From a virus, in IMG/VR virus record IMGVR_UViG_3300030333_006861, positions 1-46,136 of that record: a DNA stretch of 46,136 nucleotides; one strand, written 5' to 3'. The notes under the pieces were generated by a model. It was not told where the DNA came from. It saw nothing but the letters and a program-made list of their open reading frames with translations, and ran no database searches. Positions 1 to 46,136 of the stretch are shown piece after piece. Numbering within the stretch: the first letter of the stretch is position 1; each line of letters starts with the position of its first letter. Both the position numbers and the translations under genes were made by a program.

Positions 1-386
1 ATTTGCACATTAATAGTTATGGTGGGTCTGTTTTTGCTGGATTTGCGGCAATGGATTATATTGCAAAGAGCAAAGTACCTGTCAATACTATTATTGATGG
101 TTGTGCTGCATCAGCTGCGACTATGATGTCTGTTGTAGGCGCAAAACGTCTTATGCATGAGAATGCCTTTATGCTTATTCACCAATTATCATCTGTGTCT
201 TGGGGAAAATACGAAGCTCTTAAAGACGATATGAAGAACAACGATATGTTAATGGAAAGAATAAAGAGTATTTATCTTAAACACACAAAGGTTCCGCAAA
301 AACAATTGTCAAATATATTGAAACATGACCTTTGGTGGGATGCTCAAACATGTTTGAAATATGGATTGGTAGACGAGATTATCTAA
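1..386 (+). CDS. clpP: ClpP-like serine protease, 5' end missing
   Basis: The gene runs in from the left edge, so its start is not visible; about 127 residues remain. Numbered from base 3, it opens with the family's INSxGG segment (INSYGG). Ser37 lies in CAASAA (the usual GxASxA nucleophile site), His60 in MLIHQ, and a KHDLWWDA segment near the C-terminus fits the position of the third catalytic residue, Asp. The Ser-His spacing of 23 is close to the 25 of E. coli ClpP. The end, GLVDEII, matches the usual C-terminal GLVD element. ClpP is an ATP-dependent cytoplasmic protease; phage versions are known, and maturation or host takeover are possible roles but not shown here. Its stop overlaps the 3' end of the convergent lipoprotein gene by 8 bases. 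Confidence 0.85.
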   Translation, partial: LHINSYGGSVFAGFAAMDYIAKSKVPVNTIIDGCAASAATMMSVVGAKRLMHENAFMLIHQLSSVSWGKYEALKDDMKNNDMLMERIKSIYLKHTKVPQKQLSNILKHDLWWDAQTCLKYGLVDEII

Positions 387-1260
387 TTTTTATAAATTTG
401 TCTTTATGTTTTTGATTAATCTTTAAGATATCTTTCATATATTTAAAGAAAATACCAGTATCATTAGTTCCATCTTTTTTACTACTTTCTGACTCTGGTT
501 TCATTGTCGATATTTCTGTTTTCAACGGCTCCGGTACCTTATAGGGCGTGTTTGTAGAGATATACCTCATTAGTTCATCATGTTTTGGTGAAAATGATAA
601 ATGATGAAACCTTCTATGGACAGAATGAATCATTCCTACTAGCTCTCCTCTGGTATTGAAGAGAGGAGAGCCCGACGAACCACCAATTGCAGGAACTGTG
701 TATAATGACATACCCCACAGCCATCCAGAGAATCTTCCTTCTAATATCGGCATTGTGTGTTTGCTGAAAACTCCAACAGGAGCCGCAAGATTATAAATCT
801 TGTCTCCTTGCACCGGTGCAGATTCCCATCCTATTTTAACAGCAGGGTGAGGAATAGATTCAGAGTATAAAATACATGTATCCATAATATTATCAATATT
901 TATCGTCACAGTCTCGTGTTTTGCTCCATAGATGTCTACCAAATATGTATCTTGTTTTATTTTAGTGTTTGGTCCAAGATGTTCGACTGCAAATTTTGGA
1001 TCACATGAGTGTCCTGTAGTCAATACATATGCACCATGTTGGTACTTTTTTACAACGGATCCCGAAGATGTCGACATCATTTTCATTTGAAAACAGCTTC
1101 CGTTAACGCATTTTGTGACCGTGTAGACTGATTCAATCTTAACAAAAGAAGTTCTTGGTAATAATTTGTCTAGTGAGAAATGTTTTTTCATTGTTAATCC
1201 ACTAGCACAAGATAACATCGAGAAAGACATTAATAATATTAATGATTTTAAGTATTTCAT
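379..1260 (-). CDS. Trypsin-like serine protease, predicted lipoprotein
   Basis: This is the only minus-strand gene in the window, 293 residues. A short Lys-containing N-terminus, a hydrophobic stretch (residues 7-17) and Cys18 after MLS look like a lipoprotein signal peptide, although Met at -3 is not the commonest lipobox residue. A chymotrypsin-fold triad is readable: His84 in TTGHSC, Asp127 in MDTCILYS, and Ser196 in GGSSGSPLFN. The order and spacing suit S1/S46-type trypsin-like proteases. The C-terminal ~60 residues are charged and probably disordered. AGGGGGTG (complement of 1269-1276) sits 8 bases before the ATG. The mature protein would be anchored in the host envelope with its catalytic domain outside the cytoplasm. 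Its function is unknown; remodelling of host surface proteins or blocking of superinfection are guesses. Confidence 0.8.
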   Translation of the reverse strand: MKYLKSLILLMSFSMLSCASGLTMKKHFSLDKLLPRTSFVKIESVYTVTKCVNGSCFQMKMMSTSSGSVVKKYQHGAYVLTTGHSCDPKFAVEHLGPNTKIKQDTYLVDIYGAKHETVTINIDNIMDTCILYSESIPHPAVKIGWESAPVQGDKIYNLAAPVGVFSKHTMPILEGRFSGWLWGMSLYTVPAIGGSSGSPLFNTRGELVGMIHSVHRRFHHLSFSPKHDELMRYISTNTPYKVPEPLKTEISTMKPESESSKKDGTNDTGIFFKYMKDILKINQKHKDKFIKIR

Positions 1261-1317
1261 CTAAAAAGCACCCCCTATAAAAAATTTGTATCTATTATTA
1301 ACTAGGGGACTTTTTAC

Positions 1318-1346
1318 TTTAAATCATTTAATGTCCTATTTATTAT
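1318..1346 (+). promoter_or_regulatory. Candidate sigma70-type promoter in the divergent gap
   Basis: The 124-base gap between the minus-strand lipoprotein gene and phoH must hold start signals for both. On the plus strand TTTAAA (1318-1323), a 17-base spacer and TATTAT (1341-1346) form a moderate sigma70-like promoter about 38 bases before phoH. TTTAAA is a palindrome, so read on the minus strand it could also act as a -35 for the lipoprotein gene, with a poor TAATAA -10 after 17 bases. In AT-rich DNA such matches are common, so this is only a candidate. Confidence 0.3.
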
Positions 1347-1384
1347 AGAAAGAACAAGTTACCACACAGGAAGAAGGTTAATAA

Positions 1385-2692
1385 TTGAATAAAATATATG
1401 TATTAGATACCAGTGCTCTTTTAACAGACTCAAAAGCACTATTATCGTATGATAAGAACGACATTATTATTCCATTAAAAGTGTTGGAAGAGATTGATAA
1501 TCATAAAAAGCGCTTTGATGGTGTAGGTCTTAATTCTAGATTGACAATAAGATATCTAGATGAAATAAGATCTAAGGGCAACCTGAACGACGGCGTACAA
1601 ATGGAAGACGATAAGGGTATGCTGTATGTCAAAGGATATGATCCAGAGAATATTCCTAATGGTCTAGACCCAAAAGACGCAGACAATCAAATTATTGCAA
1701 CTGCAATAACTGAAAAAAACCTCACAGGAAAGGACGTAGTGGTTGTTTCCAGAGATATCAATATGAGAGTTAAGTGCGACTCTATTGGATTAGAATCAGA
1801 AGATTTTACATCAGACCAACTAGTTCAAAACACTTCAGACTTGTATGATGGCTTAAAAATTCATGCTGTGGACGATCAAGTAATAGATCAGTATTATAAT
1901 GGAGAAGATATATTTTTAGAAAAAGATGATGTGCACATGTGCGCGAATCAATATGTAATGCTTGTTTCCAATCAGAATGATAAAAAGTCTGCATTAGCTA
2001 GATTTAAAGATCACAATTATCCTCTTGCAAGAGTTATAGATTATCAAAAAAACGGAGTTTGGGGGTTAAGACCTAGAAACAAAGAACAGCAGTTTGCTTT
2101 AGATTTGTTAATGGATGACAGCGTTCCTATCGTCACTATCAATGGAAAAGCCGGCTGTGGAAAGACTCTCTTGGCCATTGCTGCAGGTCTGGAACAAACT
2201 GTCGAGCAAGGTAAATTTAAAAAACTTGTAGTGTCTAGACCAATAATGCCACTTGGGAAAGATATTGGATTCTTACCAGGAGAACTTGAAGAAAAAATGA
2301 AGCCCTGGCTAATGCCAATACAAGACAATTTAGAATTCCTTATGAATGGACAACATGAGAATATGGAACACTTATTCGATGATAAAACGATCTCAGTAGA
2401 GGCATTAACATATATACGAGGAAGGTCGATATCAAAAGCATATATTATTATAGATGAAGCCCAGAATTTAACAATACACGAACTTAAAACTATTATCACG
2501 AGAGTTGGCGAAGACAGCAAAATCATATTAACCGGTGACGTAGAACAAATTGACAATACATATATTGACTCAATAACTAATGGTTTATCATATGCTGTAG
2601 AGAAGTTTAAAGAGGAGCCTCTAGCCGGTCATATAACTCTTAAAAAAGGTGAACGTTCAAAAATTGCGACTTTAGCAGCTAAAATACTTTAA
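1385..2692 (+). CDS. phoH: PhoH-family ATPase with N-terminal PIN domain
   Basis: The product is a 435-residue, two-domain protein. Residues 1-~140 are a PIN ribonuclease-like domain with the expected acidic residues: Asp8 (VLDTSALL), Glu36, Asp100 (DADNQIIA) and Asp124 (VSRDIN). Residues ~225-435 are the PhoH ATPase: Walker A GKAGCGKT (254-261), Walker B IIIDEAQ (354-360) and sensor segment GDVEQID (384-390). This is the PhoH2-like arrangement, linked in bacteria to ATP-dependent RNA unwinding and cleavage. Many marine phages carry phoH, usually without a clear role. The start is TTG at 1385, chosen because AAGAAGG (1371-1377) precedes it by 7 bases and the PIN domain needs the following residues. 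Confidence 0.92.
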   Translation: MNKIYVLDTSALLTDSKALLSYDKNDIIIPLKVLEEIDNHKKRFDGVGLNSRLTIRYLDEIRSKGNLNDGVQMEDDKGMLYVKGYDPENIPNGLDPKDADNQIIATAITEKNLTGKDVVVVSRDINMRVKCDSIGLESEDFTSDQLVQNTSDLYDGLKIHAVDDQVIDQYYNGEDIFLEKDDVHMCANQYVMLVSNQNDKKSALARFKDHNYPLARVIDYQKNGVWGLRPRNKEQQFALDLLMDDSVPIVTINGKAGCGKTLLAIAAGLEQTVEQGKFKKLVVSRPIMPLGKDIGFLPGELEEKMKPWLMPIQDNLEFLMNGQHENMEHLFDDKTISVEALTYIRGRSISKAYIIIDEAQNLTIHELKTIITRVGEDSKIILTGDVEQIDNTYIDSITNGLSYAVEKFKEEPLAGHITLKKGERSKIATLAAKIL

Positions 2693-2696
2693 TTAT

Positions 2697-2724
2697 TTGA
2701 CCTGCATAAAATTGTTATTATAAT
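2697..2724 (+). promoter_or_regulatory. Strong sigma70-type promoter
   Basis: TTGACC (2697-2702), a 16-base spacer and a perfect TATAAT (2719-2724) lie immediately after the phoH stop and 34 bases before the next start codon. Eleven of twelve consensus positions match. This is the best host-type promoter I found in the window. It probably starts an early or middle transcript covering the acidic protein, metallopeptidase and nuclease genes. Confidence 0.6.
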
Positions 2725-2758
2725 ATATATTAGTATATTAATTATAAGGAGTTATCCC

Positions 2759-3106
2759 ATGGATAATAATACGAAAACAGAAGATACCAATCCAATATTA
2801 GAAGAAGAGGTTACACCTGAAAATCCACTTAAAGAAATTTTTGTTGATTATGTAGGAAGTAAAAAGAAACCCGAAGATGATAAAGTAACAGTTGACATGA
2901 TTGTTGAAACTTTAGCAGAAGAATTTCCTGAATTTTTGATGGCAGTTGCTGAAGAGAATTGGATTAGGGGATACCACCAAGCACTAGAAGATGTTGAAGA
3001 AGGAGAGCGACTTTATAAAGAACAAAATAACATCGATGATGAAGATGATGAAGATTTTTTGTTGGATGAAGACGAAGAAGAAATATCTGAACAAATAGAT
3101 GATTAG
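2759..3106 (+). CDS. Acidic hypothetical protein
   Basis: The product has 115 residues and I do not recognise its family. It is strongly acidic, with Glu/Asp-rich ends; the last ~25 residues are almost all Asp, Glu and hydrophobics. The middle (about residues 45-85) looks like two amphipathic helices. There are no Cys clusters, signal peptide or membrane segments. AAGGAGT (2746-2752) gives a good ribosome site. It is the first gene after the TTGACC/TATAAT promoter and overlaps the next gene by 8 bases, so the two are probably translationally coupled. A small acidic early protein might act as an inhibitor or DNA mimic, but nothing specific supports that. Confidence 0.7.
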   Translation: MDNNTKTEDTNPILEEEVTPENPLKEIFVDYVGSKKKPEDDKVTVDMIVETLAEEFPEFLMAVAEENWIRGYHQALEDVEEGERLYKEQNNIDDEDDEDFLLDEDEEEISEQIDD

Positions 3107-3764
3107 TTATATCAAAAAAACTTCTCAAAATAAAAGAGAATACCGTATATTTGGAAAGAGCCTTTTCGTGGTCGACCCACTTCCATCTCATATTGATATG
3201 GAAGAAATAATAGATTCTATTCAAGGATCAATATCAAGAAAACATTTCGATAATGTCGATGTGGTATATGTGGGTCGCTTTTCTTCTTTCTTAGATAAGA
3301 ATATTAACGCCATGTATCTAGATAATGCTCTATATATAACAAATGAGCAAGATAGTGGTGAAGACCTGATAGACGATATTATACACGAAGTCGCCCACGC
3401 CGTCGAAGAAAAATATTTTGACCATATATACGGAGATGGTTTGATAGAAAGAGAATTTTTAGTTAAAAGAAATAGATTAAAACAAATTCTCTTGGCACAC
3501 GATTATAATGTACATAAATATGATTTTTCACAAACTATCTACAATTCAGAATTTGATAATCTTTTATATCAAAAGATTGGTTATGAAAAATTACAGAATT
3601 TAATTAATGGATTATTTTTGTCACCATATGCAGCAACCTCAATGAGAGAATATTTTGCAAATGCCTACGAGCACATATATGCCTTCGGAGAAGGTAAAAT
3701 GACAAGTAAAATAAGCCCAGTAGTTTACAAGAAGATTTTAAGTCTTGAAGAAATGGAGTATTAA
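3099..3764 (+). CDS. Putative HExxH zinc metallopeptidase
   Basis: The product has 221 residues. The zinc-binding motif HEVAH lies at residues 96-100 inside a helix (DDIIHEVAHAVEE). A later segment, MREYFANAYEH (182-192), offers Glu184 as third ligand and resembles the E-x-F-A-x-A-Y element of anthrax-lethal-factor-like gluzincins. No signal peptide or membrane segment is seen, so it should act in the cytoplasm or in the virion. The start is the ATG overlapping the previous stop (ATGATTAG). Its substrate is unknown; processing of a phage or host protein is possible. The HExxH assignment is solid, the subfamily is not. Confidence 0.7.
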   Translation: MISYIKKTSQNKREYRIFGKSLFVVDPLPSHIDMEEIIDSIQGSISRKHFDNVDVVYVGRFSSFLDKNINAMYLDNALYITNEQDSGEDLIDDIIHEVAHAVEEKYFDHIYGDGLIEREFLVKRNRLKQILLAHDYNVHKYDFSQTIYNSEFDNLLYQKIGYEKLQNLINGLFLSPYAATSMREYFANAYEHIYAFGEGKMTSKISPVVYKKILSLEEMEY

Positions 3765-3766
3765 AA

Positions 3767-4093
3767 ATGAAACTTAATGTAAAGAAAAAGGATTCAATCC
3801 TAGAAGTAAAAATTGTGTTAAAACAACACGACCCATCAATCAAGGGGGAACATCATGTCCCTAGGGTTATGATTAATCCAGCGATGGTTGCAGAGCAACT
3901 TCGTAAAGACGGATTTTCACCTGGACAGTTAGTAAACAATAATGGTAAACATGCCATCTCTAATGCTAGCTGGCAAGATGTATTTTCTTTAGAAACAGTG
4001 TGGGAATATACTGATGAATCAAAAAAATCATCAACAGAAACACAAAAGACCCAGCAAAAAAATCAACAAAATAAATCAAAAAAGCAAAAGTAG
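3767..4093 (+). CDS. Hypothetical protein with Lys/Gln-rich tail
   Basis: The product has 108 residues with no recognised family. Residues 1-~85 look like a small mixed alpha/beta domain (basic N-terminal strand, helix with AMVAEQLRKDGF). The last ~25 residues are a low-complexity Lys/Gln/Ser/Thr tail, probably disordered and perhaps nucleic-acid binding. It begins 2 bases after the metallopeptidase stop and ends 6 bases before the nuclease gene, so it belongs to the same transcript. It may be a partner of the nuclease, but that rests on position only. Confidence 0.6.
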   Translation: MKLNVKKKDSILEVKIVLKQHDPSIKGEHHVPRVMINPAMVAEQLRKDGFSPGQLVNNNGKHAISNASWQDVFSLETVWEYTDESKKSSTETQKTQQKNQQNKSKKQK

Positions 4094-4099
4094 GACCAA

Positions 4100-4867
4100 G
4101 TGCCACATATATCTTTTTCAGAGTTTAAAAATTGGGCAACGTGCCCTTTCTATCATAAATTAAAAAATATTGATAAAGTTGATTCTTTCGAAGGGAATGA
4201 ATATACAGCATTCGGTACTGCTATACATACCGTGTGCGAAAACTTATTAACTAATAATATCAATGATGGAAAAAAGCTGTTTAAAGAATCTTTTGATTCT
4301 AATTTAGAAGAATTAGATACTGAATTGAATGAAAATTTAGTTAAAAGCATGTATTCGCAAGGAGAGATGATTATTCCTCTGATCATGCCTGAAGTTAAAA
4401 AATATTTCAATAATTTTGAAGTAGTTTCAGTAGAAGAAAAACTGTATGAACCTATCGATGATTTTGAAGATTATAACTTTAAAGGATTTATTGATGCTGT
4501 AATTAAGACTGATGACGGCAAATATCATATTATCGATTGGAAAACATGTAGTTGGGGATGGAATTCTAAAAAGAGATCTGACCCTCTTGTTACATATCAA
4601 TTAACTTTTTACAAAGAATTCTTTGCAAAGAAGTTTAAAATTGACCCTAAGAATATTGAAACATACTTTGCCTTATTAAAAAGAACTGCTAAAAATGATA
4701 ATGTAGAAATGGTTAGAATCACTAGTGGTCCTAAAAAAACGCAAAATGCTCTTAAATATTTGCACAAGGCGTTGCATAATATAACCAAACAAAATTATGT
4801 AAAAAATCGTATCTCATGTACATCAGGTTATGGGTGCGAGTTTTACAAAACGAAATACTGTAAATAA
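4100..4867 (+). CDS. PD-(D/E)XK nuclease of the RecB/Cas4 type
   Basis: The product has 255 residues. Nuclease motifs appear in order: GTAIH (39-43, His43), GFIDAV (129-134, Asp132), IIDWKT (144-149, Asp146 and Lys148) and a QLTFY helix (167-171). Cys15 near the N-terminus and Cys240, Cys246 and Cys254 at the C-terminus are placed like the four Fe-S cysteines of Cas4, AddB and related iron-staple nucleases. The C-terminal spacing (5 and 7 residues) differs from the Cas4 arrangement. It should be a cytoplasmic DNA exonuclease for recombination, end processing or host DNA breakdown. The start is GTG at 4100 with AGGA close upstream. No CRISPR array or other cas gene is nearby. Confidence 0.85.
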   Translation: MPHISFSEFKNWATCPFYHKLKNIDKVDSFEGNEYTAFGTAIHTVCENLLTNNINDGKKLFKESFDSNLEELDTELNENLVKSMYSQGEMIIPLIMPEVKKYFNNFEVVSVEEKLYEPIDDFEDYNFKGFIDAVIKTDDGKYHIIDWKTCSWGWNSKKRSDPLVTYQLTFYKEFFAKKFKIDPKNIETYFALLKRTAKNDNVEMVRITSGPKKTQNALKYLHKALHNITKQNYVKNRISCTSGYGCEFYKTKYCK

Positions 4868-4876
4868 TGGTGGTGT

Positions 4877-6151
4877 ATGTCTGAAAATAAAAAAATTAAA
4901 GTGTTGGTCTTATCTGACCATCCTTTATCTCCGTCTGGCGTGGGAACTCAAACAAAATATGTTATCGAGGGACTTTTAAAAACTGAAAAATTCAGTTTCT
5001 TATGTTTTGGCGGCGCAATTAAACATGAAAATTATCAACCTATAAAGGTAGATCCCTGGGGCGATGATTGGGTTATTATGCCAACAGATGGGTATGGAAA
5101 CCAAGATCTTATTCGCTCAACAATAAGATCTCATAGGCCAGACATGATATGGTTTATGACAGATCCTCGCTTTTTTGGGTGGCTGTGGGACATGGAAGAC
5201 GAGATACGTCCGCTGATGCCTATGGTTTATTATCATGTATGGGATAACAAACCCTATCCAATGTTCAACAGGGCGTTTTACGAATCGACAGATTATATAG
5301 CTACAATCTCAAAGGTGACAGACTCTGTTGTGGAAAACGTCGCCCCATCGGTCTCAAGAAAATATATTCCACATGCCGTAGACTCAGAAATTTTTAAAAA
5401 ATTAACTGAGGAAGAAATTGAAGGATTTAAAGAAGATCACTACGGCGACAACTATGAAAATATGAAAGAAAAGTTTATATTCTTTTGGAATAACAGGAAT
5501 GCCCGCCGTAAACAAAGTGGGTCTTTAATTTTTTGGTTTAAAGATTTTCTAGATCGTGTTGGTCATGATAAAGCATGTTTGTTGATGCATACAGATGTGA
5601 GAGACCCTCATGGACAAGATCTTGTCGCTATTATAAATAATTTAGGTCTTGTGAATGGAGAAGTACAATTTTCAAACCACAAGGTACCTCCAATTGTATT
5701 ATCTCATATGTACAATATGGCAGATTGTACCATTAACGTTGCAGACGCGGAGGGCTTCGGTTTGGCCACCCTCGAATCTTTATCATGTGAAACCCCTATC
5801 ATTGTTACAATGACTGGAGGACTTCAAGAACAAGTAACAAATGGTGAAGAATACTTTGGTATAGGCTTGGAGCCTGCTTCGAAGGCAATCATTGGATCTC
5901 AAGAGGTTCCATATATATATGAAGATAGGCTTAGTAAAGAACAGGTCGTTGACGCAATGGAGAAAATTTATAAAATGACCCCAGAGGAACGATCAGAACT
6001 AGGAAGAAAAGGTCGAGAACATGTTATGAAAAACTATAACTTTGAAAATTTTTCGAAAACGTGGGAAGAATTTATGTTGAATGCATATAAAGAATCTGGT
6101 TCATGGGATACTAGAAAAGGCTACAAATCATGGGAGTTAATAGAGGTTTAA
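4877..6151 (+). CDS. GT4-type (GT-B fold) glycosyltransferase
   Basis: The product has 424 residues. The N-terminal half starts with VLVLSDHPLSPSGVGTQ, where the Gly-rich loop (Gly21-Val-Gly23) is typical of retaining GT-B enzymes. The C-terminal half carries the nucleotide-sugar signature E-x7-E at Glu292 and Glu300 (AEGFGLATLE), followed by the usual ETPII segment and GGLQE loop. Such enzymes transfer sugar from a nucleotide donor to a growing glycan at the cytoplasmic face. Donor and acceptor cannot be read from the sequence. It is first in the glycan island and is followed 1 base later by the GT4-GT2 fusion. Confidence 0.88.
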   Translation: MSENKKIKVLVLSDHPLSPSGVGTQTKYVIEGLLKTEKFSFLCFGGAIKHENYQPIKVDPWGDDWVIMPTDGYGNQDLIRSTIRSHRPDMIWFMTDPRFFGWLWDMEDEIRPLMPMVYYHVWDNKPYPMFNRAFYESTDYIATISKVTDSVVENVAPSVSRKYIPHAVDSEIFKKLTEEEIEGFKEDHYGDNYENMKEKFIFFWNNRNARRKQSGSLIFWFKDFLDRVGHDKACLLMHTDVRDPHGQDLVAIINNLGLVNGEVQFSNHKVPPIVLSHMYNMADCTINVADAEGFGLATLESLSCETPIIVTMTGGLQEQVTNGEEYFGIGLEPASKAIIGSQEVPYIYEDRLSKEQVVDAMEKIYKMTPEERSELGRKGREHVMKNYNFENFSKTWEEFMLNAYKESGSWDTRKGYKSWELIEV

Positions 6152-6152
6152 T

Positions 6153-8141
6153 ATGAAAAAGAAAGTTATAGTAGTAGGACCAGCATTATCGCGCTCCGGA
6201 TATGGAGAACACTGTAGGTTTTTATTAAGATCTTTAAGAAAATATGAAGAGTTTTTTGATATTTTTCTCAGCAACACACAATGGGGAAATACAAATTGGT
6301 TATTCGAAGATAACGAAGAAAGAAGATGGATAGACTCCCTTCTTAGAAAAACCGTGCTTTATGAGTCGCAAAATAAAAATGCAGATCGATATAACATCTC
6401 AGCTCAGGTTACTATACCTAATGAGTGGAAAAAAATAGCCCCTGTTAATATCGGAGTTACAGCCGGTATTGAAACCACCATGGTAACAGGAGAGTGGGTT
6501 GTACAAGGTTTAGAAATGGACCACATTGTTGTGGTTTCTGAACATTCTAAAAAAAGCTATAAAGATGCCAATTACGATGCAACGAACAAACAGACTGGTC
6601 AAATCCACAAAGGCTTGGTCTGTACCACTCCTATTGAGGTTGTACATTATCCAGTACGTCAGGCTAAAAAAGTAAACCTGGGATTTGATTTAGAATATGA
6701 TTTTAATTTCTTAACTGTTGCACAGTGGGGACCTAGAAAGAACCTAGAAAATACTATTCGATGGTTCATGGAAGAAAATTATGATAAAGAGGTTGGCTTA
6801 GTTGTAAAAGCTAGTACGAGAAAAAACTGTATATTGGATAGAGTTCATTCAAAAGCTAGGCTAGAAAACCTATTGAGAGAATTCCCAGATCGCAAATGTA
6901 AGGTTTATTTACTTCATGGAAACATGTCTGATGACGAAATTCACTCGCTTTATATACATCCAAAGATTAAGTGCTATCTTTCTTTAACACATGGTGAAGG
7001 CTTTGGATTACCTCTTTTCGAGGCAGCATATTCCGGTCTTCCAATTATTGCTCCTAACTGGAGCGGTCATGTAGATTTCTTGAACATGCCAGTAAAACAA
7101 GGAAAAGGAAAGAAATCCAAGACAAAAGTCAAGCCTATGTTTGCAAAAGTTGATTATGATCTTGCTCCTATCCAACAAGAGGTCATATGGCCAGGAGTGC
7201 TTGGAGAAGGAACAATGTGGGCTTACCCTAAGCAGGGGTCCTTTAAAATGAAATTAAGAGACGTCTTAAAAGATTATTCAAGATTCAAGTCTCAAGCTAA
7301 GAAATTAAAAAAATGGGTTAGAGACAATTTTAAAGAAGAAGATAAATTAGAACAATTTGCAGAAATAATTTATGGTTCAGAGCTTAAAATTTTTGACATG
7401 GAAGATATTCCAAAAATATCTATCTTGACTTCTGTCTTTAATGGAGATGAATATGTTGAGCAATTCCTAGAAGATATAACAAGACAAACCATATTCAAGG
7501 ATAAGTGCGAACTAATCATGATTAATGCAAATTCTCCCGGTAATGAGGAGGAGATTATCATGAAATACAAAGAAAAATTCCCTGATAACATTCGCTATAC
7601 AAAGCTGGAAGAAGATCCCGGCATTTATGGCGTTTGGAATTTGGCTGCGGAAATGTCGACAGGAGAATTTTTAACAAATGCTAATCTAGATGATAGAAAG
7701 GCTGTCAACTCTTTAGAGGAACATGCCAAGACCCTTGTAAAGAATCCAGATGTAGATCTTGTATACGCAGATATGATTATTACAGATAAGCCAAATGAAA
7801 AATTTGAAAACAACAATTCTGAAGGTCGAAGATACAATTTCCCTCAATTTTCATTTGATAATTTAAAGATGGTTAATATGCCTCACGCTAGTCCTATGTG
7901 GAGAAAATCCATGCACAATAAATATGGATTCTTTGATTCAAAATACAAATCTGCAGGAGATTGGGAAATGTGGCTCCGCGCAGCCTCCCAAGGAAGCGAA
8001 TTTAAAAAGATTAATGAGCTTTTAGGTTTATATTATTTTAACCCAAAAGGAATATCAACTAATCCTGACAATTTTGAATGGAAACAAAAAGAAGAAGCAG
8101 AAATATATGAAAAATATGTTGATATTTCTCTAGAAGGGTGA
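6153..8141 (+). CDS. Two-domain glycosyltransferase (GT4 + GT2 fusion)
   Basis: The product has 662 residues. Residues 1-~410 form a GT-B domain: Gly-rich loop SRSGYGEH (13-20), QWGPRKNLE (191-199), and E-x7-E at Glu282/Glu290 (GEGFGLPLFE). Residues ~418-662 form a GT-A domain of family 2 type: it begins PKISILTSVFNGDEY, has a metal-site motif NLDDR (511-515), a VYADM segment, and a GDWEMWLRA stretch typical of the GT2 acceptor side. The linker is Lys-rich. A fusion suggests two consecutive transfers by one polypeptide. The reading frame is continuous, so this is not an assembly artefact visible here. Confidence 0.87.
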   Translation: MKKKVIVVGPALSRSGYGEHCRFLLRSLRKYEEFFDIFLSNTQWGNTNWLFEDNEERRWIDSLLRKTVLYESQNKNADRYNISAQVTIPNEWKKIAPVNIGVTAGIETTMVTGEWVVQGLEMDHIVVVSEHSKKSYKDANYDATNKQTGQIHKGLVCTTPIEVVHYPVRQAKKVNLGFDLEYDFNFLTVAQWGPRKNLENTIRWFMEENYDKEVGLVVKASTRKNCILDRVHSKARLENLLREFPDRKCKVYLLHGNMSDDEIHSLYIHPKIKCYLSLTHGEGFGLPLFEAAYSGLPIIAPNWSGHVDFLNMPVKQGKGKKSKTKVKPMFAKVDYDLAPIQQEVIWPGVLGEGTMWAYPKQGSFKMKLRDVLKDYSRFKSQAKKLKKWVRDNFKEEDKLEQFAEIIYGSELKIFDMEDIPKISILTSVFNGDEYVEQFLEDITRQTIFKDKCELIMINANSPGNEEEIIMKYKEKFPDNIRYTKLEEDPGIYGVWNLAAEMSTGEFLTNANLDDRKAVNSLEEHAKTLVKNPDVDLVYADMIITDKPNEKFENNNSEGRRYNFPQFSFDNLKMVNMPHASPMWRKSMHNKYGFFDSKYKSAGDWEMWLRAASQGSEFKKINELLGLYYFNPKGISTNPDNFEWKQKEEAEIYEKYVDISLEG

Positions 8142-8144
8142 GAT

Positions 8145-8804
8145 ATGAAACTAATCACCTTCTCTCTCTGGGGGCAAGATCCTAAGTATCTTATCGGTGC
8201 TATTAAAAATGCAGAACTAGCCAATACAATATATCCAGAATGGACATGCAGGTTTTATGTTGGAAAGAGTGTACCTCACACTATCACCAGAAAGCTATCT
8301 GCATTCTCTAACGTACAGATTGTTGAAAAAGACATATGGGGCGATTGGAAAGGAATGTATTGGAGATTCGAACCTGCGTCTGAAGAAGACGTAGAGGTTA
8401 TGATTTCTAGAGATACAGATTCTCGCCTTAACCTAAGAGAGCGTGCTGCGGTCGACGAGTGGATTGAAAGCGACAAAGGGTTCCATATCATGAGAGATCA
8501 TCCTTACCACAGGTTTCCTGTCTTGGGTGGTATGTGGGGTGTTAAAAAAGGCACTGTGCCTAATATGAAAGAGATGATTAAAGAGTTTGGAGGCACAGAT
8601 GAATATGGAACTGATTATGTTTTTTTTGCAAAAAAGGTTTTACCCTCCATTCACAGTAACGAGATAATGATTCATGATGAATTTTTCGGAGGAAAAAACT
8701 TTCCTATTCCAAGAAAAGGGTACGAATTTGTTGGACAAGTGTATGATCAGAATGATAATATCGTCGAAGAACATGCTGCTATTTTAAGGGAATCGCTTAA
8801 ATGA
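8145..8804 (+). CDS. Putative GT-A type glycosyltransferase
   Basis: The product has 219 residues. The layout fits a small GT-A enzyme: an N-terminal strand (LITFSLWG), a donor-site region ending in ISRDTDSR, where Asp90-Thr-Asp92 form the DxD metal site, and a later HPYHRFPVLGGMWG segment lining the acceptor side. I recognise the architecture from polysaccharide gene clusters but cannot name a family or donor. It overlaps the next gene by 4 bases (ATGA), so the two are translationally coupled. Confidence 0.68.
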   Translation: MKLITFSLWGQDPKYLIGAIKNAELANTIYPEWTCRFYVGKSVPHTITRKLSAFSNVQIVEKDIWGDWKGMYWRFEPASEEDVEVMISRDTDSRLNLRERAAVDEWIESDKGFHIMRDHPYHRFPVLGGMWGVKKGTVPNMKEMIKEFGGTDEYGTDYVFFAKKVLPSIHSNEIMIHDEFFGGKNFPIPRKGYEFVGQVYDQNDNIVEEHAAILRESLK

Positions 8805-9883
8805 AATTTTTTAATTTAGATTTACATATATCAGTAATTGCAGATATGCGTACAATCCTCAACAACCTGGGACATCAGGTTGACGATTGGACCCTCTCAG
8901 GTCATGCATGGGCTTTCGGAAGAGAAAGAGACAAAGTTGATGTTATTAATCATACTAATTGGAAAAATCTAGATCAAGATATGTGTGATGCTTTCTATGA
9001 GAGATATAAAGATGAGCTAGGTCACTATGATGGATTTATATGTACTTATGCTCCTAGTTTTTGTCTTCTTTTTGAGAAATTTAAAAAGCCTATTATAACA
9101 ATAGCTCCAATCAGATATGAGGCGCCTTTTTGGGATGACGTAGAAAAGTGGAATTGGTACAATGATTTTCTCAGAAATGGCATCGACAGCGGCATGATTA
9201 TACCTGTTGCCAACAATAAATTTGATAAACAATATTGTGAAATGTATACAGGAAAAGAATGGCATCATATTCCTAGTTTGTGTGAATATACAAATGCTCC
9301 TTACAATCCTAAATACAATAATGTAATTTATTCATCACTCTTGCCTATCGATGTGGTTGGGTATGACAATTTAATTGTTCCAAAAAACCAAGCGCTCCCT
9401 CAAGGGTATGACTGGAAAGATTTATCTCAGTTTAAAGGGATAGTACACATTCCCTACTGTCCATCAACGATGTCGATATTTGAAAACTACACTTCTAATA
9501 TCCCAATGTTTTTTCCTTCATATGTTTTTATGATGAAATTAAGATCGGCTTATGGAAAACATGGTGTTTTAAATCAAATGTCTTGGAGAGAAGTGAACAA
9601 TTTAGAACCAGGAAGTATTATTGAATATGACAATAAGGACAACACCATCACAGATATTAATAATTATGGAAACAATAGTAATGAAAAAGATTGGATAAAA
9701 TTATCTGATTTCTATGATCAGGAGTGGATGCCTCATATACAATATTTTAATAGTTTTGATGAATTGAAATATATGATAAGAACAGTTGACACGAATAAGA
9801 TAAGCAAAAACATGAGTGATTTTAATAAGATAAGAAGAGAAAAAGTCTACAACTCATGGAAAGAAATATTAAATAATATATAA
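8801..9883 (+). CDS. Hypothetical protein, possibly GT-B glycosyltransferase
   Basis: The product has 360 residues. No clear catalytic motif is visible. Two Rossmann-like halves can be guessed: an N-terminal part with a strand and GHYDGFICTYAPSF at about residue 75, and a C-terminal part with FKGIVHIPYCPSTMSIFENY, reminiscent of the nucleotide-sugar side of GT-B enzymes (Glu in the helix after a Pro/Ser loop). It sits between glycosyltransferase and nucleotide-sugar genes with 4-base and 1-base overlaps. A role in transfer of a sugar is likely from context, but the assignment is inference. Confidence 0.5.
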   Translation: MKFFNLDLHISVIADMRTILNNLGHQVDDWTLSGHAWAFGRERDKVDVINHTNWKNLDQDMCDAFYERYKDELGHYDGFICTYAPSFCLLFEKFKKPIITIAPIRYEAPFWDDVEKWNWYNDFLRNGIDSGMIIPVANNKFDKQYCEMYTGKEWHHIPSLCEYTNAPYNPKYNNVIYSSLLPIDVVGYDNLIVPKNQALPQGYDWKDLSQFKGIVHIPYCPSTMSIFENYTSNIPMFFPSYVFMMKLRSAYGKHGVLNQMSWREVNNLEPGSIIEYDNKDNTITDINNYGNNSNEKDWIKLSDFYDQEWMPHIQYFNSFDELKYMIRTVDTNKISKNMSDFNKIRREKVYNSWKEILNNI

Positions 9884-10683
9884 TGAAAAATTTAGTAATA
9901 GGAAATACATCACAACTTGCTCGTTATTTTCCAAGAGAAGGAAATGATTTTATTTCATCTAGAAATATTGATGTAGGAAAGATCACCTCAAGGAAATGGA
10001 ATAGGATATATTTATGTTCAGCTGAACAAAGAACTTTCATGAAAACGGCAGGGTTTGAAGATTACAACGTAAAAACAACAATTGGACTTATAGACCAAAT
10101 TAAAGATTCATGTGAAAATTTAATCGTTTATTCAACAGCGGAACTGTGGAACAAAGTTCATGGAGAAATTAATCTTAGCATGGATCACAAATTTAACCCT
10201 TCACCATATATTGTCTCAAAAAAGAAAATGACAGATATTTTGACAGGTAACCGAGAAAAATACTCAAACGTTATAATTCTGTATCCTTTTAATTTTAATT
10301 CAACACATAGAAGTCCAGGCTTTTTGTTTGCTAAAATATTTGATTCTATTCTTAATAAAAAGAAAATACAGATAGGGAACACTTATTTTTATAGAGAATT
10401 ACTACACCCTTCTTATGTAGCAAAGAAATCTATAGAATTAAAGGAACACACTATCATAGGGTCAGGAAGAACAATATTCGTTAATGACTTTATAAGACAC
10501 CTTTATCAAGAGATGGGAATGGAATATGAGGAGTATGTTACAGAAAATATTGATAACACAAGACGACAAGAAAGAGATATTTATTTTCTAGATTCAAAAG
10601 TGTGTCTATATTCTTATAGTGAGCTATTGTCAGATACTGTAAATGACATGAAAAGAAGAATATCAGAGAGGTTAAATGATTAA
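9883..10683 (+). CDS. Extended-SDR sugar epimerase/dehydratase-like, degenerate NAD loop
   Basis: The product has 266 residues. The active-site pair of extended short-chain dehydrogenases is present: Tyr109 and Lys113 in SPYIVSKKK, with YSTAELW (83-89) before it where the catalytic Ser/Thr lies. The dinucleotide loop near the N-terminus, VIGNTSQLA (5-13), has lost two of the three glycines of GxxGxxG. The protein is also shorter than the usual 310-340 residues. It may use NAD(P) weakly, have another role, or be decaying. It overlaps the ColD-like gene by 8 bases, so the two are probably co-translated and may act on the same sugar. Confidence 0.65.
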   Translation: MKNLVIGNTSQLARYFPREGNDFISSRNIDVGKITSRKWNRIYLCSAEQRTFMKTAGFEDYNVKTTIGLIDQIKDSCENLIVYSTAELWNKVHGEINLSMDHKFNPSPYIVSKKKMTDILTGNREKYSNVIILYPFNFNSTHRSPGFLFAKIFDSILNKKKIQIGNTYFYRELLHPSYVAKKSIELKEHTIIGSGRTIFVNDFIRHLYQEMGMEYEEYVTENIDNTRRQERDIYFLDSKVCLYSYSELLSDTVNDMKRRISERLND

Positions 10684-11827
10684 GCTTGTTAAAGATACTA
10701 TAGGAAAGGATGATATATCGGAACTGATTAAATGGCTAGAGACAAACCCTCAATTAACAAAGGGTAAAGAAACGATTCGATTTGAAAATCAATGGTCAGA
10801 TTGGTTGGGGATTAAGCACTCTGTCTATGTCAATTCAGGATCATCAGCTAATCTTGCGATCATATATGCTCTTAAGGTATCTGGTAGACTTAAAAATAAT
10901 AAAATTATTGTACCTGCAGTATCTTGGTCAACAACAGTTGCTCCTATAATTCAATTTGGAATGCAGCCTATCTTGTGTGATTCAAGCAAGGACAATCTAG
11001 GTTTAGATATCGATCACCTAAAAGAATTGTGTAGAAAAGAAAAACCTGCAGCAATTATGTTAGTTCACGTTCTTGGTCTTCCATGCCACATGAAAGAAAT
11101 AGTTGAGATATGTGAAGAAAACAATATTCACCTTGTTGAAGATACATGTGAGAGTGTTGGTTCTTTATATGATAATAAAAAACTAGGTACCTTTGGTTTA
11201 GCTAGTTCATTTTCTTTTTATTATGGTCATCATCTATCAACTATTGAAGGTGGCATGATATGTACGAATGACACAGAATTTTATAATATCATAAAATCTT
11301 TGCGATGTCATGGATGGGACAGAGATCTTGATAACAAGACACAAAATAAGTTAAGGAGCGATCACAATATTGATGATTTCCGAGCACTATATTCTTTTTA
11401 TTATCCAGGCTTTAATTTAAGATCTACAGATTTGCAGGCTTTTATTGGACAAAGACAGCTACACAAGCTGGATGAAATGGTAGAACAGAGGAGGAAAAAT
11501 TTCCTTCTTTTTGAAGACAAAATACAAAATGACTTTTGGAGAATAAGTGTTCAAGATAACATGATGGTTTCTAGCATGGCATACCCAATAATCACTCCAA
11601 AGATTGATAAGTTAGTTGACAATCTTAGAGAAAATAATATTGAGACTCGCCCATTAATATGTGGCTCAATTGGAGAACAACCATTTTGGAAAGAAATTTA
11701 TGGTGAAACTAAGCTTCCGATGGCATCCTTGGTTCACAAAAATGGATTATATATACCAAATAACCATGAGTTGACTTCAGACGAAATTGAGTTAATGTGC
11801 AATGTGGTCAACGAGGCTCTACTATGA
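10676..11827 (+). CDS. colD: ColD-like PLP enzyme (GDP-4-keto-6-deoxymannose 3-dehydratase)
   Basis: The product has 383 residues, a member of the DegT/DnrJ/EryC1 fold-type I family. PLP-site elements are present: NSGSSAN (53-59), VEDTCES with Asp156 for the pyridine nitrogen, and SFYYGHHLSTIEGG. In aminotransferases of this family the last segment holds the Schiff-base lysine; here His185 (codon 11228-11230) takes its place. That substitution is the hallmark of 3-dehydratases: ColD (His188, ~388 residues, no Fe-S) and the E1/RfbH type (~437 residues, with a C-terminal 2Fe-2S Cys set). The length and the lack of that Cys set favour ColD. It would convert the Gmd product to GDP-4-keto-3,6-dideoxymannose. 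The exact substrate is inference, supported by gmd in the same island. Confidence 0.75.
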   Translation: MIKLVKDTIGKDDISELIKWLETNPQLTKGKETIRFENQWSDWLGIKHSVYVNSGSSANLAIIYALKVSGRLKNNKIIVPAVSWSTTVAPIIQFGMQPILCDSSKDNLGLDIDHLKELCRKEKPAAIMLVHVLGLPCHMKEIVEICEENNIHLVEDTCESVGSLYDNKKLGTFGLASSFSFYYGHHLSTIEGGMICTNDTEFYNIIKSLRCHGWDRDLDNKTQNKLRSDHNIDDFRALYSFYYPGFNLRSTDLQAFIGQRQLHKLDEMVEQRRKNFLLFEDKIQNDFWRISVQDNMMVSSMAYPIITPKIDKLVDNLRENNIETRPLICGSIGEQPFWKEIYGETKLPMASLVHKNGLYIPNNHELTSDEIELMCNVVNEALL

Positions 11828-11908
11828 AATATTTATATTAAAAAGAACATTAGCAATATTTACAATATATAAGTCTAAAAGCATGCTTGAGTCCTTGAGG
11901 AAAATAAA
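11828..11908 (+). other. Longest gap within the glycan island
   Basis: This 81-base AT-rich gap splits the island into two blocks. It contains a 10-base perfect palindrome AAGCATGCTT (11879-11888), which could be an operator or chance, and GAGGA (11897-11901), the ribosome site of the next gene. No convincing promoter or hairpin terminator is seen. Bases 11863-11879 are identical to 44610-44626 inside the LamG protein gene. Confidence 0.4.
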
Positions 11909-12715
11909 ATGAATTCAAAATCATCTCGTCCAGAAGAATTAATTCAACTTAATAAATTTGCAAAATTGCATAACGGAAAAAATATATTTTTTTGTAAAAC
12001 AGATTTTATTCCAAGACTGTTTGATAAATTAAAAAATTATACAGTTCCTTCCATAGTTATTTCTGGAAATAGCGATTATCCTATCACAGATGAGTTAGCA
12101 GAGCTAGCACCTCCATGTATAAAAAAATGGTTTTCACAGTGTGTTACTACTGATAATCCTCTTCTCACCGCGCTGCCATATGGTATAGAAAATGATGAAG
12201 ACTGTATATTAGAAAATCATGGCTGCGGATGGCCTCATGCAAGAGAAAAAGTTATTATGCTTTCTAATCCTAGATATCGAACCCCACGCAAAGAACTTTA
12301 TGCAAATTTTAGTTTAACTACACACCCTATCAGACAAAAAGTTTATGATATTTGCAAATCATTATCGTATGTTACGACAAATGTAGCTGAAGTTTATACA
12401 GTCGGCACCAGATCATACTCAAAATTTTTAATGGAAATGACAGATCATAAAATGGTAGTATGTCCGAGAGGAAATGCACCTGCAGAGACCTATAGGTTCT
12501 GGGAGGCACTATATATGGGTAAGGTGCCAATAATTAAAAAGAACAAAGGAAACTCATTTTTTACCGAACTGCCGGTTGTAGTTTTAGAGAATTGGGACCA
12601 ATTAAAAGATAAAGATTTTTTAAATTCTGAATATGAAAAAGTGAAAGACAACCCTACAAGAATGATGGATATGTCTTATTGGAAAAATATAGTTTTAAAT
12701 CATGTGAGTCAATAA
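11909..12715 (+). CDS. Exostosin-like (GT47-type) glycosyltransferase
   Basis: The product has 268 residues. The C-terminal half holds the exostosin-family core: a VCPRGN segment (~residues 186-191), then ETYRFWEALYMGKVPII, where the RFWEAL glutamate and the following GxxPII loop bind the nucleotide sugar. Upstream LPYGIEND and HPIRQKVYDIC fit the same family. Such enzymes transfer a sugar to a glycan; the bacterial and viral versions are mostly uncharacterised. It is shorter than eukaryotic exostosins but typical for phage and bacterial forms. It opens the second block of the island and ends 1 base before the radical SAM gene. Confidence 0.75.
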   Translation: MNSKSSRPEELIQLNKFAKLHNGKNIFFCKTDFIPRLFDKLKNYTVPSIVISGNSDYPITDELAELAPPCIKKWFSQCVTTDNPLLTALPYGIENDEDCILENHGCGWPHAREKVIMLSNPRYRTPRKELYANFSLTTHPIRQKVYDICKSLSYVTTNVAEVYTVGTRSYSKFLMEMTDHKMVVCPRGNAPAETYRFWEALYMGKVPIIKKNKGNSFFTELPVVVLENWDQLKDKDFLNSEYEKVKDNPTRMMDMSYWKNIVLNHVSQ

Positions 12716-14218
12716 ATGGATACAAATAAACAAAAAATATGTTTGATCACCCCACCGTCGCCTTTTTTGCTCGACGAGCGAGTATTTTTACATTTGGGGG
12801 TTTTAAAAGTAGCTTCTTCTTTAGAAAAGAGAGGATATGAAGTTGATTTCATTGATTTAAGTGGGATTACAAATTTCTTAGATGTTATAGAGAGTTATAC
12901 ACAAGAAAATAAAGATGTTGTTTTTGGCATAACCGCAACAACACCACAAGTTCCTACTGCTGTACAAATTTGCAATGTTATTAAATCAAAGGGAGATTAT
13001 AAAACAATTTTAGGTGGACCACATTGTACGTTGATGTATGCCGCCTCGAAAAGGGAAAAAGCTAAAAATTGCAAGGATAGCGATCGCGCAACTAAAGATA
13101 TTGAAAAATTATCTAACATCTTTGATGTTTTGGTCTGCGGCGATGGAGAATATTCCATATTTGAAGCACTGGAAATAGATAAAGGCATTGTCGACGCAGA
13201 TAATAGGCAGTCGTCTCTCTTTTTAAAAAACAAGGATTTTTCTGAATTACCAATGCCGGCAAGACATCTTGTCGATATGAGCACATATAAATACTCTATT
13301 GAGGGGGTTAATGCTACAAGCCTGATAGCTCAGCTAGGCTGTCCTTTTAAATGTACTTTTTGCAGCGGTCGAAATTCACCTTTTCTGAGATCAATCCGTC
13401 AGAGGTCTTCTGAGTCGATTATAAAAGAAATCGATTTCTTGTACAAAACATATGGGTATCAAGGATTTATGTTTTACGATGATGAACTTAATGTTAACAA
13501 AAGTCTTGTACAATTACTGAATAAGATCACTGATTATCAAGAAAAGAATGGAGTAGAATTCAGGCTGAGAGGATTTGTGAAAGCCGAATTATTTAACGAT
13601 GCCCAAGCAGAAGCAATGTATAGGGCTGGCTTTAGATGGCTATTGACTGGATTTGAATCAGGAGATGACAGAATCCTTAAAAATATTAGAAAGAATGCAA
13701 CTCTTGACGATAATACGAGATGTGTGGAGATAGCAAAGAAACACGGACTCAAAGTAAAGGCTTTAATGTCTGTCGGTCACGCAGGAGAAAGTCATGAAAG
13801 TATTGAAAATACTAAAAATTGGCTTTTAAAAGTAGAACCAGAAGAATTTGATTGTACAATTATTACGACTTATCCTGGGTCTCCATATTTTGATTCTGCC
13901 GTAAAAGAAGGCGATCATTATGTATATACAGATTCGCGCAATGGTGATAAGCTTTATCAATCTACTATTAACTATTTGTCTGAATTAGACTATTATAAAG
14001 GAGATCCAGACGACGGATATGTTTCATATGTGTGGACTCAAAATATGACTGCAAGTGAAATAGTAGAAGAAAGAGGAAAGCTCGAAGCAGAAGTGAGAAA
14101 GAAATTAGGAATTCCGTTTTATACTGCCCGACCTGGAATGGTTTATGAGCATTCAATGGGAATGGGAAATGTTAAGATATCGGATCACATCTTAAGAAGC
14201 ACTCCTTCGAGTAAATAA
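12716..14218 (+). CDS. B12-binding-type radical SAM protein
   Basis: The product has 500 residues. The N-terminal ~180 residues form a cobalamin-binding-like Rossmann domain (KICLITPPSPFLLDER at the start, VVFGITATTPQVP, ILGGPHCT, CGDGEYSIFE). I do not see the DxHxxG cobalamin ligand motif, as is common in this class. The radical SAM core follows with Cys209-x3-Cys213-x2-Cys216 (GCPFKCTFC) for the 4Fe-4S cluster, then FMFYDDELN and GFESGDDRIL. Class B radical SAM enzymes often methylate unreactive carbons; others in glycan clusters epimerise or dehydrate sugars. Here it probably modifies a sugar or lipid carrier. The enzyme class is firm, the reaction unknown. Confidence 0.85.
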   Translation: MDTNKQKICLITPPSPFLLDERVFLHLGVLKVASSLEKRGYEVDFIDLSGITNFLDVIESYTQENKDVVFGITATTPQVPTAVQICNVIKSKGDYKTILGGPHCTLMYAASKREKAKNCKDSDRATKDIEKLSNIFDVLVCGDGEYSIFEALEIDKGIVDADNRQSSLFLKNKDFSELPMPARHLVDMSTYKYSIEGVNATSLIAQLGCPFKCTFCSGRNSPFLRSIRQRSSESIIKEIDFLYKTYGYQGFMFYDDELNVNKSLVQLLNKITDYQEKNGVEFRLRGFVKAELFNDAQAEAMYRAGFRWLLTGFESGDDRILKNIRKNATLDDNTRCVEIAKKHGLKVKALMSVGHAGESHESIENTKNWLLKVEPEEFDCTIITTYPGSPYFDSAVKEGDHYVYTDSRNGDKLYQSTINYLSELDYYKGDPDDGYVSYVWTQNMTASEIVEERGKLEAEVRKKLGIPFYTARPGMVYEHSMGMGNVKISDHILRSTPSSK

Positions 14219-14228
14219 AAGGATAATA

Positions 14229-15035
14229 ATGATTGTTGTAAATTACCTAGGCCAGCTAGGGAATAATATGTTTCAATATGCGTTTGGAAGGATATTGGCA
14301 GATAAGACTGGCTATAAGATGTTCTGTCAGCCAATTCCTGGCTTTCCTGTAACACAAGATACACCACCTGGCTCGATGTGTATGTTTCCAGAAATAGTTG
14401 TTGAAGGGCAAATAGTTGATATACCTTCATTGACAACAGAAAGAAAATTAAATCAGAAAATTATTTTGAACGGTTTTTTTCAAAGATATGAATATTACAA
14501 AGAATATAAAGACCAGATAAGAGAATGGTATAAGATGGAGCCACGAGATATTGGTCAAACAGATGATGATATAATAATCCATATTAGACTTGGAGATAAT
14601 GTATATACATTCGATCCAGAAACGCCATATATTATGCCTTTTGAATATTATGAAAAAGCCCTAGAAAACACAAGCTTTAATAAATTATATATTTGCACAG
14701 ATACTCCAGAGCATGATATTATTAAGAAATTTGCAAAATATAATCCAATATTAACTGCTCAAGATACTCTTGGGGACTTTAGGATTTTAAAATCTTTTAA
14801 CAAGATAGTGATGTCTCAAAGTACGTTTTCATGGTGGGCTGCTTTTCTTTCCGACGCCAGTGAGATATATACCCCAGTACCACAACCAGGAAACAGTAAG
14901 TTAATTAATGAGTGGAGTATCGGATCACCAGAGCATGCCTTATTCGTTGATGATGAAGAGAGATATAAATATATTAAACAATACGATGGAAATGAATGGA
15001 AGATGGTTCAACTTCAAGATATAGAAGAGAGATAA
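14229..15035 (+). CDS. GT11 family alpha-1,2-fucosyltransferase-like
   Basis: The product has 268 residues. Family GT11 landmarks are clear: GQLGNNMFQYAFG (8-20) at the N-terminus, HIRLGDN (118-124) corresponding to the GDP-fucose-binding HxRxGD motif, and SQSTFSWWAAFLSD (motif III). These enzymes transfer L-fucose from GDP-fucose in alpha-1,2 linkage; related ones can use GDP-colitose. Both donors could be produced by the gmd/colD/fcl-type genes in this island. The start is ATG 14229 with AAAAGGA just upstream. Confidence 0.88.
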   Translation: MIVVNYLGQLGNNMFQYAFGRILADKTGYKMFCQPIPGFPVTQDTPPGSMCMFPEIVVEGQIVDIPSLTTERKLNQKIILNGFFQRYEYYKEYKDQIREWYKMEPRDIGQTDDDIIIHIRLGDNVYTFDPETPYIMPFEYYEKALENTSFNKLYICTDTPEHDIIKKFAKYNPILTAQDTLGDFRILKSFNKIVMSQSTFSWWAAFLSDASEIYTPVPQPGNSKLINEWSIGSPEHALFVDDEERYKYIKQYDGNEWKMVQLQDIEER

Positions 15036-15036
15036 G

Positions 15037-15612
15037 ATGAATGAAGAAAAATATTATGACGTAGATTACTGGTATAATAATCCAGAAGAACATGCAGACG
15101 TTAGTAATTATAATAAGGATTACTACGCATATAAGATATATGAGAATGTAATTCTTAAATTGAAAGATATACCAGATGAAGGGTATATTGTCTTACTTGG
15201 TACCAATCGTTGTATTTCTTTTAATCTTTTGTGTGATCATTTTGGTCGCGAAAGATGTATCGGATACGATATACACAACCCAACAAACCACCCTAGGGTT
15301 ATTGTTAAAGACTGCAATTTATTATCAGATATAGATAATGTTCCAATTGCTTTCTGTCACAATGACTTAGGCAGTTTCCCAACAACTCCAAAATTAAAAG
15401 CACGCGGTCAGGAATGGGCTGTCAAAAATTTTGTTAAAGGCGGCTACTTTTTGGGAAGAAACAATTTAAACAGTGCCAAGTATAAGTCAGAGGAACTTAT
15501 GAAATCTAATGGCTTCGAAAATATTCATTTTAAAGACCTTCAAGACAAATATGATATGTCTAAATTCGAACCCTCATGGATCGAAGGTCATATGTTATCA
15601 AGGAAACTTTAA
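15037..15612 (+). CDS. SAM-dependent methyltransferase-like protein
   Basis: The product has 191 residues. The central part resembles a class I methyltransferase: GYIVLLGTNRCISFNLL in place of the glycine-rich SAM loop, an acidic end of strand 2 (CIGYDIH), and AFCHNDLGSFPTT at motif IV. The loop is not canonical (LGTNRC rather than GxGxG), so binding of SAM is inferred. It lies between GT11 and the 2OG oxygenase genes, so modification of a sugar is a reasonable guess. Confidence 0.5.
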   Translation: MNEEKYYDVDYWYNNPEEHADVSNYNKDYYAYKIYENVILKLKDIPDEGYIVLLGTNRCISFNLLCDHFGRERCIGYDIHNPTNHPRVIVKDCNLLSDIDNVPIAFCHNDLGSFPTTPKLKARGQEWAVKNFVKGGYFLGRNNLNSAKYKSEELMKSNGFENIHFKDLQDKYDMSKFEPSWIEGHMLSRKL

Positions 15613-16292
15613 TGTCTGTAATAAAAAATTATGATCCAAAAAAATATGATTTCTGTAAAGAGGTTGAAAAAGTCTTTTCTGTAAATTCAGGAGATTTAGA
15701 TCAATTACATATTCTAAGAAAAGAACTAATGCCAGAAGAAGAATTAAATTTTGGAAATGAAACAAAAACCGATTTTCATAAGCTTTTTTATGGGAATTTA
15801 AATTCTGAAAATGGTAAAGATATAAAAGAAATATACAATAAATTTATAAGTGAAGTTATATATCCAATTTTTAATCGATCGTTTTTATATCAGAAATTCC
15901 CAAGCTTCAGGGTACATATTCCAAAAGACAAGGCTATTCATAAGTGGCATTATGATTCAGACGACGATCACAGACACCCTGACTGGGAAATTAATTTTCA
16001 AATCGCCTTAACAAACATGTTTGATTCTAATGCAATGTGGATTGAGTCTGTACCAGGAATTGGAGATTATAAGCCTCTAGAGATGAAGGTGGGTCAGTTT
16101 GCTATATTTAATGGTAATAAATTAACCCACGGAAATAAGCCTAATATTACAAACAAAACTCGCGTAAGTATGGATTTTAGAGTATTGCCTTATGATAGAT
16201 ATGATGAGTCAAAATCTTTAGAGTCTGTTACTGCGAAACGGAAGTTCGCAATCGGCGGATATTATAATTTATATGAGGCTAAGAATGTATGA
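15612..16292 (+). CDS. 2-oxoglutarate/Fe(II)-dependent oxygenase-like
   Basis: The product has 226 residues from the chosen ATG at 15612, which overlaps the previous stop (TAATG) and follows AAGGAA (15599-15604) at a normal distance; an upstream in-frame ATG at 15576 lies deep in the previous gene and is less likely. The iron triad reads His113-x-Asp115 (KWHYDSDDDH) and His173 (KLTHGN), with Arg184 or Arg190 for 2-oxoglutarate. This matches the phytanoyl-dioxygenase/StrG-like group found in sugar and antibiotic clusters. It probably hydroxylates or oxidises a sugar. The next gene overlaps by 8 bases. Confidence 0.7.
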   Translation: MSVIKNYDPKKYDFCKEVEKVFSVNSGDLDQLHILRKELMPEEELNFGNETKTDFHKLFYGNLNSENGKDIKEIYNKFISEVIYPIFNRSFLYQKFPSFRVHIPKDKAIHKWHYDSDDDHRHPDWEINFQIALTNMFDSNAMWIESVPGIGDYKPLEMKVGQFAIFNGNKLTHGNKPNITNKTRVSMDFRVLPYDRYDESKSLESVTAKRKFAIGGYYNLYEAKNV

Positions 16293-16950
16293 ACCACTAG
16301 AAAAAACAATAGATCTTTTAAAAAAACAAGGGTATAAAATTGATGACCCATGGGATGTTGTGGAGGCTTTTGAAGACAAGGTGGCCAAATATTCCGGAAG
16401 CAAATATGCTGTAGCTACCGATAGTTGTACAAACAGTATGTTCTTGTGTTTAAAATATTTGAAAGCGGAAGGAGAGATTGAAGTCCCAAAAAAGACTTAC
16501 TTATCAGTTCCGCAATTGGTTATTCACGCTGGATGTAAAGTGAAGTTTGTTGACAAAGAGTGGTCGGGCGTTTATAAATTAAATCCCTACCCTGTAATCG
16601 ACGGCGCCACGAGATTCACAAAGGGGATGTATATTCAAGATACATATCATTGCTTATCATTCCATATTCGTAAGATTTTGCCGATTGCAAAAGGTGGAAT
16701 GATCTTGACTAACAACATCAAAGCAGTCGACTGGTTTAAAGCAGCCGAGTATGAAGGAAGGGATCGAAGAGTGCCTCATGACGAAATGCCTGAGCCAACA
16801 ATTATGGGATGGAATATGTATATGCCTCCCGAACAGGCTGCTAGAGGTATAACTATTTTTGAAGACTTGAAAGATAATAATGAAGATTGTGGAGGTTCAT
16901 GGAAATATAAAGACCTTTCAGGATATAAAATGTGGAGAGATAACTATTAG
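16285..16950 (+). CDS. Short DegT/DnrJ-family PLP protein
   Basis: The product has 221 residues from ATG 16285 (GAGG at 16275-16278 is 6 bases upstream; an in-frame ATG at 16273 is a weaker choice). The N-terminal and central parts match the DegT fold: FEDKVAKYSGSKYAVATDSCTNSM, VIDGATRF with Asp106 for PLP, and SFHIRKILPIAKGG, where Lys130 occupies the Schiff-base position. In the last motif the usual Glu of GEGG is Lys. The protein stops about 150 residues short of the family's ~370, lacking most of the C-terminal domain. It could be a compact aminotransferase, a partner subunit, or a truncated remnant. Confidence 0.7.
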   Translation: MYEPLEKTIDLLKKQGYKIDDPWDVVEAFEDKVAKYSGSKYAVATDSCTNSMFLCLKYLKAEGEIEVPKKTYLSVPQLVIHAGCKVKFVDKEWSGVYKLNPYPVIDGATRFTKGMYIQDTYHCLSFHIRKILPIAKGGMILTNNIKAVDWFKAAEYEGRDRRVPHDEMPEPTIMGWNMYMPPEQAARGITIFEDLKDNNEDCGGSWKYKDLSGYKMWRDNY

Positions 16951-16958
16951 GAATTAAT

Positions 16959-17900
16959 ATGGGTGATGTTTATTTGGTAACTGGTGGAACGGGAATGGTA
17001 GGCTTTGCACTTAAGTCTTTGCTTAAGGGATCAAAAGCTGTTTTTTTATCATCCAACATGTGTGATTTGCGAAATAAAGTAGCTACACAATATTTGTTTA
17101 ACTCAGTCAGACCTACTCACGTTATCCATCTAGCTGCCAAGGTTGGAGGTGTTAAAGCAAATTATGAAAATCTAGGTGATTTTTATTATGATAATATTCG
17201 AATCAATACAAATGTTCTTGAAGCCTCAAAACAAACGAAAGTAAAAAAATTAATATCCCTTTTGAGTACATGTATATATCCAGATAAAGTCGACTATCCA
17301 TTAACAGAAGAACAAATACACAATGGAGAGCCTCATTATACTAATTTCTCATACGCATATGCTAAAAGAATGTTAGATGTACAGTCCCGCGCATACCGTG
17401 AGCAGTATGGTTGCAACTTCATCACAGCAGTTCCGAATAACCTATATGGTAAGCGCGATAATTTTGATTTAGAAAATAGTCACGTTATACCTGCTCTCAT
17501 AAGAAAAATATGGGAAGCCAAATTAAACAAAACCGAAGTTGTCATATGGGGAGATGGGACACCATTGAGAGAGTTTACATACTCTGAAGATATTGCAAAA
17601 GCTTTACTATTCTTATTAGATAACTATGATAATAAGTATCCAATCAATATTGGAAATACGCAAGAGCACTCTATATCATCATTAGTTGAAAATTTGTGCT
17701 ATATTTTAGGATATAGTGGAGATATTATTTGGGATACAACAAAATTAAGTGGACAATATAGAAAGCCATCTAACAATAAGAAATTCTTAGATCTAGGATG
17801 GAATCCCAATAATTATACTTCTTTAGAAGATGGCTTAAAAAAGACTTGCAATTGGTTTAAAATAGTATATCCAAAAGTACGCGGTTACGCAGGAGATTAA
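16959..17900 (+). CDS. fcl: GDP-4-keto-6-deoxymannose epimerase/reductase (Fcl/ColC type)
   Basis: The product has 313 residues. NADP loop GGTGMVG (9-15) opens the protein. Catalytic residues line up with E. coli GDP-fucose synthase at a constant offset of four: Ser103, Cys105 (STCIYP), Tyr132, Lys136 (YAYAK) and His175 (SHVIPAL). The Cys/His pair performs the 3,5-epimerisation, the Ser-Tyr-Lys set the reduction. [12 protein letters not shown] and [10 protein letters not shown] are further family signatures. The product would be GDP-L-fucose from the Gmd product, or GDP-L-colitose if it receives the ColD product, since ColC belongs to the same family. The sequence alone does not separate the two. 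Confidence 0.88.
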
Positions 17901-17901
17901 T

Positions 17902-18900
17902 GTGGAACAAAACAATCAAAAAACAGCGCTTATAACAGGAGTCACGGGTCAGGATGGTTCATATTTGTCTGAACTGCTATTATCTAAGGGATATAGAGTA
18001 GTCGGACTCAAAAGAAGAACAAGTACAATTAGGACGGAGCGCATTGACCATATTTATGGAAATCCTAATTTTATATTAGAGTATTTTGATTTGAATGATT
18101 CGTCTTGTATGTGGTCATTGATGTTGAAATATAAACCAGATGAAATATACCACCTTGCAGCACAATCACATGTTAGAGTATCTTTCGATGTTCCAATTAA
18201 TACAGTCGACGGCATCGCGATGGGGACACTAAAACTACTAGAAGCAATGCGACAAATTGTTCCAAAAGCAAGATATTACCAAGCATCATCATCAGAAATG
18301 TTTGGTGATAATCCAAATATACCTTTTACTGAAGAATCGAGATTACAACCTGCGTCCCCTTATGCATGTGCTAAAGTTTTTGCTCATAACCTATGCAGAA
18401 ATTATAGAGAATCTTATGGTTTGCACGTTTCAAGTGGTATTCTTTTTAATCACGAATCTCCAAGAAGAGGAGAAACTTTTGTGACAAGAAAGATCACTCT
18501 TGCTGCAGCCAGAATTAAATTAGGATTACAGAAAAGATTGTCTCTTGGTAATATATATTCCAAGAGAGATTGGGGATTCGCCGGAGACTATGTTAAAGTA
18601 ATGTGGCTTATGTTACAGCAGGACACACCTGATGATTATGTTATAGCTACAAATGAAACGCATACGGTTGAAGAATTTCTTCATCACGTATTTCACCACG
18701 CTGGTTTGGGAGATCCTGCTTTTTATGTAGATATTGATCCTAAATTATATAGACCCCATGAAGTACCACTTCTCTTGGGAGATTATTCTAAGGCAAAAGA
18801 AAAATTAGGCTGGGGTCCTAGTATAACCTTTAAAGGACTTGCAGAAATGATGTATGATCATGACTATGATCTAGTTCTAAAAACAGAAAAGGAGAAGTAA
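17902..18900 (+). CDS. gmd: GDP-mannose 4,6-dehydratase
   Basis: The product has 332 residues, slightly shorter than E. coli Gmd. Signatures are complete: [10 protein letters not shown] (13-22), SSSEMFG with Glu132, Tyr154-x3-Lys158 (SPYACAK) and [16 protein letters not shown]. These match E. coli Thr132/Glu134/Tyr156/Lys160 at an offset of two, with Ser130 in place of Thr. It converts GDP-D-mannose to GDP-4-keto-6-deoxy-D-mannose, the branch point for GDP-fucose, colitose, perosamine and rhamnose. The start is GTG at 17902, directly after the upstream stop. Confidence 0.96.
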
Positions 18901-18901
18901 T

Positions 18902-19144
18902 ATGAGCGACTTTACATTTAACAACCCAAATATTCAAACAGATGAAAAAACATCAAATTATAAATTATCAGATCAGGCACTCGGCGCCGTCATGATGGCT
19001 TTGCAAAAATCATTAATGGAGCAAAGCGATATTGTACCAGTCTTGAAAGGATTTGAGTTTAATCCTGATAATGGAGAATTGGTTGTATTAAACCCTCCAA
19101 TCTTAAAGTTTGATTCAGACACAGAGGAAGAAAATGATAGTTGA
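18902..19144 (+). CDS. Small acidic hypothetical protein
   Basis: The product has 80 residues with no recognised family. A predicted central helix (DQALGAVMMALQKSLMEQ) is flanked by an Asn/Thr-rich N-terminus and an acidic C-terminal tail (DSDTEEENDS). It has no Cys, membrane segment or signal. It begins 1 base after gmd and overlaps the cupin gene by 11 bases, so it is part of the same transcript, but no role in sugar metabolism is indicated. It may be a general phage protein. Confidence 0.6.
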   Translation: MSDFTFNNPNIQTDEKTSNYKLSDQALGAVMMALQKSLMEQSDIVPVLKGFEFNPDNGELVVLNPPILKFDSDTEEENDS

Positions 19145-19472
19145 AAAGCCTTGGGGATACGAAAAAATATGGGCTCACACCGATAAATATGTTGGAAAGC
19201 TTCTTCATATTAGAGACGGTGAGCAATTATCGCTACAATATCACAAAGTAAAAGATGAAACAGTGTATGTTATGTACGGCACATTGACAGTTGTTTTGGA
19301 CCAAACATCTGTGGTATTAGAAGAAGGAAATAGTTATAGAATAACTCCCAACACTCTTCATCGATTTGCCGCTAATCACGGAATGGTTGAGCTTATAGAG
19401 GTATCAACCCCCGAGCTAGAAGATGTTGTAAGAGTGCAAGATGACTACGGTAGAGAAGATGCCAAGGTATAA
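19134..19472 (+). CDS. Cupin, mannose-6-phosphate isomerase-like
   Basis: The product has 112 residues from ATG 19134, preceded by AGAGGAAG; an upstream in-frame TTG at 19110 would extend it deep into the previous gene and is less likely. It starts EKPWGYEKIWAH, typical of the cupin domain in type II phosphomannose isomerases and sugar cupins. Metal-ligand positions are partly kept: His in LQYHKVKDET, Glu in that same segment, and His in NTLHRFAA. It could isomerise or bind a sugar phosphate and help supply GDP-mannose, or act as a sugar epimerase. Function is inferred from family and context. Confidence 0.7.
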   Translation: MIVEKPWGYEKIWAHTDKYVGKLLHIRDGEQLSLQYHKVKDETVYVMYGTLTVVLDQTSVVLEEGNSYRITPNTLHRFAANHGMVELIEVSTPELEDVVRVQDDYGREDAKV

Positions 19473-19716
19473 TTACAGATGTGTTGAATGTGAAGATCTT
19501 TTCGAAACAGTTCACTCTATAACTGAAAAACTGTACGATTGTATAAAATGTGAAACTTCGGGATCTTTAATGCGGGTACCGAGCACTTTTGTAACAAAGC
19601 AAAAAAAGACAAATAAAAAACAGAAAGTAGGATCTGTTGTAGAAAAAAGTATAGACGAGTTCCGAGAAGCTCTAAAAGAACAGAAAAAGGGACTAAGGGA
19701 GACTGAATATAAATGA
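19459..19716 (+). CDS. FmdB-type zinc ribbon protein
   Basis: The product has 85 residues from ATG 19459, chosen because family members begin MPxYxYxC (here MPRYNYRC); an in-frame ATG at 19441 would add six residues. Two Cys pairs, CVEC and CIKC, form a zinc ribbon within the first ~35 residues. A Lys-rich linker and a charged helix follow. FmdB-family proteins are proposed regulators, and similar small ribbons occur in phages. It overlaps the cupin gene by 14 bases and the following membrane gene by 4, linking the glycan island to the late-transcription genes. Confidence 0.7.
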   Translation: MPRYNYRCVECEDLFETVHSITEKLYDCIKCETSGSLMRVPSTFVTKQKKTNKKQKVGSVVEKSIDEFREALKEQKKGLRETEYK

Positions 19717-20111
19717 TTAACAAAATTGTATTAATATTATCTTTGGTTATAAATTCAGTATTGCTGATGGTGGTCACCGGGCCTTTGCCCTTTTTATTGT
19801 TTATATCAGTTGTAATTAATTTAGGTCTTTTGTGGTTATCCTCTAAATTATTTATGAGATTAGAAGAATGTAATGATGATGTTGAATCAATGCTACAAAC
19901 AATAGGTAACCTGGGTAACCACATAAACTCTGTTCATGAGATGGAAATGTTTTATGGTGAACCAATCCTTCAGGGGATGATGGATCACATAGAGGAAGTA
20001 GCTCAGGAAATCGAGGAATATAGATTTAAGTACTCAAATGAGCCGATAGAACAAGAAGAATATGAGGAGACCGAGCTAGATGACGGAAGAGAAGAAAAAG
20101 AAGCGCTCTAG
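19713..20111 (+). CDS. Small membrane protein with acidic tail
   Basis: The product has 132 residues. Two hydrophobic segments at about residues 4-22 and 26-46 are joined by a short turn (TGPLP), giving a helical hairpin in the inner membrane. The remaining ~85 residues are polar and acidic, with coiled-coil potential around 50-105 and a Glu/Asp-rich end. No holin family is recognised; two segments plus a charged tail would permit a holin or spanin-like role, but this is speculation. Its end overlaps the sigma-factor gene by 32 bases. Confidence 0.6.
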   Translation: MINKIVLILSLVINSVLLMVVTGPLPFLLFISVVINLGLLWLSSKLFMRLEECNDDVESMLQTIGNLGNHINSVHEMEMFYGEPILQGMMDHIEEVAQEIEEYRFKYSNEPIEQEEYEETELDDGREEKEAL

Positions 20112-20784
20112 ACGCCCAAGAAAAAATCAATATTTTACAAAAGTTCATGAAGATGCAATTATAAAATACTCTGGAACTACAGATAATAAAGTAAGAACAG
20201 ATTTATATATAAAATATATAGGACCGGTCTTTGATGAAATGGTTGACAAGATAGTTTACACATATAAATTTACTACTTTGCCAAATATCGACCCCCTTAA
20301 AGAAGAGTGTAAAATATGGTTAACAACCATTTTAGACAAATATGACCCTTCAACAGGGTCAAAAGCTTTTTCATATTTTAGCGTTATTACTAAAAATTGG
20401 TTTATTCATAAAGTTAAGAAGAACTCAAAAAAGACAAAAACTGAAATTACATACGACGATATATCTCCTGATATAGAATCAACCTATCTGTCTGTTCAAA
20501 ATGAATATGTTAACGCTAGAGAGAGGTTTGAGTTTATGTATCACTTAAACAAGGAGATGGAGCATTGGACAGGTCTTAAATTAAAAGATAATGAAAGGAA
20601 GGTTCTTGAAGCTGTAAAACTATTAATGTCGAGCGCCGAAGAAATTGAAATTTTTAATAAAAAAGCTATTTATCTGTATATAAGAGAGTTAACTGGCTTA
20701 AACACAAAGCAAATTGTTAACAATTTAAATAAAATTCGAAGCAGATATAGAACATTTAAAGTGCGCTGGGACGATGATACATGA
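20080..20784 (+). CDS. Late-transcription sigma factor, T4 gp55-like
   Basis: The product has 234 residues. The N-terminus is a run of Lys/Arg. A sigma region 2-like core sits around residues 80-125: LDKYDPSTGSKAFSYFS followed by ITKNWFIHKVKK, which matches the core-binding and promoter-melting helix of gp55 and of small sigma factors. A C-terminal helical part (KAIYLYIRELTGL) could be a region 4-like or DNA-binding element. It would redirect host RNA polymerase to phage late promoters. The gene precedes the baseplate block it probably activates and overlaps both neighbours. Confidence 0.75.
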   Translation: MTEEKKKKRSRRPRKNQYFTKVHEDAIIKYSGTTDNKVRTDLYIKYIGPVFDEMVDKIVYTYKFTTLPNIDPLKEECKIWLTTILDKYDPSTGSKAFSYFSVITKNWFIHKVKKNSKKTKTEITYDDISPDIESTYLSVQNEYVNARERFEFMYHLNKEMEHWTGLKLKDNERKVLEAVKLLMSSAEEIEIFNKKAIYLYIRELTGLNTKQIVNNLNKIRSRYRTFKVRWDDDT

Positions 20785-21083
20785 GTAAAGTTGACAAACT
20801 ATTAGAAGAATCGATTACAAACATCAGAGATGACAGGGCTGTTACCTCTGATTTACTTATTGATATTATAAAACATCTTAAAAAAGATCCAGTTAACCAC
20901 CAATACGTCGGCGGCATCGCTGCAAAATATCTAGAGACGCTTCAAAGATCAAACGAACAACTTGTTAAGATAACCTCAATGTTACAGAAGCAAGATAAGA
21001 AGTCTATAAAATTATCAGACGACGACAAAAACGAAATCTACGACCTCATCAATAATCCAGATGAAGATGATAAGGAGGCATAA
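20781..21083 (+). CDS. Small helical protein, possible small terminase subunit
   Basis: The product has 100 residues, almost entirely helical by pattern. The middle (about 15-70: DDRAVTSDLLIDIIKHL, then NHQYVGGIAAKYLETLQRSN) resembles the central coiled region of T4-like gp16 small terminases, where a helix pair carries an Arg near its start and an Asn-x-x-L/I-x-K segment near its end. The C-terminus is acidic. This is a weak, by-eye resemblance; no large terminase is in the window. An accessory to the sigma factor next door is an equal alternative. Confidence 0.4.
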   Translation: MSKVDKLLEESITNIRDDRAVTSDLLIDIIKHLKKDPVNHQYVGGIAAKYLETLQRSNEQLVKITSMLQKQDKKSIKLSDDDKNEIYDLINNPDEDDKEA

Positions 21084-21086
21084 TGA

Positions 21087-23888
21087 ATGGCGAACAAATC
21101 ATTTACATTCGATGTCCCTATTGGTGTATTAAATAATCTTAGATCAAAGACCATCTCTAAAACAATGGATGGTCAATCTATTTATGGTGATGAAGTTTCG
21201 ACCCAATCTCGGTCTTGGGTTGAGCAAGCTTTTTCAGAAGATGTATTAGAAGACACTGGTCCCTATAAAGCTATTGTTCTTCGTGTGGAAGTAAAGCCTG
21301 TTCCAAGAGTGCAGACAGAAACGTTCCAGCATCATCTATCTCCTGGGTCCAAAAAATATGTGCGAGGACCAAGACCTATGCTTATTCACCTTAAGTGTAG
21401 AATACCGGAGCTTCACGCACATCTTAAAGCTCCGCGCAAAGGAAACACTGATGATCCAAATTATCCAGATCATCACTTAATTGAACCACACCCAACTTTT
21501 ACTGCAATAAGTGATTCAGCCCTTATGGCAAAAGTTAAAGTTGGTGATGTGGTTATTGTTGATTTCGCAGATCGTAAAAACTTTACGGAGCCAATATATG
21601 TATCTCCGATTACAGCCCAGAAAAACCAGACAGTTATTAACGTTACTGCTGCAGCTTTCGATCCGAACTGTGCCCGCGCCGGAATCGGAAATAACGGGGC
21701 TAACCTTGGAGGAGGTTTTGGGATAGCTCCACACCAAGGCAATCTAAGCATGCGTTTAAGGGCTAGAAATTCAAATGCAAAAGCAGTAATGTTTGGAGAC
21801 AGCCAGATGTTGGGAACCATGGGCAACTTCTTACAAAAATATGTTGAGTCATTGGGATATACTGTTGTGGGCACCTCTCTTGATACTTCTGGAACTAAAA
21901 TAGGATCCAAACCTAGAATCGCAAGATCAGGCGCCGGCGTACACAATTTTATTCTTAAGAAGCCAAAAGACCCGCCCGGTCCTCTTGGGGCTTATTGGCA
22001 ATTTTTAGAAAATGCACTTAAAAGAGGAAATCCAGATCTTGTTGTTTGTGTGCTGGGCGGAAACGATGCTCCATATATTAAAAGAACATCTAGGTACTTA
22101 GATTTAGCTAACAAAATTAGATCTGTTGCCCCAAATTGCAAATTTCTATGGTTTGGTCCCCCACCGGCAACTTTAACTAAATCTGGTAGTGATTCTATGC
22201 TTAAACATAGACCAAAAAGGTCTGCTTTCGCAAACAAACTAAAAAGCGTACTTGGAGGCATTAGTGGGATGACATATATAATACCAGAACAATATATGCC
22301 AAACTATTTTAAAGGAAAGAATCGAGACGGACTACATGTCAATGCCGCCGGCGCCAGAGAGTTAATAAATAATCTTAAAAAACAAGGAGCAACGGCGCCT
22401 GTGACTGATGCTCCCCAAAAGAAGGTTGCTCCAGAAAGAAGTTCAAATGAGCCCGATACGTCTGCTGAAGAAAGAGGAAAACAATGGGCTAGCTCGGAAC
22501 TTTTAGCTGCAGCCCGCTCCATTGTCTCTTCTGAAATGGGCAACTTTGCTGATCGAGGATCTGCCCGACAATTTTTAAAAGAAAAGGCATCTATGTTATC
22601 AGACCACTGGGGGTCTCCTTCAAAAAATGATGCATATGATAAGATAAAGAATAGAGATTTTATATCTGGATTTGTAGCGGCTTCTAAACCTGGCTTAAGT
22701 TCTGTAACTTGGCAACCAATAAGAATTGCAGAGTGGCAGATAATCTCAAATCAAAAACACGGCTTGTCAGGAACAGGAAGGATTCATGGAACGTCTGCAG
22801 GTCCTCAATACGGACCAGAAACTTTTACTCACAAAATCGTTGGGCAAGGATTATCTCACAAGGGAGTTGCAGGTATGAATGCCAGTATTGATAAAGCTAG
22901 AATAAAATGGAACCAACTCAGGGCTAACATGAAACATCTTAGTTATAAGATCACGGCAGCACAACTTGTGAATATGAATGAAGAACCATTACAAGGACCG
23001 CTAGCCTTGCCACCTGATCCGAAATGTCCAAAGCAAATGGGTCAAGTGGCAGGAACACCACCCGGCTCTACCCCTTCAATACCTGAAGTTCCTATTCCAA
23101 AAGGAATGAACAAAACATATGTCCCTATCGTTGAGGACGCAATTTATTATGCAACAAAGATAACAAAGCCATCGAAAATAGATCTTAATACTTGGCACCA
23201 ATGGATGAGAATTATGTGTTGGGTTGAATCAATGGGCGTCATTAATGCGATCAACAAACGAGGATATACCGGTTTATATCAGTTCGGCAGAACTACCTGG
23301 AATGGAACTCGTAAGTTTATAAAAAAGAAAGGCTGGCCAGATATAGGTGAGTATGTAAAAACCTTAGACGCTGCACTTAATCCATATATTAATTCTATGG
23401 CAGGCGGAGCATTGCTGCATATGAATCTTAGGGGACTGGGCTCACTAGAGGCTAAAGGTGTGCACCTTTATATGGCACACCAGCAAGGACTTTCAGGATT
23501 AAAAAGCATATATAGAAAACAAAAAGGAACAAACAAGTGGGAAGGAAATTCTCTTGTTCACAAGCAGGGACCAGGAGACTTTAGAAGAGCTTGGGCAAAC
23601 GGGTGCAGTAGTTTCAAAGTAAATGGAAAATCACTTTATTCTCAGGTAACGCCGAAAAAAGGAGCGCCTACGATGACGGCTGCCGTGGCTGCAACAAAGT
23701 GCCTACCATCACACTTCTATGCTATGTGGATTAGAAAGTGGAACTTTGCAACTAAACAAGTATCAAAGAAGAGATCTAAACTCGTAGGGGGCGTATCAAA
23801 AAGCAGTAAATATGCTAGCAGAATGGCTCGACCCCCTGGAGCAAACCAAGATGCTGAAATAGCGAAACCTAAAGGGTGGCCACCATAA
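21087..23888 (+). CDS. Baseplate hub/lysin with SGNH and transglycosylase-like domains
   Basis: The product has 933 residues; AAGGAGG (21072-21078) precedes ATG 21087. Residues ~55-180 share GNTxDPNYPDHH and GDVVIVDF with the next protein and may be an OB-like hub domain. Residues ~230-430 are SGNH-hydrolase-like: GDSQ (237-240), GGND (324-327), DGLH (414-417). Residues ~465-620 contain SDHW (505-508) and KNDAYD, possibly an M15-like domain. Residues ~675-810 are lysozyme/lytic-transglycosylase-like: Glu714 in WVESMG, GYTGLYQFG (726-734), MAHQQGLSG. It would deacylate and cut surface glycan or peptidoglycan during injection, like T4 gp5 in role. Position before spike and wedge genes supports this. 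Confidence 0.75.
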   Translation: MANKSFTFDVPIGVLNNLRSKTISKTMDGQSIYGDEVSTQSRSWVEQAFSEDVLEDTGPYKAIVLRVEVKPVPRVQTETFQHHLSPGSKKYVRGPRPMLIHLKCRIPELHAHLKAPRKGNTDDPNYPDHHLIEPHPTFTAISDSALMAKVKVGDVVIVDFADRKNFTEPIYVSPITAQKNQTVINVTAAAFDPNCARAGIGNNGANLGGGFGIAPHQGNLSMRLRARNSNAKAVMFGDSQMLGTMGNFLQKYVESLGYTVVGTSLDTSGTKIGSKPRIARSGAGVHNFILKKPKDPPGPLGAYWQFLENALKRGNPDLVVCVLGGNDAPYIKRTSRYLDLANKIRSVAPNCKFLWFGPPPATLTKSGSDSMLKHRPKRSAFANKLKSVLGGISGMTYIIPEQYMPNYFKGKNRDGLHVNAAGARELINNLKKQGATAPVTDAPQKKVAPERSSNEPDTSAEERGKQWASSELLAAARSIVSSEMGNFADRGSARQFLKEKASMLSDHWGSPSKNDAYDKIKNRDFISGFVAASKPGLSSVTWQPIRIAEWQIISNQKHGLSGTGRIHGTSAGPQYGPETFTHKIVGQGLSHKGVAGMNASIDKARIKWNQLRANMKHLSYKITAAQLVNMNEEPLQGPLALPPDPKCPKQMGQVAGTPPGSTPSIPEVPIPKGMNKTYVPIVEDAIYYATKITKPSKIDLNTWHQWMRIMCWVESMGVINAINKRGYTGLYQFGRTTWNGTRKFIKKKGWPDIGEYVKTLDAALNPYINSMAGGALLHMNLRGLGSLEAKGVHLYMAHQQGLSGLKSIYRKQKGTNKWEGNSLVHKQGPGDFRRAWANGCSSFKVNGKSLYSQVTPKKGAPTMTAAVAATKCLPSHFYAMWIRKWNFATKQVSKKRSKLVGGVSKSSKYASRMARPPGANQDAEIAKPKGWPP
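21453..21476 (+). repeat. 24-base identity shared by the two hub paralogs, copy 1
   Basis: Bases 21453-21476 are identical to 24242-24265 and encode the DPNYPDHH segment in both paralogs. A match this long is far beyond chance and marks duplication or gene conversion of the shared N-terminal region. Confidence 0.85.
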
Positions 23889-26311
23889 TGAAAAAGCATT
23901 TCGATGAACCCTTGGGAAAATTAAATAAACTTCCTAAGAAACAATTTAAAAAAGCGATAGACATATCAAGTAAAACCACTACTCTTGTAGATTTAGAAAG
24001 ACGCGCTGCTGAGATAATGCACGAAAAAGAAAACTCTGTTCTTGAGAAGACCGGACAATATAAAGCAATGGTTTTAAGAGTCGACAGAACTCCAAACAAA
24101 GTTGACAATACTGGTTTTTTAGATTTTCTTAAAAAGAATAACAAAAACAATTCTGCGGGATTTAAATTTGTTACCATTAAAGCATACATACCAATTATGC
24201 ATAAAGGGTTGTATCCTCTTCCTCGCGTAGGAAATACTGCAGATCCAAATTATCCAGATCATCACATTATTGATATGTATCCAACTTTCACAGCCAGAAA
24301 CGATGATCTTATTATGGACAGTGTAGGTGTGGGAGATATAGTCATTGTAGACTTTAGTGAGAAAAATGAATATACTGGTGATCCTATTTTTACAACCCCA
24401 ATTGTAACTAATGAAGCTCAAATTTTAGCAAGGCTAGGAACAACTCTTGCTAATAGATTTAATAGACCAGGGTGTCCTCCTGCTAGCGTTCACACACCCG
24501 GTCAGAGTGTGGCATCTTCAACAAGTATATCAAAACACCAAGGATTAGAAAGTTTGCGTGCAAGAGCAAGAAAATCGAACATGAAAGGTTTGGTTATAGG
24601 AGATAGTCAAGGCTGGGCAATGGGTGCAGGTATGTCTAAGTTTTTAGAAAACAATTTAGGTTTAGATATGATAAGAGCCACCTCTCCTGTGGGTCCATGG
24701 AACAAGATGGGTAAAAGAAAGGTGCTGGGAAAATCAGCTAAATCTTTGGCTGTAATGACCGGCATACGCAAAAGTTCTGACGGCTACTGGCCAGTTTTAA
24801 AGAGGCACTTAAAACAAGTTGGAGACGGCGTTATATGTATTGTAGGAGGAAGAAATGCTCCTGCATCTGAGAAAATTCTAGCCGCAGCACTAAAAAAGAT
24901 TTTCTCTGCAGCGCCAAATGCAACAATATTGTGGGTTACTCCACCAGGTAAGGTCCCTGCATGGAAAAAACGAGCTTATATTGTTAAAAGGCCAGTATAT
25001 CCAAGTCCAAACAACGGACCACCCTACAAACCAATTGCTCTAGAAAAAAGAACATCTCATGTGAAGTTAAGAAAAAATGTCGCTGCCGCAGCCGCCCAAT
25101 TTCCCAATAAAGTATACCATATAGACACATACCCATTGATGCCAAATTATGTTAAAAATGGATCAAAAAATAAGAAAGGAGATGGACTACATGTAACTTC
25201 TTCTGATTTGCCCGAAATGTTAAATGCAATATCTAATATGACAGGGCTAAGCGTGCCTGTAGATAAAACAAGGGGACAAAAAAAGGTAGCAATTGCAAAC
25301 TCTGGAAAAGATAATACTACTCCAAAAAAACAAGGAGGACCTACTGTATCTTCTCATCCTTCTGCAGGACCTCCTTGTTCTCCTCTTGGGTCCATGGGGC
25401 AACACGGCGGCGCCCCAATGCCTCCACATGTCCAAGGATTGGTACCAGGCGGCAAAAGAGCATCTTCTTTCCCATCAAGCTTATCACAGATTAATCTGAA
25501 AAATGTAATGCCAGGGCTTATCGATAAGTGGTCCAACCCACATGGTATCGACAAGGCGTTCAAAAGAGGGATAAAACCGGGAATGGATCCGTGGTATACT
25601 TGGTGCGTGTTATGTATGGCATCAGCAGAAGTAGTAGAGAGATATTGGAGAACGTGGGATCCCACCGCGAAACTTCGCATGTCTGACCACTGGCGAGGAA
25701 AAAGAGGTGGAGAGAATGGAAACCACAAAGGACCAGCAATGGACTTTGAAATAATATATAAAAACGGCGCCGTCCCTTCCGTGTATCAGTGGTGCTCAAT
25801 GAGATATTTAATGGGTCAAGGTCGAATTCCTGCAGGGGGTCTAGGACTTTATATGAATTTTAATGGCTTAAAAGGAGCCAGAAACAGATTACACCCACCG
25901 GGCATTACTGGACCTGGACTTAATGAGCAAGGAAAAAACACCAGCAGATCGTTAAAAGCCCCAGGTGGATCAACAAACGTACACTATGACTATAGAGGGT
26001 TTGCTGATTTTAAAATGGGAAAAGGAAGAGGAGTCTCCAGCCCTGGAAATATTGGAGGTCATTTTTGGTGGAGAGCTAGTACCCAAGGTACAGTTTCTGA
26101 TGATATAAGAGCAACTGCTTCAACCAGACGCTATCTAGAGTCTACAGAAAAAGGAAAACAAGTTCTTGCTTTACTTAATTCGTGGAGAAATGGAAGCTAC
26201 GGAAACAATCCGCCAGGATTTAAATTTACACAAATAAGTGAATATGTTCCAAACTGGAGTCAGGTTTTAGGTCTTGAGCCATGGGTAGGAAATCAGAAAG
26301 CAACTAGTTAA
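23888..26311 (+). CDS. Baseplate hub/lysin paralog with SGNH and M15-like peptidase domains
   Basis: The product has 807 residues from ATG 23888, which overlaps the previous stop (TAATG) and lies 8 bases after AAAGGGTGG; an in-frame GTG at 23876 is less likely. Residues ~55-175 repeat the preceding protein's N-terminal domain. Residues ~230-440 are SGNH-like: GDSQ (238-241), GGRN (320-323), DGLH (432-435). A Pro/Gly-rich linker follows. Residues ~545-735 look like a zinc D,D/L,D-peptidase of M15 type: His613 and Asp619 in NHKGPAMDF, and His699 in NVHYDY. The His-Asp spacing is one residue shorter than the usual M15 motif. It probably cleaves peptide stems while its paralog cleaves glycan strands. 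Confidence 0.72.
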   Translation: MKKHFDEPLGKLNKLPKKQFKKAIDISSKTTTLVDLERRAAEIMHEKENSVLEKTGQYKAMVLRVDRTPNKVDNTGFLDFLKKNNKNNSAGFKFVTIKAYIPIMHKGLYPLPRVGNTADPNYPDHHIIDMYPTFTARNDDLIMDSVGVGDIVIVDFSEKNEYTGDPIFTTPIVTNEAQILARLGTTLANRFNRPGCPPASVHTPGQSVASSTSISKHQGLESLRARARKSNMKGLVIGDSQGWAMGAGMSKFLENNLGLDMIRATSPVGPWNKMGKRKVLGKSAKSLAVMTGIRKSSDGYWPVLKRHLKQVGDGVICIVGGRNAPASEKILAAALKKIFSAAPNATILWVTPPGKVPAWKKRAYIVKRPVYPSPNNGPPYKPIALEKRTSHVKLRKNVAAAAAQFPNKVYHIDTYPLMPNYVKNGSKNKKGDGLHVTSSDLPEMLNAISNMTGLSVPVDKTRGQKKVAIANSGKDNTTPKKQGGPTVSSHPSAGPPCSPLGSMGQHGGAPMPPHVQGLVPGGKRASSFPSSLSQINLKNVMPGLIDKWSNPHGIDKAFKRGIKPGMDPWYTWCVLCMASAEVVERYWRTWDPTAKLRMSDHWRGKRGGENGNHKGPAMDFEIIYKNGAVPSVYQWCSMRYLMGQGRIPAGGLGLYMNFNGLKGARNRLHPPGITGPGLNEQGKNTSRSLKAPGGSTNVHYDYRGFADFKMGKGRGVSSPGNIGGHFWWRASTQGTVSDDIRATASTRRYLESTEKGKQVLALLNSWRNGSYGNNPPGFKFTQISEYVPNWSQVLGLEPWVGNQKATS
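24242..24265 (+). repeat. 24-base identity shared by the two hub paralogs, copy 2
   Basis: This is the second copy of the segment at 21453-21476, in the corresponding place of the downstream paralog. The flanking bases diverge quickly, so similarity beyond it is mainly at protein level. Confidence 0.85.
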
Positions 26312-26332
26312 TATAAAAGGAAATACGCTAAA

Positions 26333-27361
26333 ATGGTAATGAATTCACAAAGCAAACTAGCAGAAGATTTGGAAACTCTCAGAAATTTTAAAACAGAAGG
26401 ACCAAAATCAAAAGTATATGCTTTTAATCCGGGTAGCTTGGGAAAAGAATTAGATGAAACATTGGCAGCTATGTCTGAACGAGACCGAAATGCGATGTAT
26501 GGTGGAGCAAACTGCGGTATCATGCTTGAAGGTGTTCCAAATCATATTGAGGCAGAGTGCGAAAAAGGACATACTTTTTATGGACTAAATAACTCTTTCA
26601 TTGTGCTGGGTCGAGATCGTCCTGGCGCCGTAGATACGGGTTACGGTAGCACCCCAGAAACCCAAACAGGCATGATAGATATGTCTGTTGGTAGAAAACC
26701 ATATGACACCACAAAGAATGTAAACCCAGATTTTCGTAAAGATTCTTCTAGAATCTATATAAGTCAAAAATCAAATATTGATGATGAAGAATATTTTGAT
26801 TTGGTGCCTGGACCAAGCACCCCAATGTCAGAACGAGACTCAACAGTTGGTATCAAAGCGGACGTAGTTAGGATTGTCGGTAGAAAAAACATTCGCCTTG
26901 TTACAGAATATCAAGTTGAAAATTCGTGGGGAGGTATGATAGAATCCATAGGTGGAATCGATCTTATTGCAGGAAATAGAACTGAAGGTGTGTTAGAACC
27001 TCAACCAATGGTAAAAGGCGGTAATTTGATTGATTGTCTCGACGACCTCGCAAAACAAATAACAAATTTAAATACTATATTAAGTGGATTTATAGAAAGT
27101 CAAATGAAATTTAACAAGAAGGTTCAAAAACACAGCCACCATGGCGCCTTTTTCGGAATAAAAGGCTTGCCAGATTTTGAAGTAATTCTCGGCGGAGCTA
27201 AATTAGCACTTGATATGTTTAATAAAACCAAAACAGATCAAATATCTCATAAGTTTAATCTAGAAGATTGGGGTACAAGATATCTCACTCCTGCAGGTCA
27301 CGCGGAAGGAGATCCAGATATTAAAACCTATATTTGTAGTCGTTATAATAATGTAAACTAA
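26333..27361 (+). CDS. Putative baseplate spike or structural protein
   Basis: The product has 342 residues, with AAAGGAAA (26316-26323) before ATG 26333. Residues ~90-235 read as repeated beta strands (SRIYISQKS, VGIKADVVRIVGRKNIRLVT, GGIDLIAGN), the type of pattern seen in beta-helical spike and puncturing proteins of contractile phages. A helix with TNLNTILSGFIESQ follows, then KHSHHGAFFG. I cannot assign a named family. Placed between the hub/lysin pair and the giant baseplate protein, it is most likely a virion component near the central spike. Confidence 0.6.
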   Translation: MVMNSQSKLAEDLETLRNFKTEGPKSKVYAFNPGSLGKELDETLAAMSERDRNAMYGGANCGIMLEGVPNHIEAECEKGHTFYGLNNSFIVLGRDRPGAVDTGYGSTPETQTGMIDMSVGRKPYDTTKNVNPDFRKDSSRIYISQKSNIDDEEYFDLVPGPSTPMSERDSTVGIKADVVRIVGRKNIRLVTEYQVENSWGGMIESIGGIDLIAGNRTEGVLEPQPMVKGGNLIDCLDDLAKQITNLNTILSGFIESQMKFNKKVQKHSHHGAFFGIKGLPDFEVILGGAKLALDMFNKTKTDQISHKFNLEDWGTRYLTPAGHAEGDPDIKTYICSRYNNVN

Positions 27362-27386
27362 CTAATTAATCTTATTAGGAAATAGA

Positions 27387-30300
27387 ATGGCAAAATTTTC
27401 AAATTTTTATGTAGAAGTAGAGGGCTATGGCGGATCCGCGTATAAGCCAGATGACGTTGGGGGAATAGACCATAGCGCAGCCATGCTAAATGCACTTGCT
27501 AACGCTAGAGCCAGAGCACCCGCAGAGATAATATTAACAAAACAAAGCAGTTTTCTACAACAAACTAGCGAAGAAATTATTAAAATTATTAAAGAAGCAA
27601 ACGCCTCTGGTAAAAATGCAGCTGAAGTAGAAGATGCTATCAAGGTGGCTGGTATGAATCTACCTTTCCACGATGCTTTAGGGGAAAAACTTGTTTATAA
27701 ACAAATTAATTTTTCTGACAAAGCTTTGGGGAAAAAACCAAATGAAGCCGCCGCCATGGTTGAATTATTAAAATACCTAGAACAGAACAAACTTAAGTTT
27801 ATAGATTTAGGTCATGAGATTGCCGGCTCCGGTAAATCATTTAAAGTTGCAGACTTAGATCAAGAAGAAGATGCAGATACTTTAAAACTTTGGGAAAGTA
27901 TGGGAATTTTAACTGGAACAGGAGATCCAGAAATTGTATATGCAACAACTCTTCGCTTTCTTGTTCAGGTTGACAAATTAAGAGATTTGTTAATGTCCTT
28001 AACACCAAGCGTTATTCAAAAAAGAACTGCTGAAGAATTTATAGGAGAAGCAAAAGACGATGTTACCCCTGTTTGGTTGAGAGAACCTGGCACGGAAACA
28101 ATAGATTCTAATAAATTATTTAAGCCCCCGTTTTTTAAAAGCATAACGGAATTGGCTAAATATGATGTTTCGCATGTCGGAGGAATGCTTCCTGAAGAAG
28201 TATTATCCGCTTGGGACGAAGGCGATTTTTCTACCGAAAAAGCCGATCAAGCCGCTATTGACGCAGGCATATCAGATTTCCGACGCTCTTTATATACTCC
28301 ACTAACCGAAGCAACACATATGGTTGCAACCCCAATTACACTTTTAGGAAAAACAGCCTTAGATAATGCTTTAAAACATGTCGGCGCCACGGTCAAACAA
28401 ACCAGCGATATATTTGATAGACTTAAAGAATCAACACTGCAAAACCCTTCTCCGACTAAATTTTATAGTCCTGTCGAAGGAAACGGGGAACCAAAAGAAT
28501 TACATGCATTGTTAAGAGGAACAAATTTGCCTGGATTGCCTACGGCTTATTATCCAGATACAACCTTGGGTTCGACAGCACAATTTACATTAGTTAGAGT
28601 AAAGAAGCATCACGTTGGACCCGGCGGAAAATGGCATGAGGTTGAAATTGTTGCAACCAACAATAAAAAAATAAGAGATCTCACTGATCAATTGATCATA
28701 GAAGCAGAGTCTGAAATATCTAAAGCTCAAGAACTTATAGGCTCAGCTAAAACAAATGAAGAAAAAGCAAAAATACAAACCAGTCTAGATGAGAAACAAC
28801 ATGGGTATGCAAAAACTTTGTTCACAGGCTGGATTCGAACTTCGCACTTGTTGTTGCTAGACACTCCCAAAAATAAGTTTTTAAGGTCAATCGGCATTGG
28901 AATCAAGAGGTTGACAACCGATTCAGATCTTAGATACGACGGCACTCCAGTTAGCAAATTAGATATTTGGCATAAAAGAAAGATAAACGTCCCGGTGTTG
29001 GCTAAAAATATTGCCGAACCATGGAAAAGTATGTATGAGATTCCTATTCAGCTTCCTCATAAGGCTTTTACTATGTGGACAAAAGCCGAAGCTGCAGCAA
29101 TGATACGCAGGATTAAAAGATACCGAAGGGCTAAAAAGATCATCGCAAGGCTTAAGAAGGAGCATGCCACCAGCCGCTTGGGGGTCGACCCCAATGCACC
29201 TGGCTATAAACTTAAAGGAAACGTTTCACTAGACGATAAGTACGGACCAGATGGTAAAATCAAAGGCGGCGTCACAAAAGAAGAAGCTAAATTTTTAGAG
29301 CAAATGAAACTTCTTAAAAATAAGAAGAAAAAGTATGGTTTTGCAACTGTTGTTGATAAAGTACATGAAGGTTACGACGCGAAAGTCGGCGCAGTGCACA
29401 CGATCGAATATTATGAGGGTGGGGATGCGGAGAAATTCGGCAGTGTCGGCGTAGACAGCAGCAGTCTGGAGTATGTGGGCAAAGTCTCCGACGCCGGCAC
29501 CGGTGCCGAAATCGGAATGACATATAGACGGAGAAGACTAGCAGACAGAACATTCTTTGAAATTAGTGAACCTAAAAAACCAAGAACTCCTTCTTTAAGA
29601 CAATTAAGGAAAAACCCTAATTTTAAAAAAGAAAGAATACGCGCCTCAATGATTAGGGGTATTGCTCTTGCTTTAGACTTTTATAATAAAGATATTGAAA
29701 GAATATTTATCAACACAAAATATTATGAAACAAATAAAGAAACACTTTCCAAAGGAAAAGATAAATGGCCAGATCGAGGAATGATTCTTAAAATTGTTGC
29801 CAAAGAACTTTACGATGCAGGACTATCTGAGCCTGTATCCAATAATATGTGGCACAAACCAAAAAAGAAAAAGCTTCGTATATTGTGTCGTATCCCTGCA
29901 AACGTGTTTGATGGATATCCTTTAAAAACGACTGAATTTGAGTTCGACCCTCCTTTCATACCTGCGAAAAAGAATCTAATACCAACGCCGATGTATGGAG
30001 GACCTTCTCCCGTTACAGATCTTAAAACACACTATACCTTTACTCAGACATACAAATGGTTTGAAAAGAATGTAATAGGAATTCAAGAGACTGCTCGTAC
30101 AGAATTTGAACCAGATAAACAAATTGAAGTTAATTCAAACTTGAAAAGAGTATTAAAATACTACGACAGCAAGCACAAAAAGTCTGGAAAAAAAGTTTTG
30201 TTTCCTAGTTTTATGGCAGGACCCCTTAGCTTAAGACGCGAAGCTCACGCTTTAGAATTGTGGAAATATTCCTTTAGAGATTTCTTAAATAGAAACGACT

Positions 30301-33300
30301 TTGACTTCCGGAATCCTCCGTGTACAGATGATGGACAACCCAAGCCTAAAGGCTCAGACGGTGTGCCATCTCCACAAAACCCAAAAGCAGAATCAGTAAT
30401 TGAACTTGGCTTCAACAAAAGTTATCAATTATTATATGTTATGTTTAATGGTCAACCAATCAGAATTGGTATAAATTATTTCAGAGAAAAAACAATAATG
30501 GGTCATCCAAGAATCAATGCTTTGATTCATGCTTCACCTAAAATATTGGAAGACTACGCCGGCGACCCGTCAAAGAGGATGCCATGGACGAAATGGGTTT
30601 TAACGTATATTCATCCCCGAGGAGAGGCTATTATACGACCATCAAAGAGAGAGCTTGAGCCTAAGCCTCCTCCAAAGTTAAAGAAGAAACCATTGTCACA
30701 TAAAGAACTTGAAAGACAACAAAAGCTTCTTCAAAACATGAAGGATAGAGACGATAAAGTCAAGAAAGCAAAAAAGAAAAAATTCTCTGTTCTTGATAAT
30801 ACAATAAAAAATATGGACAAATTGTCTAATAAGATTAATAATTTTGAATCTGCATATACTGAAATATTAAATAGATATGGTCTAGACCAATTAGCAAAAA
30901 CCCTGGCAGTATGCTTGGTAGAAAAAGCCGGCGACCCTGAAGAACTACTGATAAACATGGCTCTTAATCCTATAACTGCTGTCTTAGAGGAAAACCAAAA
31001 ACGAATTGAAGAATCTGCTGAAAAAAACAAAACACTTAAAAAAATAACAAACATATTAGACCTTATACCGTTTGAATGTACTGTAAAGGTATTAGGCGAT
31101 ATATGCACGCTGGAATATAAAAAAGAAACAGATGTGCCTCCACAAGTAATACCTGGTCTTATTAATTCTGACGACAGATTCAAAAAAGCGGGAGATTTGA
31201 AAAAAGCCCTGGCAGCTCCAGGTGAACAACCAGCTTACGGCACGCCTGCTGACGCCAAAACAATCGTCGCAATTCGACCTGAAACAGCATATGCAGGAGT
31301 ATATAAAGACGATGGAGAGGGAGATCAAAATCCGGATATAGCAACAGATAAACAATGGAACCTGAAAGACACAAGCTGGAAGCCATATCCCTTTCCTGAT
31401 GATTTTAAAAACAGCGTTAAGCTGGTCAAAGAGTGGCAAACATATCTAGCAAATGATGTAATTGAATATAGTAGAGCACTTTATCCAGATAAAATGGACG
31501 GATATTTTCTTCCTGGCTCATGGGAAATAGATACAGGATACGATGGCGGAGGCGACGGTTCTATGTTGCCAATTTTTAAAGATCCATTGATAGGAAATTT
31601 GTGGTCAAAGCCAAAAGAAAACGAGCCTTCCGTTTTTAATTTGGCTATTGATGGTATCTTTGGACCAATTACAGAAAGGCTAACCATGTGGGAGCCAGAC
31701 ATTCTGTCTGACAAGCCAACCGGAGATCCGTGGCTAACCAAGGCTGTGTACGACAAAAGGCTTAAATTGGTTTCAGATTGGAAGCAAAAAAAGCAAGAAG
31801 CGGCAGAAGCAGCCGCCGGCGACGAGTTGGTAGTTGGTCCTGGTTCAACTGGAGAAATGGTTAAAAATGTACAAAAATTTCTCACAATAACTGCTCCGAT
31901 GCTCTTAGGTCCAGCCTCAAAAATTCCTCATTATATAGCTAGAGGAAACGACCAAGGAGACGAAGTTATACCGTTATCTGGCGTCTACCAAAAGAAAGAT
32001 GGCAAGTGGTACATACAATCACGTAAAAAACACGGCAAAAAAGGAAAATTTAAACTTAAAGAAGAAAGATTTAAAATTGATGGAAAATGGGGAAATCTTA
32101 CTTGGGAGGCTTTCTGGAATTTTGCCATGGCAGCATCTATACAATCACAAAAAGAAGGTATTTCAAACTTTAAATGGAAAACCGTATATGATGATGTGGT
32201 TAAAAGAATGGTGTCAAAAGGCGCTACAGAGCAAGATCTTGTGTCTTTGGATACTTGGTATGCTTTTGTATTCTCTAAAGGATATACTGGCTTCTCGCAA
32301 GACTATGGTCTTTCAAAAAATACTTATGATATTTTAATGGATGAGCTTAATAGATATTTAAAATTAAAAGCTTCTGGAGACGTAAGCGCCAAGCTCGGCT
32401 TAAAAAGACCACAACATGTATTAATGCATTCTCCCACTGCTCCTCCAGGTTATTACTGCAAGTCAGTCAACCCAGGACCATGCGATCGAATATATGAAAA
32501 ATTGATGAAAGCGACTCATAGAATGGGAGTCCTAGCTAGGAAAGAGTTTACACCGGTAAAAGAAACAGATGATAGAGACCCTGAAGGAATAGGTGAAGCA
32601 ACAAGTATACCTCATCTTTTAAATGTCATTGAAAAGCTGGAAGTAGAATATCAAGCATGCGCGAGCAGAGTAGGATTTATTACTATCCAAGGAGAGGCAG
32701 ACGGCGAACCATTAAGTGTATTTTTTCAAGGGACAGAACAAGAAATAGAAGAAAAGTTAAATGAATTAGCAAGAAAACAAATAAGGGTCATGAGCGCCGA
32801 AACTAGTCGAACTCCTGATGGAAAAGTAGGAGTGGCGGGCAATCCTAATGAACCAAATCCAGGCTTGAATGCTGAACAAAAAGCTAAAATTGATGCAAGA
32901 ATTGAAGAACTGAGACAACAGGGGATAAAGAATACTCCTAAAACATCTGGAGAAGCAGATAAATGCAAAACACATCGCCAAGCTCTCCATGATGCTCTTC
33001 ACCTATCTTACGGAAATAACCCTGGGGCTCTAGACCCAACAAAGATGACACCGACACATTTGTGGCCCGGTATGGGATTTACTGAGTTTGAGCAATCGTT
33101 GGGAGATGAAAACGCAGCAAAATTCAGAGAAGCTAGAATAAAAGCAATGACTCAATACATGAGTTGTATTGAATCTCAAGTTGTTGATGTGAGAATGAAG
33201 TTAAATGATATGGCTCCTACTCAGTATCAAACAATGGGGGATGTTGTGCCCTTTCCACAGGACATAAGACAATTGGCGATGCAACTTAAGGTACATCAAA

Positions 33301-36300
33301 AATTCCCAGACAATGTTAAATTTTCTAATTCAGGCAGAATTTGGCGGTCATGCAAAACCCACTGTGAAGAAGATGCGATAAAAATTCTTGAGTCCTTCAT
33401 TGATATTCTTGGTATACCTCCTGAAACTCGTGCTCTTTTGGGCACTATTGCTGCATCAGCTGCAATGTCGATGGGTGTGATATCTAAAACATCATACCCA
33501 AAGATACCATCGATATCTCTTCCAAAAGGCACATTTAAAACAGAGCCATATGATCCAGACGGCGGAATTCATAAAGAATTTAAAAATATGGCCAAGAAAT
33601 ATCTGAATGAAATTATCAAACAAACTGTAAAACAATTAATAGAATCTGTCAAACAAGCATGTGATGAGACAAAAGAAGATAAAGAGGACACTGGTTTGAC
33701 TAAGTTTGGAGATCTTGTCGACCCGCCTTTTAATCCTAGAGACAACGACGGCGTACAAGAAAGACTAAACAGCCTTCAAAACATGATGAATGATTGGAAT
33801 CTTCCAATACAAGTTCATTCTAAGAATATGACAGATGACAATGCTATCGAGGATCCAATTGATTTGGAGGAAATGATAGACGGCGTTGCAGATATTCTAA
33901 CCCCCACACAACTGTGTATGTGTTTTGACGGCAATGTCTCTCCTATTATGTCGACAGAATTGCGTGATTACTTTATAGAATTTTATCCAATACTCGCAGA
34001 TGCGTGGATTACAGATGAAGATATGATAGAATTCTTCAGACAAATGGGCGCCCTGGTAGATCCAAGCTTTTGTGAAGCTGTGGAAGAAGGATATTATGTT
34101 ACGAAAGTACCTAATCCAGATGAATGTATGGCAGATCTTATAATCGAAGAAAAAAGAAAATCCATGAAAGAAGATGGCCTAGAGCCAGAAGAGATCGAGG
34201 CTGCAATAAAACAAGAGCAAGAAGATATCGTCGACGCAATCGCTGAAGCTGCAAAAATTGCTGATGATCCTGACGGCGCCTTGGCTCCCACCGCCGCATC
34301 CGCCGCTCAAAAATGCAAAGAATATGCAAACATGGTTAATGATTCTCCAGGTGTGAATTCTATGCTTCGGAATGCGCTAGAGATGACTCTGGAACCAGTG
34401 GAAGATTTCTATCAAAGAGATATTAAATTTTTCGTCCCATCATTAATTCTTGGTAAAGATATGGCATCGGACACTGCGACTATTGATGTCGAATCCGACA
34501 TCGTTGCAGCTTTTACTGGGTCGATTGATCTAGAAAATCCTCCTGATGTTGATGTAAATGCTGAGATGGCGAAAGGCATGGCGAAGATGACACAAAATAA
34601 CGCTGAACAAAGCGCTAGCAGTGAGGAATCTTCGAAAGTAGCAAAAATGATGGAAACAGAGGATAATCCTGACTTTTGGGATCTTTATAATGCTATAGCA
34701 GAACATCCAACCGTCGACGGTATGCCAAACCTGGACCTTGGTTCAAATTCGGATCTAATGGAAATTCAAAATAATGGTACCGACAAACAAAAAGAGATGT
34801 TGACAGGAGGTCATATTCTCGCGCTCCTTAACTCAGGAGACTTTAGAAGAGAAGATAAATTAAAAAGTAAAATAAGCGAAGTTACAGGTCTTTCTGAGAA
34901 GCGACCTAAGTTTGGAAAAGTAACTCCACAAAATGTAACAATTCCCAATATTAGAGTAGCTAAAGAATTATATCAGTCGCTGAGAAATCCAAAAATTAAT
35001 TGGATGAGCGATACTGAAGGCGAACTTTTTAGCATTGATCTTGGAACTAGAAAAGAAAAAATCGGCTATTTTGTTCATGATCTAGACCAAACCCGAGATA
35101 ACTATCAAATTACAATTTTTAACTCTAAAGGAAATTCTAGGAGAAAATATGAAGATACTACACATGTATACGGATATGTTGAAGAATATATGAAAAGTAG
35201 TGGCATATCTTTAGATCTAGAAAGTTCACAAAAATCAGTAGTAAAAAATTACATAACAAAGGCTCTTAGAAGATTTTCAAAGAAAGGATTGCCTTACGAA
35301 GAAGATAATTATATTATCGAATTTGAAGACGCTGGAGAATCAGGACATGAGGCAGTAAGAGAAATTTATAGAAATATGAATATCACTACATTAAGAAGAT
35401 TGATGAAAGAAGTTTCATCGTCTCCTTTATTTATGAAGAATGACCTTCAAAGACTAAACTTGTCTCCTTCTGTTGAGGCTGCTGTCGACGATTGTAATAT
35501 CCCATTAGCAAAGCTAGGTGTAGAGAAAGTGCCAAACCTTCTCAACGTTGATGAAGAAATCGAAGAGGCTATTGAAGATTATAAAAAGAGAGAATTAGAC
35601 AAGTGTGACAATCTTCCATTTAATGACGATAGACAATCGTTGAACGAAGTCATCGAAGAAACAACACTAAGAATGCTATGTAAAACTTTCATAATAGAGA
35701 CATTATTAAAAACAGTATTTTCTTTATCGCAGTTTTCAGCAGAAGATTGTCTGTCTGATGATTTTATTGTAGATTTTATAGCTGATAACTTTGCACAAGC
35801 CGCCAGAAAGCACGGGGTTTATAAGAATATTTTGGAAACAGCACACCGAATGGTTGTTAACACAAGGCATTCTTTATATTATGAAGAGCCTGAAATTGTT
35901 CCACCAAAAGTTGGATCATCCAAGAAGAGTCCAAAAGTCAAAAACCCACTAGGAACTACAAAGATTCCAAACGCAAAAACAAAAAAGCAGGCTTTAAGCA
36001 ATCTTTTAAGTGCACAAGTAGAAGAAGTAGGTTCAGAATTTTTCAAAATGTTAACATCGGTTGTGGATGTTAACGAAATAGATACAATGAAAGAAGATGG
36101 ATTATTAGAACAATTAACAATTCCAGAAATTATAGATGTAACGCCTTACAACAAAATAGAAGAAAGCAATGACAAAAGTTATATTTCATACGAAAATATG
36201 TCTAATAGATTTTATAAGACTGTTGAGAAAAGACCCATGGGCATGCCCAAGAAAACATTTGAGGAATGGGAATCAAAAAAAGGTCGACCACTTGAAGTAT

Positions 36301-39020
36301 ATGATCTCTTAAATAAAGACGGTGGATTCGTATTAGAAAAATATATAAAAATTAACGATACGATTGTTTCATCAAAATATGAAATTAAAGACGGCAAATT
36401 GTTAAAAACCGAAAATCCAGGTGCACCCTATAATGCCCCAGCGTGGGACAAGTTTTTAGCTGCTATACAAACTTATAGCGGAGCATTTAAAGGAGATATG
36501 GATGCAGACCCTATAGATACCTTTTACTCATATAACCAGGGACTGAACACAAAAAGAAAGAAAGCGCTTACAAATTATTGTGCCATTTCAGAGTGGAAAG
36601 AATATATGTCTGATGTTGTCAGTGAAATTGAAAGCGTCAAAGTTGCTGCAGACAAGACATCAAGAACTCTTTTGGATGATGGCGTGATTGACGGTCCTTT
36701 CGGCGGCGGTCCAGTATATAGTCCTCCTCAGAAGACAGGGGATGAATCGATCGCAGAATCATACTCAAATTATTACGTTTTTTATGCCACAACACTTGGA
36801 TATGAAAACTTCTTCGGCGCCGGCCAGTTATCTAATGAGAAAGTTATAGAAGACATAGGATACCCATCCATGTTTCCGTACAATGTACATGTTCTCGGAG
36901 GGAGTTACTTGGATCCCCCCGGCACACCACCCAATGAAGAACAATGGGAGTTAGCTTCCAAACCATCCGCAGGTGTAGTCGACTTAAAATATGTAGTGGA
37001 AAATTGGCTTAAAAGTATCTGGCAAATTGGTGTTCGCGAAATTATTTCTGATATTGCTCCAGAAGGCATAAAAGATCTTGTAGGAACGTATTATAGTGCC
37101 GGCACACCACCACTGATGCCTCCATTTATGAATAATGTAGAAGGGAAAAAGAAGTGGCAACTGCTCGAAATTATACACTTAAAAAATACAAATGAAGCTG
37201 TCAAAACAATTTATGCGGGAAGTCCTAATATATGGGATGATTGGGTACAGAGCCTCAGAAAAAAAGCAGCTAAATATGCTCATGATTGGGTTATATATTC
37301 TCATATATATTCTTATAATGTCGTCGAGGGTGGGAACTCCGGCGAAATCATCGTTCCATTTTTCTATCAGATTAATGAGCTACAGCACCAAGGATCACTG
37401 ATTACTGAGGAGCAGGCAGAATTTGCTGCAAAACAAGCACACTCTTCACAAATTTCTGTCAATGGAGTAAAATTAGTCAAGCAAGGCTTCGATGACGCAA
37501 GTTGGTCACTGGCTAAATCAGTCGCATCCGTTGCAGAACAAGCTGTATTAAATGGGGGATATTTTGATGAATGGTTTGCCGGCAAAGCGGACGCATATCA
37601 AAAATTATATGATCAACAAGTGATAGAATATAAGAATGAACAAGCAGATCTCAAAAAACAACAAGAAATTTTAGAACAGCTTGAAGAAGTTTTTGATATG
37701 AAAGCAAAAGCAGCCCACAAAATTTTAACCCAAGATCCTGTTAGAAACTTCTGGGAAACTCACGGATTCTTCCCAAGCGAAAGCCCTTGGAAGCTTGGAT
37801 TAAGATTGACGTATGTATTGCCACAGGGAGAAGGATATGATGCTGACAAAGTAGATGATATTAAAAAATTGTTTGATAAAGTTGTTAAGGTCGACCCTGA
37901 CAAGGGAGAACTAGAAACTCCTTCTAATCAATATCATTTTTCTTCTGAATTACCTGGACAGCCAACACTGAAAGAAACTATAAAATTATCAGATTCGGTC
38001 GGACACACTAAAGATTTTTATATGTTGCCGATTGCAGAAGTAGAAACAGAATTACCAGAGTTTGCTAAAAATATGACTCTTCCAACTTTTGTTAGTAGCT
38101 TAGATGCTGTCCACGAACAAGCAATACCGGAACTTAAAAGAAAAATATTTAAAGATCCAGAATATAGAGTGATGTTTAATCATGTTATTCCAATTCGTCG
38201 ACTGCTTTCTCTTGTAACACTATATAATGTAATGGGCATCAAATATGATGGTCCCACAAAACGATTGTTTGGATCTACAAAAAACATGTTATTTAAAACA
38301 TACCAAACAGCTCTTGGTTTAGAACCAGAAGTCGTTAAAAAACAAGATCCAACTGCCTTTCCGAAAAATAAACAATCGGACGAAGAACAAGAAGATGATC
38401 TTGCATCATTGATATGGCAACTATTTATTAAGACGCCTCCATTAATCATAAAAGGTGTCGCGGAAATGGCTGATCCCAATATTGTAATTTCAAAAAGTAT
38501 ACATCGTGGAATGCAATTAATTGCAAAAGCAATTCCTGGCAAGCTTACAGGTGATCAGATACAAGATATGAAGCCAGAAACTATTGCGAACCTAGAAGAA
38601 GGTCTTAATAAAGAAGACATTACTGATCAAGAAAAAGAAGCCTTACAAAAACAGCTAGATATAGCAACGGAAGATTATGACAAATCAATTGCTGAAATAA
38701 ACAAAAAGATGGCAAAAACAAAAAAAGACGCTGAAAAGTTTACCAAAGATTTTCCTTTCGTCGCTCTTTCTTTAGGTCTCCTTCCAAGCATGCTCCCATT
38801 TGGAGTAGGTTTTCCACCACCTCCTTTTGGACCAGGCATTGGACCCCCATTGACTCCTTTCGGAGCCGTATATCTAGGATTGGGACTACATAAAGACCCA
38901 CCAGATGATCAAGAAGAAGCAGAAGATCCGAATAAGGCTGCAATGATTGAAAAATGCAAAAAAAGATTAGAAGCAGCAGAAAGTTTAGAAGCTAGTATGA
39001 TTACTGAAGAAGAAACCTAA
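27387..39020 (+). CDS. Giant virion structural protein, 3877 residues
   Basis: A single uninterrupted 11.6 kb frame makes up a quarter of the window. TAGGA precedes ATG 27387 by 6 bases. By eye: residues ~395-495 look SH3-like (LVRVKKHHVGPGGKWHEVEI ... GWIRTSHLL). Residues ~1340-1430 and ~1484-1577 look like peptidoglycan-binding_1 modules (LAIDGIFGPITE; STGEMVKNVQKFL then FKIDGKWGNLTWEA). A Pro-rich hydrophobic segment lies at ~3787-3834 near the C-terminus. Long stretches between are mixed helical with scattered Cys and match nothing I can name, although TPTQLCMCF and QMGALVDPSFC recall large structural proteins of marine T4-like phages. Its place just before gp25 and gp6 homologs suggests a baseplate scaffold. 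A tape-measure role is less likely because long coiled coils dominate those. Confidence 0.75.
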   Translation: MAKFSNFYVEVEGYGGSAYKPDDVGGIDHSAAMLNALANARARAPAEIILTKQSSFLQQTSEEIIKIIKEANASGKNAAEVEDAIKVAGMNLPFHDALGEKLVYKQINFSDKALGKKPNEAAAMVELLKYLEQNKLKFIDLGHEIAGSGKSFKVADLDQEEDADTLKLWESMGILTGTGDPEIVYATTLRFLVQVDKLRDLLMSLTPSVIQKRTAEEFIGEAKDDVTPVWLREPGTETIDSNKLFKPPFFKSITELAKYDVSHVGGMLPEEVLSAWDEGDFSTEKADQAAIDAGISDFRRSLYTPLTEATHMVATPITLLGKTALDNALKHVGATVKQTSDIFDRLKESTLQNPSPTKFYSPVEGNGEPKELHALLRGTNLPGLPTAYYPDTTLGSTAQFTLVRVKKHHVGPGGKWHEVEIVATNNKKIRDLTDQLIIEAESEISKAQELIGSAKTNEEKAKIQTSLDEKQHGYAKTLFTGWIRTSHLLLLDTPKNKFLRSIGIGIKRLTTDSDLRYDGTPVSKLDIWHKRKINVPVLAKNIAEPWKSMYEIPIQLPHKAFTMWTKAEAAAMIRRIKRYRRAKKIIARLKKEHATSRLGVDPNAPGYKLKGNVSLDDKYGPDGKIKGGVTKEEAKFLEQMKLLKNKKKKYGFATVVDKVHEGYDAKVGAVHTIEYYEGGDAEKFGSVGVDSSSLEYVGKVSDAGTGAEIGMTYRRRRLADRTFFEISEPKKPRTPSLRQLRKNPNFKKERIRASMIRGIALALDFYNKDIERIFINTKYYETNKETLSKGKDKWPDRGMILKIVAKELYDAGLSEPVSNNMWHKPKKKKLRILCRIPANVFDGYPLKTTEFEFDPPFIPAKKNLIPTPMYGGPSPVTDLKTHYTFTQTYKWFEKNVIGIQETARTEFEPDKQIEVNSNLKRVLKYYDSKHKKSGKKVLFPSFMAGPLSLRREAHALELWKYSFRDFLNRNDFDFRNPPCTDDGQPKPKGSDGVPSPQNPKAESVIELGFNKSYQLLYVMFNGQPIRIGINYFREKTIMGHPRINALIHASPKILEDYAGDPSKRMPWTKWVLTYIHPRGEAIIRPSKRELEPKPPPKLKKKPLSHKELERQQKLLQNMKDRDDKVKKAKKKKFSVLDNTIKNMDKLSNKINNFESAYTEILNRYGLDQLAKTLAVCLVEKAGDPEELLINMALNPITAVLEENQKRIEESAEKNKTLKKITNILDLIPFECTVKVLGDICTLEYKKETDVPPQVIPGLINSDDRFKKAGDLKKALAAPGEQPAYGTPADAKTIVAIRPETAYAGVYKDDGEGDQNPDIATDKQWNLKDTSWKPYPFPDDFKNSVKLVKEWQTYLANDVIEYSRALYPDKMDGYFLPGSWEIDTGYDGGGDGSMLPIFKDPLIGNLWSKPKENEPSVFNLAIDGIFGPITERLTMWEPDILSDKPTGDPWLTKAVYDKRLKLVSDWKQKKQEAAEAAAGDELVVGPGSTGEMVKNVQKFLTITAPMLLGPASKIPHYIARGNDQGDEVIPLSGVYQKKDGKWYIQSRKKHGKKGKFKLKEERFKIDGKWGNLTWEAFWNFAMAASIQSQKEGISNFKWKTVYDDVVKRMVSKGATEQDLVSLDTWYAFVFSKGYTGFSQDYGLSKNTYDILMDELNRYLKLKASGDVSAKLGLKRPQHVLMHSPTAPPGYYCKSVNPGPCDRIYEKLMKATHRMGVLARKEFTPVKETDDRDPEGIGEATSIPHLLNVIEKLEVEYQACASRVGFITIQGEADGEPLSVFFQGTEQEIEEKLNELARKQIRVMSAETSRTPDGKVGVAGNPNEPNPGLNAEQKAKIDARIEELRQQGIKNTPKTSGEADKCKTHRQALHDALHLSYGNNPGALDPTKMTPTHLWPGMGFTEFEQSLGDENAAKFREARIKAMTQYMSCIESQVVDVRMKLNDMAPTQYQTMGDVVPFPQDIRQLAMQLKVHQKFPDNVKFSNSGRIWRSCKTHCEEDAIKILESFIDILGIPPETRALLGTIAASAAMSMGVISKTSYPKIPSISLPKGTFKTEPYDPDGGIHKEFKNMAKKYLNEIIKQTVKQLIESVKQACDETKEDKEDTGLTKFGDLVDPPFNPRDNDGVQERLNSLQNMMNDWNLPIQVHSKNMTDDNAIEDPIDLEEMIDGVADILTPTQLCMCFDGNVSPIMSTELRDYFIEFYPILADAWITDEDMIEFFRQMGALVDPSFCEAVEEGYYVTKVPNPDECMADLIIEEKRKSMKEDGLEPEEIEAAIKQEQEDIVDAIAEAAKIADDPDGALAPTAASAAQKCKEYANMVNDSPGVNSMLRNALEMTLEPVEDFYQRDIKFFVPSLILGKDMASDTATIDVESDIVAAFTGSIDLENPPDVDVNAEMAKGMAKMTQNNAEQSASSEESSKVAKMMETEDNPDFWDLYNAIAEHPTVDGMPNLDLGSNSDLMEIQNNGTDKQKEMLTGGHILALLNSGDFRREDKLKSKISEVTGLSEKRPKFGKVTPQNVTIPNIRVAKELYQSLRNPKINWMSDTEGELFSIDLGTRKEKIGYFVHDLDQTRDNYQITIFNSKGNSRRKYEDTTHVYGYVEEYMKSSGISLDLESSQKSVVKNYITKALRRFSKKGLPYEEDNYIIEFEDAGESGHEAVREIYRNMNITTLRRLMKEVSSSPLFMKNDLQRLNLSPSVEAAVDDCNIPLAKLGVEKVPNLLNVDEEIEEAIEDYKKRELDKCDNLPFNDDRQSLNEVIEETTLRMLCKTFIIETLLKTVFSLSQFSAEDCLSDDFIVDFIADNFAQAARKHGVYKNILETAHRMVVNTRHSLYYEEPEIVPPKVGSSKKSPKVKNPLGTTKIPNAKTKKQALSNLLSAQVEEVGSEFFKMLTSVVDVNEIDTMKEDGLLEQLTIPEIIDVTPYNKIEESNDKSYISYENMSNRFYKTVEKRPMGMPKKTFEEWESKKGRPLEVYDLLNKDGGFVLEKYIKINDTIVSSKYEIKDGKLLKTENPGAPYNAPAWDKFLAAIQTYSGAFKGDMDADPIDTFYSYNQGLNTKRKKALTNYCAISEWKEYMSDVVSEIESVKVAADKTSRTLLDDGVIDGPFGGGPVYSPPQKTGDESIAESYSNYYVFYATTLGYENFFGAGQLSNEKVIEDIGYPSMFPYNVHVLGGSYLDPPGTPPNEEQWELASKPSAGVVDLKYVVENWLKSIWQIGVREIISDIAPEGIKDLVGTYYSAGTPPLMPPFMNNVEGKKKWQLLEIIHLKNTNEAVKTIYAGSPNIWDDWVQSLRKKAAKYAHDWVIYSHIYSYNVVEGGNSGEIIVPFFYQINELQHQGSLITEEQAEFAAKQAHSSQISVNGVKLVKQGFDDASWSLAKSVASVAEQAVLNGGYFDEWFAGKADAYQKLYDQQVIEYKNEQADLKKQQEILEQLEEVFDMKAKAAHKILTQDPVRNFWETHGFFPSESPWKLGLRLTYVLPQGEGYDADKVDDIKKLFDKVVKVDPDKGELETPSNQYHFSSELPGQPTLKETIKLSDSVGHTKDFYMLPIAEVETELPEFAKNMTLPTFVSSLDAVHEQAIPELKRKIFKDPEYRVMFNHVIPIRRLLSLVTLYNVMGIKYDGPTKRLFGSTKNMLFKTYQTALGLEPEVVKKQDPTAFPKNKQSDEEQEDDLASLIWQLFIKTPPLIIKGVAEMADPNIVISKSIHRGMQLIAKAIPGKLTGDQIQDMKPETIANLEEGLNKEDITDQEKEALQKQLDIATEDYDKSIAEINKKMAKTKKDAEKFTKDFPFVALSLGLLPSMLPFGVGFPPPPFGPGIGPPLTPFGAVYLGLGLHKDPPDDQEEAEDPNKAAMIEKCKKRLEAAESLEASMITEEET
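29371..29520 (+). other. GC-rich patch inside the giant gene
   Basis: By hand count 86 of these 150 bases are G or C (57%), against roughly 35-40% in flanking sequence. The reading frame continues through it and encodes a Gly/Asp/Ser/Val-rich, probably beta-structured stretch starting near residue 662. Confidence 0.7.
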
Positions 39021-39045
39021 TTAATATATGATAGAGGAATAACAA

Positions 39046-39438
39046 ATGCCAGGATTTTCCCCAAAATTACCACTTCAACTAGATAATCTTGATGGGATTG
39101 GACTCAACACGACGTTCGAAGAAGTAGTAAAACAAAATATAAAAATGCTCTTGCTTACAATTCCAGGCGAGAAAGTCATGGATCCAGAATTCGGAGTTGG
39201 TCTCCACACATATTTGTTCGAACCCAGCATACCTTTTACATATGACGCGATTGAACAAAAGATATCTGAGCAACTAGAATATTATTATCCTTTTGTTCAA
39301 CTTAAGGAGCTTAATATTAATGAGAATAGCGATCAACAAAACAAGCCAAATTCACTTTCTATTGAAATAAGGTATGTAATTACAGCAAACTCTTTGGAAG
39401 ATATATTAGAGATTGTTTTAGATATTCCGGAATTTTAA
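39046..39438 (+). CDS. Baseplate wedge protein, gp25/W-like
   Basis: The product has 130 residues, the normal size for the family. The core segments are readable: a Gly-Leu start (LPLQLDNLDGIGL), VVKQNIKMLLLTIPGEKVMDPEFGVGL and YLFEP, then a helix (AIEQKISEQL) and beta strands. The PGE-(R/K)-x-x-x-PxFGxG element is the family's signature. gp25-type proteins join sheath, wedge and tube ends and are conserved in all contractile systems, including type VI secretion (TssE). AGAGGA precedes the ATG. It is followed by the gp6-like gene, the classical order. Confidence 0.9.
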   Translation: MPGFSPKLPLQLDNLDGIGLNTTFEEVVKQNIKMLLLTIPGEKVMDPEFGVGLHTYLFEPSIPFTYDAIEQKISEQLEYYYPFVQLKELNINENSDQQNKPNSLSIEIRYVITANSLEDILEIVLDIPEF

Positions 39439-39477
39439 AATTAAACTAGTTACTTACATTGATGAGGTGTCTCAAAT

Positions 39478-41268
39478 ATGGTAAAAAAATTCGTCCCAAT
39501 TAAATATACAAATAGAGACTATAATTCTATTAAAACAGCCTTGGTCGAGCATGCCCGCAGATATTATCCGCAAACAATGCAAGATTTTAACGAGGCATCA
39601 TTCGGTGCTTTGATGTTAGATACGGTAGCATATGTTGGCGACGTGTTATCTTTTTACTTAGATTATCAAGCAAATGAGAGTTATTTAGATACTGCTCTTG
39701 AATATGCAAATATTGTAAAAATTTCCAAACAAATGGGATACAAGCTAAAAGGTTCTGCGTCTGCAACGGGTATTGTCACATTATTCGTTGTGGTTCCTGC
39801 TGCCTCAACCGGCGGAGGACCAGACATGGATTATGTGCCTACTTTAAAGAGAGGCACTCAGTTTGCAAATAGTGCCGGCAACCAATATCTACTAGTCGAA
39901 GACGTTAATTTTTCAGATTCTGACAATGAAGTTGTCGTCGCTCGTGTTGATTCAGATGGGACTCCATTGCAGTATGCAATAAAGTCATATGGAAGGGTTA
40001 TATCTGGAGACCTTGCAGAAGATGTTATAGAAATTGGAGCCTTTGAAAAACTTCGAAGGGTACCATTGAATTCTGATTTCATTACAGATGTTATTTCTGT
40101 TGTTGATGCCGAAGGTCATGAATATTATGAAGTAGAATATCTATCACAAGACACAATTTATAAAGAATACAGAAATCAAAACTTTGTTCAGAACGGCCCA
40201 AAATCGATTTTAAAACCGTTTCCTGTACCAAGAAGGTTTACTGTAGAGAGAGATGGCGATATCACATATTTACAATTTGGATATGGATCCGAATCTAGTC
40301 TGACTGATGACCCAATAAAAAAGGCTAGCGAAGTGATATTACAATATCACGGCAAAGATTATTCAACGGATCAACAATTCGATCCTTCGAATTTAAGATC
40401 AACAGATAAGCTCGGAGTAGGACCATCGCTTACAACATTGAAGGTTACTTATTTAACAAATACAGCACAGTCAGTATCTGCTCCTGTGAATACAATAAAT
40501 GATGTCACCAATCCAATAGTAGACATTCCAAGCAACAACGTTACACCTACCATTTTGGCAGAAGTTATCGCTTCTATAGAGGTTACAAATGAAGAACCGA
40601 TAATTGGAGATGTAACAGAACCAACAGCTGATGAAGTTCGGCGTCATGCGATGGATGTTTATGCTAGTCAAAATAGAGCAGTCACTTCTCAAGATTATGT
40701 AAGTTTGGTTTACAGAATGCCGCCAACGTTTGGATCAATAAAGAGATGTGCAGTTTCGCAAGATTTGGATTCATTAAAGAGAAATTTAAATTTATATGTA
40801 ATGTCAGAATCAACATTAACAGGAAAACTAGTGAAGACGAATAGCGTTACAAAACAAAATTTAAAAAATTGGTTGAGTCAATATAAAATGGTTAACGATA
40901 CAATTGATATTGTTGATGCGAACATTATAAATATTGGAATAGAGTTAGAATTAATGGCGGACTTAAGTTACAATAAATACTCTGTGCTTGAATTGGCTAA
41001 AAGAGAAATAAGTTTACATTTTGGAAATAAACCAGAAGTGGGAGAATTTCTATACATTACGGATATTTATAATTTGCTTAAAAACACACAAGGAATTCTT
41101 GATGTTATAGATGTAAAAATAGTTACAATGACAGGTGATAATTATTCTGATTATACAATCGATATTGACGATCACATGTCTGCGGATGGAAGAATATTGC
41201 ACATTCCCGAAGATGCAATATATGAATTAAAATTTCCAAGAACGGATATTAAAGGAACTATCAAATAA
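39478..41268 (+). CDS. Baseplate wedge protein, gp6/baseplate-J-like
   Basis: The product has 596 residues. The N-terminus (YTNRDYNSIKTALVEHAR, then DFNEASFGALMLDTVAYVGDVLSFYLD) is characteristic of T4 gp6-type proteins. A middle beta region and a C-terminal baseplate-J core follow (PTADEVRRHAMDVYASQNRAVT, SQDYVSLVYRMP). gp6 forms the inner ring that holds the wedges. GAGGTG (39463-39468) lies 9 bases before ATG 39478. The stop overlaps the next start (TAATG). Confidence 0.88.
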   Translation: MVKKFVPIKYTNRDYNSIKTALVEHARRYYPQTMQDFNEASFGALMLDTVAYVGDVLSFYLDYQANESYLDTALEYANIVKISKQMGYKLKGSASATGIVTLFVVVPAASTGGGPDMDYVPTLKRGTQFANSAGNQYLLVEDVNFSDSDNEVVVARVDSDGTPLQYAIKSYGRVISGDLAEDVIEIGAFEKLRRVPLNSDFITDVISVVDAEGHEYYEVEYLSQDTIYKEYRNQNFVQNGPKSILKPFPVPRRFTVERDGDITYLQFGYGSESSLTDDPIKKASEVILQYHGKDYSTDQQFDPSNLRSTDKLGVGPSLTTLKVTYLTNTAQSVSAPVNTINDVTNPIVDIPSNNVTPTILAEVIASIEVTNEEPIIGDVTEPTADEVRRHAMDVYASQNRAVTSQDYVSLVYRMPPTFGSIKRCAVSQDLDSLKRNLNLYVMSESTLTGKLVKTNSVTKQNLKNWLSQYKMVNDTIDIVDANIINIGIELELMADLSYNKYSVLELAKREISLHFGNKPEVGEFLYITDIYNLLKNTQGILDVIDVKIVTMTGDNYSDYTIDIDDHMSADGRILHIPEDAIYELKFPRTDIKGTIK

Positions 41269-42842
41269 TGTCTATTAAAAGATACTACGCAGACAAAGAC
41301 TCCACTATCTCCAATGCTCTAAAAGCAAATCTAACAACCAGAGCAACCGGATCTAATATGGGTGATGCTGATATATTGGAGGTATTTTCAATATATGGAC
41401 AGTCTACAACTTCTTCCGTTGAACTTTCAAGGGTTTTATTAGAATTCCCAGTTGAAGGCACTGATGTTGGAGAAATCAAAGGAGACCGACAAGCAGGGAC
41501 TATACCCGCTAGCGGCAGTGTTAGTTTTTATTTGAAACTATATAATGCAAAACATTCACAAACTCTGCCTGTGGAACCAAAATTTAATATCGCAGCGCTT
41601 TCCCAATCTTGGTCGGAAGGTACCGGCTTAGATATGGAAGAATATAAACACGAAGGAACGTGCAATTGGCTAGAGAGAACAGAGGCTACTGCTTGGGATG
41701 AGCCAGGTGGTTTATTCCATACGGCAGCATATTCTGCAGGAAACAATCTTCCACTTTATGATACTACATTAACAAATGGGCATGATGATATAGAAGTAGA
41801 AATAACATCAATGGTTGAGGAATGGATCGCCGGCACCAAGCCCAATTATGGTTTGGCTGTCTATTTCACCGCCAGCCAAGAAGCATATAATTCAAACTCT
41901 TCTGGTCTTAACAACTATACCTCAACAGGTCTTCTTCATAATTTGGAAGGACCAAGAGAATCATATTATACCAAAAAGTTCTTTGGAAGAGGTTCAGAGT
42001 TTTTCTTTAAAAGACCAATAATCGAAGCTAGATGGGATTCCTCTCTAAAAGACGACAGAGGAAACTTTTATTACAGCAGCTCTCTGGCAGACGGACCTTC
42101 TAATTTAAATACTTTATATTTGTACAATTATGTAAGAGGAGAACTTCAGAATATACCCGCTTTAGCAGCGGATAATTATATCTATGTACAGATTTTTTCA
42201 GGCTCAGATGATAACACTGCGCCGACCGGATCCGCTGTTAACCTTTGTCCTGTTAAGCAAGGCTCTTTGTGGACAACTGCAGAAAACAATTTAACATATG
42301 TAACTGGAGGACTTCATGAAACAGGAATATATACTGCGTCTGTGTGTTTAACCTCCTCGCCAACACCGTTGACTAAAATATTTGATGTATGGCAAACAGC
42401 GAACGGTTTACAGTTACACACTGGATCTGTACTACCAAACAGCTTAGCGTTAAATTCTGATTATCCAATTCCAAAATATTACTCAAATATAAGTAACTTA
42501 AAGCCATCTTATGACTCTAGTGAAAAGGCAAGATTTAGACTATACACTCGCGATGAAAATTGGAATCCAACAATTTATACTGTTGCAAAATCAGCTGCCG
42601 AATCGAACGTTGTAGAGAGTGCTTATTATAAAGTTTTTAGGGTTGTTGATAATTTAGAGGTTATACCATATGGTACTGGTAGCGATAATCATACAAAATT
42701 ATCACACGATATATCAGGAAATTATTTTGATTTAGATATGTCGATGCTAGACTCTGACTACATGTATGGAATTAAATTTGTTTATAAAATTAATAGTGAA
42801 TATAAAGAGCAGCCCGAAATATTTAAATTTAGAGTAGACTAA
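41268..42842 (+). CDS. DNRLRE-like virion protein
   Basis: The product has 524 residues. The first ~220 fit the DNRLRE pattern: an opening RYYADKDSTISNA, then SRVLLEFPVEG, SVSFYLKLYNA, a SQSWSEGTG loop, and a closing ITSMVEEWIAGTKPNYGLAVYF. This beta-sandwich is known from large surface proteins and binds or presents carbohydrate. The C-terminal ~250 residues are further beta-rich domains without a name (YIYVQIFSGSDDN; GIYTASVCLTSS). Located between the gp6-like and LamG genes, it is probably a peripheral baseplate protein or fibre adaptor. Confidence 0.7.
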   Translation: MSIKRYYADKDSTISNALKANLTTRATGSNMGDADILEVFSIYGQSTTSSVELSRVLLEFPVEGTDVGEIKGDRQAGTIPASGSVSFYLKLYNAKHSQTLPVEPKFNIAALSQSWSEGTGLDMEEYKHEGTCNWLERTEATAWDEPGGLFHTAAYSAGNNLPLYDTTLTNGHDDIEVEITSMVEEWIAGTKPNYGLAVYFTASQEAYNSNSSGLNNYTSTGLLHNLEGPRESYYTKKFFGRGSEFFFKRPIIEARWDSSLKDDRGNFYYSSSLADGPSNLNTLYLYNYVRGELQNIPALAADNYIYVQIFSGSDDNTAPTGSAVNLCPVKQGSLWTTAENNLTYVTGGLHETGIYTASVCLTSSPTPLTKIFDVWQTANGLQLHTGSVLPNSLALNSDYPIPKYYSNISNLKPSYDSSEKARFRLYTRDENWNPTIYTVAKSAAESNVVESAYYKVFRVVDNLEVIPYGTGSDNHTKLSHDISGNYFDLDMSMLDSDYMYGIKFVYKINSEYKEQPEIFKFRVD

Positions 42843-42844
42843 AA

Positions 42845-45800
42845 ATGAGCATTCAAAAACTATTTGGTTTAGAAAAAAATACTAAAACTATATCTTCTGT
42901 AACAATGGAACAACTGGGTCAAGATGCAGAATCTGACTTATACGTTGGCGCAAAAACTGAAGACATTGCTCGATACCGCCCACCAGTCGATTATTTAGTT
43001 CCAGAAGACTTTGTTAGTTACGGGTCTGCAGAAAAATATTATACCAAGTCGTTTGATTACATAAGAAAAACATATCCTTATGATGGATCTTTATATCAAA
43101 AGCAAGCTTGGGAAAATAGTGCATCTAACTTGGATGTATATCTTCTGGAGAATAAATACCCTAAAACTACAGGTTATGCTGTTTTCAGCCCCGGTACGTG
43201 GGGGTCTGTCGACATGGAAACTACCCATTACGGTCTTTCCGATGACGTAGAATATATATCTGTAAATAGCGGTCCACGCGGCGACGAAACTATGACTGGA
43301 TCCATTTCTAGTCTATACTCCGACAATGCTCTTAACGTCTATGACATCGAGAAAGACAGAGAAGACAATCTTAAGTTTGATTTAGAAGGATCGGGTGTTA
43401 CGATAGAGTTTTGGCTAAAGAAGGACCAATATGCAACAGGAAAGACAGGTCGCGAGGTTATATTTGACTTGTGGAACGGGGCACCATCAGCCTCCGCGTC
43501 TGATCCTGATGATAGGAATGACCAATATGGTCGACTCCGAATTGAGTTAACTGGCTCATCTTCTGATTATGCAGGTACATTTTTGTTCACAGCTTTATCC
43601 GGAGGCTCCGGTGTGCAATATGCTGAAATCGGAGCAGCAGTTACGCAAGCTTCTGTATCTACAAATACTTGGAATCATTATGCTTTGACGTTAAAAAATA
43701 GTGGCTCGAATATTAAAGCATCTCTGTATAAAAACGGAGACTTTGTTGAAACGGTAACAACTGGATCGAATATCAATAGGGTATATCCCAGCACCGGATC
43801 AATCGCCAACATTGGAGCTTTGCGCCACTCCGTCTCAGGAGCAACCGCAGGATATGGCGGGATAGGCTATGGAAAACTTTCTGGATCTATAGATGAATTT
43901 AGATTTTGGAAAAAAGAAAGAACAGGTCTTCAAATTAGTAGATTTTGGTTTAATCAAGTAGGTGGCGGAACAAATACAGATGACAATACAACAGATCTAG
44001 GTTTATATTATAAGTTCAATGAAGGAATCACGGGAACTAGCTCAGTTGATCAAGTTGTGTTAGATTATTCAGGCCGCCTTTCTAACGGTACTTGGACGGG
44101 ATATGATTCTGGCGCTAGAAGTACTGATTCTGCAATAGAAAGTTATTCATCTAATTTTAAAGAAAGCAAGGATCCTATTATTTATAAAGAGCATCCAGAT
44201 TATTCAGAGGCTTACACGGAGATGCAAAACTCCGGAAGCGCATATGATGTTGTAAACTCTAAGTCTTTATACCATCATTTTCCTAATTGGATAATTTCTG
44301 AAGATGAAGCAGGATCAGAAACACTAAAAAATATAACTCAAATTATGTCGAGTTATCTAGATGAATTATCATTGCAAATAAAGTTCCTTCCTAGGTTGAA
44401 TGATAACTTTTTTCTTTCCGGAAGTACTTCGAAGCCAGTTGCTTTTACTCAAAGAAAACTAATCTCTCGTGGTTTTATGACTCAAGATTTGTTTTCTAAA
44501 GCAACCATCACAGAAGCCTTAATGGATAACGACGGAGCAAGGAGTTATGAAAGCCAGATAGATACAATTAGAAATTTCATATATGATAACATTTATAACA
44601 ACTTAATTGCAATATATAAGTCTAAAGGTACCGAAAAATCATTTAGACAACTTTTGCATTGCTTCGGTATCGATCAAGATATTTTTAAGATTAATCTTTA
44701 TACAACTAATGATGAATATGAATTTAGAGATAATATTAAAACAGTATCTAACCGAACGAAATTATTAAACTTTAGTCCATATGCTTCTCCAACTGCAAGT
44801 TATGGATATAATGGTTCAGTATATCAAATGACTTCTTCTGATGCGAATACTGTATCATATTTAACAGGAAACTCTAACATAAATGTACCAATGACTTTTG
44901 AAGGAGAATTTTATTTCCCTAGACCAGACGACGGTCGAAGTTCTCCGTATAGAATATTTAATTCAATGACAGCTTCTTTGTATGGAATACACACAGCAAA
45001 GACTGCAGCCGGCGCCGCCGAAGAATATGATACCACTTGGCATACATCAGATGTCGCAAATTTTTCAGTTTATGCAGTTCGAAGAAGTTCTAAATCTCGC
45101 AAGTGCATGTTCATGCTTACTAGTTCTGATTCAAGTGGGATCCCGCTTTTAACAAGTAGTTATTATGATAATGTATATGACAATAACCAGTGGAACTTCG
45201 CCGTCAAAGTTCGCCCGTTATCTCCATTCGCGAATAGAATTGAGGGATCAGAAGGAATATACTTAAATTCAGCCACAGCAACAATGTTGGTTATATCTGA
45301 AAACCCAGCGCAATATCGAGATATGAAATTTACTCTTATCTCCACGGATGGCACAACCAAAACATACCATCTTCATGATGCTACTCATGATTCATATGAA
45401 ACAGGAGATACAAGTCCCGATGGTAGTTCGGTTTTTGTCGATATTAAAGGGCTTAGTACTAGAGCAACAATTGCAGCACAGATAAAGGATGCAATAGAGG
45501 ATTCTAATGGTCATAATGGAAAATTAACCATTGCGTTATCTACTACCACTAGTGCGAATGATACTATTACTATTACTCAGGCAGTCGCCGGGGATGCAGG
45601 AAACACATCGATTGCAGCCATAACAAATGGAAATGCATCATATCTTACTATTAATGGCGCAGCGACTGCAACTGCTTTTAGCGGCGGCACGTCAAAAGAA
45701 TACGTTGTAGAATTTTATGGAGTTAGTACTGTAGGCAATACTATTCTTCACGAATTTAGCGTTAGTTCTTCGATGAGTTATACGAAGGCTGTCAACTTTA

Positions 45801-46136
45801 TGACAAGCTCAAAGAGGCTTTATGTTGGTTCTCACTATACTAATTTTACGGCATCGACACCGATTTATCAAACAGATGTCCGCGCCTTGTCGAATAGAAT
45901 CTGGCTAGATAATTTGACGAATGAAGAAATAAAACAACATGCATATGATATTGATAATTATGGAAGATATGAACCAACAAGAAATGCATATTTAACAATC
46001 ACTGGCGCCCTGGGAGACATTAATATTCCTCGTTCCGAAACTTTAGCTTTGAATTGGGATTATTCATCGTTAGCTATTTCTGATGCAAATGGGTCTTTTG
46101 AAGTACCAGATGTATCCTCTGGCTCTTCCGATTTAA
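42845..46136 (+). CDS. LamG-containing baseplate/tail protein, 3' end missing
   Basis: An open frame from ATG 42845 runs 1097 codons to the window end without a stop. Residues ~175-360 look like a LamG/concanavalin jelly roll (GVTIEFWLKKDQ ... WNHYALTLKNSGSNI ... GSIDEFRFWKKERT). Residues ~480-640 resemble a tail wedge segment seen in marine phages (NLIAIYKSKGTEKSFRQLL, CFGIDQDIFKIN). A second LamG-like region begins near 770 and is interrupted at ~808-948 by a Thr/Ala-rich beta domain ending FSGGT, then resumes (YVVEFYGVS ... SKRLYVGSHYTNF ... LDNLTNEEIKQHAY). Context and glycan-binding folds suggest a large baseplate protein contacting the host surface. Confidence 0.78.
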   Translation, partial: MSIQKLFGLEKNTKTISSVTMEQLGQDAESDLYVGAKTEDIARYRPPVDYLVPEDFVSYGSAEKYYTKSFDYIRKTYPYDGSLYQKQAWENSASNLDVYLLENKYPKTTGYAVFSPGTWGSVDMETTHYGLSDDVEYISVNSGPRGDETMTGSISSLYSDNALNVYDIEKDREDNLKFDLEGSGVTIEFWLKKDQYATGKTGREVIFDLWNGAPSASASDPDDRNDQYGRLRIELTGSSSDYAGTFLFTALSGGSGVQYAEIGAAVTQASVSTNTWNHYALTLKNSGSNIKASLYKNGDFVETVTTGSNINRVYPSTGSIANIGALRHSVSGATAGYGGIGYGKLSGSIDEFRFWKKERTGLQISRFWFNQVGGGTNTDDNTTDLGLYYKFNEGITGTSSVDQVVLDYSGRLSNGTWTGYDSGARSTDSAIESYSSNFKESKDPIIYKEHPDYSEAYTEMQNSGSAYDVVNSKSLYHHFPNWIISEDEAGSETLKNITQIMSSYLDELSLQIKFLPRLNDNFFLSGSTSKPVAFTQRKLISRGFMTQDLFSKATITEALMDNDGARSYESQIDTIRNFIYDNIYNNLIAIYKSKGTEKSFRQLLHCFGIDQDIFKINLYTTNDEYEFRDNIKTVSNRTKLLNFSPYASPTASYGYNGSVYQMTSSDANTVSYLTGNSNINVPMTFEGEFYFPRPDDGRSSPYRIFNSMTASLYGIHTAKTAAGAAEEYDTTWHTSDVANFSVYAVRRSSKSRKCMFMLTSSDSSGIPLLTSSYYDNVYDNNQWNFAVKVRPLSPFANRIEGSEGIYLNSATATMLVISENPAQYRDMKFTLISTDGTTKTYHLHDATHDSYETGDTSPDGSSVFVDIKGLSTRATIAAQIKDAIEDSNGHNGKLTIALSTTTSANDTITITQAVAGDAGNTSIAAITNGNASYLTINGAATATAFSGGTSKEYVVEFYGVSTVGNTILHEFSVSSSMSYTKAVNFMTSSKRLYVGSHYTNFTASTPIYQTDVRALSNRIWLDNLTNEEIKQHAYDIDNYGRYEPTRNAYLTITGALGDINIPRSETLALNWDYSSLAISDANGSFEVPDVSSGSSDL

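Follow-up and report, generated by a model that had tools for sequence, protein, structure and literature searches.

O-acetylation of peptidoglycan blocks lysozymes, and SGNH domains carried on phage tailspikes deacylate surface polymers. Within a tail hub, an SGNH domain is known from Staphylococcus phage 80alpha, where it forms the C-terminal domain of the gp27-like hub protein Tal (gp59) (PMC7048315). O-acetylation of the C6 hydroxyl of MurNAc also precludes the action of lytic transglycosylases, a block that is relieved by SGNH-type Ape esterases (PMC6174289), and DUF459 corresponds to the PatB family of peptidoglycan O-acetyltransferases (PMC9487903). A sequence-only reading of the DNA studied here had described two adjacent baseplate hub paralogues that share an SGNH domain, and had regarded such a domain in a hub as nonstandard. 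In view of Tal this judgment needs narrowing, although the precedent comes from a siphophage of a Gram-positive host and concerns a different hub protein. A partial literature search found no report of an SGNH-lytic transglycosylase fusion in a T4-like hub slot.

The window, that is, the entire 46,136-nucleotide stretch analyzed, is a genome fragment of 46 kb from an uncultured T4-like myovirus, in which a gp55-like late sigma factor gene is followed by the two hub-slot genes, here termed P1 and P2, and then by gp25 and gp6. P1, P2, their domains, and the two conserved flanking genes described below lie on the plus strand. Two adjacent open reading frames (ORFs) were found at 21087-26311 as previously described: P1 (21087-23888; 933 aa) comprises an N-domain, an SGNH domain, and an SLT domain, and P2 (23888-26311; 807 aa) comprises an N-domain, a diverged SGNH domain, and an M15-like C-domain. 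The start of P2 is most likely the ATG at 23888, which overlaps the P1 stop codon as TAATG; the alternative start GTG at 23876 would yield 811 aa. Comparison with the loci of relatives identified a conserved protein on either side of the slot, one of 100 aa directly upstream (20781-21083) and one of 342 aa directly downstream (26333-27361). The latter contains repeated segments of the KADxVRIIGRExIKLVT type and is possibly a beta-helical spike; it had no PDB match, and its similarity to the beta-helix of T4 gp5 was not significant. This gene may take the role of the C-terminal triple-stranded beta-helix of gp5. Between the hub slot and gp25 lies a giant ORF (27387-39020; 3,877 aa) that clearly exceeds its counterparts in relatives (2,000 to 2,500 aa), two of which (in L045 and L046) are in two pieces. 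For peptidoglycan-binding-like motifs noticed in it by eye, PF01471 gave no confirmation. Elsewhere in the window, positions 4877-18900 hold a sugar cassette with glycosyltransferase, aminotransferase, epimerase, and GDP-mannose-dehydratase-like genes. No tRNA genes were found in the 46-kb fragment, and the late sigma factor was found in only two metagenome-assembled genome (MAG) contigs, binned as Actinomycetes and Flavobacteriales.

P1 and P2 are homologous, with 33% identity over 500 aa (BLASTP, E 4e-55). The 24-base identity reported between their genes proved to be real: GATCCAAATTATCCAGATCATCAC occurs at 21453-21476 and again, exactly, at 24242-24265, in the same frame in both genes, and encodes DPNYPDHH within the N-domain. 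Among 200 shuffles, the longest match between the two genes was 15 bases. In P1, the N-domain spans residues 1-180 (21087-21626) and was modeled with five beta strands, mostly at a pLDDT above 80. Assignment of the two proteins to the hub is favored by synteny with gp25 and gp6 together with domain logic, the genes lying upstream of gp6 in the baseplate cluster as does T4 gp5. The likeness of the N-domain to the OB fold of gp5/VgrG is only suggestive: a match to VgrG had an E value of 0.48 and was not reproduced with A11, and hhalign gave no significant match between the N-domain and T4 gp5.

Since whole-protein searches of viral contigs and phage records with P1 and P2 found no relatives, gp6 and the sigma factor were used as queries instead. 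Scans with these two proteins yielded ∼115 distinct related marine phage loci, in which, wherever the contig was long enough, the order was sigma factor, 100-aa protein, hub slot, 330-aa protein, giant ORF, gp25, and gp6. The first set of loci comprised 114 slot proteins, 97 of which matched the N-domain profile. A single N-domain gene occupied the slot in 71 of the first 80 loci; 2 loci had two such genes, 3 had three, and in 4 none was detected; a second scan added more tandem sets. Each tandem set tested grouped together in a quick N-domain tree, P1 and P2 among them (SH-aLRT 88; L065, 99; L078, 98; L126, 99; L102, 100; L109, 96). This grouping points to separate tandem duplications as the origin of the sets, in line with the duplication previously proposed for P1 and P2. 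The enzymes found in the slots of relatives included M15/VanY, amidase, M23, M74, SLT, GH19, phage lysozymes, muramidase, and others; judged from these domain assignments, the wall enzymes of the hub slot are interchangeable across the ∼115 loci. Some slots were enzyme free, with an N-domain protein of ∼200 aa (L188, 10977-11570; L193, 4214-4807; L070, 11008-11652). In the hubs of L050, L051, L064, L092, and L110, the N-domain and the C-terminal region are separated by alpha/beta-hydrolase-like segments (YFFHG or YFLHG type), which may represent a further type of esterase in this slot. The hubs of L061 (11016-14294) and L063 (10994-13876) have an unassigned middle region (GKGVFTGYPDI / GKGIFTNMYANLG) that by eye resembles a TIM-barrel glycosidase.

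The SGNH domain of P1 (residues 229-434; 21771-22388), searched alone, matched three families of the Pfam SGNH clan, PF13472 (5e-7), PF04311/DUF459 (4e-5), and PF00657 (2e-4), all with scores below the curated Pfam cut-offs. A combined P1 and P2 profile had one clear top match in the PDB, the SGNH domain of OafB (6se1; E 0.01). In an AF2 model of P1 residues 1-450, built from 30 aligned sequences and with a mean pLDDT of 68, the SGNH core was reasonably predicted, and the 49 PDB fold matches at an E value of ≤1e-3 were, apart from a few designed scaffolds, enzymes of the SGNH type; OatA, the peptidoglycan O-acetylesterase Ape1 (4k3u), and OafB were among them. The full SGNH residue set is present (Ser239, Gly282, Asn326, Asp414, and His417). 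The fold predicted for P1 is hence the one that the earlier reading had anticipated. Together, the Pfam clan matches, the model with its fold matches, and relatives scoring above cut-off make P1 a sound predicted member of the SGNH hydrolase superfamily. In BFVD, unnamed viral proteins such as A0A1B1IUR4 matched P1 1-450 along its length, and proteins of this kind thus appear to have been deposited already without names. When phages and plasmids were searched with the SGNH domain by tblastn, all matches were at chance level.

At the C terminus of P1, the proposed lytic-transglycosylase-like domain was confirmed as an SLT domain (residues 705-818; 23199-23540), with PF01464 scores of 23.3 to 27.1 bits against a cut-off of 21.3 and, on a sub-segment, a match of 3e-6, above cut-off. 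Its catalytic Glu714 sits in an ES...GLYQF motif, and a homologous domain is present in the hub of L105 (P1 C-domain match, 3.6e-15). The C-domain of P2 instead matched the hub of L061 (5.6e-15), which is the only hub in that locus and differs from P2 in its middle region; these separate affinities support the suggested module exchange. In M15/LAS peptidases, the usual zinc ligands form an H-x6-D...H pattern. The P2 region at 25598-26065 (NHKGPAMD...GGLGLY...VHYDYRG) is reminiscent of such M15-type enzymes, and the residue numbers originally given, His613, Asp619, and His699, are right when counted from the ATG at 23888. His613 and Asp619 are 6 residues apart (His-x5-Asp), not the usual 7, placing the first His one residue off, while the homologue in L061 has a His at the usual spacing. 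Pfam lent no support: the P2 C-domain matched no M15 profile, nor PF08291 or PF05951, and its hhalign comparison with another M15-like hub was not significant. Its M15 identity is thus a motif-level suggestion.

SGNH domains were also found in seven other hub loci (L056, L078, L083, L105, L126, L159, and L204), so the architecture recurs as the sequence-only reading had proposed to check. Scores in L159 and L083 exceeded the Pfam cut-offs, and DUF459 matched P1, L056, L126, and L159, above its cut-off in L126 and L159 and below it in P1. The Ser, Gly, Asn, Asp, and His set was complete in P1 and in all seven other domains; no GDSL family was among those reported for 118 other slot proteins. 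L105 has the same N-SGNH-SLT arrangement as P1, L083 is N-muramidase-SGNH, and L204 combines SGNH with M23 and adjoins a lysozyme hub; in L126 and L078 the SGNH protein is one of three tandem hubs, and in L159 it is one of two. L066 (GDSN type) and L147 (E 0.046) were excluded from the count. In L066 (10991-13603), the GDSN-type SGNH-like stretch lies between the N-domain and an amidase domain and was not matched by the hub SGNH profile; the hub SGNH alignment was too divergent to serve as a scanning pattern. By Pfam only, glycan cutters occurred in 4 of the 8 SGNH loci and in at most 14 of ∼107 others (Fisher, 0.02). When homology calls were included, the counts were 7 of 8 and ∼20 of 107 (1.4e-4), in a post hoc test on loci lacking full independence (L126 is close to L159) and with the lysozyme-like partner in L126/L159 called by motif.

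These observations fit a scheme in which P1 and P2 would be tandem copies of the baseplate hub-slot protein, the shared N-domain anchoring each protein in the tail tip, a virion position that we infer, and the remainder consisting of replaceable wall enzymes. During entry, the SGNH domain of P1 would free the C6 hydroxyl of MurNAc in peptidoglycan from O-acetyl groups, and the SLT domain in the same chain, which would require a free C6 hydroxyl to form 1,6-anhydro-MurNAc, would then cut the glycan strand. Homology does not fix the substrate, because the closest Pfam family consists of transferases and the best fold matches include platelet-activating-factor (PAF) acetylhydrolases and sialate or xylan esterases. 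Deacetylation followed by cutting is the most economical reading, because O-acetylation precludes lytic transglycosylase action and DUF459 is the PatB family. That P1 is an entry-time peptidoglycan O-acetylesterase unmasking MurNAc for a glycan cutter, with the SGNH copy of P2 probably structural, we consider about evenly poised between right and wrong. Alternatively, the domain might act outside the wall, deacylating a polymer of the cell surface (O-antigen, capsule, or exopolysaccharide), and thereby help the tip to reach the outer membrane, as could be argued from the many tail fibre or tailspike esterases among the viral fold matches of P1 and from the top PDB sequence match, OafB, being an O-antigen acetyltransferase domain. 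We regard this as unlikely, given that in 8 of 8 loci the SGNH domain occupies the hub slot and is either fused to a wall hydrolase or next to one, and that DUF459/PatB is among the best-matching families.

The SGNH domain of P2 (24569-25264), recognized by alignment to P1 and in the nine-domain alignment, with a PF13472 match of 0.014, has diverged. GDSQ and DGLH are present in both proteins, and DSQ and DG[LVI]H are invariant across the nine hub SGNH domains. The GxN motif, in contrast, is not shared as had been claimed: GGND of P1, with Asn326, aligns to GGRN of P2, where the Asn comes one residue later. The Ser and the Asp-x-x-His are thus retained in P2, but Ala replaces the Gly of block II and Arg the Asn of block III; P2 is the only one of the nine aligned domains to depart at these positions. 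In a weakly supported SGNH tree, its branch measured 1.86 changes per column and that of P1 0.56. The block II Gly and block III Asn form the oxyanion hole of SGNH enzymes (PMC6174289, PMC9487903); PatB1 has an Arg-based one (PMC9487903). Because both replaced residues build the oxyanion hole, the P2 copy is, on this alignment, probably degenerate and inactive, and would serve a structural role. The claim that both proteins share the N-domain and an SGNH domain therefore holds for their presence and leaves a second working SGNH enzyme in P2 unsupported. P2 would then have arisen by tandem duplication and carry another C-domain, possibly a zinc peptidase of the M15 type. In the baseplate envisaged earlier, able to deacylate, to cut glycan strands, and to cut peptides, the SGNH and SLT domains of P1 that would confer the first two abilities are supported, whereas neither SGNH activity of P2 nor a proven M15 peptidase is.

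The divergence of P2 also bears on a different proposal, that the SGNH domain is a noncatalytic spacer or sugar-binding module of the hub, inactive in P1 and P2 alike. At least one copy persists with no standard active site, and SGNH proteins with altered sites exist (PMC9487903), yet in P1 and the seven other hub domains all five residues (Ser, Gly, Asn, Asp, and His) stay in register despite great sequence divergence, which makes this proposal quite improbable. A lipase or phospholipase aiding passage of the tip through the outer membrane could be argued from the PAF-acetylhydrolases that head the fold matches of P1 and from a further match to a phospholipase A1. This reading is very improbable, as the PAF-acetylhydrolase matches reflect the common fold and the co-occurrence with glycan cutters would be left without a reason. 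The peptidoglycan O-acetylesterase reading of P1 can be extended, tentatively and with less than even confidence, to the whole group: uncultured marine T4-like phages would use a duplicated, module-swapping hub slot, in which an SGNH O-acetylesterase and glycan cutters counter O-acetylation at entry, the two paralogues of the present phage forming a mixed hub in which one SGNH domain is active and the other is not. If this is true, a tail-tip deacetylase would be a phage answer to the O-acetylation barrier. More broadly, a hub slot that exchanges and stacks wall enzymes in one to three tandem genes across ∼100 marine phage contigs is a resource for multidomain wall hydrolases and raises the question of how two or more paralogues fit into a single tail hub.

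Among known systems, P1 resembles 80alpha Tal, and likewise phi11 gp54, in being a tail hub protein with an SGNH/GDSL domain and a suggested role in wall degradation (PMC7048315). In Tal, however, the SGNH domain is C-terminal in a gp27-like siphophage hub of a Gram-positive host, with, in the available part of that source, neither a lytic transglycosylase in the chain nor a tandem paralogue reported. With PatB/DUF459 and Ape1 the domain shares the SGNH fold and residue set, together with the DUF459 matches and the presence of Ape1 among the fold matches; these are cellular bacterial enzymes, not virion proteins, and P1 scores below the DUF459 cut-off. The SGNH esterases of phage tailspikes and tail fibres are virion associated, as we infer for the hub slot; they belong to fibres or spikes and target surface polysaccharide, whereas the domains described here share a hub slot with wall hydrolases. 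T4 gp5, the baseplate hub subunit and tail lysozyme, likewise unites a structural N-domain with a glycan cutter in one chain, encoded upstream of gp6. There the enzyme is a GH24 lysozyme followed by a C-terminal beta-helix, whereas here the N-domain is joined to SGNH and SLT or M15-like domains in two paralogues.
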